Positions 1-64,000 of a stretch of DNA of 64,000 bases are shown piece after piece. The DNA is taken from positions 51,832,805-51,896,804 of the forward strand of contig NC_134847.1 in assembly GCF_965363235.1 (NCBI RefSeq), read 5' to 3'. The position numbers and the translations under genes are program-made. Source of the stretch: Mytilus galloprovincialis. Lineage: Eukaryota > Mollusca > Bivalvia > Mytilida > Mytilidae. A model generated the notes under the pieces. It worked only from the letters and a program-made list of their open reading frames with translations, made no database searches and was not told the DNA's origin. Numbering within the stretch: the first letter of the stretch is position 1; each line of letters starts with the position of its first letter.

Positions 1-442
1 GTTACAAGTTTAGTAACTAGATTGTGTCAAATTAGTAGAAAAGAGGACAGGGCTGTGGTTATACGATTTAAACATATCTGTCGTCATCTATGAAACAGAT
101 ATTCAATAACAAACTCGTAATGGCTTTTTTTAAACATTTTAAACGAATGACTTCCACTTTACTACTTTGTACAGTGCCAACTCAAACACAGCTACAAGAT
201 GTGAATGGGTTTTTAGTATTGTAAGGACTTATGCATTCTTTGTAGTTCTGTTAAATATGTAGGGACTATTCTATCTCTTATTATGCCACTTTATTATTGC
301 GTTGATAATATTTGACGGTAATAACAATGCCTGTATGACCAATAACAAGAGAAAATTAGACACAAAACTAGAATCATAAAATATTTTATTTTATTTGTGA
401 AAATGAGGTCATATATAAGGAAAAAACATTGACTTTTTTCAG

Positions 443-488
443 AATGAAGTAAAAGGAAAAGTTTGACCAAGGAATGGACATTGTCTAA
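443..488 (+). pseudogene. Isolated relic of a myticin last coding exon
   Basis: A TTTTTTCAG acceptor is followed by a 46-nt segment, exactly the length of the last coding exon of the myticin genes in this window. It reads ATG AAG TAA, then codons for KEKFDQGMDIV and a stop, recalling the acidic tail MKSMENLDNGMDML. The in-frame TAA at the second codon after ATG means it no longer encodes a tail. No exon 2 or signal exon was found in the 442 bases before it, though the gene could continue beyond the window edge. The sequence after it (500-1190) matches the inner part of the inverted repeats near 26 kb, where a sister relic lies. Confidence 0.6.
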
Positions 489-1190
489 GCCAACTGTTGG
501 CATAACAAAATTAAAGTTACTGTATAAACATTTAAATTAAACTCGTGTTCTTTCACAAACTTTACGCCTTTCAAGCTTAAAATCCTTACTTAGCCGAAAA
601 AAGTAATATCACAAAATTCAAAAAGGAAAGTTCCTTATCAAACGGTAAAATCAAAAGCTCAAACACATCAAACGAATGGATAATAACTGTCATATTCCTG
701 ACTTGGAAAAGGCATTTTCTTATTTATGTAGATCCCCACTCCAAAACTATATGTATGTCTATTCTTTCAGATGTAGGAAAACAAATCATATAATATGCAT
801 TCCGTTATAACAGAAATTGAAAACACATATGTGTCAACATCAATGAAACAACAATCAAGAATAAAAAAAAGAAAGAACAAAAAACCAAATTTTAATGCAG
901 CATATGATACCAATAATAAGAGCGCACAACGCATGTGCACAGAATAACCATCACATGATATAATGATGAAGCAAAATCAAATATGCCTATCGCATCGCAA
1001 GTCGGGAGTCCATAGTTCAGCGGTTGATGTTGGTTCCTGTCTGTTATATGTGGATTTGTTATTGATTTTTTTTTATAAAAAATTATTTAGTTGAGTTTTC
1101 GAAATGGAATGTTTCATATATTTCTTGTCGAGGCATTTTATACCCTAATATAAGGCATGTGTTTGTTTCCAAATTGTTGAATACAGTTCG
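489..1190. repeat. Diverged copy of the palindrome-centre sequence
   Basis: This stretch has no gene. Bases 500-720 match the reverse complement of about 25.79-26.05 kb, and 720-1190 match 12.64-13.08 kb and 26.58-27.08 kb. Shared landmarks are the CTGACTTGG block, the CGCACAACGCATGTGCA block and a TTTCTTGTCG block. Divergence is clearly higher than among the copies further right, so this is probably an older segment of the same duplicated locus. Confidence 0.6.
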
Positions 1191-1821
1191 GTATTGAAAT
1201 TCATACCACATCTCCTTATTTTTATTGAAATAAAAGACATAAACATTAAAAAGCCTCAAAACTGTAAGAGGTTAGACAGGAACAGTAAAATTCTCCCAGG
1301 ACAGCTCTACCTGTGGAGATTCCAACTTAAATGAGTGTAAAAAATATTCCACCCTGCAAACCTTTTTATTCATTTTCCGGCTTAAGCCATACATTATGTC
1401 TATTTTAGTTTGATCAGCTCTTCAACGTTTGAACAAATTTTATTTTTTCAAATATTTTGGTTTGGATTAGCTCTGAAGAGATATTTGTTGTGGAAATGTA
1501 CATCTAGTGAAGTTAAATCGGTAAAGATAATGTTCTTAAGGCGTCAGTAGTTTACTGATATTTAAAATTTAAAAAGAAAATAAACAAATCGACGAAGTAC
1601 CTATGTTTTTATTTTTTATTTCGCATCACCAAAACAAGAACAAACGTTGGTTTATGTCAGTAATATTTATTTTCGTTACTTGTATTTTTAGAGTAGGCCT
1701 CTTTTTTTGCCGTTTCATGTCGGGGCGTATCATAGCTGATTTCAGTTTTTCTGATTGGTAAAATACGTACGGTGATCTTTTATTGTGTGATATATTGTAA
1801 TTGTTAATTTTGTCAGTTTTT

Positions 1822-3010
1822 AGCTCACCTGGCCAAAAGGACCAAGTGAGCTTTTCTCATCACTTGGTGTTCGGCGTCCGGCGTCGGTGTCCGTCGTCGT
1901 TAACTTTTACAAAAATCTTCTCCCCTGAAACTACTTGGCCAAAATTAACCAAACTTGGCCACAATCATTATTGGGATATCTAGTTTAAAAATGTGTCCGG
2001 TGTCCCAGCCAATCAACCAAGATGGCCGGCATGGCTAAAAATAGAACATAGTCGGAAAATGCAGATTTTGCCTTATAACTCTGAAACCAAAGCATTTAGA
2101 GAAAGTCTAACGGAATATAATTGTTTATCAAGTCAAGATCTATCCGCCCTGAAATTTTTAGTTGAAACGGACAACTGGTTGTTGGGTTGCTGCCCCTGAA
2201 TTGGTAATTTTAAGGAAATTTTGCCGTTTTTGGTTACTATCTTGAATATTATTATAGATAGAGATAAACTGTAAACAGCAATAATGTTCAGCAAAGAAAG
2301 ATCTACAAATATGTTAAAACATGATTAAAATGGTCAGTTGACCCCTTAAGGAGTAATTGCCCTTTATAGTAATTTTTTACCAACTTTTCGTAAATTTTTG
2401 TAATCTTTTACAAAAATCTTCTCCTCTGACACTACTGGGCAAAATTTAACCAAATTTAGCCATAATCATTATTAGGGTATATAGTTTAACAAATATGTGC
2501 GGTGACCCAGCCAATCAACAAAGATGACCGGCATGGCTTAACATAGAACATAGGGGGAAATGTAGATTCTGCTTTATAACTCTGAAACCAAAGCATTTAG
2601 AGCAAATCTGTGAGGGATAAATTGTTAATCAAGTCAATATCTATCTGCCCCGAAATTTTCAGATGAATTGGACAATTGTTTGTTGGGTTGCTGCCCCTAA
2701 TTGGTAATTTCTACAGAAATTTTGCCATTTTTGGTTATCATCTTGAAAACTATAATAGATAAGGATAAACTGTAAACAGCAATAATGTTCAGCAAAGTAA
2801 GATCTACAAATAAGCCAACATGACCAAAATGATCATTTAACCCTTTAAGGAGTATTGCCCTTTATAGTCAATTTTTAACAATTGTCATTAATATGGTAAA
2901 TTTTTGTAATTTTTTACAAAATATGTTCCTCTGTAACTAAAGGGCCAAGTTTATTATAGATAGAGAAAATTGTAAGTAGCAAGAATGTTCAATAAAGTAA
3001 GATCTACAAA
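1822..3010. repeat. Abundant bivalve dispersed repeat (AGCTCACCTGG family)
   Basis: It begins with a hairpin, AGCTCAC...GTGAGCT (1822-1852), and a GTCGTCGTT-like stretch. About 500-base blocks starting TTTTACAAAAATCTTCTCC then recur near 1908 and 2404, with a partial third near 2913. I recognise this as a very common bivalve dispersed repeat. Short open frames inside it are not genes. A fragment of the same family, with the block CAATTGACCCCTTAAGGAG, lies near 60.99-61.07 kb. Confidence 0.7.
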
Positions 3011-3034
3011 CACATTACCATCTCCAAAACTCAA

Positions 3035-4831
3035 TTTTTAAATGTTCAACTAATTACAAATTTTTATTAGGTTGTAAGCATACTATGTCAAACCAAGAAA
3101 TCACATAACCATAAAAAGGCAATTTTTCGTGAGTCCACGGAAATTGGTACCCACGAAAATAAACGAATCCACATTATACCTTAGCTATGACATATTCTGA
3201 GTCATCATTTTAGAAAAAAAATATTTTAATTAGCGAGAAGGAAAAGAAATTCCATTTAAAAGTATTTGCCTTATGTTCTTTAAAAAAATAAGCATGGATT
3301 AAAAATAATTTTTTAGAATGAAAAGAAAAGCATAACTATTCTCTTAAGTTCAATGGTCTATAATTTTGTTGTGTTTTATAAATCATGATGGTCGTTGTTT
3401 GCTTCAAGTGCCGTGCCGAATGTTTCATACATCCTTGATTGATTAATTGATGTTTATTTTATGTTCAGTGGCAAATATTGTATGCATGGTCAAGACCAGA
3501 ATAAATTTAAACTAGATACAACGAGCCCAGGGCTAACGGATTATGTGAGCACACGGTTGGAGGGCTTAACAAACAATCAATAGTACATATGATACAACAT
3601 AAAAAACTAAAGAATAAACAACCACGAAAAACTAGGGGTGATCTCAAGTGCTCCGGAAGGGTAAGCAGATCCTACTCCACATGTGACACCCGTCGTATTG
3701 CTTATGTGTTAACAAATCCGGTAAATAGTCTAATTCGGTAGGTCACAATCATGAAAGGTAAGGGGATTGTAGTTACGATGTAAGGAACATGTCCGATATC
3801 ATTTGTGAAACGGTTATTCCATAACGGTCAACAAACTCGTGTATAATAATAAAGAAACAAGTCGGCAAGAAGAGGGGCACAATTTGTTCCCATTAGAATG
3901 CCGAATGTGAAATTTTAAAACTTTATTAACGGATCAAAGTGAAATCTGCAGGAAAATAGTATCATTTTCATAGATAAAATATTTTAATAATGAATAATGG
4001 ATAATCTTTTACTATTCATCAATTGATTACAGAAGTGTGATTCTGAATGGATAGATTGATTATTGAGGTGTTTTTTTTTTTTTACAAAACCGCAACATAG
4101 AAAACTAAAGACTGAGCAACATGATTTTCACGAAAAAATGGGGGTGATCTCAAGTGTTCAGGCATAGTAAGCAGATCTTGGTCTACATGTGACATCCGTC
4201 ATGTTACCACTTTAACATACGCTATTAACTAATATAAAGTGACATCACGGAACAGCGTATTGGTAATTGACTCTTATATATCTCTAAGACATAACCATAT
4301 TCTGGACCTTGGTCATGTAAAATTTTCTAACCCTGACACTTTTTATAATGTTCTTCATTTGATAAAGGATTTATATGGCATAGTTCTTGTCATACACAAT
4401 TTGTTCACTAAATTAAAAGTAAATATCTTAATAAATGCTAAATTGATTGGTCTTGATCACTTTTATAGTAGTTTTGACTGGGTTGAAAATACCGGTAAAA
4501 CTACTGCTGAATATTGATTATTCTCAAGCTATTTTATTTGAACATCAGAAACAAAATATTCAGAATTGCACAACAACATGTTTTTGCCGAACAAGTGAGG
4601 GTAAAACAAATATTGTGTATTGTAAAACAAACTTCTACTGACGGATATAAATCATAACGCACTACAAAGCATTATTAAATGTTTAATGTTACTTCAAGCT
4701 GAAAACGTCGAAAGCTTATGACAGAAGATTTAATAAATTTTCAAGTTTATAACAGACTTTGAACAAAGAGTTCACCATCAAGGAAAGAAGTATAGCTGAT
4801 TTTCTAAGTTAGCGCTTGATCAAATATCTGT
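3035..4831. repeat. Downstream arm of duplicated unit 1
   Basis: This region, 3' of the first minus-strand myticin gene, is homologous to 15.24-17.13 kb and 29.49-31.39 kb, and inverted to 9.4-11.3 kb and 20.9-22.8 kb. It is the most divergent copy. It lacks a segment of about 90 bases (TGATGAGTCTT / GAAACGCGCTTCTGGCGT) that the other four copies carry next to their ACATCACGCAACTGCGG block. Open frames here are fragments of dispersed repeats. An ATTAAA at 4729-4734 (minus strand) is a candidate polyadenylation signal for the adjacent gene. Confidence 0.7.
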
Positions 4832-6142
4832 CTAGAACATATCCATTTCTTGGTCCAAATTTTCTATCTCATTCATCCTGAAACAAAGTAGATGGTCTCT
4901 TATATGTGGTGTTATTTTCACAAATTCAATTAAAACGTTTCATATAACAGGGTTTTTTCTGACTTCTCTCGTGCAATTGACCAGTGATCGATTTATGTAA
5001 AAATGTTTTTGAATGTAAATAATTGAGAGACACAATAAAAAATATCTTATCTGCCTCCCGACATATTAACCGATATCAGAAAAACATCCCTTCTTTCTCT
5101 TGCAAGAGTAATTCATGTGTTTATGACTGTAGATAATACGTGCAGACGATAACGACCTATTGAATTAAACCAAGATGAAATGCTTTATTTAAAAAAAATC
5201 AAATGATCTGTTTAAAAAAATGAAATACCTTAAATACAGTTTTAAGTTGGCATGTAGAATACAATGTTTTTCTTTTGTAAATTTGTAAACTTTATATTAT
5301 GTAACGAAGTCGTGTATTGTACTTACATTGGAGAGTTGTCCATCTCTTTGTTCTGCGCGTTCACATTTCTAACGCTTCCAGAAAGTGCCAATGGAGACTC
5401 AGCTCTGCTACAAAGAAGGCAGTAGCAAATTTTGCCGGGATGAAGTCTGTAACATCCATATGATGAGCAACCAGCAGACCCACAGAACCTAACACAGTAG
5501 TATGATGTACAAGGTACTGATTGGACTTCCTGAACTTATAAACAAAAAAAAAAACGGAGAAAAAATGAAATAAAATAAAATTGATTAAATAATGCACAAA
5601 TAACGATGCCTGTCTAAAAGAGAGACAAAATATACCACAGGGGCATTCGATATCATAAGTTAAAAATCTACTGACAACGACATGGCAAAAGACAAACAAC
5701 AGTATACAAAGCATAGCATAGAAAACGACCAACTGAACAACACGTATAAAGAAAAAAATATTTGTTTGAATATTTGAGTGATTGAATTTTAATAACAAAA
5801 CATATTTCAGTTGTAGACATTAACAATTTATCTTACATAAAACAGTATTTATTAATGAAAAAATATTACAATAAAGTAGTACAATTTTACATAATATACA
5901 AATATGGGTTTCGCAATCAAATTTTGGAAAAGTCGGTCTGCCGTATTTTTATCTTAAAAAATATCGGATCTATACTTCTAAATAAATGCAACAGTAGTAT
6001 ACCGCTGTTCAAAACTCATAAATCCATGGACAAAAAAAAACAAAATCGGGGTAAAATACGTACACACAGATATATTTCAATAAAGATATTTACCTCCAAC
6101 AATGACTGCCACTACAACAGCTAACAAGATCGTTGCCTTCAT
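4832..6142 (-). CDS. MytC: Myticin C antimicrobial peptide precursor (copy 1)
   Basis: Predicted 100-residue precursor of a secreted, cysteine-rich antimicrobial and immune peptide of mussel haemocytes. Coding exons: 6094-6142 (signal, MKATILLAVVVAVIVG), 5327-5534 and 4832-4877. Introns are phase 1 and phase 2 with GT donors and AG acceptors (exon 2 uses an AAG acceptor). The mature peptide begins near QSVPCTSYYC and carries eight cysteines in the order CX4C, X3C, X4C, X4C, X8C, XC, X2C. After the basic end of the peptide comes the extension starting AESPLALSGS and the acidic tail MNEIENLDQEMDMF. Length equals myticin C as I remember it. All exons are open. A non-coding 5' exon ends at 6595, and its acceptor lies about 18 bases before the ATG. 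An interspersed repeat of about 72 bases sits in intron 1. Confidence 0.95.
5981..6052. repeat. Short interspersed repeat in myticin C intron 1
   Basis: Contains CAACAGTAGTATACCGCTGT and CATAAATCCATGGAC, core blocks of a repeat seen many times in this window (near 6.93, 12.30, 19.21, 23.84, 28.45, 53.75 and 60.82 kb). The same insertion is in intron 1 of the copy at 17-18 kb (18288-18356). It is absent from the third copy, where TACTTCTA joins directly to AAATACG near 32541-32556, giving a clean empty site. Confidence 0.75.
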
Positions 6143-6594
6143 GTTGAATTTTGAGGAACACTAAATTAGAAACCTCAAAAACAGAAAAATGATTTGTTTT
6201 ATGTAATGTAGTCTTAACGACAAACGTCGTAGGTCAATATTGTAAAAGGTTTCGATCTCAAAACACAACATGAGTATTTTTTAAATAGAATGAAAGAATT
6301 TTAGGTTGCAAAATCATATGAAGCAAATTGCATTGAAATAACACATTTTATAGTATGATACTTCTTACACAAAGAATGTGTGTATTTCACATACAAGTAT
6401 TTCTTCGTGAGTAATTATTTGCTTATCATTTTCTTTATATTTTCTGGGTTTTGAATAATTATATTTTCCTTCAATTCTCGTCAACTTATTGGAACAATAT
6501 TAGAATGGAACGATTTAAAGAGTTGAACACAGTTTCGCCAATGCCAAAACAAATGAAGAATTTGAAGAGTGAAGTAATCAAAATACTGACATAC

Positions 6595-6712
6595 CTTTTG
6601 TACAATCTTGTAGAAGTTAAAGACATGTATATTAATATATTAATTTTTCATTAATATTATGTATTTATATATATATATATGTTCTTAACAGGAAACACGG
6701 AAATTGTGGTTG
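6595..6712 (-). promoter_or_regulatory. Myticin C copy 1 promoter and non-coding first exon
   Basis: On the minus strand, ACCACA (RUNX-like, 6705-6710) is followed by TTTCCTGT (Ets-like), AAGAACA and a long TATATA run (6664-6680). A short exon then ends in ACAAAAG with a GTATGT donor (exon end 6595). The order and spacing match the other myticin genes. The transcription start is inferred, roughly 25-30 bases after the TATA run. Factor names are motif-based inference. Confidence 0.7.
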
Positions 6713-6925
6713 CTCTCTGCATTACATTTAAAAGCATAGTATTTGGTCAATGTCAATAACATTGCCAAAATATATTTGCGTAATAGCCGACTTTCTTATT
6801 TTTCCTTTCTTGAAAGCTAATATAGATCATCTACATCATCTAATTAAACTATGGTGGTCTTCGATTTATGGCTTACTTTTGTAGAAACATCATATTTAAG
6901 TTTTTCTTTAATTTAAACTAATTTA

Positions 6926-7160
6926 AGGCAACAGTAGTATACCGCTGTTCGAAATTCATAAATCGATTGTGAAAAAAAATCAGGGTTAGAAACTAAAACT
7001 GAGGGGAACACATCAAATATAAGAGGAGAACTACGACACAACAGAAACACAACATTAAAATGTAACACACAGAAATGAACTATAATATAACAATGGCAAT
7101 TTTCCTGACTTGGTACAGGACATTTTAAGAAAAAATGGTGGATTAAACGACAACATATCA
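6926..7160. repeat. Dispersed mussel repeat upstream of myticin C copy 1
   Basis: Carries AACAGTAGTATACCGCTGTT, then ATAAGAGGAGAAC, ACATTAAAATGTAACACAC and CTGACTTGG, in the order found in other copies (for example 12296-12540 and, reversed, 60535-60855). The unit 2 counterpart is 19213-19450. Frames read from it are not genes. From here to 8374 I see no coding sequence, only AT-rich duplicated flank. Confidence 0.65.
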
Positions 7161-8374
7161 AAATTTAGTAAAAAATTTCTGACGTTTAACCATTTAAAAT
7201 GATTTTTGTTTGCTCCGAATTAGCCATTTACCTGCCCCGGTAGTGACATATCATGATTCTCCTGCTTTAATATGTTAAAGACTTATATCTGGTGATAAAG
7301 TAACACGCTATAGCTATATGGTCAAGGTTTCTTAATCTCATACATATCCAATAACCATTCGTGAAACTCCTAAACAATGATAAATTTTACTAAATCTAAA
7401 AGTATGGAATAAAAAAAAAAACGAAATTTTGGTCATTTCTATATAAATCACATGTATTTACATTAATTTACAATACCATCAGAAGGCACACCTATAAACC
7501 ATTAATTAATGTTGTAATAGTTAACCAATTATTAGATTTCACAAATCTATTAAAAAGATACAAATAAAAACAAGAACTTGCATGAACCTTCTATACATGT
7601 TCATGCATCAGGCAAATCTGCACTTATTTTAAATGTTATATCGGGAAAAGGACATAATCGATAATATAACAGATAAGAAAAATTTGTAGGTATATGAGTA
7701 TCTTATACAGAGTAAAAAAAAACAATAACGCTAAGGAGTTGGGAAATAAATGTATCGGTTCGGTTTACTTATCGTAGTTATTTGTGTGAAGTTTGCACAC
7801 CCCTGCGTAAAAAAGTTCATACAGTGTGAACATTCACGCAGGTATCGCGTTATATATTTGTTAGCTTCGGGTAGGTTACTTTTATAAAAAAAGTTGGACT
7901 TTATGGAAAATTAAAATTTTCAAGTGCTTCATAGATTTTAGATTGAAGTCGTTCCTCTGTATCAATTTAGAAGAACAAAATATTGAGTAGAAATTCTATT
8001 TTCTGGAATCTCTTTTTATCTCTAGTTGACTTAGATAGATGATATGCCCGCACTTAAATTTGGGTATTAAGTGATAAGAAATCATCAATAAATCTGAAAT
8101 CTTGAAATTTTTAAACGAGGTTTTTGTGCTTGTCTTGCAGAATGGTCCCCGTGAATTCAGATTTGCAGGGTACAAAACAATTTGAGCAGAAGAAGCAAAC
8201 AAATTTTATGGTATACTGATATAAAATAAATCCAACGAACCCCAAAAATATGTTGACGATCAAACAGTCCCGCATTTTATAATATCATTATTGATGATTT
8301 TGCTGTTGAGATCAGTGTGGTTTTCAACAAAATAGTATCAGTCATGGCTTGTTTTTACCTTTTTTGATTTTGTA

Positions 8375-8589
8375 TACTGTAAACCATCTTATTTTCGCGA
8401 GCGATCTAATTTCGCGACTTTCGCGAGTAGAAAAAAAAACGCGAATATAAATCGTCGCGAATATGTAAATCTTGGATGTATCCTTATGTTAATATATCGA
8501 GAAAATCGCGAAATTAAACCGACACGAAGTGGACTATGAAGGGTTAAACGCGAAATAAAGTATCCGCGAAAATAAGTTGGATTACAGTA
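8375..8589. mobile_element. MITE-like element with CGCGAAAATAAGT inverted ends
   Basis: A 215-base element whose ends are inverted repeats. The left end reads TACTGTAAACCATCTTATTT and the right end is the matching reverse. The inside is full of TTCGCG / CGCGAA. A flanking TA on both sides suggests a TA target duplication. Copies are at 19912-20126 (same duplicated unit) and, independently, 55649-55868. It is absent from the third unit near 34.33 kb. No transposase is present, so it is non-autonomous. Confidence 0.65.
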
Positions 8590-8769
8590 TACGATTCCCC
8601 TTTTTGTAGAAGAAAATCCCTATTGAATAAGTTAAAGAAGCAATTGCGGGGAACAGTAGTGATTAATTTAGAAAAAAATCAAGTGTAGATATTTCTGCAA
8701 AAATAAATAAATGTACTTTTTAAATGTATATATTTTTGAATGTGTTTCACAACGAAATTGAAAAGGATT

Positions 8770-9403
8770 TGATGTTACAAACTTCATCCCGGCAAAATTT
8801 GCTACTGCCTTCATTGTAGAAGAGCTGAGTCTCCATTGGCACTTTCTGGAAGCGCAAGAAAAGAGAACGAGCAGAACAAAGATATTGACAACTCTCCAAT
8901 GTAAGTACAATACACGACTCCGTTACATAATATAAACGTTTACAAATTTACAAAAGAAAAACATTGTATTCTACATGCCGACATATACTGTATTTAAGGG
9001 ATATCAATTTTTTAAACAGATCATTTGAATTTTTTTTTGAATAAAGCATTTCATCTTTGTTTAATTCAATAGGTCGTTATCGTCTGCACGTATTATCTAC
9101 AGTCATAAACACATGAATTACTCCTGCAAGAGAAAGAAGGGATGTTTTGTTTTATATCGGTTAATGTGTTGGGAGGCAGATAAGATATTTTTTATTGTGT
9201 CTCTCAATTATTTACATTCAAAAACATTTTTTTACATAAATCGATCACTGGTCAATTGCACGAGAGTAGTCAGAAAAAAAACCCTGTTATATGAAACGCT
9301 TTAATTGAATTTGTGAAAAAAACCGCCACATATAAGAGACCATCTACTTTGTTTCAGGATGAATGAGATGGAACATTTGGACCAAGAAATGGATATGTTC
9401 TAG
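8770..9403 (+). pseudogene. Truncated myticin C pseudogene 1
   Basis: The 3' part of coding exon 2 (8770-8900) reads from GATGTTACAAACTTCATCCC through the last cysteines to DNSP and ends at a GTAAGT donor. Intron 2 and an intact 46-nt last exon (9358-9403, MNEMEHLDQEMDMF and stop) follow. The signal exon and the first half of exon 2 are missing. At 8770 the sequence switches abruptly to flank homologous to that upstream of the unit 3 myticin gene (34.44 kb). The fragment is the end of an inverted-repeat arm, not a decayed whole gene. It has no promoter of its own. Confidence 0.85.
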
Positions 9404-12294
9404 ACAGATATTTGATCAAGCGCTAACTTAGAAAATCAGCTATACTTCTTTCCTTGATGGTGAACTCTTTGTTCAAAGTCTGTTATAAACTTGAAAATTT
9501 ATTAAATCTTCTGTCATAAGCTTTCGACGTTTTCAGCTTGAAGTAACATTAAACATTTAATAATGCTTTGTAGTGCGTTATGATTTATATCCGTCAGTAG
9601 AAGTTTGTTTTACAATACACAATATTTGTTTTTCTCTCACTTGTTATGCAAAAAGATCTTTTTTTGCAATTCTGACTATTTTGTTTCTTTGTCGATGTCG
9701 TGATGTCCAAATGCAATAGCTTGAGAACCTTATTACTTTAGTTTTATATGTTGCGATTTTGTAAAACACCCTCAATATTCAATTTACCCACCGAGAATCA
9801 CAGTTATGTTGTTGTTGCTTATTCTTTAGTTTTTTAAGTTTCGTCATGTGTACTATTGTTTGCCTGTTTGTCTTTTTCATTTTTAGCCATGGCGTTGTCA
9901 GTTTATTTTCGATTTATGAGTTTGACTGTCCTTCTGGTATCTTTCGTCCCTCTTTTATTATAGTTGAATGTAATAATCAACATTCAGCAGAAGTTTTACC
10001 GGTGTTTTTAACCCAGTCAAAACGACCAAAGTGATCAATACCAATAAAATTTAGTATTCATTATGATATCCACTATTAATTTAAGTGAAAAAAATTATGT
10101 ATGGCAACAACTATACTATACAAATCATTGATCCAATGAAAGACACATTTGACATTTTACATTCGGTCAGGGTAAAAAAAATTATATGACCAATGGTCCA
10201 GAATATGGTAATGTCTTAGAGATATATAAGAGTAATTTACCAATGAACTCACCATAGATACCAGGATTGAAATTTCATATTTACGCCAGAAGCGCGTTTC
10301 ATCTACAAAAGACTCATCAATGACACTCGAATCAATCCGCAGTTGCGTGATGTCACTTTATATTAGTTATTAGCGTATGTTATAGGGGTAACATGACGGG
10401 TGTCCCATGTAGAGCATGATAAGCGTACCATGCCTGAACACTTGAGATCACCCCAAGTGTGGTGAAACTCATATTGCTCGGTCCTTAGTTTTCTGTTGCG
10501 GTTTTGTAAAACACCCTCAATATTCAGTCTTTCCACCCATATTCACAGTTCTGTGATCAATTGATTAAAAGTAAAAGTTTATCCATTATTCGTCTTCCAT
10601 CATAGGTCAAAACAAGCTGTGTTGGTATTTTTTATCTATGTAAATGATTCTATTTCCCTGCAGATTCAATTTCATTTTGATTCATTAATAAAGTTTAAGT
10701 ATTTCACATAACCTAAAACTATTAAATATGGTTTGCTTTCCAAACATTACTATTTAGCCCTTCAACCGTGTGCTCACATAATCCATAATTCCTTGGTTTC
10801 GTTGTTAAAATTTATTCTCGTCCTGACCATGCATGTAATATTTACCACTGAACATCAACAACTAATCAACGATTTATGAAAGATTTGGCACTACACCTGA
10901 AGTAAACAACGATCAATCAATCAAACATCATGATTTATAAAACACAACAAAATAACAGACCATTGAACTTAAGGGAATAGTTATGATTTTCTTTTCATTC
11001 TAAAAATTTATTTGAACCATGCATGCATTAACTCATTTGTTTTTTGTCATGCTATTTTTTTTTGTTTTAAAGAACATAATGCAAATACTTTTAAACGGAA
11101 TTTCTTTTCCTTCTCGCACATTGAAATGTTTTTTTCTTTAATAATGAATCAGAATATGTCAAATCTAAGGTATTAACAGGATTCATCTATTTTCGTGGGT
11201 GCCAATTTCCGTGGAACGAGGAAAAATTGCCTTTTCGTGGTTTTGGTATAGTATGCTTACAACACAATAGGAATAAGTAATTAGTTGAATATATAATTTT
11301 TTGGTTCAACTGTACACACCAGAAAAATTGAGATCCAACGAATAGTAAAAAATACATAGTAAAAAGTTACTTTTATATGTATTTTAAAAAAAGTACTATT
11401 ATAAACATAAAAAAGATGTGGTATATCTGTGAATTACATTGAGACAACTATCTAGTCATAATGACTTAGATGCATGGAACTAAAAGTGACCATACAGTCT
11501 TCAACAATGAACAAAATCAATACTGTATATATGTATAAATAAATGCCTAAAAAGTTTACAAAATAACACCAATAATATTAAAAGGCAAAATTAAATGTAA
11601 TTATATGTGATTTGTGCCTGTCCTGAGTACGGAACTTGTAGTTCGGTGGTTATTGTTTGTTGTTTATAAGTGTTTCTCGTTTTTCGTTTTTGTGTAGATT
11701 GAACTGTTGATCTTCCTGTTTAAATGGTTTTACACTAGTCATTTTGGTGCTCTTTACAGCTTGCTATTCAGTGTTTCATGTCTCAGTGTTGAAGGTCGTA
11801 CTTTTGGCCTATGATAGTTTACGTTTTACAAATTGTGACTTGGATAGAGAGTTGTCTCATTGGCATTCATATCACTTCTTCTTATATCTATATTAAATGG
11901 CAAAAAAATACTAAATATGAAACAATTCAAACTAGAAAACATGAAGAGCTTGAAATTATGACAAACTTATTAAATAAAAACTGATATGGCAAGCAGCAAC
12001 CAATGGCAACAACTGATTCCTGACATAGGACAGGCACATGTGCTTGAATTTTCTACAATGAAATTCTATAGTTCTTATTTATCTAAAATATTTATCAAGA
12101 CAATTATTTAAAAACACGATAAAATTTGTATCCTAATGACTAAAATATGACACCTGTACATCATAGGCCAAATGTTTCTTTGAACAATTTATTTGAAAGA
12201 ATTATCAGAATTCATATCTCACACATGTGTACATGTACACATTATGTCACTCATTTTGTTTCTTTGCATACATCCATATTGTTAGTAATATATA
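8770..12294. repeat. Inverted repeat 1, left arm
   Basis: About 3.5 kb that pairs with 14229-17767 on the opposite strand. Matching landmarks include exon 3 (9358-9403 with 17134-17179), TCCGTCAGTAGAAGTTTG near 9590 with its reverse near 16932, and the ATGTGTACATGTACAC block near 12228 with its reverse near 14280. Within the arm are dispersed repeats only, such as the CCATGGCGTTGTCAGTTT family at 9.86-9.97 kb and the GTTGTCTCATTGGCATTC family at 11.63-11.88 kb. No gene was seen apart from the exon fragments. Confidence 0.85.
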
Positions 12295-14228
12295 AAGGCA
12301 ACAGTAGTATACTGCTGTTCAAAACTCATAAATCCATGGACAAAAAACAAACTAAAACTGAGGTAAACGCATTAAATATAAGAGGAGAACAACGACACAA
12401 CATTAAAATGTAACACACACAGAAACGGACTAAGCATTAGACAAAATCCTATGAGAAAAACAAATATAACATCAAAACCAAATACGTGAATTGGGGATAG
12501 ATCAGTACCGTGACACGTCTTATAGTCATTTCCTGACTTGGTTCAGGCATTTTCTAATGTAGAAAATGGTTGATTATACCAAAAAAACCCATCACAAACC
12601 TATATTTATGCATATTCTTGCAGATAAAGGAAAAAAAAACAACAATCACTATCCACGATACAGGATATTTGCTATAATACGCTTTCCGATATTACAGAAA
12701 TTGAATTAAAACAAACATATGCGTCAAAAATCAATTAAACAACAACGATGAACAAGAAAAATAATGAAAAGGAGAAACAACAACAGTAACTGTGAATGCA
12801 GCATGTGATTCAATTCAGAGTGCACAACGCATGTGCATGGAGTAACCTTGACTAGAAACAAAGAGGAAGCAAGATTAAATGTGCCTGTCGCAAGCCAGAA
12901 GCCTATAGGTCAGCTGTTTGTAATTGTTTATGTCTGATTTGTTCGAAAATTCTTTTGTTATATATAAACCGTTGATTTTTCTAAATTGAATGTGCAATAT
13001 TTTTCTTGTCGGGGCTTTTTATAGACGAATATACGACATGGGTTGATTCTTAATCGTTGAAGACTATTCTGATACCTATAACTGATATTGGTATCTCGGG
13101 ATGATACGGCATGTGATACGGATTTTGCTATGTATTATTCTCTATGAATTTAAACATAATTCTGATAATCAGTAAAAGTTTTCTGAAGTTGCACTAAACC
13201 GTTGATTATTCTAAATTAATGTGTCATATATTTCTTGTCTGGGCTTTTTATAGACAAACATACGACATGGGTTATTTCTTCATCGTTGAAGACTGTTCTG
13301 ATACCTATAACTGATATTGGTATCTCGGGATGATACGGCTTGTGATACGGATTTTGCCATGTATATTCTCTATGAATTGAAACATAATTATGATAATCAG
13401 TTAAAGTTTTCTGAAGTTGCAATATATTGTCAATAAGTTTTCATTGGGAGATAATCTAATATTTTTGAATATGAACAAGTCTAGAAACAGATTTGTGTTG
13501 TTTGGTGGGTAAATTTTATAATGACTTATCTATCAACAGATGCCAGTAAAAACTAAAACTTTGTGGGCGAAAGCGACCCTGAACAATTAAATGCACATGA
13601 ACTCTGTACAGTAAATTCGCAAAAACGACAACTTCATAATGAGGAAAAAATGAATTAAAGTAAAATATATGTAAAGTATAAGTAACAGAAGATAAAAAAG
13701 TACTTTTATATGAATTCCAATGTTGTATGATATACAATGTATTTAAACATTGGAGAAGAGCAATTCCATTCTTTTGATGTAGGGGGTGAGTAGCATGCTT
13801 TAAGTTCACTGCATGGAATTATATCATTTGGGAAATATAATATTACAGTTATAAACATCAATGTTTATACTTTAAAATTCAAATATGTATAATGGACTTT
13901 ATTTGGTTTCTTCCTAGGGCCTTATATTGAGTTGCACGTCATCGCTATAATGTAAGTGTGGATTAAAATGTAAATACGTATTTTCTATACATAACTTCTG
14001 TTGTTCCTCTTACACATTTAGTTGATGTGTTTCCTAGGTTTTAGATTGTGACCCTTAATCGATTGATGACTATTGAACAAAGTTATAATACTGTTGCCTC
14101 TATTCATAGCAATATTACATTTATAGTTGTCATTTGATTCTGTGAAAATGAAGCATACCCACTTATATAATATCAATAATAAATAATAAAAGCTACAGTA
14201 TAATGTAGATGATCATATGGAAATATTG
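12295..14228. repeat. Asymmetric spacer of inverted repeat 1
   Basis: Bases 12295-12526 correspond to 23835-24083 (left arm of inverted repeat 2). Bases 12527-14228 correspond to about 26525-28236 (right arm of inverted repeat 2). The join therefore looks like loss of about 2.4 kb that included the centre. At 14229 about 255 bases present at 28237-28491 are also missing. The spacer contains the 230-base tandem pair at 12966-13422. Confidence 0.7.
12966..13422. repeat. 230-base tandem duplication
   Basis: Two adjacent copies (12966-13195 and 13196-13422) start AAACCGTTGATT and end TTTTCTGAAGTTGC. Each contains GGTATCTCGGGATGATACGG. The same pair occurs at 26971-27432 and, inverted, at 24899-25360. 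The duplication therefore predates the larger inverted duplication. Frames read from it are shadows. Confidence 0.8.
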
Positions 14229-17200
14229 TATTACTAACAATATGGCTGTATGCAAAGAAACAAAATGAGTGACATAAGTTGTACATGTACACATGTGTAA
14301 GATATGAATTCTTATAATTCTTTCAAATAAATTTTTCAAAGCAACACTTGACCTATGATGTACAGGCGTCATATTTTAGTCATTAGAATACAAATGTTAT
14401 CGTGTTTTTTTAATAATTGTCTTGATGAATATTTTAGATAAATAAGAAATATAGAATTTCATTGTAGAAAATTCAAGCACATGTGCCTGTCCTATGTCAG
14501 GAGTCTGGTATTCAGTTGTTGCCATTGGTTGCTGCCTGCCATATCAGTTTTTATTTAATTAGTTTGTCATAATTTCAAGTTCTTCATGTTTTCTAGTTTG
14601 AATTGTTTCATATTTAGTATTTTTTTGCCATTTCATACAGATATAAGAAGAAGTGATATGAATGCCAATGAGACAACTCTCTATCCAAGTCACACTTTGT
14701 AAAACGTACAACATCATAGGCCAAAACTACGACCGTCAACACTGAGACATGAAACACCGAATAGCAAGCTGTATAGAGCACCAAAATGACTAGACGTGTA
14801 AAACCATTTAAACAGGAAGATCAGCAGTTCAATCTACTCAAAAAACGAAAAACGAGAAACACTTATGAACCACAAACAATGACCACCGAACTACATGTTC
14901 CGTACTCAGGACAGACGCAAATCACATATAATTACATTTAATATTGCCTTTTATTATTATTGGTGTTATTTTGTAAACTTTTTAGGCATTTATATATACA
15001 TATATACAGTATTGAGTTTGTTCATTGTTGAAGACTGTATGGTCACTTTTAGTTCCATGCATCTAAGTCATTATGACTAGATAGTTGTCTCAATGTAATT
15101 GGACGATATACCACATCTTTTTTATGATTATAATAATACTTTGTTAAAATACATATAAAAGTAACTTTTTACTATGTATTTATTACTATTCGTTGGATCT
15201 CAATTTTTCTGGTGTGTACAGTTGAACCAAAAAATTATATGTTCAACTAATTACTTATTCCTATTGTGTTGTAAGCATACTATACCAAAACCACGAAAAA
15301 TCAATTTTTCCTCGTTTCACGGAAATTGGCACCCACGAAAATAGATGAATCCTGTTAATACCTTAGATTTGACATATTCTGGTTCATTATTACAGAAAAA
15401 AATATTTCAATTTGCGAGAAGGAAAAGAAATTCCGTTTAAAAGTATTTGCATTATGTTCTTTAAAACAAAAAAAAAATAGCATGACAAAAAACAAATGAG
15501 TTAATGCATGCATGGTTCAAATAAATTTTTAGAATGAAAAGAAAATCATAACTATTCCCTTAAGTTCAATGGTCTGTTATTTTGTTGTGTTTTATAAATC
15601 ATGATTGTTTGATTGATTGATCGTTGTTTACTTCAGGTGCAGTGCCAAATCTTTCATAAATCGTTGATTAGTTGTTGATGTTCAGTGGTAAATATTACAT
15701 GCATGGTCAGGACGAGAATAAATTTTAACAACGAAACCAAGGAATTATGGATTATGTGAGCACACGGTTGAAGGGCTAAATAGTAATGTTTGGAAAGCAA
15801 ACCATATTTAATAGTTTTAGGTTATGTGAAATACTTAAACTTTATTAATGGATCAAAATGAAATTGAATCTGCAGGGAAATAGAATCATTTACATAGATA
15901 AAAAATACCAACACAACTTGTTTTGACCTATGATGGAAGACGAATAATAGATAAACTTTTACTTTTAATCAATTGATCACAGAACTGTGAATATGGCTGA
16001 ATAGACTGAATATTGAGGGTGTTTTACAAAACCGCAACAGAAAACTAAGGACCGAGCAATATGAGTTTCACCAAACTTGGGGTGATCTCAAGTGTTCAGG
16101 CAGGGTACGCTTATCATGCTCTACATGGGACACCCGTCATGTTACCCCTATAACATACGCTAATAACCAATATAAAGTGACATCACGCAACTGCGGATTG
16201 ATTCGAGCGTCATTGATGAGTCTTGTAGATGAAACGCGCTTCTGGCGTAAATATTAAATTTCAATCCTGGCATCTATAGTGAATTCATTGGTAATTTACT
16301 CTTATATATCTCTAAGACATTACCATATTCTGGACCATTGGTCATATAATTTTTTTTTACCCTGACCGAATGTAAAATGTCAAATGTGTCTTTCATTGGA
16401 TCAATGATTTGTATAGTATAGTTGTTGCCATATACATTTTTTTTTCACTTAAATTAATAGTGGATATCATAATGAATACTAAATTTCATTGGTATTGATC
16501 ACTTTGGTCGTTTTGACTGGGTTTAAAACACCGGTAAAACTTCTGCTGAATATTGATTATTAAGACATTCAACTATAATAAAAGAGGGACGAAAGATACC
16601 AGAAGGACACTCAAACTCATAAATCGAAAACAAACTGACAACGCCATGGCTAAAAATGAAAAAGACAAACAGGCAAACAATAGTACACATGACGAAACCT
16701 ACAAAACTAAAGAATAAGCAACAACAACATAACTGTGATTCTCGGTGGGTAAACTGAATATTGAGGGTGTTTTACAAAATCGCAACATATAAAACTAAAG
16801 TAATAAGGTTCTCAAGTTATTGTATTAGGACATCACGACATCGACAAAGAAACAAAATAGTCAGAATTGCAAAAAAAGATCTTTTTGCATAACAAGTGAG
16901 GGAAAAACAAATATTGTGTATTGTAAAACAAACTTCTACTGACGGATATAAATCATAACGCACTACAAAGCATTATTAAATGTTTAAATTTTACTTCAAG
17001 CTGAAAACGTCGAAAGCGTATGACAGAAGATTTAATAAATGTTCAGGTTTATAACAAACTTTGCACAAATTGTTCACCATCAAGGAAAGAAGTATAGCTG
17101 ATTTTCTAAGTTAGCGCTTGATCAAATATCTGTCTAAGACATATCCATTTCTTGGTCCAAATGTTCCATCTCATTCATCCTGAAACAAAGTAGATGTTCT

Positions 17201-17767
17201 CTTATATGTGGCGTTTTTTTTCACAAATTCAATTAAAACGTTTTATATAACAGGGTTTTTTTCTGACTTCTCTCGTGCAATTGACCAGTGATCGATTTAT
17301 GTAAAAAAAAATGTTTTTGAATGTAAATAATTGAGAGACACACTAGAAGATATCTTATCTACCTCCCAACACATTAACCGATCTAAGAAAAAAACATCCC
17401 TTCTTTCTCTTGCAGGAGTAGTTCAGGTGTTTATGACTGTAAATAATACGTGCAGACGATAACGACCTATTGAATTAAACAAAGATGCTTTATTTAAAAA
17501 AAATCAAATGATCTGTTTAAAAAAATGATATCCCTTAGTCTAAATACAGTATATGTTGGCATGTAGAATACAATGTTTTTCATTTGTAAATTTGTAAACG
17601 TTTATATTATGTAACGAAGTCTTGTATTGTACTTACATTGGAGAGTTGTCCATCTCTTTGTTCTGCTCGTTCACATTCCTAGCGCTTCCAGAAAGTGCCA
17701 ATGGAGACTCAGCTCTTCTACAATGATAGCAGTAGCAAATTACGGGATGAAGTCTGGAACAGCGATA
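14229..17767. repeat. Inverted repeat 1, right arm
   Basis: Reverse counterpart of 8770-12294. It is also a direct homologue of 28492-32023 and of 3035-5470. It runs into exons 3 and 2 of the second myticin gene, so the pairing ends inside exon 2. Other content is dispersed repeats (for example 14640-14920, GAGACAACTCTCTATCCAAG family; 16565-16700, CGCCATGGCTAAAAATG family). No independent gene was seen. Confidence 0.85.
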
Positions 17768-18444
17768 AAATAAGCAACCTTTAGACCCACAGAACCAAGC
17801 ACAGATAGTTGATGCACAAGGTACTGATTGGACTTCCTGAACTTATAAATAAAAAACGGAGAAAAAATAACATAAAATAAAATTGATTAAATAATGCACA
17901 AATAACGATGCCTGTCTAAAAGAGAGACAAAATATACCACAGGGACAATCGATATCATAAGTTAAAAATCTACTGACAACGACATGGCAAAAGACAAACA
18001 ACTGTATACAAAGCATAGCATAGAAAACTGCCAACTGAACAACACGTATAAAGAAAAAAATATTTGTTTTTATATTTGAATGATTGAATTTTAATAACAA
18101 AACATATTTCAGTTTTAAACATTAACAATTTATCTTACATAAAACAGTATTTATTTATGAAGAAATATTACAATAAAGTAGTACAATTTTACATAATATA
18201 CAAATATGGGTTTCGCAATCAAATTTTGGAAAAGTCGGTCTGCCGTATTTTTATCTTAAAAAATATCGGATCTATACTTCTAAATAAATGCAACAGTAGT
18301 ATACCGCTGTTTAAAACTCATAAATCCATGGACAAAAAAAAACAAAATCGGGGTAAAATACGTACACACAGATATATTTCAATAAAGATATTTACCTCCA
18401 ACAATGACTGCCACTACAACAGCTAACAAGATCGTTGCCTTCAT
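17134..18444 (-). CDS. Divergent myticin C-like peptide precursor (copy 2)
   Basis: Predicted 99-residue precursor. Coding exons: 18396-18444 (49 nt, identical to copy 1), 17637-17841 and 17134-17179. The mature region starts QSVPCASTICAWFCGSKGC and keeps all eight cysteines. The loop before cysteine 6 is one residue shorter (HPVIC in place of HPGKIC) through an in-frame three-base loss. Fifteen residues of exon 2 differ from copy 1, while introns and flanks are nearly identical. The extension is AESPLALSGS and the tail is MNEMEHLDQEMDMS. All splice signals look sound (AAG acceptor for exon 2). Promoter and non-coding 5' exon match copy 1. Probably functional; its different loops may change target range. 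Best called a hypervariable myticin C paralogue. Confidence 0.9.
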
Positions 18445-18896
18445 GTTGAATTTTGAGGAACACTAAATTAGAAACCTCAAAAACAGAAAAATGATTTGTT
18501 TTATGTAATGTAGTCTTAACGACAAACGTCGTAGGTCAATATTGTAAAAGGTTTCGATCTCAAAACACAACATGAGTATTTTTTAAATAGAATGAAAGAA
18601 TTTTAGGTTGCAAAATCATATGAAGCAAATTGCATTGAAATAACACATTTTATAGTATGATACTTCTTACACAAAGAATGTGTGTATTTCACATACAAGT
18701 ATTTCTTCGTGAGTAATTATTTGCTTATCATTTTCTTTATATTTTCTGGGTTTTGAATAATTATATTTTCCTTCAATTCTCGTCAACTTATTGGAACAAT
18801 ATTAGAATGGAACGATTTAAAGAGTTGAACACAGTTTCGCCAATGCCAAAACAAATGAAGAATTTGAAGAGTGAAGTAATCAAAATACTGACATAC

Positions 18897-18999
18897 CCTT
18901 TGTACAATCTTGTAGAAGTTAAAGACATGTATATTAATATTATGTATTTATATATATATATATATATGTTCTTAACAGGAAACACGGAAATTGTGGTTG
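18897..18999 (-). promoter_or_regulatory. Promoter and non-coding exon of myticin C-like copy 2
   Basis: Same module as copy 1: RUNX-like ACCACA (18992-18997), TTTCCTG, AAGAACA, then a TATATA run (about 18948-18967), and an exon ending near 18897 before GTATGT. It lacks the extra ATATTAATTTTTCATTA stretch found between TATA and exon in copy 1. Confidence 0.7.
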
Positions 19000-19911
19000 C
19001 TCTCTGCATTACATTTAAAAGCATAGTATTTGGTCAATGTCAATAACATTGCCAAAATATATTTGCGTAATAGCCGACTTTCTTATTTTTCCTTTCTTGA
19101 AAGCTAATATAGATCATCTACATCATCTAATTAAACTATGGTGGTCTTCGATTTATGGCTTACTTTTGTAGAAACATCATGTTTAAGTTTTTCTTTAATT
19201 TAAACTAATTTAAGGCAACAGTAGTATATCGCTGTTCGAAATTCATAAATCGATTGTGAAAAAAAAAACAGGGTTAGAAACTAAAACTGAGGGGAACACA
19301 TCAAATATAAGAGGAGAACTACGACACAACAGAAACACAACATTAAAATGTAACACACAGAAATGAACTATAATATAACAATGGCAATTTTCCTGACTTG
19401 GTACAGGACATTTTAAGAAAAAATGGTGGATTAAACGACAACATATCAAAATTTAGTAAAAAATTTCTGACGTTTAACCATTTAAAATGATTTTTGTTTG
19501 CTCCGAATTAGCCATTTACCTGCCCCGGTAGTTTATTTTCTGGAATCTCTTTTTATCTCTAGTTGACTTAGATAGATGATATGCCCGCACTTACATTTGG
19601 GTATTAAGTGATAAGAAATCATCAATAAATCTGAAATCTTGAAATTTTTAAACAAGGTTTTTGTGCTTGTCTTGCAGAATGGTCTCCGTGAATTCAGATT
19701 TGCAGGGTACAAAACAATTTGAGCAGAAGAAGCAAACAAATTTTATGGTATACTGATATAAAATAAATCCAACGAACCCCAAAAATATGTTGACGATCAA
19801 ACAGTCCCGCATTTTATAATATCATTATTGATGAATTTGCTGTTGAGATCAGTGTGGTTTTCAACAAAATAGTATCAGTCATGGCTTGTTTTTACCTTTT
19901 TTGATTTTGTA

Positions 19912-20126
19912 TACTGTAAACCATCTTATTTTCGCGAGCGATCTAATTTCGCGACTTTCGCGAGTAGAAAAAAAAACGCGAATATAAATCGTCGCGAATA
20001 TGTAAATCTTGGATCTATCCTTATGTTAATATATCGAGAAAATCGCGAAATTAAACCGACACGAAGTGGACTATGAAGGGTTAAACGCGAAATAAAGTAT
20101 CCGCGAAAATAAGTTGGATTACAGTA
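19912..20126. mobile_element. MITE-like CGCGAA element, unit 2 copy
   Basis: Nearly identical to 8375-8589 and at the equivalent place in the duplicated unit, so it was copied with the unit rather than inserted anew. Ends are inverted (TACTGTAAACC / GGATTACAGTA). No open frame. Confidence 0.65.
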
Positions 20127-20307
20127 TACGATTCCTCTTTTTGTAGAAGAAAATCCCTATTGAATAAGTTAAAGAAGCAATTGCGGGGAACAGTAGTGAT
20201 TAATTCAGAAAAAAATCAAGTGTAGATATTTCTGCAAAAATAAATAAATGTACTTTTTAAATGTATATATTTTTGAATGTGTTTCACAACGAAATTGAAA
20301 AGGATTT

Positions 20308-20938
20308 GATGTTACAAACTTCATCCCGGCAAAATTTGCTACTGCCTTCATTGTAGAAGAGCTGAGTCTCCATTGGCACTTTCTGGAAGCGCAAGAAAAG
20401 AGAACGAGCAGAACAAAGATATTGACAACTCTCCAATGTAAGTACAATACACGACTCCGTTACATAATATAAACGTTTACAAATTTACAAAAGAAAAACA
20501 TTGTATTCTACATGCCGACATATACTGTATTTAAGGGATATCAATTTTTTTAACAGATCATTTGAATTTTTTTTTTAAATAAAGCATTTCATCTTTGTTT
20601 AATTCAATAGGTCGTTATCGTCTGCGCGTATTATCTACAGTCATAAACACCTTAACTGCTCCTGCAAAAGAAAGAAGGAATGTTTTTTTCTGATATTGGT
20701 TAATGTGTTGGGAGGTAGATAAGATATCTTCTAGTGTGTCTCTCAACTATTTACATTCAAAAACATTTTTACATAAATCGATCACTGGTCAATTGCACGA
20801 GAGAAGTCAGAAAAAAACCCTGTTATATAAAACGTTTTAATTGAATTTGTGAAAAAAACGCCACATATAAGAGAACATCTACTTTGTTTCAGGATGAATG
20901 AGATGGAACATTTGGACCAAGAAATGGATATGTTCTAG
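20308..20938 (+). pseudogene. Truncated myticin C pseudogene 2
   Basis: Near-identical to the pseudogene at 8770-9403: 3' part of coding exon 2 (20308-20437), GTAAGT donor, intron 2, and the intact last exon (20893-20938). It starts at the same GATGTTAC breakpoint. It marks the outer end of the left arm of inverted repeat 2. It lacks the signal exon, the first cysteines and a promoter, so it cannot make a secreted peptide. Confidence 0.85.
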
Positions 20939-23900
20939 ACAGATATTTGATCAAGCGCTAACTTAGAAAATCAGCTATACTTCTTTCCTTGATGGTGAAC
21001 AATTTGTGCAAAGTCTGTTATAAACTTGACAATTTACTAAATCTTCTGTCATACACTTTCGGCGTTTTCAGCTTGAATTAACATTAAACATTTAATAATG
21101 CTGTGTAGTGCGTTATGATTTATATTCGTCAGTTGAAGTTTGTTTTACAATACACAATATTTGTTTTTCCCTCACTTGTTATGCAAAAAGATCTTTTTTT
21201 GCAATTCTGACTATTTTGTTTCTTTGTCGATGTCGTGATGTCCAAATGAAATAGCTTGAGAACCTTATTACTTTAGTTTTCTATGTTGCGATTTTGTAAA
21301 ACACCCTCAATATTCAGTTTACCCACCGAGAATCACAGTTATGTTGTTGTTGCTTATTCTTTAGTTTTGTAAGTTTCGTCATGTGTACTAATGTTTGCCT
21401 GTTTGTCTTTTTCATTTTTAGCTATAGCGTTGTCAGTTTATTTTCGATTTATGAGTTTGACTGTCCTTCTGGTATCTTTCGTCCCTCTTTTATTATAGTT
21501 GAATGTAATAATCAACATTCAGCAGAAGTTTTACCGGTGTTTTTAACCCAGACAAAACGACCAAAGTGATCAATACCAATAAAATTTAGTATTCATTATG
21601 ATATCCACTATTAATTTAAGTGAAAAAAATTGTGTTTGGCAACAACTATACTATACAAATCATTGATCCAATGAAAGACACATTTGACATTTTACATTCG
21701 GTCAGGGTAAAAAAAATTATATGACCAATGGTCCAGAATATGGTAATGTCTTAGAGATATATAAGAGTAATTTACCAATGAACTCACCATAGATACCAGG
21801 ATTGAAATTTCATATTTACGCCAGAAGCGCGTTTCATCTACAAAAGACTCATCAATGACACTCGAATCAATCCGCAGTTGCGTGATGTCACTTTATATTA
21901 GTTATTAGCGTATGTTATAGGGGTAACATGACGGGTGTCCCATGTAGAGCATGATAAGCGTACCATGCCTGAACACTTGAGATCACCCCAAGTGTGGTGA
22001 AACTCATATTGCTCGGTCCTTAGTTTTCTGTGTTGCGGTTTTGTAAAACACCCTCAATATTCAGTCTATCCACCCATATTCACAGTTCTGTGATCAATTG
22101 ATTAAAAGTAAAAGTTTATCCATTATTCGTCTTCAATCATAGGTCAAAACAAGCTGTGTTGGTATTTTTTATCTATGTAAATGATTCTATTTCCCTGCCG
22201 ATTCAATTTCATTTTGATTCATTAATAAAGTTTAAGTATTTCACATAACCTAAAACTATTAAATGTTGTTTGCTTTCCAAACATTACTATTTAGCCCTTC
22301 AACCGTGTGCTCACATAATCCATAATTCCTTGGTTTCGTTGTTAAAATTTATTCTCGTCCTGACCATGCATGTAATATTTGCCACTGAACATCAATCAAC
22401 TAATCAACGATTTATGAAAGATTTGGCACTACACCTGAAGTAAACAACGATCAATCAATCAAACATCATGATTTATAAAACACAACAAAATAACAGACCA
22501 TTGAACTTAAGGGAATAGTTATAATTTTCTTTTCATTCTAAATAAATTTATTTGAACCATGCATGCATTAACTCATTTGTTTTTTGTCATGCTATTTTTT
22601 TGTTTTAAAGAACATAATGAAAATACTTTTAAACGGAATTTCTTTTCCTTCTCGCAAATTGAAATATGTTTTTCTTTAATAATGAATCAGAATAGGTCAA
22701 ATCTAAGGTATTAACAGGATTCATCTATTTTCGTGGGTGCCAATTTCCGTGGAACGAGGAAAAATTGCCTTTTCGTGGTTTTGGTATAGTATGCTTACAA
22801 CACAATAGGAATAAGTCATTAGTTGAATATATAATTTTTTGGTTCAACTGTACATACCAGAAAAATTGAGATCCAACGAATAGTAAAAAATACATAGTAA
22901 AAAGTTACTTTTATATGTATTTTTAAAAAGTACTATTATAAACATAAAAAAGATGTGGTATATCTGTCAATTACATTGAGACAACTATCTAGTCATAATG
23001 ACTTAGATGCATGGAACTAAAAGTGACCATACAGTCTTCAACAATGAACAAAATCAATACTGTATATATGTATAAATAAATGCCTAAAAAGTTTACAAAA
23101 TAACACCAATAATAATAAAAGGCAATATTAAATGTAATTATATGTGATTTGTGCCTGTCCTGAGTACGGAACCTGTAGTTCGGTGGTTATTGTTTGTGGT
23201 TCATAAGTGTTTCTCGTTTTTCGTTTTTGTGTAGATTGAACTGTTGATCTTCCTGTTTAAATGGTTTTACACTAGTCATTTTGGTGCTCTTTACAGCTTG
23301 CTATTCAGTGTTTCATGTCTCAGTGTTGAAGGTCGTACTTTTGTCCTATGATAGTTTACGTTTTACAAATTGTGACTTGGATAGAGAGTTGTCTCATTGG
23401 CATTCATATCACTTCTTCTTATATCTGTATTAAATGGCAAAAAAATACTAAATATAAAACAATTCAAACTAGAAAACATGAAGAGCTTGAAATTATGACA
23501 AACTTATTAAATAAAAACTGATATGGTAAGCAGCAACCAATGGCAACAACTGAATACCAGACTCCTGACATAGGACAGGCACATGGGCTTGAATTTTCTA
23601 CAATGAAATTCTATAGTTCTTATTTATCTAAAATATTTATCAAGACAATTATTAAAAACACGATAAAATTTGTATCCTAATGACTAAAATATGACACCTG
23701 TACATCATAGGCCAAGTGTTGCTTTGAACAATTCATTTGAAAGAATTATAAGAATTCATATCTCACACATGTGTACATGTACACATTATGTCACTCATTT
23801 TGTTTCTTTGTATACATCCATATTGTTAGTAATATATAAAGGCAACAGTAGTATACCGCTGTTCAAAACTCATAAATCCATTGACAAAAAACAAAATCGG

Positions 23901-25787
23901 GGTAACAAACTAAAACTGAGGTAAACGCATTAAATATAAGAGGAGAACAACGACACAACATTAAAATGTAACACACACAGAAACGGACTAAGCATTAGAC
24001 AAAATCCTATGAGAATAACAAATATAACATCAAAACCAATTACGTGAATTTGGGATAGATCAGTACCGTGACACGTCTTATAGTAATGTGAATTCACATA
24101 CAATATTTCCATATGATCATCTACATTATACTGTAGCTTTTGTTATTTGTTATTGTTATTATATAAGTGGGTATGCTTCATTTGCACAGAATCAAATGAA
24201 AAATATAAATGTAATATTGCTATGAATAGAGGCATCAGTATTATAACTTTGTTCAATAGCCATCAATCGATTAAGGGTCACAATCTAAAACCTAGGAAAC
24301 ACATCAACTACATGTGTAAGAGGAGCAACAGAAGTTATGTATAGAAAATATGTATATACATTTTAGTCCACACTTACATGATAGCGATGACGTGCAACTC
24401 AATATAAGGCCCCAGGAAGAAACCAAGTAAAGTCCATTATACATATTTGAATTTTAAAGTCTAAACATTGATGTTTATAACTGTAATATATTAATTCCCA
24501 AATGATATAATTCCGTGCAGTATACTTAAAGCATGCTACTCACCCCTACATCAAAAGAATAGAATTGCTCTTCTCCAATGTTCAAATACATTGTATACCA
24601 TACAACATTGGAATTCATATAAAAATAATTTTACATCTTCTGTTACTCATATATTTTACTTTAATTCATTTTTTCTTCATTATGAAGTTGTCGTTTTTGC
24701 AAATTTACTGTACAGTGTTCATGTGCATTTAATTGTTCAGGGTCGCTTTCGTCCACAAAGTTTTAGTTTTTACTGGCATCTGTTGATAGATAAGTCACTA
24801 TAAAAATGTACCCATCAAACAACACAAATTTGTTTCTAGACTTGTTCATATTCAAAAATATTAGATTATCTCCCCATGAAAACTTATTGACAATATATTG
24901 CAACTTCAGAAAACTTTAACTGATTATCATAATTATGTTTTAATTCATAGAGAATAATTATACATGGCGAAATCCGTATCACAAGCCGTATCATCCCGAG
25001 ATACCAATATCAGTTATAGGTATCAGAACAGTCTTCAACGATGAAGAAATAACCCATGTCGTATATTTGTCTATAAAAAGCCCAGACAAGAAATATATTA
25101 CACATTAAATTTAGAAAAATCAACGGTTTATTGCAACTTCAGAAAACTTTAACTGATTATCAGAATTATGTTTAAATTCATAGAGAATAATACATAGCAA
25201 AATCCGTATCACATGCCGTATCATCCCGAGATACCAATATCAGTTATAGGTATCAGAATAGTCTTCAACGATTAAGAATCAACCCATGTCGTATATTCGT
25301 CTATAAAAAGCCCCGACAAGAAAAATATTACACATTCAATTTAGAAAAATCAACGGTTTATATATAGCAAAACAATTTTCGAACACATCAGACATAAACA
25401 ATTACAAACAGCTGACCTATAGGCTTCTGACTTGCGACAGGCACATTTAATCTTGCTTCCTCTTTGTTTCTGGTCAAGGTTACTCCATGCACATGCGTTG
25501 TGCACTCTGATTATTGAATCACATGCTGCATTCACAGTAACTGTTGTTGTTTCTCCTTTTCATTATTTTTCTTGTTCATCGTTGTTGTTTAATTGATTTT
25601 TGACGCATATGTTCGTTTTAATTCAATTTCTGTAATATCGGAAAGCGTATTATATCAAATATCCTGTATCGTGGATAGTGATTGTTTTTTTTCCCCTTTA
25701 TCTGCAAGAATATGCATAAATATAGGTTTGGAATGGGGTTTTCTGGTATAATCAACCATTTTCTACATTAGAACCAAGTCAGGAAAT
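20308..25787. repeat. Inverted repeat 2, left arm
   Basis: About 5.5 kb pairing with 26525-32023. Frames on opposite strands at 25350-25535 and 26795-26980 translate identically, so inner-arm identity is very high. It contains the pseudogene, the same dispersed repeats as inverted repeat 1 and the 230-base tandem pair at 24899-25360. No other gene was seen. Confidence 0.85.
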
Positions 25788-26074
25788 TACAGTTGGTATC
25801 CATTCGTTTGATTTGTTTGAGCTTTTGATTTAACCATTTGACAAGGGACTTTCCTCTTTGAATTTTCATCAGAGATCATTTTTTTGTGATTTTACTTTTC
25901 AGACAAGTAAGAATTTTCAGCTTGAAAGGTCTAAAGTTTGTGAAAGAACATGAGTTTAATTTAAATGTTAATACTATAAGTTTGTAAAGTCATAATTAAG
26001 TTTGTCAACCACGAGGAAAAGCGACTATTGATTAGATTATGTATATGCTTTTAATCTGCATGTCAACAGTTTGC

Positions 26075-26120
26075 TTAGAAAATGTCCATACCTTGGTCAA
26101 ACTTTTCCATTGCATTCATT
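26075..26120 (-). pseudogene. Isolated myticin last coding exon in the palindrome spacer
   Basis: On the minus strand a TTTTTTTTCAG acceptor precedes a 46-nt exon reading A, then MNAMEKFDQGMDIF and TAA. This is the size, phase and sequence pattern of the myticin acidic tail, and it is fully open. No mature-peptide or signal exon was found on its 5' side (26.12-26.52 kb holds AT-rich sequence and a CACCAT array). It is a sister of the relic at 443-488 and shares the FDQGMDI variant, pointing to a lost myticin lineage distinct from A, B and C. Confidence 0.7.
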
Positions 26121-26327
26121 CTGAAAAAAAAGTCAATGTTTTTCTAATATATGACCTCCTATTCAATTTTTTTTTTCGTATTCTTATCTATAATATATAT
26201 TTAGTCTACCGGGTATAGTAATTTGCTACTCTGGAAAAATATTAATTAAGATTATTATTATTGTTTATGTTTACAATCCGAAAAATTAAAATAAAAAGAA
26301 CTTCGATTTCCACCAATGAAATGTTGT

Positions 26328-26476
26328 ACACCATTCATTCACACCATTCCCGATTGCATGTTACACGATCACACCATTCCTCATTCACCATTACACCATT
26401 CCCCTTACACCATACACCATAGCACCATACACCTTACACCATTGCACCATACACCTTACACCATTACACCATACAC
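26328..26476. repeat. CACCAT low-complexity array
   Basis: Irregular tandem copies of ACACCAT(T/A) variants such as CACCATACACCTTACACCAT. It lies in the spacer between the arms of inverted repeat 2, next to the inner boundary. The open frame through it is low complexity and not a gene. Confidence 0.85.
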
Positions 26477-26524
26477 GTTTTTTTTTTGGGAAGTTTACAC
26501 CATCCAAGGGCTGTACCAACTGTC

Positions 26525-29500
26525 ATTTCCTGACTTGGTTCAGGAATTTTCTAATGTAGAAAATGGTTGATTATACCAGAAAACCCCATCACAAACCTAT
26601 ATTTATGCATATTCTTGCAGATAAAAGAAAAAAAAAAACAATCACTATCCACGATACAGGATACAGGATATTTGCTATAATACGCTTTCCGATATTACAG
26701 AAATTGAATTAAAACGAACATATGCGTCAAAAATCAATTAAACAACAACGATGAACATGAAAAATAATGAAAAGGAGAAACAACAACAGTTACTGTGAAT
26801 GCAGCATGTGATTCAATAATCAGAGTGCACAACGCATGTGCATGGAGTAACCTTGACCAGAAACAAAGAGGAAGCAAGATTAAATGTGCCTGTCGCAAGT
26901 CAGAAGCCTATAGGTCAGCTGTTTGTAATTGTTTATGTCTAATGTGTTCGAAAATTGTTTTGCTATATATAAACCGTTGATTTTTCTAAATTGAATGTGT
27001 AATATTTTTCTTGTCGGGGCTTTTTATAGACGAATATACGACATGGGTTGATTCTTAATCGTTGAAGACTATTCTGATACCTATAACTGATATTGGTATC
27101 TCGGGATGATACGGCATGTGATACGGATTTTGCTATGTATTATTCTCTATGAATTTAAACATAATTCTGATAATCAGTTAAAGTTTTCTGAAGTTGCAAT
27201 AAACCGTTGATTTTTCTAAATTTAATGTGTAATATATTTCTTGTCTGGGCTTTTTATAGACAAATATACGACATGGGTTATTTCTTCATCGTTGAAGACT
27301 GTTCTGATACCTATAACTGATATTGGTATCTCGGGATGATACGGCTTGTGATACGGATTTCGCCATGTATAATTATTCTCTATGAAATTAAACATAATTA
27401 TGATAATCAGTTAAAGTTTTCTGAAGTTGCAATATATTGTCAATAAGTTTTCATGGGGAGATAATCTAATATTTTTGAATATGAACAAGTCTAGAAACAA
27501 ATTTGTGTTGTTTGATGGGTACATTTTTATAGTGACTTATCTATCAACAGATGCCAGTAAAAACTAAAACTTTGTGGACGAAAGCGACCCTGAACAATTA
27601 AATGCACATGAACACTGTACAGTAAATTTGCAAAAACTTCATAATGAAGAAAAAATGAATTAAAGTAAAATATATGAGTAACAGAAGATGTAAAATTATT
27701 TTTATATGAATTCCAATGTTGTATGGTATACAATGTATTTGAACATTGGAGAAGAGCAATTCTATTCTTTTGATGTAGGGGTGAGTAGCATGCTTTAAGT
27801 ATACTGCATGGAATTATATCATTTGGGAAATAATATATTACAGTTATAAACATCAATGTTTATACTTTAAAATTCAAATATGTATAATGGACTTTACTTG
27901 GTTTCTTCCTGGGGCCTTATATTGAGTTGCATGTCATCGCTATCATGTAAGTGTGGACTAAAATGTATATACATATTTTCTATACATAACTTCTGTTGTT
28001 CCTCTTACACATGTAGTTGATGTGTTTCCTAGGTTTTAGATTGTGACCCTTAATCGATTGATGGCTATTGAACAAATTTATAATACTGATGCCTCTATTC
28101 ATAGCAATATTACATTTATATTTTTCATTTGATTCTGTGCAAATGAAGCATACCCACTTATATAATAACAATAACAAATAACAAAAGCTACAGTATAATG
28201 TAGATGATCATATGGAAATATTGTATGTGAATTCACATTACTATAAGACGTGTCACGGTACTGATCTATCCCAAATTCACGTATTTGGTTTTGATGTTAT
28301 ATTTGTTATTCTCATAGGATTTTGTCTAATGCTTAGTCCGTTTCTGTGTGTGTTACATTTTAATGTTGTGTCGTTGTTCTCCTCTTATATTTAATGCGTT
28401 TACCTCAGTTTTAGTTTGTTACCCCGATTTCGTTTTTTGTCCATGGATTTATGAGTTTTGAACAGCGGTATACTACTGTTGCCTTTATATATTACTAACA
28501 ATATGGATGTATACAAAGAAACAAAATGAGTGACATAATGTGTACATGTACACATGTGTGAGATATGAATTCTTATAATTCCTTCAAATGAATTGTTCAA
28601 AGCAACACTTGGCCTATGATGTACAGGTGTCATATTTTAGTCATTAGGATACAAATTTTATCGTGTTTTTAATAATTGTCTTGATAAATATTTTAGATAA
28701 ATAAGAACTATAGAATTTCATTGTAGAAAATTCAAGCACATGTGCCTGTCCTATGTCAGGAGTCTGGTATTCAGTTGTTGCCATTGGTTGCTGCTTACCA
28801 TATCAGTTTTTATTTAATAAGTTTGTCATAATTTCAAGCTCTTCATGTTTTCTAGTTTGAATTGTTTTATATTTAGTATTTTTTTGCCATTTAATACAGA
28901 TATAAGAAGAAGTGATATGAATGCCAATGAGACAACTCTCTATCCAAGTCACAATTTGTAAAACGTAAACTATCATAGGACAAAAGTACGACCTTCAACA
29001 CTGAGACATGAAACACTGAATAGCAAACTGTAAAGAGCACCAAAATGACTAGTGTAAAACCATTTAAACAGGAAGATCAACAGTTCAATCTACACAAAAA
29101 CGAAAATCGAGAAACTCTTATGAACCACAAACAATAACCACCGAACTACAGGTTCCGTACTCAGGACAGGCACAAATCACATATAATTACATTTAATATT
29201 GCCTTTTATTATTATTGGTGTTATTTTGTAAACTTTTTAGGCATTTATTTATACATATATACAGTATTGATTTTGTTCATTGTTGAAGACTGTATGGTCA
29301 CTTTTAGTTCCATGCATCTAAGTCATTATGACTAGATAGTTGTCTCAATGTAATTGACAGATATACCACATCTTTTTTATGTTTATAATAGTACTTTTTA
29401 AAAATGCATATAAAAGTAACTTTTTACTATGTATTTTTTACTATTCGTTGGATCTCAATTTTTCTGGTGTGTACAGTTGAACCAAAAAATTATATATTCA

Positions 29501-32023
29501 ACTAATTACTTATTCCTATTGTGTTGTAGGCATACTATACCAAAACCACGAAAAGGCAATTTTTCCTCGTTCCACGGAAATTGGCACCCACGAAAATAGA
29601 TGAATCCTGTTAATACCTTAGATTTGACCTATTCTGATTCATTATTAAAGAAAAAAATATTTCAATTTGCGAGAAGGAAAAGAAATTCCGTTTAAAAGTA
29701 TTTGCATTATGTTCTTTAAAACAAAACAATAGCATGACAAAAAACAAATGAGTTAATGCATGCATGGTTCAAATAAATTTTTAGAATGAAAAGAAAATCA
29801 TAACTATTCCCTTAAGTTCAATGGTCTGTTATTTTGTTGTGTTTTATAAATCATGATGTTTGATTGATTGATCGTTGTTTACTTCAGGTGTAGTGCCAAA
29901 TCTTTCATAAATCGTTGATTAGTTGATTGATGTTCAGTGGCAAATATTAGATGCATGGTCAGGACGAGAATAAATTTTAACAACGAAACCAAGGAATTAT
30001 GGATTATGTGAGCACACGGTTGAAGGGCTAAATAGTAATGTTTGGAAAGCAAACCATATTTAATAGTTTTAGGTTATGTGAAATACTTAAACTTTATTAA
30101 TGAATCAACATGAAATTGAATCTGCAGGGAAATAGAATCATTTACATAGATAAAAAATACCAACACAGCTTGTTTTGACCTATGATTGAAGACGAATAAT
30201 GGATAAACTTTTACTTTTAATCAATTGATCACAGAACTGTGAATATGGGTGGATAGACTGAATATTGAGGGTGTTTTACAAAACCGCAACACAGAAAACT
30301 AAGGACCGAGCAATATGAGTTTCACCACACTTGGGGTGATCTCAAGTGTTCAGGCATGGTACGCTTATCATGCTCTACATGGGACACCCGTCATGTTACC
30401 CCTATAACATACGCTTATAACTAATATAAAGTGACATCACGCAACTGCGGATTGATTCGAGTGTCATTGATGAGTCTTTTGTAGATGAAACGCGCTTCTG
30501 GCGTAAATATGAAATTTGAATCCTGGTATCTATTGTGAGTTCATTGGTAATTTACTCTTATATATCTCTAATACATAACCATATTCTGGACCATTGGTCA
30601 TATACTTTTTTTTTACCCTGACCGAATGTAAAATGTCAAATGTGTCTTTCATTGGATCAATGATTTGTATAGTATAGTTGTTGCCATACAAAATTTGTTC
30701 ACTTAAATTAATAGTGGATATCATAATGAATACTTAATTTTATTGGTATTGATCACTTTGGTCGTTTTGACTGGGTTGAAAACACCGGTAAAACTTCTGC
30801 TGAATATTAGTTATTAAGACATTCAACTATAATAAAAGAGGGACGAAAGATACCAGAGGGACAGTCAAACTCATAAATCGAAAATAAGCTGACAACGCCA
30901 TAGCTAAAAATGAAAAAGACAAACAGACAAACAATAGTACACATGACACAACATATAAAACTAAAGAATAAGCAACAACAAAATAACTGTGATTCTCGGT
31001 GGGTAAACTGAATATTGAGGGTGTTTTACAAAATCGCAATATCAAAAACTAAAGTAATAAGCTTCTCAAGCTATTTCATTTGGACATCACGACATCGACA
31101 AAGAAACAAAATAGTCAGAATTGCAAAAAAAAATCTTTTTACATAACAAGTGAGGGAAAAACTAATTTTGTGTATTGTAAAACAAACTTCTACTGACGAA
31201 TATAAATAATAAAGCACTACAAAGCATTATTAAATGTTTAAATTTTACTTCAAGCTGAAAACATCGAAAGCGTATGACAGAAGATTTAATAAATTTTCAA
31301 GTTTATAACAGACTTTGCACAAAGTGTTCACAATCAAGGAAAGAAGTATAGCTGATTTTCTAAGTTAGCGCTTGATCAAATATCTGTCTAAAACATTTCC
31401 ATTTCTTGGTCCAAATTTTCCACCTCATTCATCCTGAAACAAAGTAGATGTTTTCTTATATGTGGTGTTATTTTCACAAATTCAATTAAAACGTTTCATA
31501 TAACAGGGTTTTTTTTCTGACTACTCTCGTGCAATTGACCAGTGATCGATTTATGTAAAAAAATGTTTTTGAATGTAAATAATTGAGAGACACACTAGAA
31601 GATATCTTATCTACCTCCCAACACATTAACCGATCTAAGAAAAAAACATCCCTTCTTTCTCTTGCAGGAGTAGTTCAGGTGTTTATTTTTTTTTCAATGA
31701 CTGCATAATACGATTCAGACGATAACGACATATTGAATTAAGATGAAATATTTTATTTAAAAAAAAAATCAAATTATCTGTTTCAAAAATTGGTAAACAC
31801 CTTAATTACAATATATGTTGGCATGAAGGAAACTGTTTTTTCAAATTTTTAAATGTTTATATTGTGTAACGAAATCTAGTATTGAGTACTTACACTGGAG
31901 AGTTGTCCATCTCTTTGTTCTGCTCGTTCACATTCCTAGCGCTTCCAGAAAGTGCCAATGGAGACTCAGCTCTGCGACAATGAAGGCAGTAGCAAATTTT
32001 GCCGGGATGAAGTTTGTAACATC
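26525..32023. repeat. Inverted repeat 2, right arm
   Basis: Reverse counterpart of 20308-25787. The spacer between the arms is about 740 bases (25788-26524). The arm ends inside exon 2 of the third myticin gene. Content is dispersed repeats plus the 230-base tandem pair at 26971-27432. The 28237-28491 segment (ACATTTTAATGTTGTGTCGT, then the AGTAGTATACCGCTG repeat in reverse) is present on both arms here but only once in inverted repeat 1. Confidence 0.85.
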
Positions 32024-32636
32024 CATATAATGAGCAACCACCTAACCCACAGAACTTACTACAGTAGTATGATGTACAAGGAATTGATTGGGCTTCCTGA
32101 ACTGAATAAGTAGAAAAATAAAATGAATAAAATTGCTTAAGTTTCGACACAAATAACGATGCCTGTCTTAGAGAGAGGCTAGATATACCACAGGGACATT
32201 TATTATCTTAAGTTGAAAATAAACTGACAACGCCATGGTAAAAAAAGGAGAAAAAAACCAAACAACAGTATACAAAGCATAGCATAGAAAACTACGAACT
32301 GAACAACACGTATAAAGAAAAAATATTTGTTTGAATATTTGAATGATTTAATTTTAATAACAAAACATATTTCAATTGTAAACATTAACAAGTTTCTTAC
32401 TTAAAACAGTTATTATAATAAATGAAAAATTATTACAATAAAGTAGTATAATTTAACATAATATACAAATATGGGATTCGCAATCAAATTTTGGGAAAGT
32501 CGGTCTACCGTATTTTTATCTTAAAAAATGTTGGATCTATACTTCTAAAATACGTACACACAGATATATTTCAATAAAGATATTTACCTCCAACAATGAC
32601 TACCACTACAACAGCTAACAAGATCGTTGCCTTCAT
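31388..32636 (-). CDS. MytC: Myticin C antimicrobial peptide precursor (copy 3)
   Basis: Predicted 100-residue precursor with coding exons 32588-32636, 31894-32101 and 31388-31433. The signal is MKATILLAVVVVVIVG. The mature region begins QSIPCTSYYCSKFCGLGGC and continues through CYKLHPGKICYCLHC, with eight cysteines at the standard myticin spacing. The extension AESPLALSGSARNVNEQNKE and tail MNEVENLDQEMEMF follow. Of the three C-type genes it is closest to the published myticin C as I remember it. Splice sites are canonical, with a TTATTCAG acceptor before exon 2. Its intron 1 lacks the repeat insertion of copies 1 and 2, and its upstream flank is uninterrupted, so it represents the ancestral unit. 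A candidate ATTAAA polyadenylation signal lies near 31282. Confidence 0.96.
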
Positions 32637-33049
32637 GTTGAATGCTTTGAGTTTTGAGGAATACTTAATTAGAAACCTTAAAAAAAAAAAGAAACATGAA
32701 ATGTTTCATGTAATGTAGTCTTAACGAAAAACGTCGTAGGTTAAAGATTGTAAAAGTTTTCGATCTCAAAACAACGTGAGTATTTCTAAATAGAATGAAA
32801 GAATTTTAGGTAGCAAAATTATATGAAGCAAATTGTATTGAAATAAAACGTTTAATAGTATGATACTTTCTTTATGTTGTCGTACTGATTTTATCTTTTT
32901 CTGGGTTTTGAATAATTATATTTTTGCAGTTCTCGTCAATTTATTGAAACAATTTTAGAATGAAACGATTTAAAGAGTTGAAAACAGTTTCGCAAATGCC
33001 AAAACAAATAAAGAATTTGAAGAGTGAAGTAATCAAAATACTGACCTAC

Positions 33050-33148
33050 CTTTTTTACAATCTTGTAGAAGTTAAAGACATGTATATTAATATAATGTAT
33101 ATATATATATATATATAATCTTAACAGGAAACACGGAAATTGTGGTTG
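33050..33148 (-). promoter_or_regulatory. Myticin C copy 3 promoter and non-coding first exon
   Basis: RUNX-like ACCACA (33141-33146, minus strand), TTTCCTG, a TATATA run (about 33097-33116), then a short exon ending at 33050 with a GTAGGT donor. Compared with copies 1 and 2 the AGAACA block is changed (TTAAGATTA). The overall order is kept. Confidence 0.68.
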
Positions 33149-33359
33149 CTCTCTGCATTAGATTTAAAAGCGTAGTATTTGGTCAATGTCAAACTGTCAA
33201 TGTCATTGCCAAAATGTTTTTGCGTAATAGTCGACTTTTTATATTTTTTTAAAAGCTAATAAAGATCATCTACATCATCTAATTAAATTATGGTGGTATT
33301 CGATTTATGGCTTACTTTTGTCGAAACATCAAATTAAAATTTTCTTTAATTTGAACTTT

Positions 33360-34452
33360 ACGACACCTTATCAAAATTTAGACATTATTTTTTCTGACGT
33401 TCAACCATTTAAAACCATTTTTGTTTGTAGCGAACGAGCCATTTACCTGCCCCAGTAGTGAAATATTTCATGATACTCCTGTTTAAATATTTTGAAGACT
33501 CATATCTCGTGATAAGGTAACACGCTATAGAAGTATGGTCAAGGTCTCTTAATCTCATACATAAACAACATCTATTCGTGAAACTCCTCAACAGTGATAA
33601 TTTTTACTAAATCTAAAAGCATGGAATAAAAAAATACGAATTTTGGTCATTGCTATATAAATCACATTTATTTACATTAATTTACAAGACCAACAGAAGA
33701 CACTCATATAAAAACTTAATTAATGCAATAATAGTTAACCAATTACATAAATTTATTAAAACGATACAAATAAAAACTAAAACTTAGAGAATTGCATGAA
33801 TCGGGAAAAAGACATAATCGGTAAAATAACAGATCAGAAGAATCTTATACCGTGAAAAACATATCGCTAGGAAGTTCAGAAATAAATGTATCGTTTAGGT
33901 TTACTTATTGTAGTTTTTTGTGAAGTGTGCACACCCCTGCGTAAAAAATTCAATAAAGTGTGAACATTCACGCGAGAATCGCGTAATGTATTTATTAGCT
34001 TCGGATAGGTACTTTTATAAAAAAAAATGGGACGTTACAGAGATCTAAACGTATCAAGTGCTTCATAGATTTTAAATTGAAGTTGTTACTCCGATAGTCT
34101 GTATAAATATAGAAGATAACGATATGAAGCAGACATTCTATTTTCTGGAATTTCATTTATCTCTAGTTGATGCACGCACTTAAATTTGGGAATTAAGTGA
34201 TAAGAAATCATCAATATATCTGAAATTTAAAAATTTTTAAACGAGGTTTTTATGTTTGTCTTGCAGTATGTTCTCCGTGAATTCAGCTTTGTAGGGTACA
34301 CAAAACTTTGAGAAGAAGGGGCAAACAACGCACGGGGAACAGTAAGGGTTAGTTTAGGAAAAAAGCAAGTGTAGATTTTTTTTGTTAAATTAATGTACTT
34401 TTGAAATGTATATATTTTTGAATTTGTTCTACAACGAAAATGATAGGATTTG
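33360..34452. repeat. Upstream flank of unit 3, ancestral arrangement
   Basis: Homologous to 7.15-8.77 kb and in part to 19.44-20.31 kb. It lacks the roughly 430-base stretch that carries the CGCGAA MITE-like element. After AGGATTTGA (34444-34452) it continues into unique sequence, where units 1 and 2 jump into the truncated pseudogene. No gene was seen; frames are short and unconserved. Confidence 0.65.
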
Positions 34453-36130
34453 AAATGGATAGTTTCGTAGATAAAAAAGTAATAAGCAACTAAAAAATTT
34501 TTAAACAATTTTCCCTTGTAAGTTCATTGTCTTTTCTAAGTATGTTTTGCAGATTAAAGCTGTAAAAGACCGACTTTAACAGGAAAAAACAACAATAAGC
34601 ATTTCCTACAGAATTAATAGAGATGTCCGACCAAAAATGTTTTACTCTGAATACGTGATCTGCATCGTTTTCCTTTTAAAACAACGCAACAACTTCGGAT
34701 GTGTAAAAATACAAGTACAAGTTCTCGATAAAACGTAAAAAGTTTTAAATGCTGATTTTAATTTTTATTTCAATAACAAATGTCGACACAACCTTGTACT
34801 TTCTGATGCATTGCCAGGGAAATCATCATCTGTTTTGCATCCGTAACATGTTATACATGTAATACAATTTAAAATTGTAATTTTAAAAGTCTAGTGAAAT
34901 AAAGTATCATAATAATTAAACTCTAACGTTGAAAACTGCCAACATACAAGAATTAAGGAAAGACTCTCTTGTTTCCACTTAAAACTTAGAATCTTCCCTT
35001 TTAAGTTCGATAACCTGCTAGGTGACAAATATCAAAATATGTTTCCTGCTAAAAGTGGTCTGTCAAACATCATAAAACAATCAACAAGTCAATTTTCATG
35101 AATACAATCATTGTAAATCGTATTTAAGTGTAAAATTGTAGCAATATGAAATCAGAATATTGCAGTAAAGAAAAATACATACAAATTTGTTAATATGTAT
35201 ATAGAACTATGAAATGCTCTTACGGGGTGCTTTTTTTACAATGCTTTATGAATATATGTGTTATAAAAAAGATAGATGCCAAGGAGACATGCAAAGTCAT
35301 TAGTCGAGGAATACATGACACCGCCAAGGCAAAACGACGAAATGACAAACAATTGCATGTACGTATCTCATGTTTGGTCGGCGGTTTTACATTCAAATTA
35401 TTTGAAATCAAAATGTTCCCACTTAATAAAAACAAAGTGTGCAAAACAATGTATGCTTTATCTTACAAATTTCTATAATATATGCAATACATTTTCGCGA
35501 AAGTATGAAATTGTGGTAGTTTAACAGATGAGACTACATTTTTTGGTTTCTTAAGATTAATGACCTCGTTAATTCGTTAAAAGTATTTTGGCAATTTCAT
35601 CTCGTTAATTCCACGTCAAATGCTCTTCTAGTTATATGTAAATGTAACACTATGATATTAATTTTTAGATACCTAGAAAGCTGCATCGAAATCTGATTTA
35701 GATTTTTTAAAATAGCAACAAATTTCTTCTGGACCATCTTTAACCTAATTCTTTTTCGTTTTAAAAAAAAACTCTTTGAATACCAAGATGTGCAAATATC
35801 TCATTTGTTAAATGGTCGATTGCAATGTCGAATTTGAAGAAATGTGTAACTTTGTTACGTAGATCCAGAAAAGCATTCCAGGCGCAAATACTTTTAAAAG
35901 ATGTTAACTTTCATTTGCAAACTAGATAACGTTTTTTAAATTTCATTTAAGGAAAAACTCTAACACGGACGATTATGAAGTATTGTTATGCCGATGATTA
36001 GCATTGTACTTCCGCACAAACTAATGGGAAAACAAATCGGTTGATTTTTTCCTTCTGTCACCAAAATTAAATTACGCAAAAGGATTTGATAAAAAAAATG
36101 TGCATCTAGAAATGAAAAAGCTACGCAATT
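34453..36130. other. Intergenic region between myticin C and myticin B
   Basis: No repeats of the left-hand type and no recognisable gene. Overlapping open frames at 35.2-35.5 kb on both strands lack splice logic or any familiar motif. The part from about 35.4 kb onward is related to 43.49-44.36 kb upstream of myticin A (shared CACAAATTTCTATAAT, CCGCACAAAC, CTGTCACAAAA and ACTACGCAA-like blocks), which supports a tandem duplication of the A/B genes with their upstream sequence. Confidence 0.5.
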
Positions 36131-36148
36131 CACAATTGATGCTTGGTT

Positions 36149-36234
36149 TAACCACACTGTCTGTCTTTCCTGTCTAGAACATATATATATACTATTCGAC
36201 TTTACATTTTTGCGTTTTCACGAATGCAAGAAAG
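36149..36234 (+). promoter_or_regulatory. Myticin B promoter and non-coding first exon
   Basis: AACCACA (RUNX-like, ACCACA at 36151-36156), CTTTCCTGTCTAGAACA and a TATATATA run to 36190 are followed by a short exon ending GCAAGAAAG at 36234 with a GTAAGT donor. The downstream acceptor is CCAATTTAG at 37161-37170, so 36 bases of 5' leader precede the ATG in the next exon. The transcription start is inferred. Confidence 0.75.
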
Positions 36235-37206
36235 GTAAGTTAAACTACTAATTATAACATTCTTAAACCAGATTTCAATAGTGATAGAATTATCATAAAG
36301 GGGATCTTACTGAAAAAGGGGATTTTCTGACAAAAAACAGTGAATGTTCTTATTCATTCAAGAAAGTGTTGGGAGGCGGGATTGGAACTGTGTCTAAATG
36401 ATGAAAATCGTTGTATATATATATATATATATATATATTTAAGTATACTATTGAATTTGTCTTGTTTATTGATTACTTTGAAATTTTTATCTTTTTATTC
36501 AAAATATGTCTTTTTGTCAATATTATACTAGTACTGAAGTAAATCGAAAATATCTATATCAGGCACCGTTAGCTTTTTGTAGCTACCAATAATTATTCCG
36601 AATAAGTCACACGTCACCATAGTGAAAGGAATATCAATATATTAAAAATAAACATACAGTGAAATTCGTTTACTTTCTTTGTTTTTCTAGTGATTGAGAT
36701 TGAAACACAATGTTTTGACATTTTTACCTATTATGTCTGTTTGTTTTGTTCACGCATCGTTGTCAATATTATGAAATTTGATGCGACTGTCATACAAGTG
36801 AGACGATTAGCTAGCTATAAAACCAGGTTCAATTCACCATTTTCTACATAAGAACATTCCTGTACCAAGTCAGGAAGTCAGGCAGTTGTTATTCATTCGT
36901 TTGATGTGTTTGGGCTTTTGATTAAGCTATTTGATGAGGGACTTTTCGGTTTGAATTTTCCTCGGAGTTCAGTATTTTTGTGATTTTACTTTTTAATTTA
37001 GTTAAATACATTCATTCGTTAACTCAGTTTAGAAAACAATATTTATATCTATTATTTTTTTATTATTCAAATACATCGTTAATATTTGCAAATATGTTAC
37101 CCTTTATAGCTTTCACCCCACAATTTCTTTTATTATCATTATGTTTTTATATATTTGGTATCCAATTTAGGTAATTTTTTAAACTTCGAAAACCAAAGCA
37201 TTCAAC

Positions 37207-39495
37207 ATGAAGGCAACAATATTGTTAGCAGTTGTAGTGGCAGTCTTTGTCGCAGGTAAATATGTTTCGCTTTATATTGCTTGTGTGTGTGGTTAAATTC
37301 AAGAGGCACTGTCAGTAACCATTTATCTTTTCCCTTAAAGTGTTTTAAGATAAAGTTTTATGTTTATAAACATTCTCTCTAATTCTTCTTTATGCTTATT
37401 TGAAACTATATTTGTAAATCAATACGTGTTTTGTTGTTCTCAGTTCATCATTGTTCAATTTTTGTTCCTCAAATTTTGCTTTTGCGGCATTACGATCACA
37501 TTTGCAGTTTTAATCCAGATATTAAAAATGTGTCTTGGTCAGAAACTGTTCTACCACACTAGATGCAGTGAAATAAACTTATTTTAAATTGAACGATTTC
37601 AATTTTACCTGTTACTTTTATTCAATTGATAGATATAAGTAGATGTGGGATGAGTGCAAATGAGACAACTCTCTATCCAAGTTATTTCAGGGAATGTACA
37701 GAATCACTGAAATAACCAAGATATGTTACAGATTCCCTTATTGAATTCAGGGAATTTGTGATAAAAATCACTGATTCCCGGGTTTTTTATCCATCAGCTG
37801 TATCCATTGATAATTCATATTTTTTCGACAAGCAATTAAACTGTCTTTCATTTATGACAGGTAAATTGAACAATTTTAATTTTACCTGTAACTTTTATTC
37901 AATTTATAGATATAAGAAGATGTGGGATGAGTGCAAATGAGACAACTCTCCATCCAATTTACAATTTGTAAAACAAAAACGACTAAAGGTCAAAGTACGG
38001 TCTTCAACACGGAGCCTTAATTTAGTCTTCTGAAACTCCTTTATTTGTTGTATATGTTACAGTGAATTTGTGAATAAAATTAACGGTACCAATTTTCTTG
38101 CACCAGATGCGCATTTCGACAATACATGTCTCTTCAGTGATGCTCGTGGCCAAAATATTTGAAATCCAGAGCTTATATAAAAGATGAAGAGCTATAATGT
38201 GAAAGTTCATGATTTTTTTATAATCAAGGAACTGATAAGTCATTTCATAAAATCCCTGATTTTGACAAGGGAATGTACAAAATCACTGAAATAATCAAGA
38301 TATGTTACAGATTCCCTTATTGAATTCAGGGAATTTGTGAAAGAACATGATTTTTTTATAATCAAGGAACTGATCAGTCATTTCATAAAATCCCTGATTT
38401 TTACAAGGGAATGTACAAAATCACTGAAATAATCAAGATATGTTACAGATTCCCTTATTGAATTCAGGGAATTTGTGATAAAAATCACTGTATCCATTGA
38501 CAATTCACATATTTTTTCGACAAGCAATTAAACTGTCTTCCATTTGTGATGGAAAAGTTTTTTTTTCAATGTTGGAAAGTTCGTAAAAATACGATATTAT
38601 TAATTTTGAAGGTACAGAAGCTCATCCGCAAGTTTGCACATCGTACTACTGTAGCAAGTTTTGTAGTACTGGTGGTTGCACACGTTATGGATGCCGAAAT
38701 CTCCATCGCGGGAAGCTTTGCTTCTGTCTTCATTGCAGCAGGGTGAAGTTCCCGTTTGGAGCAACTCAAGATGCTAAAAGTATGAACGAACTGGAATACA
38801 CTCCAATGTAAGTATTGTCATCCCGATGTTTTTTTTTGCATTTTGTATTACCTTTTATAAATTTACAAAATCAAATTCATTATTAAACAAAATTATGTCA
38901 CTTATAATATATATATTTTCCAACATTTCATGTAAAAAAAACATTAATGTCTATATTTATTTTACGATTGATTTAACACAGTATACCTTTACGTAATGGC
39001 AGAAACAAAACGATCGTTTGAAAAACTCCTAAAGGCTCGGAAGATCTGTATAGTTCGCTACAATAATTAAGAATGAGGATACATTGTCTTTACATCCCAC
39101 CCCCTTCCCGGCCGTCATCTTTTATCGTTAACAAAACCATTCATCAAACTAAATACCCTAAAAAACTAGGCAGATCTGTTTAGTTTGCTACAATATCTTA
39201 GAATGAGGATATGTTGTCTTTAATCTTGCCAACGCCAACAACACCCCAATGTCCACCCATATCCGTTCTCATTTATCGTTTTCAAAAAAAATCATCTAAC
39301 AAACAGTGATTCATTAATTGTTCGAGCATATTTAAAAAAAACATTAAAAGAAAATAGTTAAAGAACATATTTAATTAAATTGTGAATATATTTTTATGTA
39401 AACTTTATGTCTTCTTTTTTATATCTATGAAAAATCCTTTACTTTTCAGAATGAAGTCGATGGAAAATTTGGACAACGGAATGGATATGTTATAA
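37207..39495 (+). CDS. MytB: Myticin B antimicrobial peptide precursor
   Basis: Predicted 96-residue precursor, the usual length for myticins A and B. Coding exons: 37207-37255 (MKATILLAVVVAVFVA), 38612-38807 and 39450-39495. The mature peptide begins HPQVCTSYYCSKFC and continues CTRYGCRNLHRGKLCFCLHC, with eight cysteines. It is followed by SRVKFPFGATQDAKSMNELE and the tail MKSMENLDNGMDML. It is strongly cationic and predicted to be secreted and stored in haemocyte granules. It differs from remembered myticin B at only a few residues (for example FCSTGGC). GT-AG sites are sound (AAG acceptor before exon 2). An AATAAA signal lies at 39830-39835. Intron 1 holds tandem and dispersed repeats. Myticin A, 7.9 kb downstream, is its tandem partner. 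Confidence 0.96.
37590..38020. repeat. Duplicated repeat blocks in myticin B intron 1
   Basis: A block starting AATTTTACCTG, with GATATAAG.AGATGTGGGATG and GAGACAACTCTC, occurs twice, at about 37597 and 37873, separated by about 275 bases. The second copy extends into the GACAACTCTC...TTTGTAAAAC dispersed repeat family found elsewhere in the window. The interval between them contains the AGGGAATGTACA unit that is amplified further right. Confidence 0.7.
38199..38474. repeat. 138-base tandem repeat in myticin B intron 1
   Basis: Two adjacent near-perfect 138-base units contain ATAATCAAGGAACTGAT and AATCACTGAAATAATCAAG and end TTGAATTCAGGGAATTTGTG. A partial third unit lies at 37.68-37.77 kb. 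The block TTTTTCGACAAGCAATTAAA flanks both the partial copy and the array (near 37824 and 38514), so the array arose by duplication within this intron. It sits 130-400 bases before exon 2. Confidence 0.8.
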
Positions 39496-40144
39496 GCAAA
39501 CTTATGACATGAAGATCACAACTGTGTACTTTTGCTATTCCTCTATCCGCTTTACTCCTTTCTACACACTTTGTACGAAATCCGTCAACAGAAAATTCAT
39601 CATCAACTTGAAAACTAACAAAAGATGTGTCGCACACGTTCAACTCACCAGTCCAGAAGTAATATCATTAAAAAAGATGAATCAAGTTAGTGTTATCGTG
39701 TGTTCAGATATATCTCTGACAGAAGAAGTAACTGTTAACAAGAAATACGTGGTTTCCCTCAAGTATTAAAAATTAGAGGTCTTCCTGCAGCTGTTTTATC
39801 TTTCCTTCCTCAGTTTTTTTTCATGTTCTAATAAAATAGTTTGAAAAGAAAACTAGTGTGATTTTCATTTTTAAATAACTTGGAATCGAACCAAATTTCA
39901 TTTAAATCTACATTCAAAACAAGCCTCTTATTACTATTGGCATTAACGTCGAAAAAAGCTACAAGTAAACGTCAATCAATGTCAATTAAACTGCATATTC
40001 CATTTACTATCTATGAACTTGAGGCCGCAGTAAATTCTTTGTTGAAGTATCATAATTTGTTAAGGAGATAAAAATCAAGATAATAAACAATTAAAAGGCG
40101 AAAGGTCGCATAAACGTTAACAGTGTTAAAGAGAGACGGGAGAA

Positions 40145-40560
40145 ATAAAAGAGTCAAAATTTAAATGCAAAATCATCAGAGGTAAATGAACTGTAAATGT
40201 CATGGCATAAAACGAAAAACGACAAAAGAGACAAACATCCGTTTACAAAACACAACATAAATAACTTTAAAATGAACAACACGAACCCCACCAAAACTGG
40301 GGGTGATAGCAGGTACTCTGAAAATGTAATCAGATCCCTACTCACTTATGGCACATGTCATGTTGCTGATGCAAGTACAAACCCAGTGATAAGTCTGATA
40401 ACATGTATAAGGTACGCTACATTCAAAGAATATAGAATGGATTGTGGTGTCGTCATATGTGAAACAGACATTCGATAATGGTCAACAACCTCAAGATCGC
40501 GTCTATAAAATGGTGGAAGGCATGACTTCATCTTTTTGTTCATTTATTACATGCAATCTG
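40145..40560. repeat. Dispersed mussel repeat downstream of myticin B
   Basis: Contains GGGGGTGAT, AATCAGATCCCTACTC, GGCACATGTCATGTTGCT and a CATATGTGAAACAGACATTC block. Related copies are near 3.65-3.85, 47.75-47.9 and 53.5-53.95 kb. No coding content. Confidence 0.6.
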
Positions 40561-40889
40561 AACCCACAAACAGTCAAAATGTCGCAAACAGTAATATGAT
40601 TTAAACGGCAAACAGTTCTGGTATCAAAAGCACATAAGAGCTCACAAATACAAGTATGTCACTTGCCAGCTCAAAAAACACACACACATACATCATATCG
40701 GTCAACTAGTTCATGATAGTGACCGCCAATCGTATGTTGCGTAATTTTCAGTTATTCCTCTCCATTACTTTCATTTGTCTCAGAATAACTTCCTGTTTAT
40801 ATAGTCTGTTTTATGTGAACATTTACAAGCTAAACGAATTAATTAACTGATAAGTTTTATTAAACATATTTCTCTGATTTTTATCATTT

Positions 40890-42240
40890 TTGAACAGACA
40901 ATTGTTAATCATTTATGAGCACAAAAGAGAGGCGAATGATGATAATACTTTTAGATATTTGGATGATATTTTGGCTCTCAATAATGACGACTTCAGTATG
41001 TATATTAATGAAATTTATCCCGTTGAACTTACTTTAAATAAAGCTAATACTTACAATGACCACTGCCCTTTTCTCGATCTTGATATCTATATCACAAATG
41101 GAAAGCTGAATACTAAAATTTATGATAAAAGGGATGATTTTTCATTTCCTATCGTTAATTATCCGTTTTTAGATGGTGACGTTCCCTTGTCACCATCTTA
41201 CGGTGTTTACATGTCTCAACTTGTACGATTCGCTCGTGTATGTAACAATGTTTTAGATTTTAACGAGAGAAATTTATGTATTACTGAAAAATTATTACAC
41301 CAGGGTTTTCGATATCACAAACTAGTCAAAACATTTACTAAATTTTATCATCGGTATAAAGACATCATTCGTAAATATAGCTCAACATGCAGACTTCTAA
41401 TACGTTCAGGTATTTCACATCCAATTTTTTATGGAAATATTCTTTATAAAGCACAAAGGTGTCAGTATTCACCTCAGAAACTTACAAAACCTTTGAATAG
41501 ACTTATTAAGAAGGGATATAATTACGATACTGTTGTCAAGTCATTAAAGATTGCATATTTTGGCGTTAATATTGAGTCACTGATAAGGTCTTTGCATCGG
41601 AACTAAACACATTTATTCTAAAATCAGTTGTTGGCATGACACGGGTTATGTTCTTCTCATATATGTTATGATGGTATGATACTAAACCCCTAACGGGAAG
41701 GATTGTTCCTGATGTTCATATGATGAAATCATAATCTTTCAGTCAGTTTAATTGAAGTCTGGAGCTGGCATGTCAGTTAACTGCTAGTAGTCTGTTGTTA
41801 TTTATGTATTATTGTCATTTTGTTTATTTTCTTTGGTTACATCTTCTGACATCAGATTCGGACTTCTCTTGAGCTGAATTTTAATGTGCGTATTGTTATG
41901 CGTTTACTTTTCTACATTGGTTAGAGGTATAGGGGGAGGGTTGAGATCTCACAAACATGTTTAACCCCGCCGCATTTTTGCGCCTGTCCCAAGTCAGGAG
42001 CCTCTGGCCTTTGTTAGTCTTGTATTATTTTAATTTTAGTTTCTTGTGTACAATTTGGAAATCAGTATGGCGTTCATTATCACTGGACTAGTATATATTT
42101 GTTTAAGGGCCAGCTGAAGGACGCCTCCGGGTGCGGGAATTTCTCGCTACATTGAAGACCTGTTGGTGACCCTCTGCTGTTGTTTTTTATTTGGTCGGGT
42201 TGTTGTCTCTTTGACACATTCCCCATTTCCATTCTCAATT
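40890..42240 (+). mobile_element. 5'-truncated reverse transcriptase element (non-LTR or Penelope-like)
   Basis: A 238-residue open frame (40890-41606) opens with FRYLDDILAL, the YxDD catalytic motif of the reverse transcriptase palm. CPFLDLDIYI, GDVPLSPSYGVYMSQL and a basic C-terminal part follow. Everything N-terminal to the YLDD motif is missing, so the copy starts mid-domain and cannot be active. The non-coding tail runs to about 42240 and ends in TTTGACACATTCCCCATTTC, a block also seen near 55.50-55.52 kb. FLDL placed after YLDD resembles Penelope-like elements, but I cannot exclude another non-LTR class. It lies between myticins B and A. Confidence 0.7.
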
Positions 42241-42249
42241 TTAGAATCA

Positions 42250-43290
42250 ATATCAGTTTTTTTTTATAGTAAAAATGAACTACTGAGTAATTTCTTTTAA
42301 AAGTTTACTAAATGCAAGTTATTAACTTTTACCTAAAGTTATAAGTTATTACTTAAAACAAGTAAAAGATTATTAATGAATTTTAAGTAATCCCATAAGC
42401 ATTGTAAGTAATACTAAGTAATAATAAGAACATTTGTTAGTAATATCATTACTCAAAATAAGTAAGAAAAAGTAATATTTGATTGAGATTGTGGCTTTGA
42501 TTGCTAATTAAATAGTATTAATGGTTTGGAAAGAGATTTCTAAGTCTTATTAGTATCAATGACATCATACCTCATTCCATTAGAAAAATTATCCACCGCA
42601 TCTCATTTACGTTTAAGCCATTGCTTCGCATAATCCTCGATTTAGGCTCAATGTATTTCGATCCTTTTGAAACACATTTCGAAGAGACGTGATGTTGACA
42701 TATCCTTGTTTTCACCTCATCTCACCTATCCTCTTTATGCTGGTCGGCATTTAAGGTTAATGTTTTCAGGCTGGGGATATATTTCGGGATACATTGCTAT
42801 TCTAAATCCCGCTGTGTAAATACTAAAGAGACAGTGACATGAGTCATTTTGTGAGCATGCTCGCATATAAATCACACACCGAGGTACATCTGAATATAAT
42901 AAGTATCGATATCAAAAGCAACTAAAATTTTGAGAGTGTTTGCAAATATATGCATTAAACACAGGACTATGTGAAATTGTGATAATTCAGTTCAAAGTTC
43001 AGAGTTCTGTATATCATAACCGTAAAATTCCGACGAAAAAGCAACTTGACTCTACAAAATGTCGGTTTGAAATTGCTTTTCATTTTATTTGTCATTTTAC
43101 CCTTTATAAAATAGAAAACCTACTTACAAAAATAAGTGTTTTACATTTTGCAATTTCTGGGCAATGTATAGATGTTATAGCTGACTATATACATGTATTA
43201 TGTAGTTTGATCATTATCGAAGGCTGAACAGTCACCTTTAGTTCCTTGCGTCTACGTTATTTGGACTCAGCTTGATAGCTATCAAACCAG
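42250..43290. other. Intergenic AT-rich region
   Basis: Bases 42290-42480 are rich in short AAGTAA / TTACTT inverted motifs. The rest up to 43.2 kb shows no familiar gene. The piece near 43.20-43.28 kb (CACCTTTAGTTCCTTGCG) is a diverged dispersed repeat, like 15.03-15.09 kb. Confidence 0.4.
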
Positions 43291-43908
43291 TTAATGCATA
43301 TAAAACTGAATATATCGTCTAAATCAACTAAAAACGGTGGAACAAAAACATCGTCAGTGAAATTTTCAACAATAACAACATTAAAAAATTTCTTGACCCC
43401 CCATTTTCCCCAAAACAAGTTTCAATATTGCCCCCCATTTCCCCCAAAACAAGTTTCAACATTGCGCTTTTTTTACGAGGATACATTCTTTTTTTCACAA
43501 ATTTCTATAATGCACAGTTCATTTTCGTGTACAATCGTTAAAGTTTCTGAATTCAATATGTATTTTAGTAATTTCATCGCGCTATTCTCAGTTCAAATGC
43601 CCTGTTATATGTAAATGTAAATTATGGAAAAAGCTGATGAATACAGAGAAAAAGCTTCATCGAAATATAATTTAAATAAAATGATGTCCAATAAAGTATT
43701 TAATATTTGTCCGGCCCATTTTAACCCATTTTTATTTATGGGCCTTGCTAAAAACCCTTTCAATATTGCATGTCAAGATGAACAAACATATGTCAAATGG
43801 TTGATTGCATTGACATTTACTGCGCAAGGTAAATGCAGAATATCATAAAAAAAGTTGAATTTCATTTGCAGCAAAGATCAAGTTCTTCTAAGTTGATTCC
43901 TAATTTAA

Positions 43909-44140
43909 GGGACGACATCAAAAGTTCAATGTAGGATAAAAAACTTAATTCACATAGTTTCTTCACTGACCCCCCCCCCCCAACTCCTTCTGAACTTAAT
44001 TTGGGGAAAATTGATTTATCAATAGAGATACATGTAAAAATCGATTTAAGATATCCAAAACTAGCAGAATTTTAACCCCCACCCCCAAACTATTTGATTT
44101 AAGTTTTTTTTATCCTACATCGATCTTTTGATGTCGTCCC
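43909..44140. mobile_element. MITE-like element upstream of myticin A
   Basis: A 232-base element with long imperfect terminal inverted repeats: GGGACGACATCAAAAG at the left and its reverse at the right, continuing as GTAGGATAAAAAACTT / its complement for about 42 bases per side. It is flanked by TAA on both sides. The middle has a run of 12 C and a CCCCCACCCCC tract. It lies about 220 bases before the RUNX-like site of myticin A, in a region otherwise homologous to the myticin B upstream sequence, where it appears absent. Confidence 0.7.
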
Positions 44141-44360
44141 TAAAGAAAAGCGTATATCTAACGAAGACTTCTATAAAGCCATGCGATGCAATGGATTGAC
44201 ATTGTCTTTCCGCACAAACAATAAACAATAAAAAATATCGTCTGTTCATATCTCTTCTGTCACAAAAAATATACTACGCAAAAAGAAATGACTAAAAAAT
44301 GAGCAACTAGACAAGAAAAAAAACTACTACGCAATAACAATTACATGCTTGCTATTTGTT

Positions 44361-44450
44361 CAACCACAATGTCCGTCTTTCCTGTCTAGAACATATGTAT
44401 ATATATACTATTTAACTTTACATTTTTGCGTTTCAACGACTGCATGAAAG
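44361..44450 (+). promoter_or_regulatory. Myticin A promoter and non-coding first exon
   Basis: CAACCACAATGTCCGTCTTT, then CCTGTCTAGAACATATGTAT and a TATATA run to about 44408 precede an exon ending GCATGAAAG at 44450 with a GTAAGT donor. The acceptor CATTTAG ends at 45084, leaving 39 bases of leader before the ATG. The layout closely matches myticin B, including TTTACATTTTTGCGTTT between TATA and exon end. Confidence 0.77.
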
Positions 44451-45123
44451 GTAAGTGAACCTACAAAAAATAACATTCTTAAAAGAGATTTAAATAGACA
44501 AACAGTGACAGTATCACCCATTAGGGGATCTCGCTGAAAAGTAAAGATATTGCCTGACAATAAATAAAATAATATTCAAATAATGTGATACCGGGCATGC
44601 AGGGTTGGGGAGGCCGCCCCAATTCGATCTGCGTCTGAAAATGAAAATTGTTGAATCAATTTTAATTTAATTTCAAAGTCTAATCATCCCACTTTTTTAA
44701 TGATTTATTTGAAATTTATGTTTTTCTATTCAAAATCTTATTTTTGTGAAGGTTGAACGATCATTTAAGTATACGAAAAATTGAAGTTCTATATCTGACA
44801 AACATGGAGATATAATTCTTGGTCTACCGGTAATAGTTCAGAATCATATGCCGTCCGTCAGTACACAATACAAGGAGAATCAATATGTAATACACTTGTT
44901 TAACTTAATTGTATTATACTTAATTCATTGACTCTATTTTGAAAAAAAACTATATATTTTTTTTTGGACCCCCCCCCCCCCTTTCTAGAAATATCAAACA
45001 GATTTGCAAATATGTTTCCATTAAGTATTCCTTTGTTCAATTTCATTTATTGTTATTTTTTGTATATATTTTTTTTCCATTTAGGATAATATTTTGATTT
45101 AACTGTAAACTCAAACGTACAAT

Positions 45124-47081
45124 ATGAAGGCAACAATCTTGTTAGCAGTTCTAGTGGCATTCTTTGTCGCAGGTAAATATGATATTCAAGAGGCACTGCC
45201 AGTAACCATTGAGATTCTTACTTAGGTATCGACCATTCAACCTCAAGGGAGTGGGGTTATGTTTTGTTTTTTACTGGTCCCCAATTTGATGTAAAAAAAT
45301 ATTCTGATCAATCAGATGACCAAAAACATATTCTGAATACAGATTTCACCCATAACTTATAGTGTTAAATTTCGAAGAAGAAAAATTTGATTGATATCGT
45401 CGAAAAACTAAATAAATTTCTGACTCAGAAAAAAACCATACCACCTTTTGAAGTTAAATGGTTGCACTCTTAACATTTATTACAAATAAAATAATTTGTT
45501 TAGAAAATAGTCTCTCAAAATCTTCTTTTATCCGTTCCGTATACACTTGTAAATTGTTTCTTTTTTAATTATCAAGTGGTTTGCTTGTTAAAAATGTTCA
45601 CGAAGTCATGTTTTTTGTCCTACCTCTGATTTTGCTATTGCTACATTAAGGTTATTTTTGCAGTAAAAGTATAGATATTAAAACATCTAGCATTCAAATA
45701 TGTTTGCATTACACTAGATGAAATGAAGGAAAACAAATGTTTTAAAGTGAAAATTTCCAGTTAATTTGATATTTCAACGACTAATTTATTGTAAAATAAT
45801 TTACAATGTTTACTTGGTACTTTTATTTAATTTACTTCAGCTAAACTCAGTTATTTTCTTTGTATGTATTATGTTTTAATAAAGTCTACAGAAACGGCTT
45901 GATTTGGTGAAAAAAAATACCATGTAGTCTTCGAAGAAAAAGAGGCGCGAAAGATACCAGAGGGACAGTCAAACTCATAAATCGAAAATAAACTGATAAC
46001 GCCATGGCTAAAAATGAAAAAGACAAACAGACAAATAATAGTACATATGACACAAAAATTATTCAAAATAAACCGATCTTATTTACATTTTATTTTGTAT
46101 ATTGAAGGTACGGAGGCTCATTCGCATGCTTGCACATCATACTGGTGTGGTAAGTTTTGTGGGGCTGGTGGTTGCACACATTATCTATGCCGAGTACTCC
46201 ATCCCGGTAAAATGTGCGCCTGTCTTCATTGCAGAAGGGTGACAAATCCTTTCGGAGCTAACCAAGTTGCTAAAAGTATTAACGATTTGGATTACACTCC
46301 AATGTAAGTATGTTATTTCCGATTATTTTGCATTATATTAACTTTTATAAATTTACAAAATGAAATTCATCATTAGACCAACATACGTTATATAGAAAAA
46401 ATTTAAGCAAGATTATTATACATTTTTATATACATACTAATAATTAAGCTTAAACTATTAGCATCTTTTTTAACATGTTTAAGCGTACGATTGGTTATAT
46501 TGTGTATGCCAGTATTTTGCACAACTTTTTGGAATTTTGGGTCCTCAATGCTCTTCAACTTTGTACTTGTTTGGCTTTATAACTATTTTGATCTAAGCGT
46601 CACTGATGAGTCTTATAATGTAAACAAAACGCGCGTCTTGCGTATTAAATTATAATCCTGGTACCTTTGATAACTATTATATGCATTTTCAGGAAATATG
46701 AGTAATTATACCATACGCGTATTGTCATAACCATATGGGTATATACTTACGATAGTTAATGAGATACATATTTTGAATTCAAATACGGCAGAAACAGCAC
46801 GACCGTTTGAACTCAGAATGTTTCTACCTTGAATAAGAGAGAATGAGGATATGTTGTCTTTCGTTGTGCTACCTTCATTTATCGTAAACAGCAACATTTA
46901 ATTTATCAATCAAAATGTGGTTTGTCAAGTGAACAAAAATCTTTAGAAATAAAAACCATAGTTTTTGAAAAGATTTCAATCAATAGCGAATATATCATCA
47001 TGTTAATTTTATGAGAAAACGTTCTTCTTTTTCAGAATGAAGTCGATGGAAAATTTGGACAATGGAGTGGATATGTTATAA
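45124..47081 (+). CDS. MytA: Myticin A antimicrobial peptide precursor
   Basis: Predicted 96-residue precursor with coding exons 45124-45172 (MKATILLAVLVAFFVA), 46108-46303 and 47036-47081. The mature peptide starts HSHACTSYWCGKFCGAGGC and continues THYLCRVLHPGKMCACLHC, with eight cysteines. RRVTNPFGANQVAKSINDLD and the tail MKSMENLDNGVDML follow. It matches remembered myticin A apart from a few substitutions. It is a secreted cationic peptide of haemocytes, with the acidic extension presumably removed after synthesis. Splice sites are canonical, and an AATAAA lies at 47396-47401. Intron 1 carries a dispersed repeat (45930-46060) just before exon 2, and intron 2 another (46513-46678). The 5' intron contains a run of 13 C near 44969. 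Confidence 0.96.
45930..46060. repeat. Dispersed repeat in myticin A intron 1
   Basis: Reads GAAAGATACCAGAGGGACAG, ATAAATCGAAAATAAACTG and CGCCATGGCTAAAAATG. The family also appears at 9.86-9.97, 16.57-16.70, 21.39-21.50, 30.83-30.95 and near 58.0 kb. It ends about 48 bases before exon 2, so it has replaced most of the normal branch-point neighbourhood. The open frame it creates is continuous with exon 2 but is not evidence of an alternative start. Confidence 0.7.
46513..46678 (-). repeat. Dispersed repeat in myticin A intron 2 (GCGCGTCTTGCGT family)
   Basis: Contains CTCAATGCTCTTCAACTTTG, GCGTCACTGATGAGTCTT and AAACGCGCGTCTTGCGT, and ends ATAATCCTGGTACC. The same family is tandemly duplicated at 52403-53072 in the other orientation, with diverged pieces at 10.26-10.35 and 38.09-38.16 kb. 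It looks SINE-like, but no tRNA-like head was identified. Confidence 0.6.
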
Positions 47082-47479
47082 GCAAACAACTTATGACATG
47101 TAAACAACTGTGTACCTTTGCTATCTTACTCACTGCTTTCCTCACTTTCTACAAACTTCGTACGAAACCGGTCAACACAAAATGTATCATCAACTTGTAA
47201 ACTAACAAAAGTTGAGTCATGTATGTTCAGATTCCAGTCCAAAATTAATATCATTATATGAAACGAATAACAAAATTAGTACCAATTTGTGACAATAGAA
47301 ATAACATGTAAACATGTACATTTCCGTTAAAGTGTAAACTACAGGATTTTGTTCTGTTATGTCTTTTCTTTTCTCAGTTGTAGTCTTCTGATTGTAATAA
47401 AATATCTTGAAAAGCAAACTAGCGTTGAGATTTATTTTTTTTCAAATAAAAGGGAAATAAACTAGACCTTTAAGATATA

Positions 47480-48900
47480 CTGTATTAAAAACATTCTGGT
47501 CTTCTAATATTTGAATAGACAATGAAATAGGAAAAGAAAAAAAATAGATTAACGACTACAAAACACCTCAATATGCAATTTAATAAATCAATAACAAAAC
47601 TTGAGGGATCACTTTGACCCAAAACAATAACTAGACAGGGTAAATGAAAGATGAAATAAACAAAGAGGCTTTGTCAAATTGAAAACTCATAAGTCTTGAT
47701 GAACGAACTGACAATGTCATGATAATTCTGATTCACATGTTGAACCAGTAGTATTTCTCAGGTCATGACAGACCTCGTGATAAGTTTATTTCTGTAGTTC
47801 AAATTAAAGAAAAGGGGAAGGGATTGTTATGACATATCCATCGTCATCTGTAAAACAAATGATCAATAACGATCAACAAACTCGAGATAGTGTCTGTTCG
47901 ATTGTCTAAGGGAAGACCTCAACATCTCTATTTGAAACACTTGTTTAACGAGCATCCTGCTATGCATTAATCACCCGCTATATGAAGTCACTATAGGCAA
48001 ACTTGCAAATCACGCATCTTTTGTGGTATCTAAATCACTTAAACTGCGAAAAAAGGTCAGTTGGTATAGTGTCTAACAAGATTTTGTGAGGTAGACGAAA
48101 TTGATCTTAAAACGATCGTATTGAATTTATTTAATGACTACTTTAGTTAGGGATTAATTGTAATCAATCTATTCAAATGAGACTGAATAATAATTTTTTT
48201 TTGTTCAGATAAACAATAATTTTACCTGGCGAAGCCGTGCGTAAAATGTTATTCGGCATTTCTTTTCGAAAATTGACTTGTTTAATGGAATAGAATGTCT
48301 CAATTGTAAACTTTCTCTTTTTTCTACGCAAATAGGCTTTTAAAAAAATAATTTATCAACTGTGTATTTGGAAAATTTGTGGAAATAGAAGAAGTGGCAA
48401 TTCTTACCTTTCATACCTTTACTTTCATTGATAAAACATAAAATTGACTCGTCCAGTGTCAAGTTTGAAGGTCATTTAAGTTACTGTACACATTAATGCA
48501 CGTTCTGATTTAATCAATAGTCACGTATGAAAAGCATAAACAGTTTGAAAATAAACTAATAATAACTTAAACCAATCAAATTGCATTAGATTCAATAACA
48601 ATGACCGGTCCACATCATAGCAAGTGATAGGGGTAAATTGGGTAGGGAGAAAATGGGAGAAAATGTCAGATATTTTAAGTTTATTATTTTGCAATAATGA
48701 ATAAAAATCTGTCAGCCAAAAGTTTTGCTATAATTTCGTAAACATGTTCTCTATTGATATAGTTATTGAAACTTTCATTTGTGTATTTAAAGCAATAGAA
48801 AGTTTGGGCTTTAAAAGTCTACATAATTATTGACTTTATACAGAAAATTCGGCCTTTTAAAACATTAAATGTTTCACAAATAATACATGACTTCAAAGCA
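47480..48900. other. Intergenic region downstream of myticin A
   Basis: Bases 47560-47920 are dispersed-repeat remnants (ATCAATAACGATCAACAAAC, shared in form with 3.82-3.84 kb). From 47920 to 48900 I see no gene, only AT-rich sequence without a convincing open frame or splice pattern. Confidence 0.4.
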
Positions 48901-48912
48901 AAATCTTTTCTC

Positions 48913-49053
48913 AAAACACTGCAAAAAATTCATTCTGATTGATATAGTGGTATTGTCATAAAACACTGCAAAAAATTCATTCTGATTGATATAGTGGTAT
49001 TGTCATAAAACACTGCAAAAAATTCATTCTGATTGATATAGTGGTATTGTCAT
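48913..49053. repeat. Three perfect copies of a 47-base tandem repeat
   Basis: Units 48913-48959, 48960-49006 and 49007-49053 are identical, each starting AAAACACTGC and ending GGTATTGTCAT. Perfect identity implies recent amplification, or a repeat-length assembly effect. Confidence 0.95.
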
Positions 49054-50337
49054 AAAGTGCGCTGGAATGAACAGTGGTATAGCAAACATCGAATTCCCTC
49101 AAAAAATGTTAGCACACACTATAGTAGAAACACTTACACAACGTATCGGTCAAACCAATAATTATAGTGTCCGTCAAGCTTATATAACGTTGATTTCAAT
49201 TTGTTTTCTCACATACATCAAGACCGACAAGTGCAGCGCTAATTTAATCAACTGACTAATAAATCTTAATGAATTTTATTCTTTGTTTGTATTTTCGTGT
49301 TCCTTCCGTTTGTTTTGTTGCCCTGTCGTTGTCAGATTTCTTTTGACTTATGGTTATTTAATGTCATTTGTTTTCTTCGGTATCTTATATTTGGTTGATG
49401 TATTTACAAGTGATATGTTTGTCTTCCTAAATAGAAGATCAAATACTGCATATTAAATTCACAGCAAGAAAAATTATTAACATGTGGAGTAAACCGATTT
49501 TTAAGTTCGAGGCTTGAAGATATTTTTCTTCAATAAAATGTGTACAAAACAATAAGTTCGACGAAAACAGACAACAACATGTTCAAAAAGAAAGGAAAAA
49601 TATTATTTTTGTGTTGTCAATAACCAGTATACAAAAGGGTGTCTTTTTCTCTCCATACCGTTGATTATTTTGAAATTCAAAACGTAACTCTAGTTTATTT
49701 TCAAGCCGTTTTGTCTGGAGACACTTCAAAGCTGAAAAGCGTACTTTTTTCGAGAGAAAGAAAATCATATTTATTAACCAAACAATTGTTCTTAGACCGG
49801 AGGAAAGTGTTCATAATTCCTCTTTTGATAAAATAAAATTTTCAATTAAAATGAAACCATGGGTTACGTAACCAACGGTTAAAAAGATGTTGAACAACAA
49901 AATTTTAACCCTTTGTTACGTAATTTCAGCTAAAAGATTTAACCATCGGTTACATTTAACAAAGAGTTAAATTTAACTGAGAGATGAACTACTGGGTCCA
50001 GCAAAGAAAATAAAATTACTTTATGTGTTGTGTTTTGCTTATTGGTGTTTGATCATTAAAAAAAATCATTACAAGTCGGGAAGAAAACAAATTATACGTT
50101 GTGATTTACTAAAACTGACGTTCTCTGACAGATATAAATCAAGACGTACAGAAAAGCATATTTTATTTGTTCAATGTTATAATACCACTTGGTAAATTTG
50201 TGAAAATTTAATATTTTTTTCAAGTTAGAAATAAACGTTGTTTTTGAATTGGAACAAAGTGTTAGTCGTAAAGGGAAACACGTATAGCTGATTTTCCAAG
50301 TTATATGCGTGTGATATTCATGACAAATGTTTGTCTA

Positions 50338-51322
50338 TTACATATCCATTCCGCGATCCAAATGTTCGATTTCTTTCATTTTGAAAAGAGTAAATCGTTT
50401 CTTATATTTTGCCATCTATTCACAAATTGAATTAAATCTTTTCAAATACTAGTTTAACTTTTGACTATTTGCTTGCAATTCGCCAGTCAGTGATTTATGT
50501 GAAAGTGTTGTCAACCGACTGTAGCAGGAGTGTTTCAGACGGCTGTCATTTTTCCTACAATTTAAAATTAAAAGACTAAGTATTTAATAATTTCAAAATG
50601 GAAGTCTTTATCTTCCAATCATTACATGGTCTGTATCAAGAAGGGGTTTACAACTTAGATACAACATATGTTGGTATGAGTCAATTGTTTTTTTTAAAAT
50701 TTATTTAGCATCGAAACCATGAATTAGATAGTTACATTGAGGTGTTCACATTTCCATCACTACCAGAAATTGCATATTGGGACTCAATTCTTCTACAATG
50801 ACGGCAGATACAAATCCTCCCCGGATTAGTGGTGTAGCATCTATACCCTTGGCAACCAGCTGTCCCACAAAACTTAAGACACCAGTACGATTTGCAAGGC
50901 AATTTTTGTGCTTCACTAACTTCAATTAAAAAAAAAGAATAAATAGAATACAAATGTTAAAGTATGTACAAAAATAACAATGCTTCTATGAAAAATTTGT
51001 TTATTAAAATAGCCTAAAAATATATCACTTCCGTAGCATCTGATATCAACGGGTTATTTTTATTTTGTGTAGTCCATATGCTAGTCTTTAATTTTCTGAT
51101 TTCATTTTTTGGGGGTTCAAGGCGTTTTAATTTGTTTCCGAGTAATGAGTTGAATGTTCGTTTGGTATTTTTAATCTATCATTTATAAACATTGATCATT
51201 TTCTCAAAGAAATATTTATATCTATACTTTCAGGCAAACATACACACAGATAAATTTCAATAAAAATATTTACCTCCGACAATAACTGCTACTGCAACAG
51301 CTAACAAGAGTGTTGCCTTCAT
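50338..51322 (-). CDS. Divergent myticin-like precursor with a damaged last splice acceptor
   Basis: Coding exons 51274-51322 (MKATLLLAVAVAVIVG) and 50736-50919 are open and correctly bounded. The mature region starts QKLPCKSYWCLKFCGTAGC, continues QGYRCYTTNPGRICICRHC and keeps all eight cysteines at family spacing. It is more basic than myticin C by my count (eight K/R and no D/E from QK to CRR). The extension is short (IESQYAISGSDGNVNTS), 24 nt less than in myticin C. The last exon (50338-50380, MKEIEHLDRGMDM and stop) is open, but its acceptor reads TTTTCAA where all relatives have CAG. With normal splicing the product would be 91 residues; with intron 2 retained, translation ends at the donor (ATG TAA) after 78 residues. 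This may be a distinct myticin class or a gene starting to decay. Confidence 0.85.
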
Positions 51323-51671
51323 ATTGAATGCTTTGAAGAAAAATTAAATTCTAAAAAGAAAACAAATGAAATAATGATGGGTGTTAATTTTAAGAAGGAG
51401 AATGATTTTAAGACGGTTTTATTTCCAAACTCTATCTCAATATTCAAGAACGAAAGAATGTTGGGTTGTAAAAAAATATACGAAGCGTATTGTAATTAAA
51501 TAAAACATCTTGCCATAATGACTTTTTTGCCTATTTTATTGAGAGTTTTCTTATTGACAATCATACTACATCGTCTTATTTTTAAAATTAAATTTGAAAA
51601 CGGTATCGCCTGTTCACTCAATATCAATACAAATGTGTTTGAGAAGTGACACAATCTAAATACTGACATAC

Positions 51672-51765
51672 CTTTCTTACAATCTTGTAGAAGTTAAAGA
51701 AATGTAAATAAGTATAATATATATATATATGTTCTGAACAGGAAGCACGGAAATTGTAGTAGTTG
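51672..51765 (-). promoter_or_regulatory. Promoter and non-coding exon of the divergent myticin-like gene
   Basis: A TATATA run (about 51717-51730), TTCAGAACA and CTTCCTG are kept on the minus strand, with an exon ending GTAAGAAAG at 51672 and a GTATGT donor. The RUNX-like ACCACA of the other genes is changed here (forward TTGTAGTAGTTGC in place of TTGTGGTTGC). Confidence 0.65.
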
Positions 51766-52402
51766 CTCTCTGCATTTGATTTGAAAGCGTAGTTTTTGTC
51801 AACTTCAAGCTGTCAATAATGTTGCCAAAATCTAACTGCGCAATTATCTTTTTTTCCATTACGAAAAGATAATAAACATCATCTACATCATATCATAACC
51901 TAATGGTCGTCAACGTTTAATGACAAGCTTTTGACAAAACTTTAAATTACAGTATCACAAGAATTTAAACTACACGACAAAATATCAAAATAAAAAAAAT
52001 CTTGTAAAGTAAAGTCATTTTACGAATGCGATGTATTCATCCGATAATGCAAAAAGTGTTTGAACAAAAAATAAACTATTATATACACCAAGAAATTTCA
52101 ACCACTGGCCATGACAGTTCTTTTCGTCCATTCGTTTTTGATGTGTTTTATCATTTGATTTTGCAATGTGATTATGGACTTTCCGATTATATTTTCCTCT
52201 GAGTTCAGTATTTTTGTGATTTTACTTTTGACTTCGGACAGGCATATAAAGAACGTTGTGGGGTTAAACTTATTTGGAGGCGCCAACCTTCGCCATACCT
52301 TCAAATTAGTACAAATTATTATAACATAAGAACCACCTATAAGAATCATATGTAAACGGCTAAATTCATCAGATCGATAAAAAACAGAAAGAAAAGTAAA
52401 CT

Positions 52403-53072
52403 AGTTATCAAAAGTACCAGGATTATAATTTAGTACGCTAGACGCGCGTTTCGTCTACATAAGACTCATCAGTGACGCTCATATCAAAATACTTATAAAG
52501 CCAAACAAGTACAAAGTTGAAGAGCATTGAGGATCCAAAATTCCCAAAATTGTGCCAAATACGTCTAAGGTAATCTATGCCTGGGATAGGAAAATCCTTA
52601 TTTTTTCGAAAAATTCAAAGTTTTTTAAACAGGAAACTTATGAAAATGACCACATTATTGATATGCATGTCAACACGGAAATGTTGACTACTGGGATGGT
52701 GATACCCTCGGGGACGAAACGTCCACCAGCAGTGGCATCGACCCAGTGGTGTAAATAGTTATCAAACGTACCAGGATTATAATTTAGTACGCCAGACGCG
52801 CGTTTCGTCTACATAAGATTCATCAGTGACGCTCATATCAAAATACTTATAAAGCCAAACAAGTACAAAGTTGAAGAGCATTGAGGATCCAAAATTTCAA
52901 AAAGTTGGGCCAAAAACGGCTAAGTTATTTATGACTGGTATACGAAAATCCTTAGTTTTCGAAAAATTCAAAGTTTTGTAGACAGGAAATTTTATAAAAA
53001 ATGACCACATTATTGATATTCAAGTCAACATCGAAATGTTGACTACTGGGCTGGTGATACCCTCGGGTAACG
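52403..53072 (+). repeat. Tandem pair of a 354-base dispersed repeat
   Basis: Copies begin AGTTATCAAAAGTACCAGG (52403) and AGTTATCAAACGTACCAGG (52757). Both carry GACGCGCGTTTCGTCTAC, CTCATCAGTGACGCTC and AAAGTTGAAGAGCATTGAGG, then a TGTTGACTACTGGG block. The open frame in the first copy is repeat-derived. Confidence 0.75.
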
Positions 53073-53619
53073 CGGCAGGGTACTTATATATCCCAACTAC
53101 AAAAGAGACCCTAGTTATTACAGATCTCAGAGTTACTGAGAGGTAGATATCCTTAATTCATACAAAGACAAAAAACGTCTTTTAATGTAATTTTCTAAAT
53201 ATCGATAGATCAAGAATATTGAATGTTTTACCTTACTTGTGATGGACGACTCTACAGGCATTATGTCTTAGTCGTTGATTCTATGAAAAGAACATTTGAT
53301 AAAAAAAACTAAATTATAGTCCACTCGATTAAGCCCTGTTGAACTTAAAGTTAAATATGTTTGTTCTCAACAGTTAGATGATGTCGAACGTTTCACTTTA
53401 TATTGTCTGTTAAGCAACAATAGTTTTAGTTATTGCAGTTCAAAGTGTCTGATTTTTAACCGTTATATTCTTTCGAATTACTTTTTTAACACTCAAAAAA
53501 ACAAAACAAGCAATATACGTGATAATCTAAGTGCACCGGATGTGTAATTAGATCCTGCCTCACTTATGGCATCCGTCGTGTTGCTCATGATCAAGCTTAT
53601 GACATGCAGATGACAATGC

Positions 53620-53790
53620 TTAGTTCGTTTCTGTGTGTGTTACATTTTAATGTTGTGTTTCTGTTGTGTCGTTGCTCTCCTCTTATATTTAATGTGTTTC
53701 CCTCAGTTTCAGTTTGTAACCCGGATTTGTTTTTTTCTATCGATTTATGAGTTTCGAACAGCGGTTTACTACTGTTGCCTTTATTCATGT
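53620..53790 (-). repeat. Dispersed mussel repeat (ATACCGCTGTT family, reversed)
   Basis: Reads, in forward orientation, GTTTCTGTGTGTGTTACATT, CTCTCCTCTTATATTTAATG and CGAACAGCGGTTTACTACTG. It has the same order as 60535-60855 and, inverted, 12296-12430 and 23840-23990. Confidence 0.65.
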
Positions 53791-53799
53791 TAATACACA

Positions 53800-55620
53800 T
53801 ATCTGGTGATATGTCATGCTCGGTAGGTTACATTCAAAGAATAGTGGATTGACTTGTTGTCACATATGAAACAGATATGCCATTAAGGTCAACAAATTCC
53901 AGATAGCGTCCGTAATAAGTCAAAGGGATGACTTCAACTTCACCTTTTGAAACTGTTGTTTTACGAGCCCCTGTTATGCATTCACCTTCTACCATACGAA
54001 TCCCCAATCAGTCAAAATTTTATAATTAAGAATGTGATACAATCGGAAAATTTAAAGACTAGGCTACTGTTCATGTATCAATAAATAACACATGAAGCGC
54101 GAAAATATGTCACACACATACACATTGTATCGGTCAATCAATTCATAATAGTGACCGTCAAGCTTATTCTGCGTTGATTTCAGTTGTCCTCCCTCATACA
54201 AGGCCGACAAAGGCAACTTTTTTGGCAGAATAAAAAACTTTACAAATAGGTCTTCTTGAACAATTTAGTTAATTTGTCTTTTCTTTGTCTTTCGTTTGTG
54301 TGGCTTCTTTTCTTTTGCTATGGCGCTGTCAGTTTTCTTTTGATTTATGAGTTTTGAATGTCCGTCGATATGGCCCACCTTTTTTAACATCTTATAACAT
54401 TTAGGTTTTGTGATTTCAAGTGATTTTTCCATTTGAAGACCAAATACTGCATATTAACTTAAAGTAAGACAAAATAATAAAATGTAGAGTATACTAGTTT
54501 TTTTGATATATTATTCTTTAAATGTGTGGTCATTTTTAAAACGAGCGCATTACAAAAAGATATATTGACAAAAACAGACAATACCAAGGCCCAAAAAAAT
54601 CCAAGAAAAGACATAAAACTGTCAGTTGAGTATACTGAATAGTAGGCTAAAGATAGAATAAGAAGAATATAAAAAACAGGGCTGCCCTGGTGTACGTATA
54701 CATTGTGCCCAAAAAGTGGAAATAGTGATTTATTGGACGTAATATGAAGCTTTGCATACAATCACGAAATTGAATTATTTGTTTATTTAACATATTAATA
54801 CTTTGGTTTACATTTGTTTCCACGGCTGCATTTTATGTATTGCTCGATTGAGGTGTCTTCTCCTAATGACCTATTATAACTTCTCTCGGGCGTTTGTTTT
54901 TGTGTATGTGTCTCGTCATGAATGTATAGCTTAGCGGTCAACTCATAGACGTAAATATAATAACTATTGAAAATTATTTTAATAGATAAGGCTCGGAGTT
55001 CTTGTTTCGTTCAGTTTATTGTGAATTTATAATTCAGTAGTTGTCGTTTGTTTCAGTGTTCTATATATTTTTTTCGTTCATCATTCTGTACATAAATAAG
55101 GCCGTTAGTTATATCGTTTAAACTGTTTAAAACTTGTCAAATCGGTGTTTTAATGCTGACTATATGGTATGGGTTTTGTTCATTGTTGAAGGACATACGG
55201 TGACCTATAGTTAATAATTTCTGTGTCATTTTTGTCTCTTGTGAAGAGATACTCCATTGGAAATCATAACAAATCTTCTTTTTTCAGTTGTGCAATCCAA
55301 AATATTCCTTCCGCCACCACATTTCAGTCAGCCTTCATTCTGCATATGACGGGGACATTATCAGCTCTACACAGCAATACCTATGCACTGCAATTTATTA
55401 CATTTTCTGTTACTTGTAACTTGGAACAGGTCATTAAAGCCAATTACAGTTGCAACGTTCAGACGATAACCAAATATTTTCTCAAACATATTTTCTCTTT
55501 GACACATTCCTTATTTCCATTCTCAAGTTTACTTCTTGGAGAAATTGAGTGGTTATATATTCTCTACTTAGATATATCTATTTTTTGCATTTTGCATCAC
55601 AATTTGCACATTTAAGAACA
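53800..55620. repeat. Patchwork of dispersed repeats
   Basis: Recognisable pieces are the CATATGAAACAGATATGC block near 53864, a CTATGGCGCTGTCAGTTTTC piece near 54318, and the family ending TTTGACACATTCC near 55498, a 3' tail like that of the reverse transcriptase element at 42.2 kb. A 130-residue open frame at 55223-55615 is assembled from these repeats and shows no domain I recognise. Confidence 0.45.
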
Positions 55621-55648
55621 AATACTACAAATGCTAATTACATCCATG

Positions 55649-55868
55649 TACTGTAAACCAACTTATTTTCGCGGATATTTTCTTCGCGTTTTACCTTTTT
55701 ATTCCACATCGCGGCTATTTAATTTCGCGGTTTTGTAATTTACATGATGTACTTTAATAAGGAAAGATCCAAGTTTTACATATTCGCGACGATTAATATT
55801 CGCGTTATTTTTCTACTCGCGAAAGTCGCGAAAATAAATCGCTCGCGAAAATAAGTTGGTTTACAGTA
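55649..55868. mobile_element. MITE-like CGCGAA element, independent copy
   Basis: Ends are near-perfect inverted repeats TACTGTAAACCAACTTATTT and its reverse, with TTCGCG-rich ends and a 220-base length. Same family as 8375-8589 but in a different genomic setting, so a separate insertion. No coding capacity. Confidence 0.7.
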
Positions 55869-56530
55869 ATCAGTGATATATTATTAACAATAGATTGAGG
55901 GTTATTTGGGAACAAAACTTTAGTATAAAGGGATTGTTTCAGCTTCCAAGTTGTAAATTTCTATTTCTATATATAGCAAAGTTTCACCAACTCCGGCATA
56001 TTGAGTATACATCTGCAGTTGATACGATATTCCAGGGCTTGCGTTTCCTTTCAAGATACGTGATAGAGGGTTGCTATTTACAAGGAAGCCAATAAACCGA
56101 GAGTTCAAAGAGGTGAATTCGAAATCTTCCCTTCGAAAATTTAACGGACGTCATCACGAGTTGGTTGACTCTAATGGCAAATATTGTTCACAGGGGAAAA
56201 CGGATATGTTGCAATTGTAATAGCTACTATCTTTTCTCTTTTTACCCGAATGAGCCTACCGAGTTAAACGTATACATGGGTTGGTATGTACTTGAAAAAA
56301 CAAAGGGTGCTACATATTGAACATGCTACTATGTTTACCCTTCCGGATCACTTGAAATAACCTCCGATTTTATTTGGACTCTCACTTATTGCTTCTTTTT
56401 TTTTTAAGTTACTAATATAAATTATATGATGCGCTTTGAACGTGTGGTATTTGTATGTTAGTCTTTTCTTTTTGCCATGCGTTGTTAGTTTATTTTCGAC
56501 TTACGAATTTGACTTAATCTAATTAGAATA

Positions 56531-56608
56531 CGTTTTCCACACTTGCTCATCGTTGTTTACATGTCGCGCGTGGGATACATATAAACAACGAGGAGCAAGT
56601 TGGAAGAA
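56531..56608. repeat. Short inverted repeat (hairpin)
   Basis: CTTGCTCATCGTTGTTTA on the left pairs with TAAACAACGAGGAGCAAG on the right with one mismatch, around a short GC-rich centre (TCGCGCGTGGG). It could be a tiny non-autonomous element or a transcribed hairpin. Confidence 0.5.
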
Positions 56609-57041
56609 CTTATTTCATTTAGATTGTTTTGATTCTCCCTAATTTGAAATAGAAGCTTTAAAATATGTGAAATAGGAGGTATACTATTCCATTGCAGCTT
56701 GGATGTTGCTACAGAAAAAAAATGGAAATTGCACTTAAGAATTTCTAGATGGTTTCATCTCTGAATTAGAACTTTTAAAGCAGTTGTACTATCAATTTAG
56801 AATACCAGATGTGTTTAATGCACACATAAAGAAGTATGTGCTCACCAGTTAGGATCTTTGTCCCGTTTTTTAATATTATTGATATCAGAAATGTTGTTGT
56901 AACGTTATCAAATATCCTTCACTATAAATTTTCAAAAGTAAGTGTATCCCAAATTTATTATAATTTACATACTGGAATTAACTTTGTTTGGCAATAAGCC
57001 GCAGACAACAAATTAGTGCTTGTATGGGAGTTCCTATTCAC

Positions 57042-57188
57042 CTTTATACATTCAATAGAAATACTGAGATGGACATGATGAGTCAACTCAAAACCTATTT
57101 TTTGTCTTGTAGTTTGACCACATCCAGTATTGTCTAGAACCTTTGAAGGGACTTGTGAGTCCGATACCATATGTCCCAAAATCCAATG
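57042..57188 (-). other. Possible orphan exon
   Basis: On the minus strand, TTTTAATTACAG precedes a 147-base stretch that ends TGTATAAAG followed by GTGAAT. One frame is open across all 49 codons (begins HWILGHMVSDSQVP). The codon usage is unremarkable and I recognise no domain. The neighbouring open stretch at 57381-57569 ends near a GTAAGT. The spacing of splice-like signals is suggestive, but AT-rich DNA produces these often. Confidence 0.2.
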
Positions 57189-57659
57189 CTGTAATTAAAA
57201 TAAATAGTTAGAAAAACAAAATAAACATAACATGACTATGTTCATGCTAAATGCTAAATCACAAGCTAATGATTTTTGACAGAACCTTGTTTATCCCAAA
57301 ATTTAAACCTAAGGTAGAAGAAAGAGGAGTAAAATTCTAAAGTCTGCAATTTCCAAATAAAAGAATTGCATGTTCATCCCTTATTTAACAAAACAAATAA
57401 AATGGATGCCATGACTTACCAAATTTATTAAACAGCACAAAATATCACACTTGTTTAAATCATCAAACTTTTTAAACATCCCTAGATTTAGATATTTTGA
57501 GGGGGGTTTAGACGAATTAAATGCTATATCAATGTTTTTACGGTAAACGAAAGACAAACCTCGTGTCAATTTGCAAGAATTATTTTTCTTCGCTTATATA
57601 ATTAATGTACTTACTGAAATATATATCATATATACGTATTATGTTAGTTCCTTTCAAGA

Positions 57660-59150
57660 GTTACCTGGATCAGTTGCATGATTTTATATTTGACGCGTCT
57701 GTCAATACAAGTGAGAGGTTTAGCTATCTATAGAATCAGGTTCAATCCACAATTTTCTACATAAGACAATGCCTGTAACAATTCAGGAATAGGACAGTTG
57801 TTATCAATTAGTTTGATGTGTTTGAGCTTTTGATATTGCCATTTGATTAGCCTGGACATTCCTTTTTTAATTTTCCTCGGAGTTTAGTACATGTAACTTC
57901 ACTTTTGGCATAATCATATACAGCATAAAATACACTAGTGCTTGATGAAATGAAACATATCATTGGTTGTATCGATTAGTCAGTTTGTTTTGGATTTATG
58001 AGTTTGACTGTCCCTTTGGTATCTTTCGTCCCTCTTTTAAATATACTTACTTGTTGAATTTGATTTTGTTAAAAGAACTTGTGAGAACACATGTTGCAGA
58101 TCACTTATCGAAATAAAGTTTGCAAGTCTAGTACATTTGCTCTTGCAATAACTCTTAAAAATAATTAAGTTCAAGTCAAAAGATGCACGTTGATAAAGAA
58201 GCATTTTTATAACAGCGTGGACCACCGCTATACGTTTGATAGCACTGAATCGTTTACCTTAAACTTGTTTGTCATCGGCTATCGATAACTGTGATTTTAC
58301 GCTCAATTAGTCTGTCAGAGGCCTTCCAATGGGGTTTCAAATAGAATGTAATAAAAGAGTAAAGTACATGCAGGTGCACGAGAAAAAACAAAAGAAAGTT
58401 TGAGTATTCATCATTTAAATCAACACAGAAAGTTTACGGTTTTCTGCTAGTTATTCGTATTATTTCATTTTGGCGTTTAGAACCTTTGGCGACCCCACAG
58501 TTTAATTAAATGTCTATAACATGTACGATATGACAAATGAGCGTTACAGATGAACGTTTACCTGATCTGACCCAGTCAATTGATCACCTGAGCGCGACAA
58601 GAAAATATGGTTATGTTCACGCTGTTATGAAAAATGATTCTATAATGGCTTACTACATGTATTCACTAAACAAATTACAAGTTATAGTTACCATCTGTGA
58701 AAAATTGAAATGATAATGACCAAAAAGCATATTTTAATGGTAACTATTGTTTTTGAAGCATTTGGGTATTTTATTGACCCAATAGTATCCATCTTTAGAG
58801 TTACTCGCCCTGTCTAATGAAATATATGTATAACCCCGACACATTCTTTATGTGCATGTCCCATGTCAGGAGCTTGTAATTTAGTGTTTGTCGTTTGTTG
58901 CCGTGTTTCTTTTCTTTTGCGCTTATTATTCTAACATGAATTTAGTCGTTAGTTTTTTCGTTTGAATAGTTTTGCATTTGTAATTTCGGGGACATCTATA
59001 GCTGACTATGTATATGCTGTATGGGCTTTGGGAATTGTTGAACGCCGAACGGTGACCTATAATTGCTAATTTCTGTATAATTTGGTCTCTTGGAAAGATA
59101 TGTCTCATTGGCAATCATACCACTACTTCTTTTTATATATGCGACACAAC
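57660..59150. repeat. Dispersed repeats
   Basis: 57666-57900 is a copy of the repeat at 36775-36990 (CAATACAAGTGAGAGGTTTA, TTTTCTACATAAGA, TTTGATGTGTTTGAGCTTTT). Near 58.0 kb is the TTTGGTATCTTTCGTCCCTC family, and 58.85-59.14 kb belongs to the GTCAGGAGCT...TCTCATTGGCAATCATACC family. No gene was recognised between them. Confidence 0.6.
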
Positions 59151-59549
59151 TGGCTGTAGGTTATACAATCATCATGAAAGGAATAAAGCATAATATTATT
59201 AATTCGTATATTTTAACAAATTTGATTCGTTCAGGGATAGTCACATGTTAAACAATATTTTCGAAGGTAGATAGAAAACGGCGGATAGTAAAAATTATAT
59301 TGCACGGTTATTTTTAGAATATCTAAAAACCGATATATTTTGTGACGTCATGTAATGAATTTCAGGATATTGTTAACGTTTTGAAACAAATGATATCTTC
59401 AAATACATAAGATGTCAAACAAACAAAAAAGGTAAATGAAATAACAACTATAATTGTTTTATTGTCAAGGAGACAATATGATATCTATAAAATTTCAACA
59501 AAATCAGATAACGATTTTGATACAAATATGGTCGGAAATTAATAATATA

Positions 59550-59688
59550 ACAAATATAGCCTTCGTATGAGGTCAATACAGGATATATCGACCCAAAGAG
59601 ATATATCGACCTCGGACTTCGTCCTCAGTCAATATCCTTCTTTCAGGTCAATTGACTTGTATCGACCTTATACAAAGGCTATATTTGT
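59550..59688. mobile_element. Small MITE-like element with ATATAGCCTTCGTA ends
   Basis: A 139-base palindromic unit. ACAAATATAGCCTTCGTATG at the left pairs with the reverse of ATACAAAGGCTATATTTGT at the right, with internal GATATATCGACC / GGTCGATA-like motifs also inverted. No open frame. The boundary duplication is unclear. Confidence 0.6.
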
Positions 59689-60424
59689 ATAATATACAAC
59701 ATAACACGTGTGACATAGCAGCTAATAAATGCACTAATAAGCATAACGCTTGGCAATATTGTTTTTACATTGTTCATGGAAATGGAAAAAAACTTATATA
59801 CATGACTGAGGTTGATAACTTTCTACAAAGGAGGTACAAGTAAGATGATAGCTATAATCATTTTGTCTGGTGTAGCACAGACCGTCTTTTGGCTGGAACC
59901 AGTAGAGAACACGATAAAACTCTATACCAAGTACAGATCTTGACCTTCAAGAGAACACATTTATGCACAATTCTACTACAAAATTTTATATTTAATTTCT
60001 TAATGCAGTAAGGGAAAAAAAGTGTGTATTGAACAAACAATATCTATTTATCTTTACCGTTTTTACTAGGTCTGATTATATTTTTTTCTTTAATAGAAGT
60101 TTGATATAGATTTTTTAGACTTTTTAAAAGAATGTGTGTATATTTTATAAGACATTTTGGTTTTCGATTTTTGAATTAGTCAAACCTAAATGTCAATATT
60201 ATTAGCTTACCTTGCATAGAGGGAAAATGTGTGCTTTTGCCATTGTTTATCATTTATCATTTGTCTTCTGTCCCATTTCCGCGTTTCATACATATTATAT
60301 ACGTATTAAAATTTTGAACTTGTTGCCTTTTGTTGGCTGTTGTTCGTGTGATTCTTTGTCAATTGTGTTCTCCAATTTATTTATATTGTAGTCCTGTGTT
60401 GTCATTTTGATGTTATATTTCACA

Positions 60425-60860
60425 TGGCCATAAAAGTGCGAGGTTTGGCATGCCACAAAACCAGGTTCAACCCACCATTTTTTCCTTTAAAAATGCCCTG
60501 TACCAAGTCAGGAATATGGTCATTGTTATATTATAGTTCGTTTCTGTGTGTATTACATTATAACGTTGTGTCGTTTGTTTTCTCTTATTTTTGAGTGTAA
60601 ATTCACATTGCGATAAGACGTGTCACGGTACTTGTCTATCCCAAATTCATGTATTTGGTTTTGATGTTATATATATATGTTATATTTGTTATTCTCGTGG
60701 GATTTTGTCTATGTGTGTTACATTTTAGTGTTATGTCGTTGTTCTCCTCTTATATTTAATGCGTTTCCCTCGGTTTTAGTTTGTTATCCCGATTTTGTTT
60801 TTTGTCCATGGATTTATGAGTTTTGAACAGCGGTATACTACTGTTGCCTTTATTATTCAT
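60425..60860. repeat. Composite dispersed mussel repeat
   Basis: The first part (60425-60520) reads GGCATGCCACAAAACCAGG and CCTGTACCAAGTCAGGAAT. The second (60535-60860) reads GTTTCTGTGTGTATTACATT, TATCCCAAATTCATGTATTT and TTTGAACAGCGGTATACTAC. The same order appears reversed at 12296-12560, so the two parts belong to one longer element. Confidence 0.65.
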
Positions 60861-62970
60861 ACAAAATATACTTTGGTCAACGCTTTTACACCCGAATAAA
60901 GTTACAAAAAAAAGCATTCAGTTCTCGAATATTTATAGAATGTGATAAATGATTGATATGATTGTTATTATTTATGCTTTTTTTTAACTCCAAAAATAGT
61001 CAATTGACCCCTTAAGGAGTTATTGTCCTTTATAGTTAAAGATTTGACCATTGTATGGCATTCTGAAAAATTTGCAAGTCTATACACTGTTTGATTTTTG
61101 AAGCTAGTCTCAAGAAATAAAATCCTCATATTTTAAACCAGGGATTTGATTTTATTTCATAAAGGTTGCTTACACATGTACTTATGTTTACTGTTTTGTT
61201 TATAATGTTTATTTAATATTCATAGTGTTATGAAGGATTTTTTTTTACATCTCAAAAATTGAATTTCAATTCTTGTGCCATAAAGAAGTTAAAATTCTTT
61301 AAATTTAGTCAATGAGTACTTAATGCATTATATAATTCATAATTATGATACATGTAACAATTTATATGTGCTAGATTTATAGTGATTGTTGACAATAACC
61401 ACATAGTAACGATTGTATGCAAATCAATTGTTTTTTCAAATTATATATTTGATGACTATTTTTCAGTTGACAAAACTAACACAGATTTGTAATTTATAAC
61501 TATTCATTTGAATATCTTTAAATTCTTATATTTATCAAGTCCTACCAATGAAAAGTTAATGAAATCAGAAGAAAAATCACATTTACCTGACAATCATTTT
61601 TACAACCTTTTGATATGAGAAATATAAATTTAGTCTTCTACTCCTACAATAAAAAAATCCAGAAACACCACTTTCATTCCAATAATTCTGCACATGTCTT
61701 GATGATTTCTTTTAAATAAATGATAAATTTCTTTATTTCTGGTAAAGTAAATTCTGTACAAATTTAAAGTCGAATGTCTTTAAATGAAATAGATGCGTGT
61801 TTTCGATTTTTTGCAACATTTTAGTTTCTCATCCACATTTGATTTATTAATTGTTTGTGAAATGTGATATACATGTAAATGTTACAATAATCCTAATTAA
61901 ATTGTTATATAATAGTCAGATAATTTTTTTATCACATTTCTTGAAAATTGCTGTGTATTTGTTTATTTTTGATTTGGTATACCACATCTCTTTAAACACA
62001 TATTGACCATCATTGTTATATCATTTCATTTTACATGGGCTGTTGGGATAATAAAAGAACATGGCCAATTCAAATTTCACTGTGTAATATTTTATGAGAG
62101 CTACTGAATTGTAGCATTTACATTAAATAGGCACTTACCAGTAATGAACCTGTCCTCAATTTTGTAGTGCTTAATATTATAAAAAAAGATCTCAAAAAGT
62201 TGTGCACATGACAGAAGTGTGCATTCAAATAATGATATATATAGCAATGGATTTGTCCTTGATTATTTTTTGTATAGCTTATTAATTAAAATCATTTAAT
62301 CAACAAGTCTTATGAATATAAATGATTTATAGGAACATTTACATTAATTCAATTATCTGATGACCTCATTGAAAATTTTTATCTGATTTAAATTTTTTTT
62401 TTTAAATCCTTCAGCAATATGCAATCATAACATTTTAATGGGAATGATGAAACCATTTTGATACATTGATAAATTACAGTTTTGTATTTCCCTTTTTTTA
62501 ACCGAAGATGAAACCAAAAAATAATGTACAATGCATTTTTTTCCAAATATGAATTGATTTAGAAAAATAAAGAATACACGGTACTTGGCCTTGGGGCAGG
62601 TTACATGTCTTAACTAAGCAAGTAAGTAGCAAGGGAACATATTATGATTTCTGAATCTTTACAGAAATGTCTAGACAACTTAAGTTAAAAGTTTAGTGTT
62701 GAATTAGATTTAGAAAAAATATTTAAAGGACATTTTTTTAATTTAAGGATGATTTGATTCTTTTCAAAAAGTGATTCTAATATATTTGTTAAGATGATAG
62801 ATTTAATGCAAACAAAAATGCCAGTTTACCAGTGCTAAATTATAGGGATTATTGAGTTAATTATTATTTCATAAAAGTTTGTTCATGATGACATTGATAA
62901 TTATTTTTATTGTTATAAATAAAATTTATAAATTTACGTAAACATGAATATGGCATGGTATTGGTTGCAA
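60861..62970. other. AT-rich stretch without a recognised gene
   Basis: Only a fragment of the bivalve CAATTGACCCC repeat (60.99-61.07 kb) is recognisable. Stops are dense in all frames. Nothing resembles a splice-bounded exon or an RNA gene. Confidence 0.4.
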
Positions 62971-62979
62971 AAATTTGAT

Positions 62980-63290
62980 ATTTTTCATTTAAATACAATA
63001 TTTTATATTTAATTGGTATATTTCTTCATTTAAATGCAATAATTTTTTATTTGAATGGTATATTTTCTCATTTAAATGCAATATTTTTTATTCAAATGGT
63101 ATAATTTTTCATTTAAATGGTATATTTTTTCATTTAAATGTAATATTTTTTCATTTAAATGTAATATATTTTATTCAAATGGTATAATTTGTCATTCAAA
63201 TGCAATATTTTTTATTCGATTGGTATAACTTTCATTTGAATGCAACATTTTTTATTCAATTGGCATAGTAGTATTTTTTTATTTATATGC
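62980..63290. repeat. AT-rich tandem array of ATTTAAAT units
   Basis: Roughly 20- and 40-base units alternate CATTTAAATGCAATATTTTT and TTATTCAAATGGTATAAT. The units are diverged, so the array is not recent. Confidence 0.8.
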
Positions 63291-64000
63291 AATAGTTGCA
63301 TTATTGGATATTCTTTAACGTCACAAGGTCAAATTTGCAACAATGTTTTTGATTGGTCGGTAATTTTTTGCCGGGATTTCTCCCCTTTCTTTCTGAACAT
63401 GAGTGATCAAGTATTAAAAGAAAACCGCGTCGGAATATCGCCGCTCTAATTAAATTTGGCGTTTGTGCGAGTTCGTGCACTGGCTGTTAATGCCAATAAT
63501 GACCAGGTCGAGTAAAACATGCGAGTGACATGTATTAATAATTAATTTGACACACAACCTGTCCATGGACAAAAACAGATACCTGCGTGCACATGGCAAA
63601 CACACCTTCAATGAAACCTCTTTCTGAAGAAACTCCTCTACAGTCTACACATTGAAATAAAAAAAAAAATACAAAGCTAGTCCCCCCTTTTTCCCCCTCT
63701 AAGTTCAGACACATGTAATCATGACGTCCTCTGATGCTATATATCAGTTTTTACTTTCCTTGGTCCTCAGAGAGAATGAGGAAGGCTAACATGAAAAAGA
63801 AAAAAAAGCCTTCGAGGACGTTATAATTATTTGGACTAAGCCCCTTCTTTTTTGCAACATATAGAAAAAAAATCACTTAATTACGACAGCAGAACCAGAG
63901 ACCCACAAGAAGAGACCTGAGCTGTTTAAGATTCGTTGCTGAGCTTGTTTCCCATCTCCGAATCCCTTAAATGGGTCTCAAATAGATTTTTTTTCAAGCC
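63291..64000. promoter_or_regulatory. GC-richer segment, possibly upstream of a gene beyond the window
   Basis: Base composition shifts from the AT-rich array to sequence with several CpGs (CCGCGTCGGAATATCGCCGC), a TGACGTCC near 63722 and a TATATA near 63739. No open frame is convincing. It could be a promoter or conserved non-coding sequence of a flanking gene. Confidence 0.2.

What the first reader, a model, noticed from the sequence alone, without database searches (positions are those of the whole stretch)
17637..17841. Mature-peptide exon of myticin C copy 2 has changed far faster than its surroundings
Coding exon 1 is identical (49 of 49 bases) between copies 1 (6094-6142) and 2 (18396-18444), and introns and flanks are nearly identical. 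Exon 2 differs by 15 amino-acid replacements plus one in-frame three-base loss, against one codon with only a synonymous change (AGA/AGG), by my hand alignment. All eight cysteines are kept. Changes cluster in the inter-cysteine loops (for example Y-Y to T-I, A to K, G to R). Myticin C is known to be highly variable; here the pattern is seen between adjacent gene copies. It suggests strong diversifying selection, or gene conversion of that exon from another allele.
Basis: partly seen in the sequence, partly recalled or inferred. Interest (0 to 1): 0.85.

Follow-up and report, generated by a model that had tools for sequence, protein, structure and literature searches.

The report
Fast-changing mussel antimicrobial peptide exon
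One of three neighbouring myticin C genes in a mussel genome carries a defence-peptide segment that has changed far more than the DNA next to it, a clear new case of a variability already known in this gene family.

Summary
Coordinates are exact: copy 2 exon 2 is 17637-17841 (-), in an intact myticin C gene (PF10690). Against copy 1 the mature peptide has 14 replacements plus one lost codon, with all eight cysteines kept; its DNA differs at 22 of 118 compared sites against 44 of 770 adjacent noncoding sites (p=1e-5). The change lies on copy 2's lineage (18 private sites against 2 for copy 1).

Correction one: introns and flanks are not uniformly near-identical. A breakpoint near 18167 in intron 1 separates a 5' part at 0.7% from a 3' part at 6.8% (5.7% in its noncoding pieces), so exon 1 identity is the wrong yardstick. 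Correction two: dN/dS is 2.0-2.7, not significantly above 1 (p=0.16-0.22).

Best reading: exchange in intron 1 joined a young promoter/signal module to an older peptide module whose loops, in copy 2, diversified under selection or came from a divergent allele. Selection, recombination and tandem copies are published (PMC7356231, PMC3164099). What is added is architecture: large inverted repeats ending inside this exon.

The parts
17637..17841 (-). Myticin C copy 2, exon 2 (end of signal, mature peptide, start of C-terminal region); intact frame and splice sites
   Evidence: CDS rebuilt with AG/GT borders; Pfam PF10690, E=1e-34
17714..17830 (-). Mature-peptide part of copy 2 (39 residues against 40 in copy 1)
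   Evidence: 22 differences from copy 1 in 17713-17830; 14 replacements and one lost codon
17757..17816 (-). 60-bp fastest segment, from the end of the Cys1 codon to just past Cys5
   Evidence: 17/60 differences; segmentation and scan permutation, 0 of 20,000
18396..18444 (-). Copy 2 coding exon 1 (signal peptide), identical to copy 1
   Evidence: 0/49 differences
17134..17179 (-). Copy 2 exon 3 (end of C-terminal region)
18167..19532 (-). Young 5' module of copy 2 (promoter, exon 1, first part of intron 1), 0.7% from copy 1
   Evidence: 10/1365 differences; breakpoint near 18167 in the two-segment model
16848..18166 (-). Older 3' module of copy 2, 6.8% from copy 1 with exon 2 included
   Evidence: 89/1305 differences
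18970..18999 (-). Published myticin promoter motif 2, exact match
   Evidence: motif copied from PMC7356231
4832..6142 (-). Myticin C copy 1 (coding exons 6094-6142, 5327-5534, 4832-4877)
31388..32636 (-). Myticin C copy 3 (coding exons 32588-32636, 31894-32101, 31388-31433), used as outgroup
8773..8900 (+). Inverted exon-2 fragment ps1, homology starting at the Cys5 codon; first half of the mature exon missing
20310..20437 (+). Inverted exon-2 fragment ps2, exon-2 part identical to ps1
8773..17761 (.). Large inverted repeat 1: arms 8773-12290 and 14229-17761; the right arm ends inside copy 2 exon 2
   Evidence: 129/3504 differences between arms
20308..32023 (.). Large inverted repeat 2: arms 20308-25773 and 26549-32023, 775-bp spacer; the right arm ends inside copy 3 exon 2
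   Evidence: 144/5444 differences, 12.9% in the bin at the exon end and 0.3% near the centre
37207..39495 (+). Myticin B-like gene
45124..47081 (+). Myticin A-like gene

Best explanation
Copy 2 is an intact, probably expressed myticin C gene built as a mosaic. Step 1 (pattern shown, cause inferred): copies 1 and 2 share a young 5' module (promoter, signal exon, first part of intron 1; 0.7% divergence) joined near 18167 to 3' modules that are older (5.7% in noncoding pieces); unequal crossing-over or ectopic gene conversion with its edge in intron 1 is the likely cause. Step 2 (excess shown, cause inferred): inside the older module the segment from Cys1 to just past Cys5 has changed strongly on the copy 2 lineage while the cysteines stayed fixed; nonsynonymous divergence in the mature part is about 3.8 times that of adjacent noncoding DNA. 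The most likely cause is diversifying selection on the inter-cysteine loops of a host-defence peptide, acting on copy 2 or on the allele its segment came from. Tyr-Tyr to Thr-Ile can be read as two compensating one-base indels instead of five substitutions (inferred). Outcome (inferred): copies 1 and 2 make disulfide-stabilised peptides with different exposed loops from nearly the same promoter and secretion signal.
For: Mature 22/118 against 44/770 adjacent noncoding, p=1e-5; nonsynonymous 20/92 against the same, p=2e-6. Relative rate with copy 3 as outgroup: 2 sites private to copy 1 and 18 to copy 2, p=4e-4; noncoding 3' pieces 32 and 22; Fisher between the two p=1.6e-4. No change in 24 cysteine bases, p=0.004. 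Breakpoint near 18167. Intact frame, splice sites and PF10690 match; promoter motif exact. Patches where copy 1 and ps1 agree against the other three copies, and a 90-column bin with 0 differences between copies 2 and 3, point to local exchange. Published site tests on the conventional myticins (93 of 120 sequences) find positively selected sites and purifying selection on six cysteines (PMC7356231); M8-M8a tests are significant for the mature and C-terminal parts (PMC3164099).
Against: dN/dS tests are not significant: Fisher p=0.215, pairwise LRT p=0.185; branch model 2.7 on copy 2 against 1, p=0.155, and against background 0.65, p=0.052. A noncoding pocket at the end of intron 1 (17973-17856) is as divergent as the mature exon between copies 1 and 3 (30/120, permutation p=5e-5) and between copies 2 and 3 (28/113 at 17969-17856), so mosaicism alone can make a pocket. 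BIC slightly prefers two segments (791.7) to the six-segment model holding the hot one (794.2). If Tyr-Tyr/Thr-Ile is two indels the excess weakens to p=8e-4. Copy 2 lost a turn glycine found in the other five genes aligned, which would also fit lost constraint. Vera 2011 found most neutrality tests not significant and no recombinants in genomic DNA (PMC3164099).
Confidence: 0.6

Rival explanations
1. Import only: the fast segment was copied whole from a much older, unsampled myticin allele or paralogue by gene conversion, and no selection on this lineage is needed to explain the pocket.
For: Mosaicism and exchange patches in the locus; silent sites in the mature part nominally above noncoding (3/25 against 44/770, p=0.18); an equally divergent noncoding pocket in comparisons with copy 3; high intron diversity in the population (theta 0.076-0.078, PMC3164099).
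Against: No close donor in the 1.38-Gb assembly; no word of 14 to 16 bases over the private changes recurs in the window. One search did not list even copies 1 and 3, so it excludes only close donors. The change spares every cysteine.
Confidence: 0.25
2. Relaxed constraint: copy 2 is a redundant copy decaying towards a pseudogene.
For: Loss of the glycine in the HPGK turn, present in the other five genes aligned; several published myticin variants lack evidence of expression or are pseudogenes (PMC7356231).
Against: Relaxed constraint cannot exceed the local noncoding rate, yet mature nonsynonymous divergence is about 3.8 times it. Frame, splice sites, promoter motif and all cysteines are intact.
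Confidence: 0.1
3. Assembly artefact: the copy 2 exon is a chimera of two haplotypes.
For: Repeats in this locus are similar over kilobases, and a published mussel genome is highly heterozygous (3.27%, PMC11183127); no reads were available here.
Against: Copies carry private differences on both sides of the exon, and the segment was found once in the assembly, in a 91-Mb contig.
Confidence: 0.05

Closest known systems
Myticin C of Mytilus galloprovincialis (Rey-Campos 2020, PMC7356231; Vera 2011, PMC3164099)
   Same: Precursor layout, eight-cysteine array, hypervariable mature peptide, tandem copies, recombination, positive selection at mature-peptide sites, promoter motifs.
   Different: Copy 2 has 7 instead of 8 residues between Cys5 and Cys6 and differs from copy 1 at 0.186 per site in the mature part, against a mean mature diversity of 0.054-0.057 in Vera 2011.
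Pseudomyticins (PMC7356231)
   Same: Diverged members of the same gene family.
   Different: Pseudomyticins lack Cys1 and Cys5; copy 2 keeps all eight cysteines.

Membership tests
Myticin (PF10690) | Match to the myticin pre-proprotein profile over the whole precursor | tested here: met
   Copy 2: 119.1 bits against cut-off 28.5, residues 1-98 of 99
[quoted passage not shown]
   Eight cysteines; spacing as in copies 1, 3, B and A except one residue fewer between Cys5 and Cys6
Myticin (PF10690) | Separate coding exons for signal, mature and C-terminal parts | tested here: met
   Three coding exons; the published upstream noncoding exon was not looked for
Myticin (PF10690) | Glycine of the tight turn between the beta strands (purifying selection reported; not a defining feature in the strict sense) | tested here: not met
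   GK of HPGK is V in copy 2; glycine present in the other five aligned. That this is the paper's glycine is my inference
[quoted passage not shown]
   Alignments; feature as stated in PMC7356231
Gene under diversifying selection | dN/dS significantly above 1 in the mature region | tested here: inconclusive
   1.98-2.7, p=0.155-0.215
Myticin (PF10690) | Expression in hemocytes | not testable with these tools
   No reads or transcripts available
CS-alpha-beta fold | Predicted fold | not tested
   Structure machine busy in all six attempts; solved-structure search gave two matches, neither a myticin

The most novel reading that the evidence does not exclude
The myticin C locus is a diversity-generating array. 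The 3' halves of copies 2 and 3 each lie in one arm of a multi-kilobase inverted repeat whose other arm ends in a truncated, inverted exon-2 fragment. The arms begin inside the mature-peptide exon, so arm-to-arm conversion can rewrite or homogenise the second half of the peptide and the C-terminal region, while the first half (the 60-bp fast segment, which overlaps the arm boundary by only five bases) escapes it and diversifies freely behind a promoter kept young by exchange in intron 1.
Probability: 0.12. Interest if true: 0.6.

Novelty: new member of a known kind. Interest (0 to 1): 0.32.

Why it matters
It shows on one contiguous haplotype how neighbouring copies of one defence peptide can sit behind nearly the same promoter and signal exon, and it separates two causes that are easily confused: recombination in intron 1 and fast change in the mature segment. 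Exon 1 identity is a misleading baseline for selection in this family. The inverted arms ending inside the exon give a specific, testable route for exchange in genes already reported to recombine.

Tried and rejected
dN/dS as the deciding test: NG86, pairwise ML and a two-ratio branch model all exceed 1 on copy 2, none significantly. Donor search for the fast segment in the whole assembly: only copy 2 itself; one search did not list copies 1 or 3 either, so it is insensitive to diverged relatives. Shared words in the window (17715-17825, words absent from copies 1 and 3): none of 14 to 16 bases; 2 of 13 bases (0.45 expected from shuffles); 8 hits of 12 bases (1.6 expected), of which three are one word near codon 59 shared with ps1, ps2 and the gene at 50.9 kb, and the others lie outside myticin exons. 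Short-range template switching, a lead from an abstract in a search listing (PMC8604942): no inverted 9-mer in 5200-5700 of copy 1. Clustering of hits within codons: 7 codons with two or more changes, p=0.07, not used. Solved-structure search: two matches up to E=10, neither a myticin. Passages of PMC3736426 on the myticin C structure gave nothing used. Literature on the copy 2 peptide: the first search was swamped by an unrelated word and was repeated without it. Literature on palindromes, inverted repeats or unequal crossing in the myticin locus: among the listed papers (12 of 1,461 and 8 of 3,072) only PMC3164099 holds the word myticin, and it has no occurrence of 'palindrome' or 'inverted duplication'; this is weak evidence of absence. 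Species: not named by the tools; myticins imply Mytilus (recalled and from papers). The published M. galloprovincialis assembly of 1.414 Gb in 94 scaffolds (PMC11183127, passages) differs in size from this one (1.385 Gb, 331 contigs); a paper search for a M. edulis assembly found none.

Full report
What is there. The window is G000:C10:51832805-51896804 of a 1.385-Gb assembly in 331 contigs. It holds a compact myticin locus: three myticin C genes on the minus strand (exon 2 at 5327-5534, 17637-17841 and 31894-32101), a B-like gene (exon 2 at 38612-38807) and an A-like gene (46108-46303) on the plus strand, a diverged C-like gene at 50.9 kb (minus), and two truncated inverted exon-2 fragments at 8773-8900 and 20310-20437. 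Three whole-genome protein searches (9, 9 and 15 first-look candidates scored) each returned the same eight places, all in this window. They are not exhaustive: a weaker myticin-like remnant just before the window appeared only in a local search. Five rebuilt precursors (C1, C2, C3, B, A) have clean frames and AG/GT borders, and all five match PF10690 far above its cut-off.

The observation. Coding exon 1 is identical between copies 1 and 2 (0/49). In the mature part there are 14 replacements and one lost codon; in the rest of exon 2 two replacements and one purely synonymous codon. All eight cysteines are kept, with one residue fewer between Cys5 and Cys6.

The yardstick needs correcting. Copy 1-copy 2 divergence is not uniform. 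Segmentation puts the main breakpoint near 18167, inside intron 1: 10/1365 differences upstream, 89/1305 downstream. Per region: upstream 9/1087, first part of intron 1 1/228, second part 15/326, mature 22/118 (17713-17830, one base beyond the last mature codon), rest of exon 2 3/76, intron 2 29/444 with 7 gaps, exon 3 4/46, 3' flank 16/285. The noncoding pieces of the 3' module thus sum to 60/1055. The fair comparison for exon 2 is this module. Against the second part of intron 1 plus intron 2 (44/770) the mature segment is still clearly in excess: p=1e-5 for all sites and 2e-6 for nonsynonymous sites, while silent sites are not (3/25, p=0.18). A scan within the 3' module finds 17 differences in the 60 sites 17816-17757, not reached in 20,000 permutations; widths of 30 and 120 give p=0.004 and 0.0006. 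By BIC the two-segment model (791.7) remains slightly better than the six-segment one with this hot segment (794.2).

Which lineage. With copy 3 as outgroup, the mature part has 2 sites private to copy 1 and 18 private to copy 2 (p=4e-4); in the noncoding 3' pieces the counts are 32 and 22 (Fisher between the two p=1.6e-4). Copies 1 and 3 differ less in the mature part (12/121) than in intron 2 (50/436). The acceleration therefore belongs to copy 2 and is not a general feature of the exon among these three genes.

Selection or import. dN/dS for the mature part is 1.98 (Sd 3.0 of 25.2, Nd 20.0 of 91.8; Fisher p=0.215) and 2.6 by pairwise ML (p=0.185); the C-terminal part gives 0.5 and the signal part has no change. 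A branch model on six genes gives 2.7 on copy 2 against 0.65 elsewhere (p=0.052; against 1, p=0.155). With about 40 codons none of these reaches significance. What argues for selection is the rate above the noncoding baseline together with the spared cysteines (no change in 24 bases, p=0.004). What argues for caution: a noncoding pocket of similar divergence lies at the end of intron 1 in comparisons with copy 3 (copy 1-copy 3 30/120 at 17973-17856, permutation p=5e-5; copy 2-copy 3 28/113 at 17969-17856); and Tyr-Tyr to Thr-Ile (TACTAC to ACTATC) fits two compensating one-base indels, which when set aside leaves p=8e-4. No close donor of the fast segment was found, so an import would have to come from another haplotype, a lost copy or a relative too diverged for these searches.

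Copy 2 as a working gene. The published myticin promoter motif 2 is matched exactly upstream of copies 1, 2 and 3, and motif 4 with one mismatch each; frame and splice sites are intact. One odd point is the loss of the glycine in the HPGK turn, present in the other five genes aligned. PMC7356231 reports purifying selection on a glycine in a tight turn; that it is this one is my inference. Expression cannot be tested here, and structure prediction was never available.

Architecture around the exon. Two large inverted repeats end inside exon 2: arms 8773-12290/14229-17761 (129/3504 differences) and 20308-25773/26549-32023 (144/5444) with a 775-bp spacer. In the second, arm divergence falls from 12.9% in the bin at the exon end to 0.3% near the centre, as expected if exchange between arms is commonest near the spacer (inference). 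The blocks carrying ps1 and ps2 differ at 0.7-2.7% in nine of eleven 400-column bins but at 3.8-4.3% in the two bins over the myticin fragment. In a five-way alignment of the 3' parts, 34 sites split the copies two against three; at 10 of them copy 1 and ps1 stand together against copies 2, 3 and ps2, nine of these in two clusters (17426-17343 and 17071-17018). Seven group ps1 with ps2, five copy 2 with copy 3, five copy 1 with copy 3, two copy 1 with copy 2, two copy 2 with ps2, and three are other pairs. ps1 and ps2 differ by up to 13 in a 90-column bin while being identical in the exon part. This is mosaic evidence for exchange between genes and inverted fragments; direction is not shown. 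The fast 60-bp segment overlaps the arm boundary by five bases (17757 against 17761), which is suggestive only.

What is known. PMC7356231 (read: parts 1-4 of 7 of the text) describes 120 myticin sequences from 16 mussel genomes, presence/absence variation, positively selected sites in the mature peptide and purifying selection on six cysteines. PMC3164099 (parts 1-4 of 7) describes tandem myticin C genes, recombinant cDNA sequences (none in genomic DNA), intron diversity of 0.076-0.078, mostly non-significant neutrality tests, and significant M8-M8a tests for mature and C-terminal parts. PMC3210125 and PMC7653742 were seen as passages. The finding is therefore a new example of a known kind. 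Its additional value is one contiguous haplotype that shows the intron 1 breakpoint, the copy 2 acceleration and the inverted arms together. Two literature searches did not show a description of the inverted arms, but only the top-ranked papers were listed.

Noticed in passing
L026 7785-8239 (about 1.2 to 0.76 kb before the window) and window 432-487 (+): A further myticin-like gene or remnant: a signal-type exon, an exon-2-like stretch with five cysteines ending in a stop, and an exon-3-like piece just inside the window; possibly related to pseudomyticins.
   Followed up: partly
26076-26130 (-): An isolated myticin exon-3-like piece in the 775-bp spacer at the centre of the second inverted repeat, with no exon 2 match found beside it.
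   Followed up: partly
50738-50917 (-) and 50341-50379 (-): Diverged C-like myticin with eight cysteines; the frame runs into a stop right at the exon 2 donor and the usual AG before the exon-3-like piece is absent, so its C-terminal part is probably shortened.
   Followed up: partly
8773-9688 and 20310-21223 (+): The two inverted fragments are identical in their exon-2 part but unusually different in intron 2 and the 3' part, where ps1 resembles copy 1.
   Followed up: partly
7245-7996: About 750 bases upstream of copy 1 have no counterpart upstream of copy 2, while parts of them are related to sequence upstream of copy 3, so copy 2 may have lost them.
   Followed up: no
12964-13424, 24896-25361 and 26969-27434: A two-unit tandem repeat of about 230 bases occurs in both arms of inverted repeat 2 and in the middle of inverted repeat 1; the tandem-repeat finder listed only the one at 24896-25361.
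   Followed up: no
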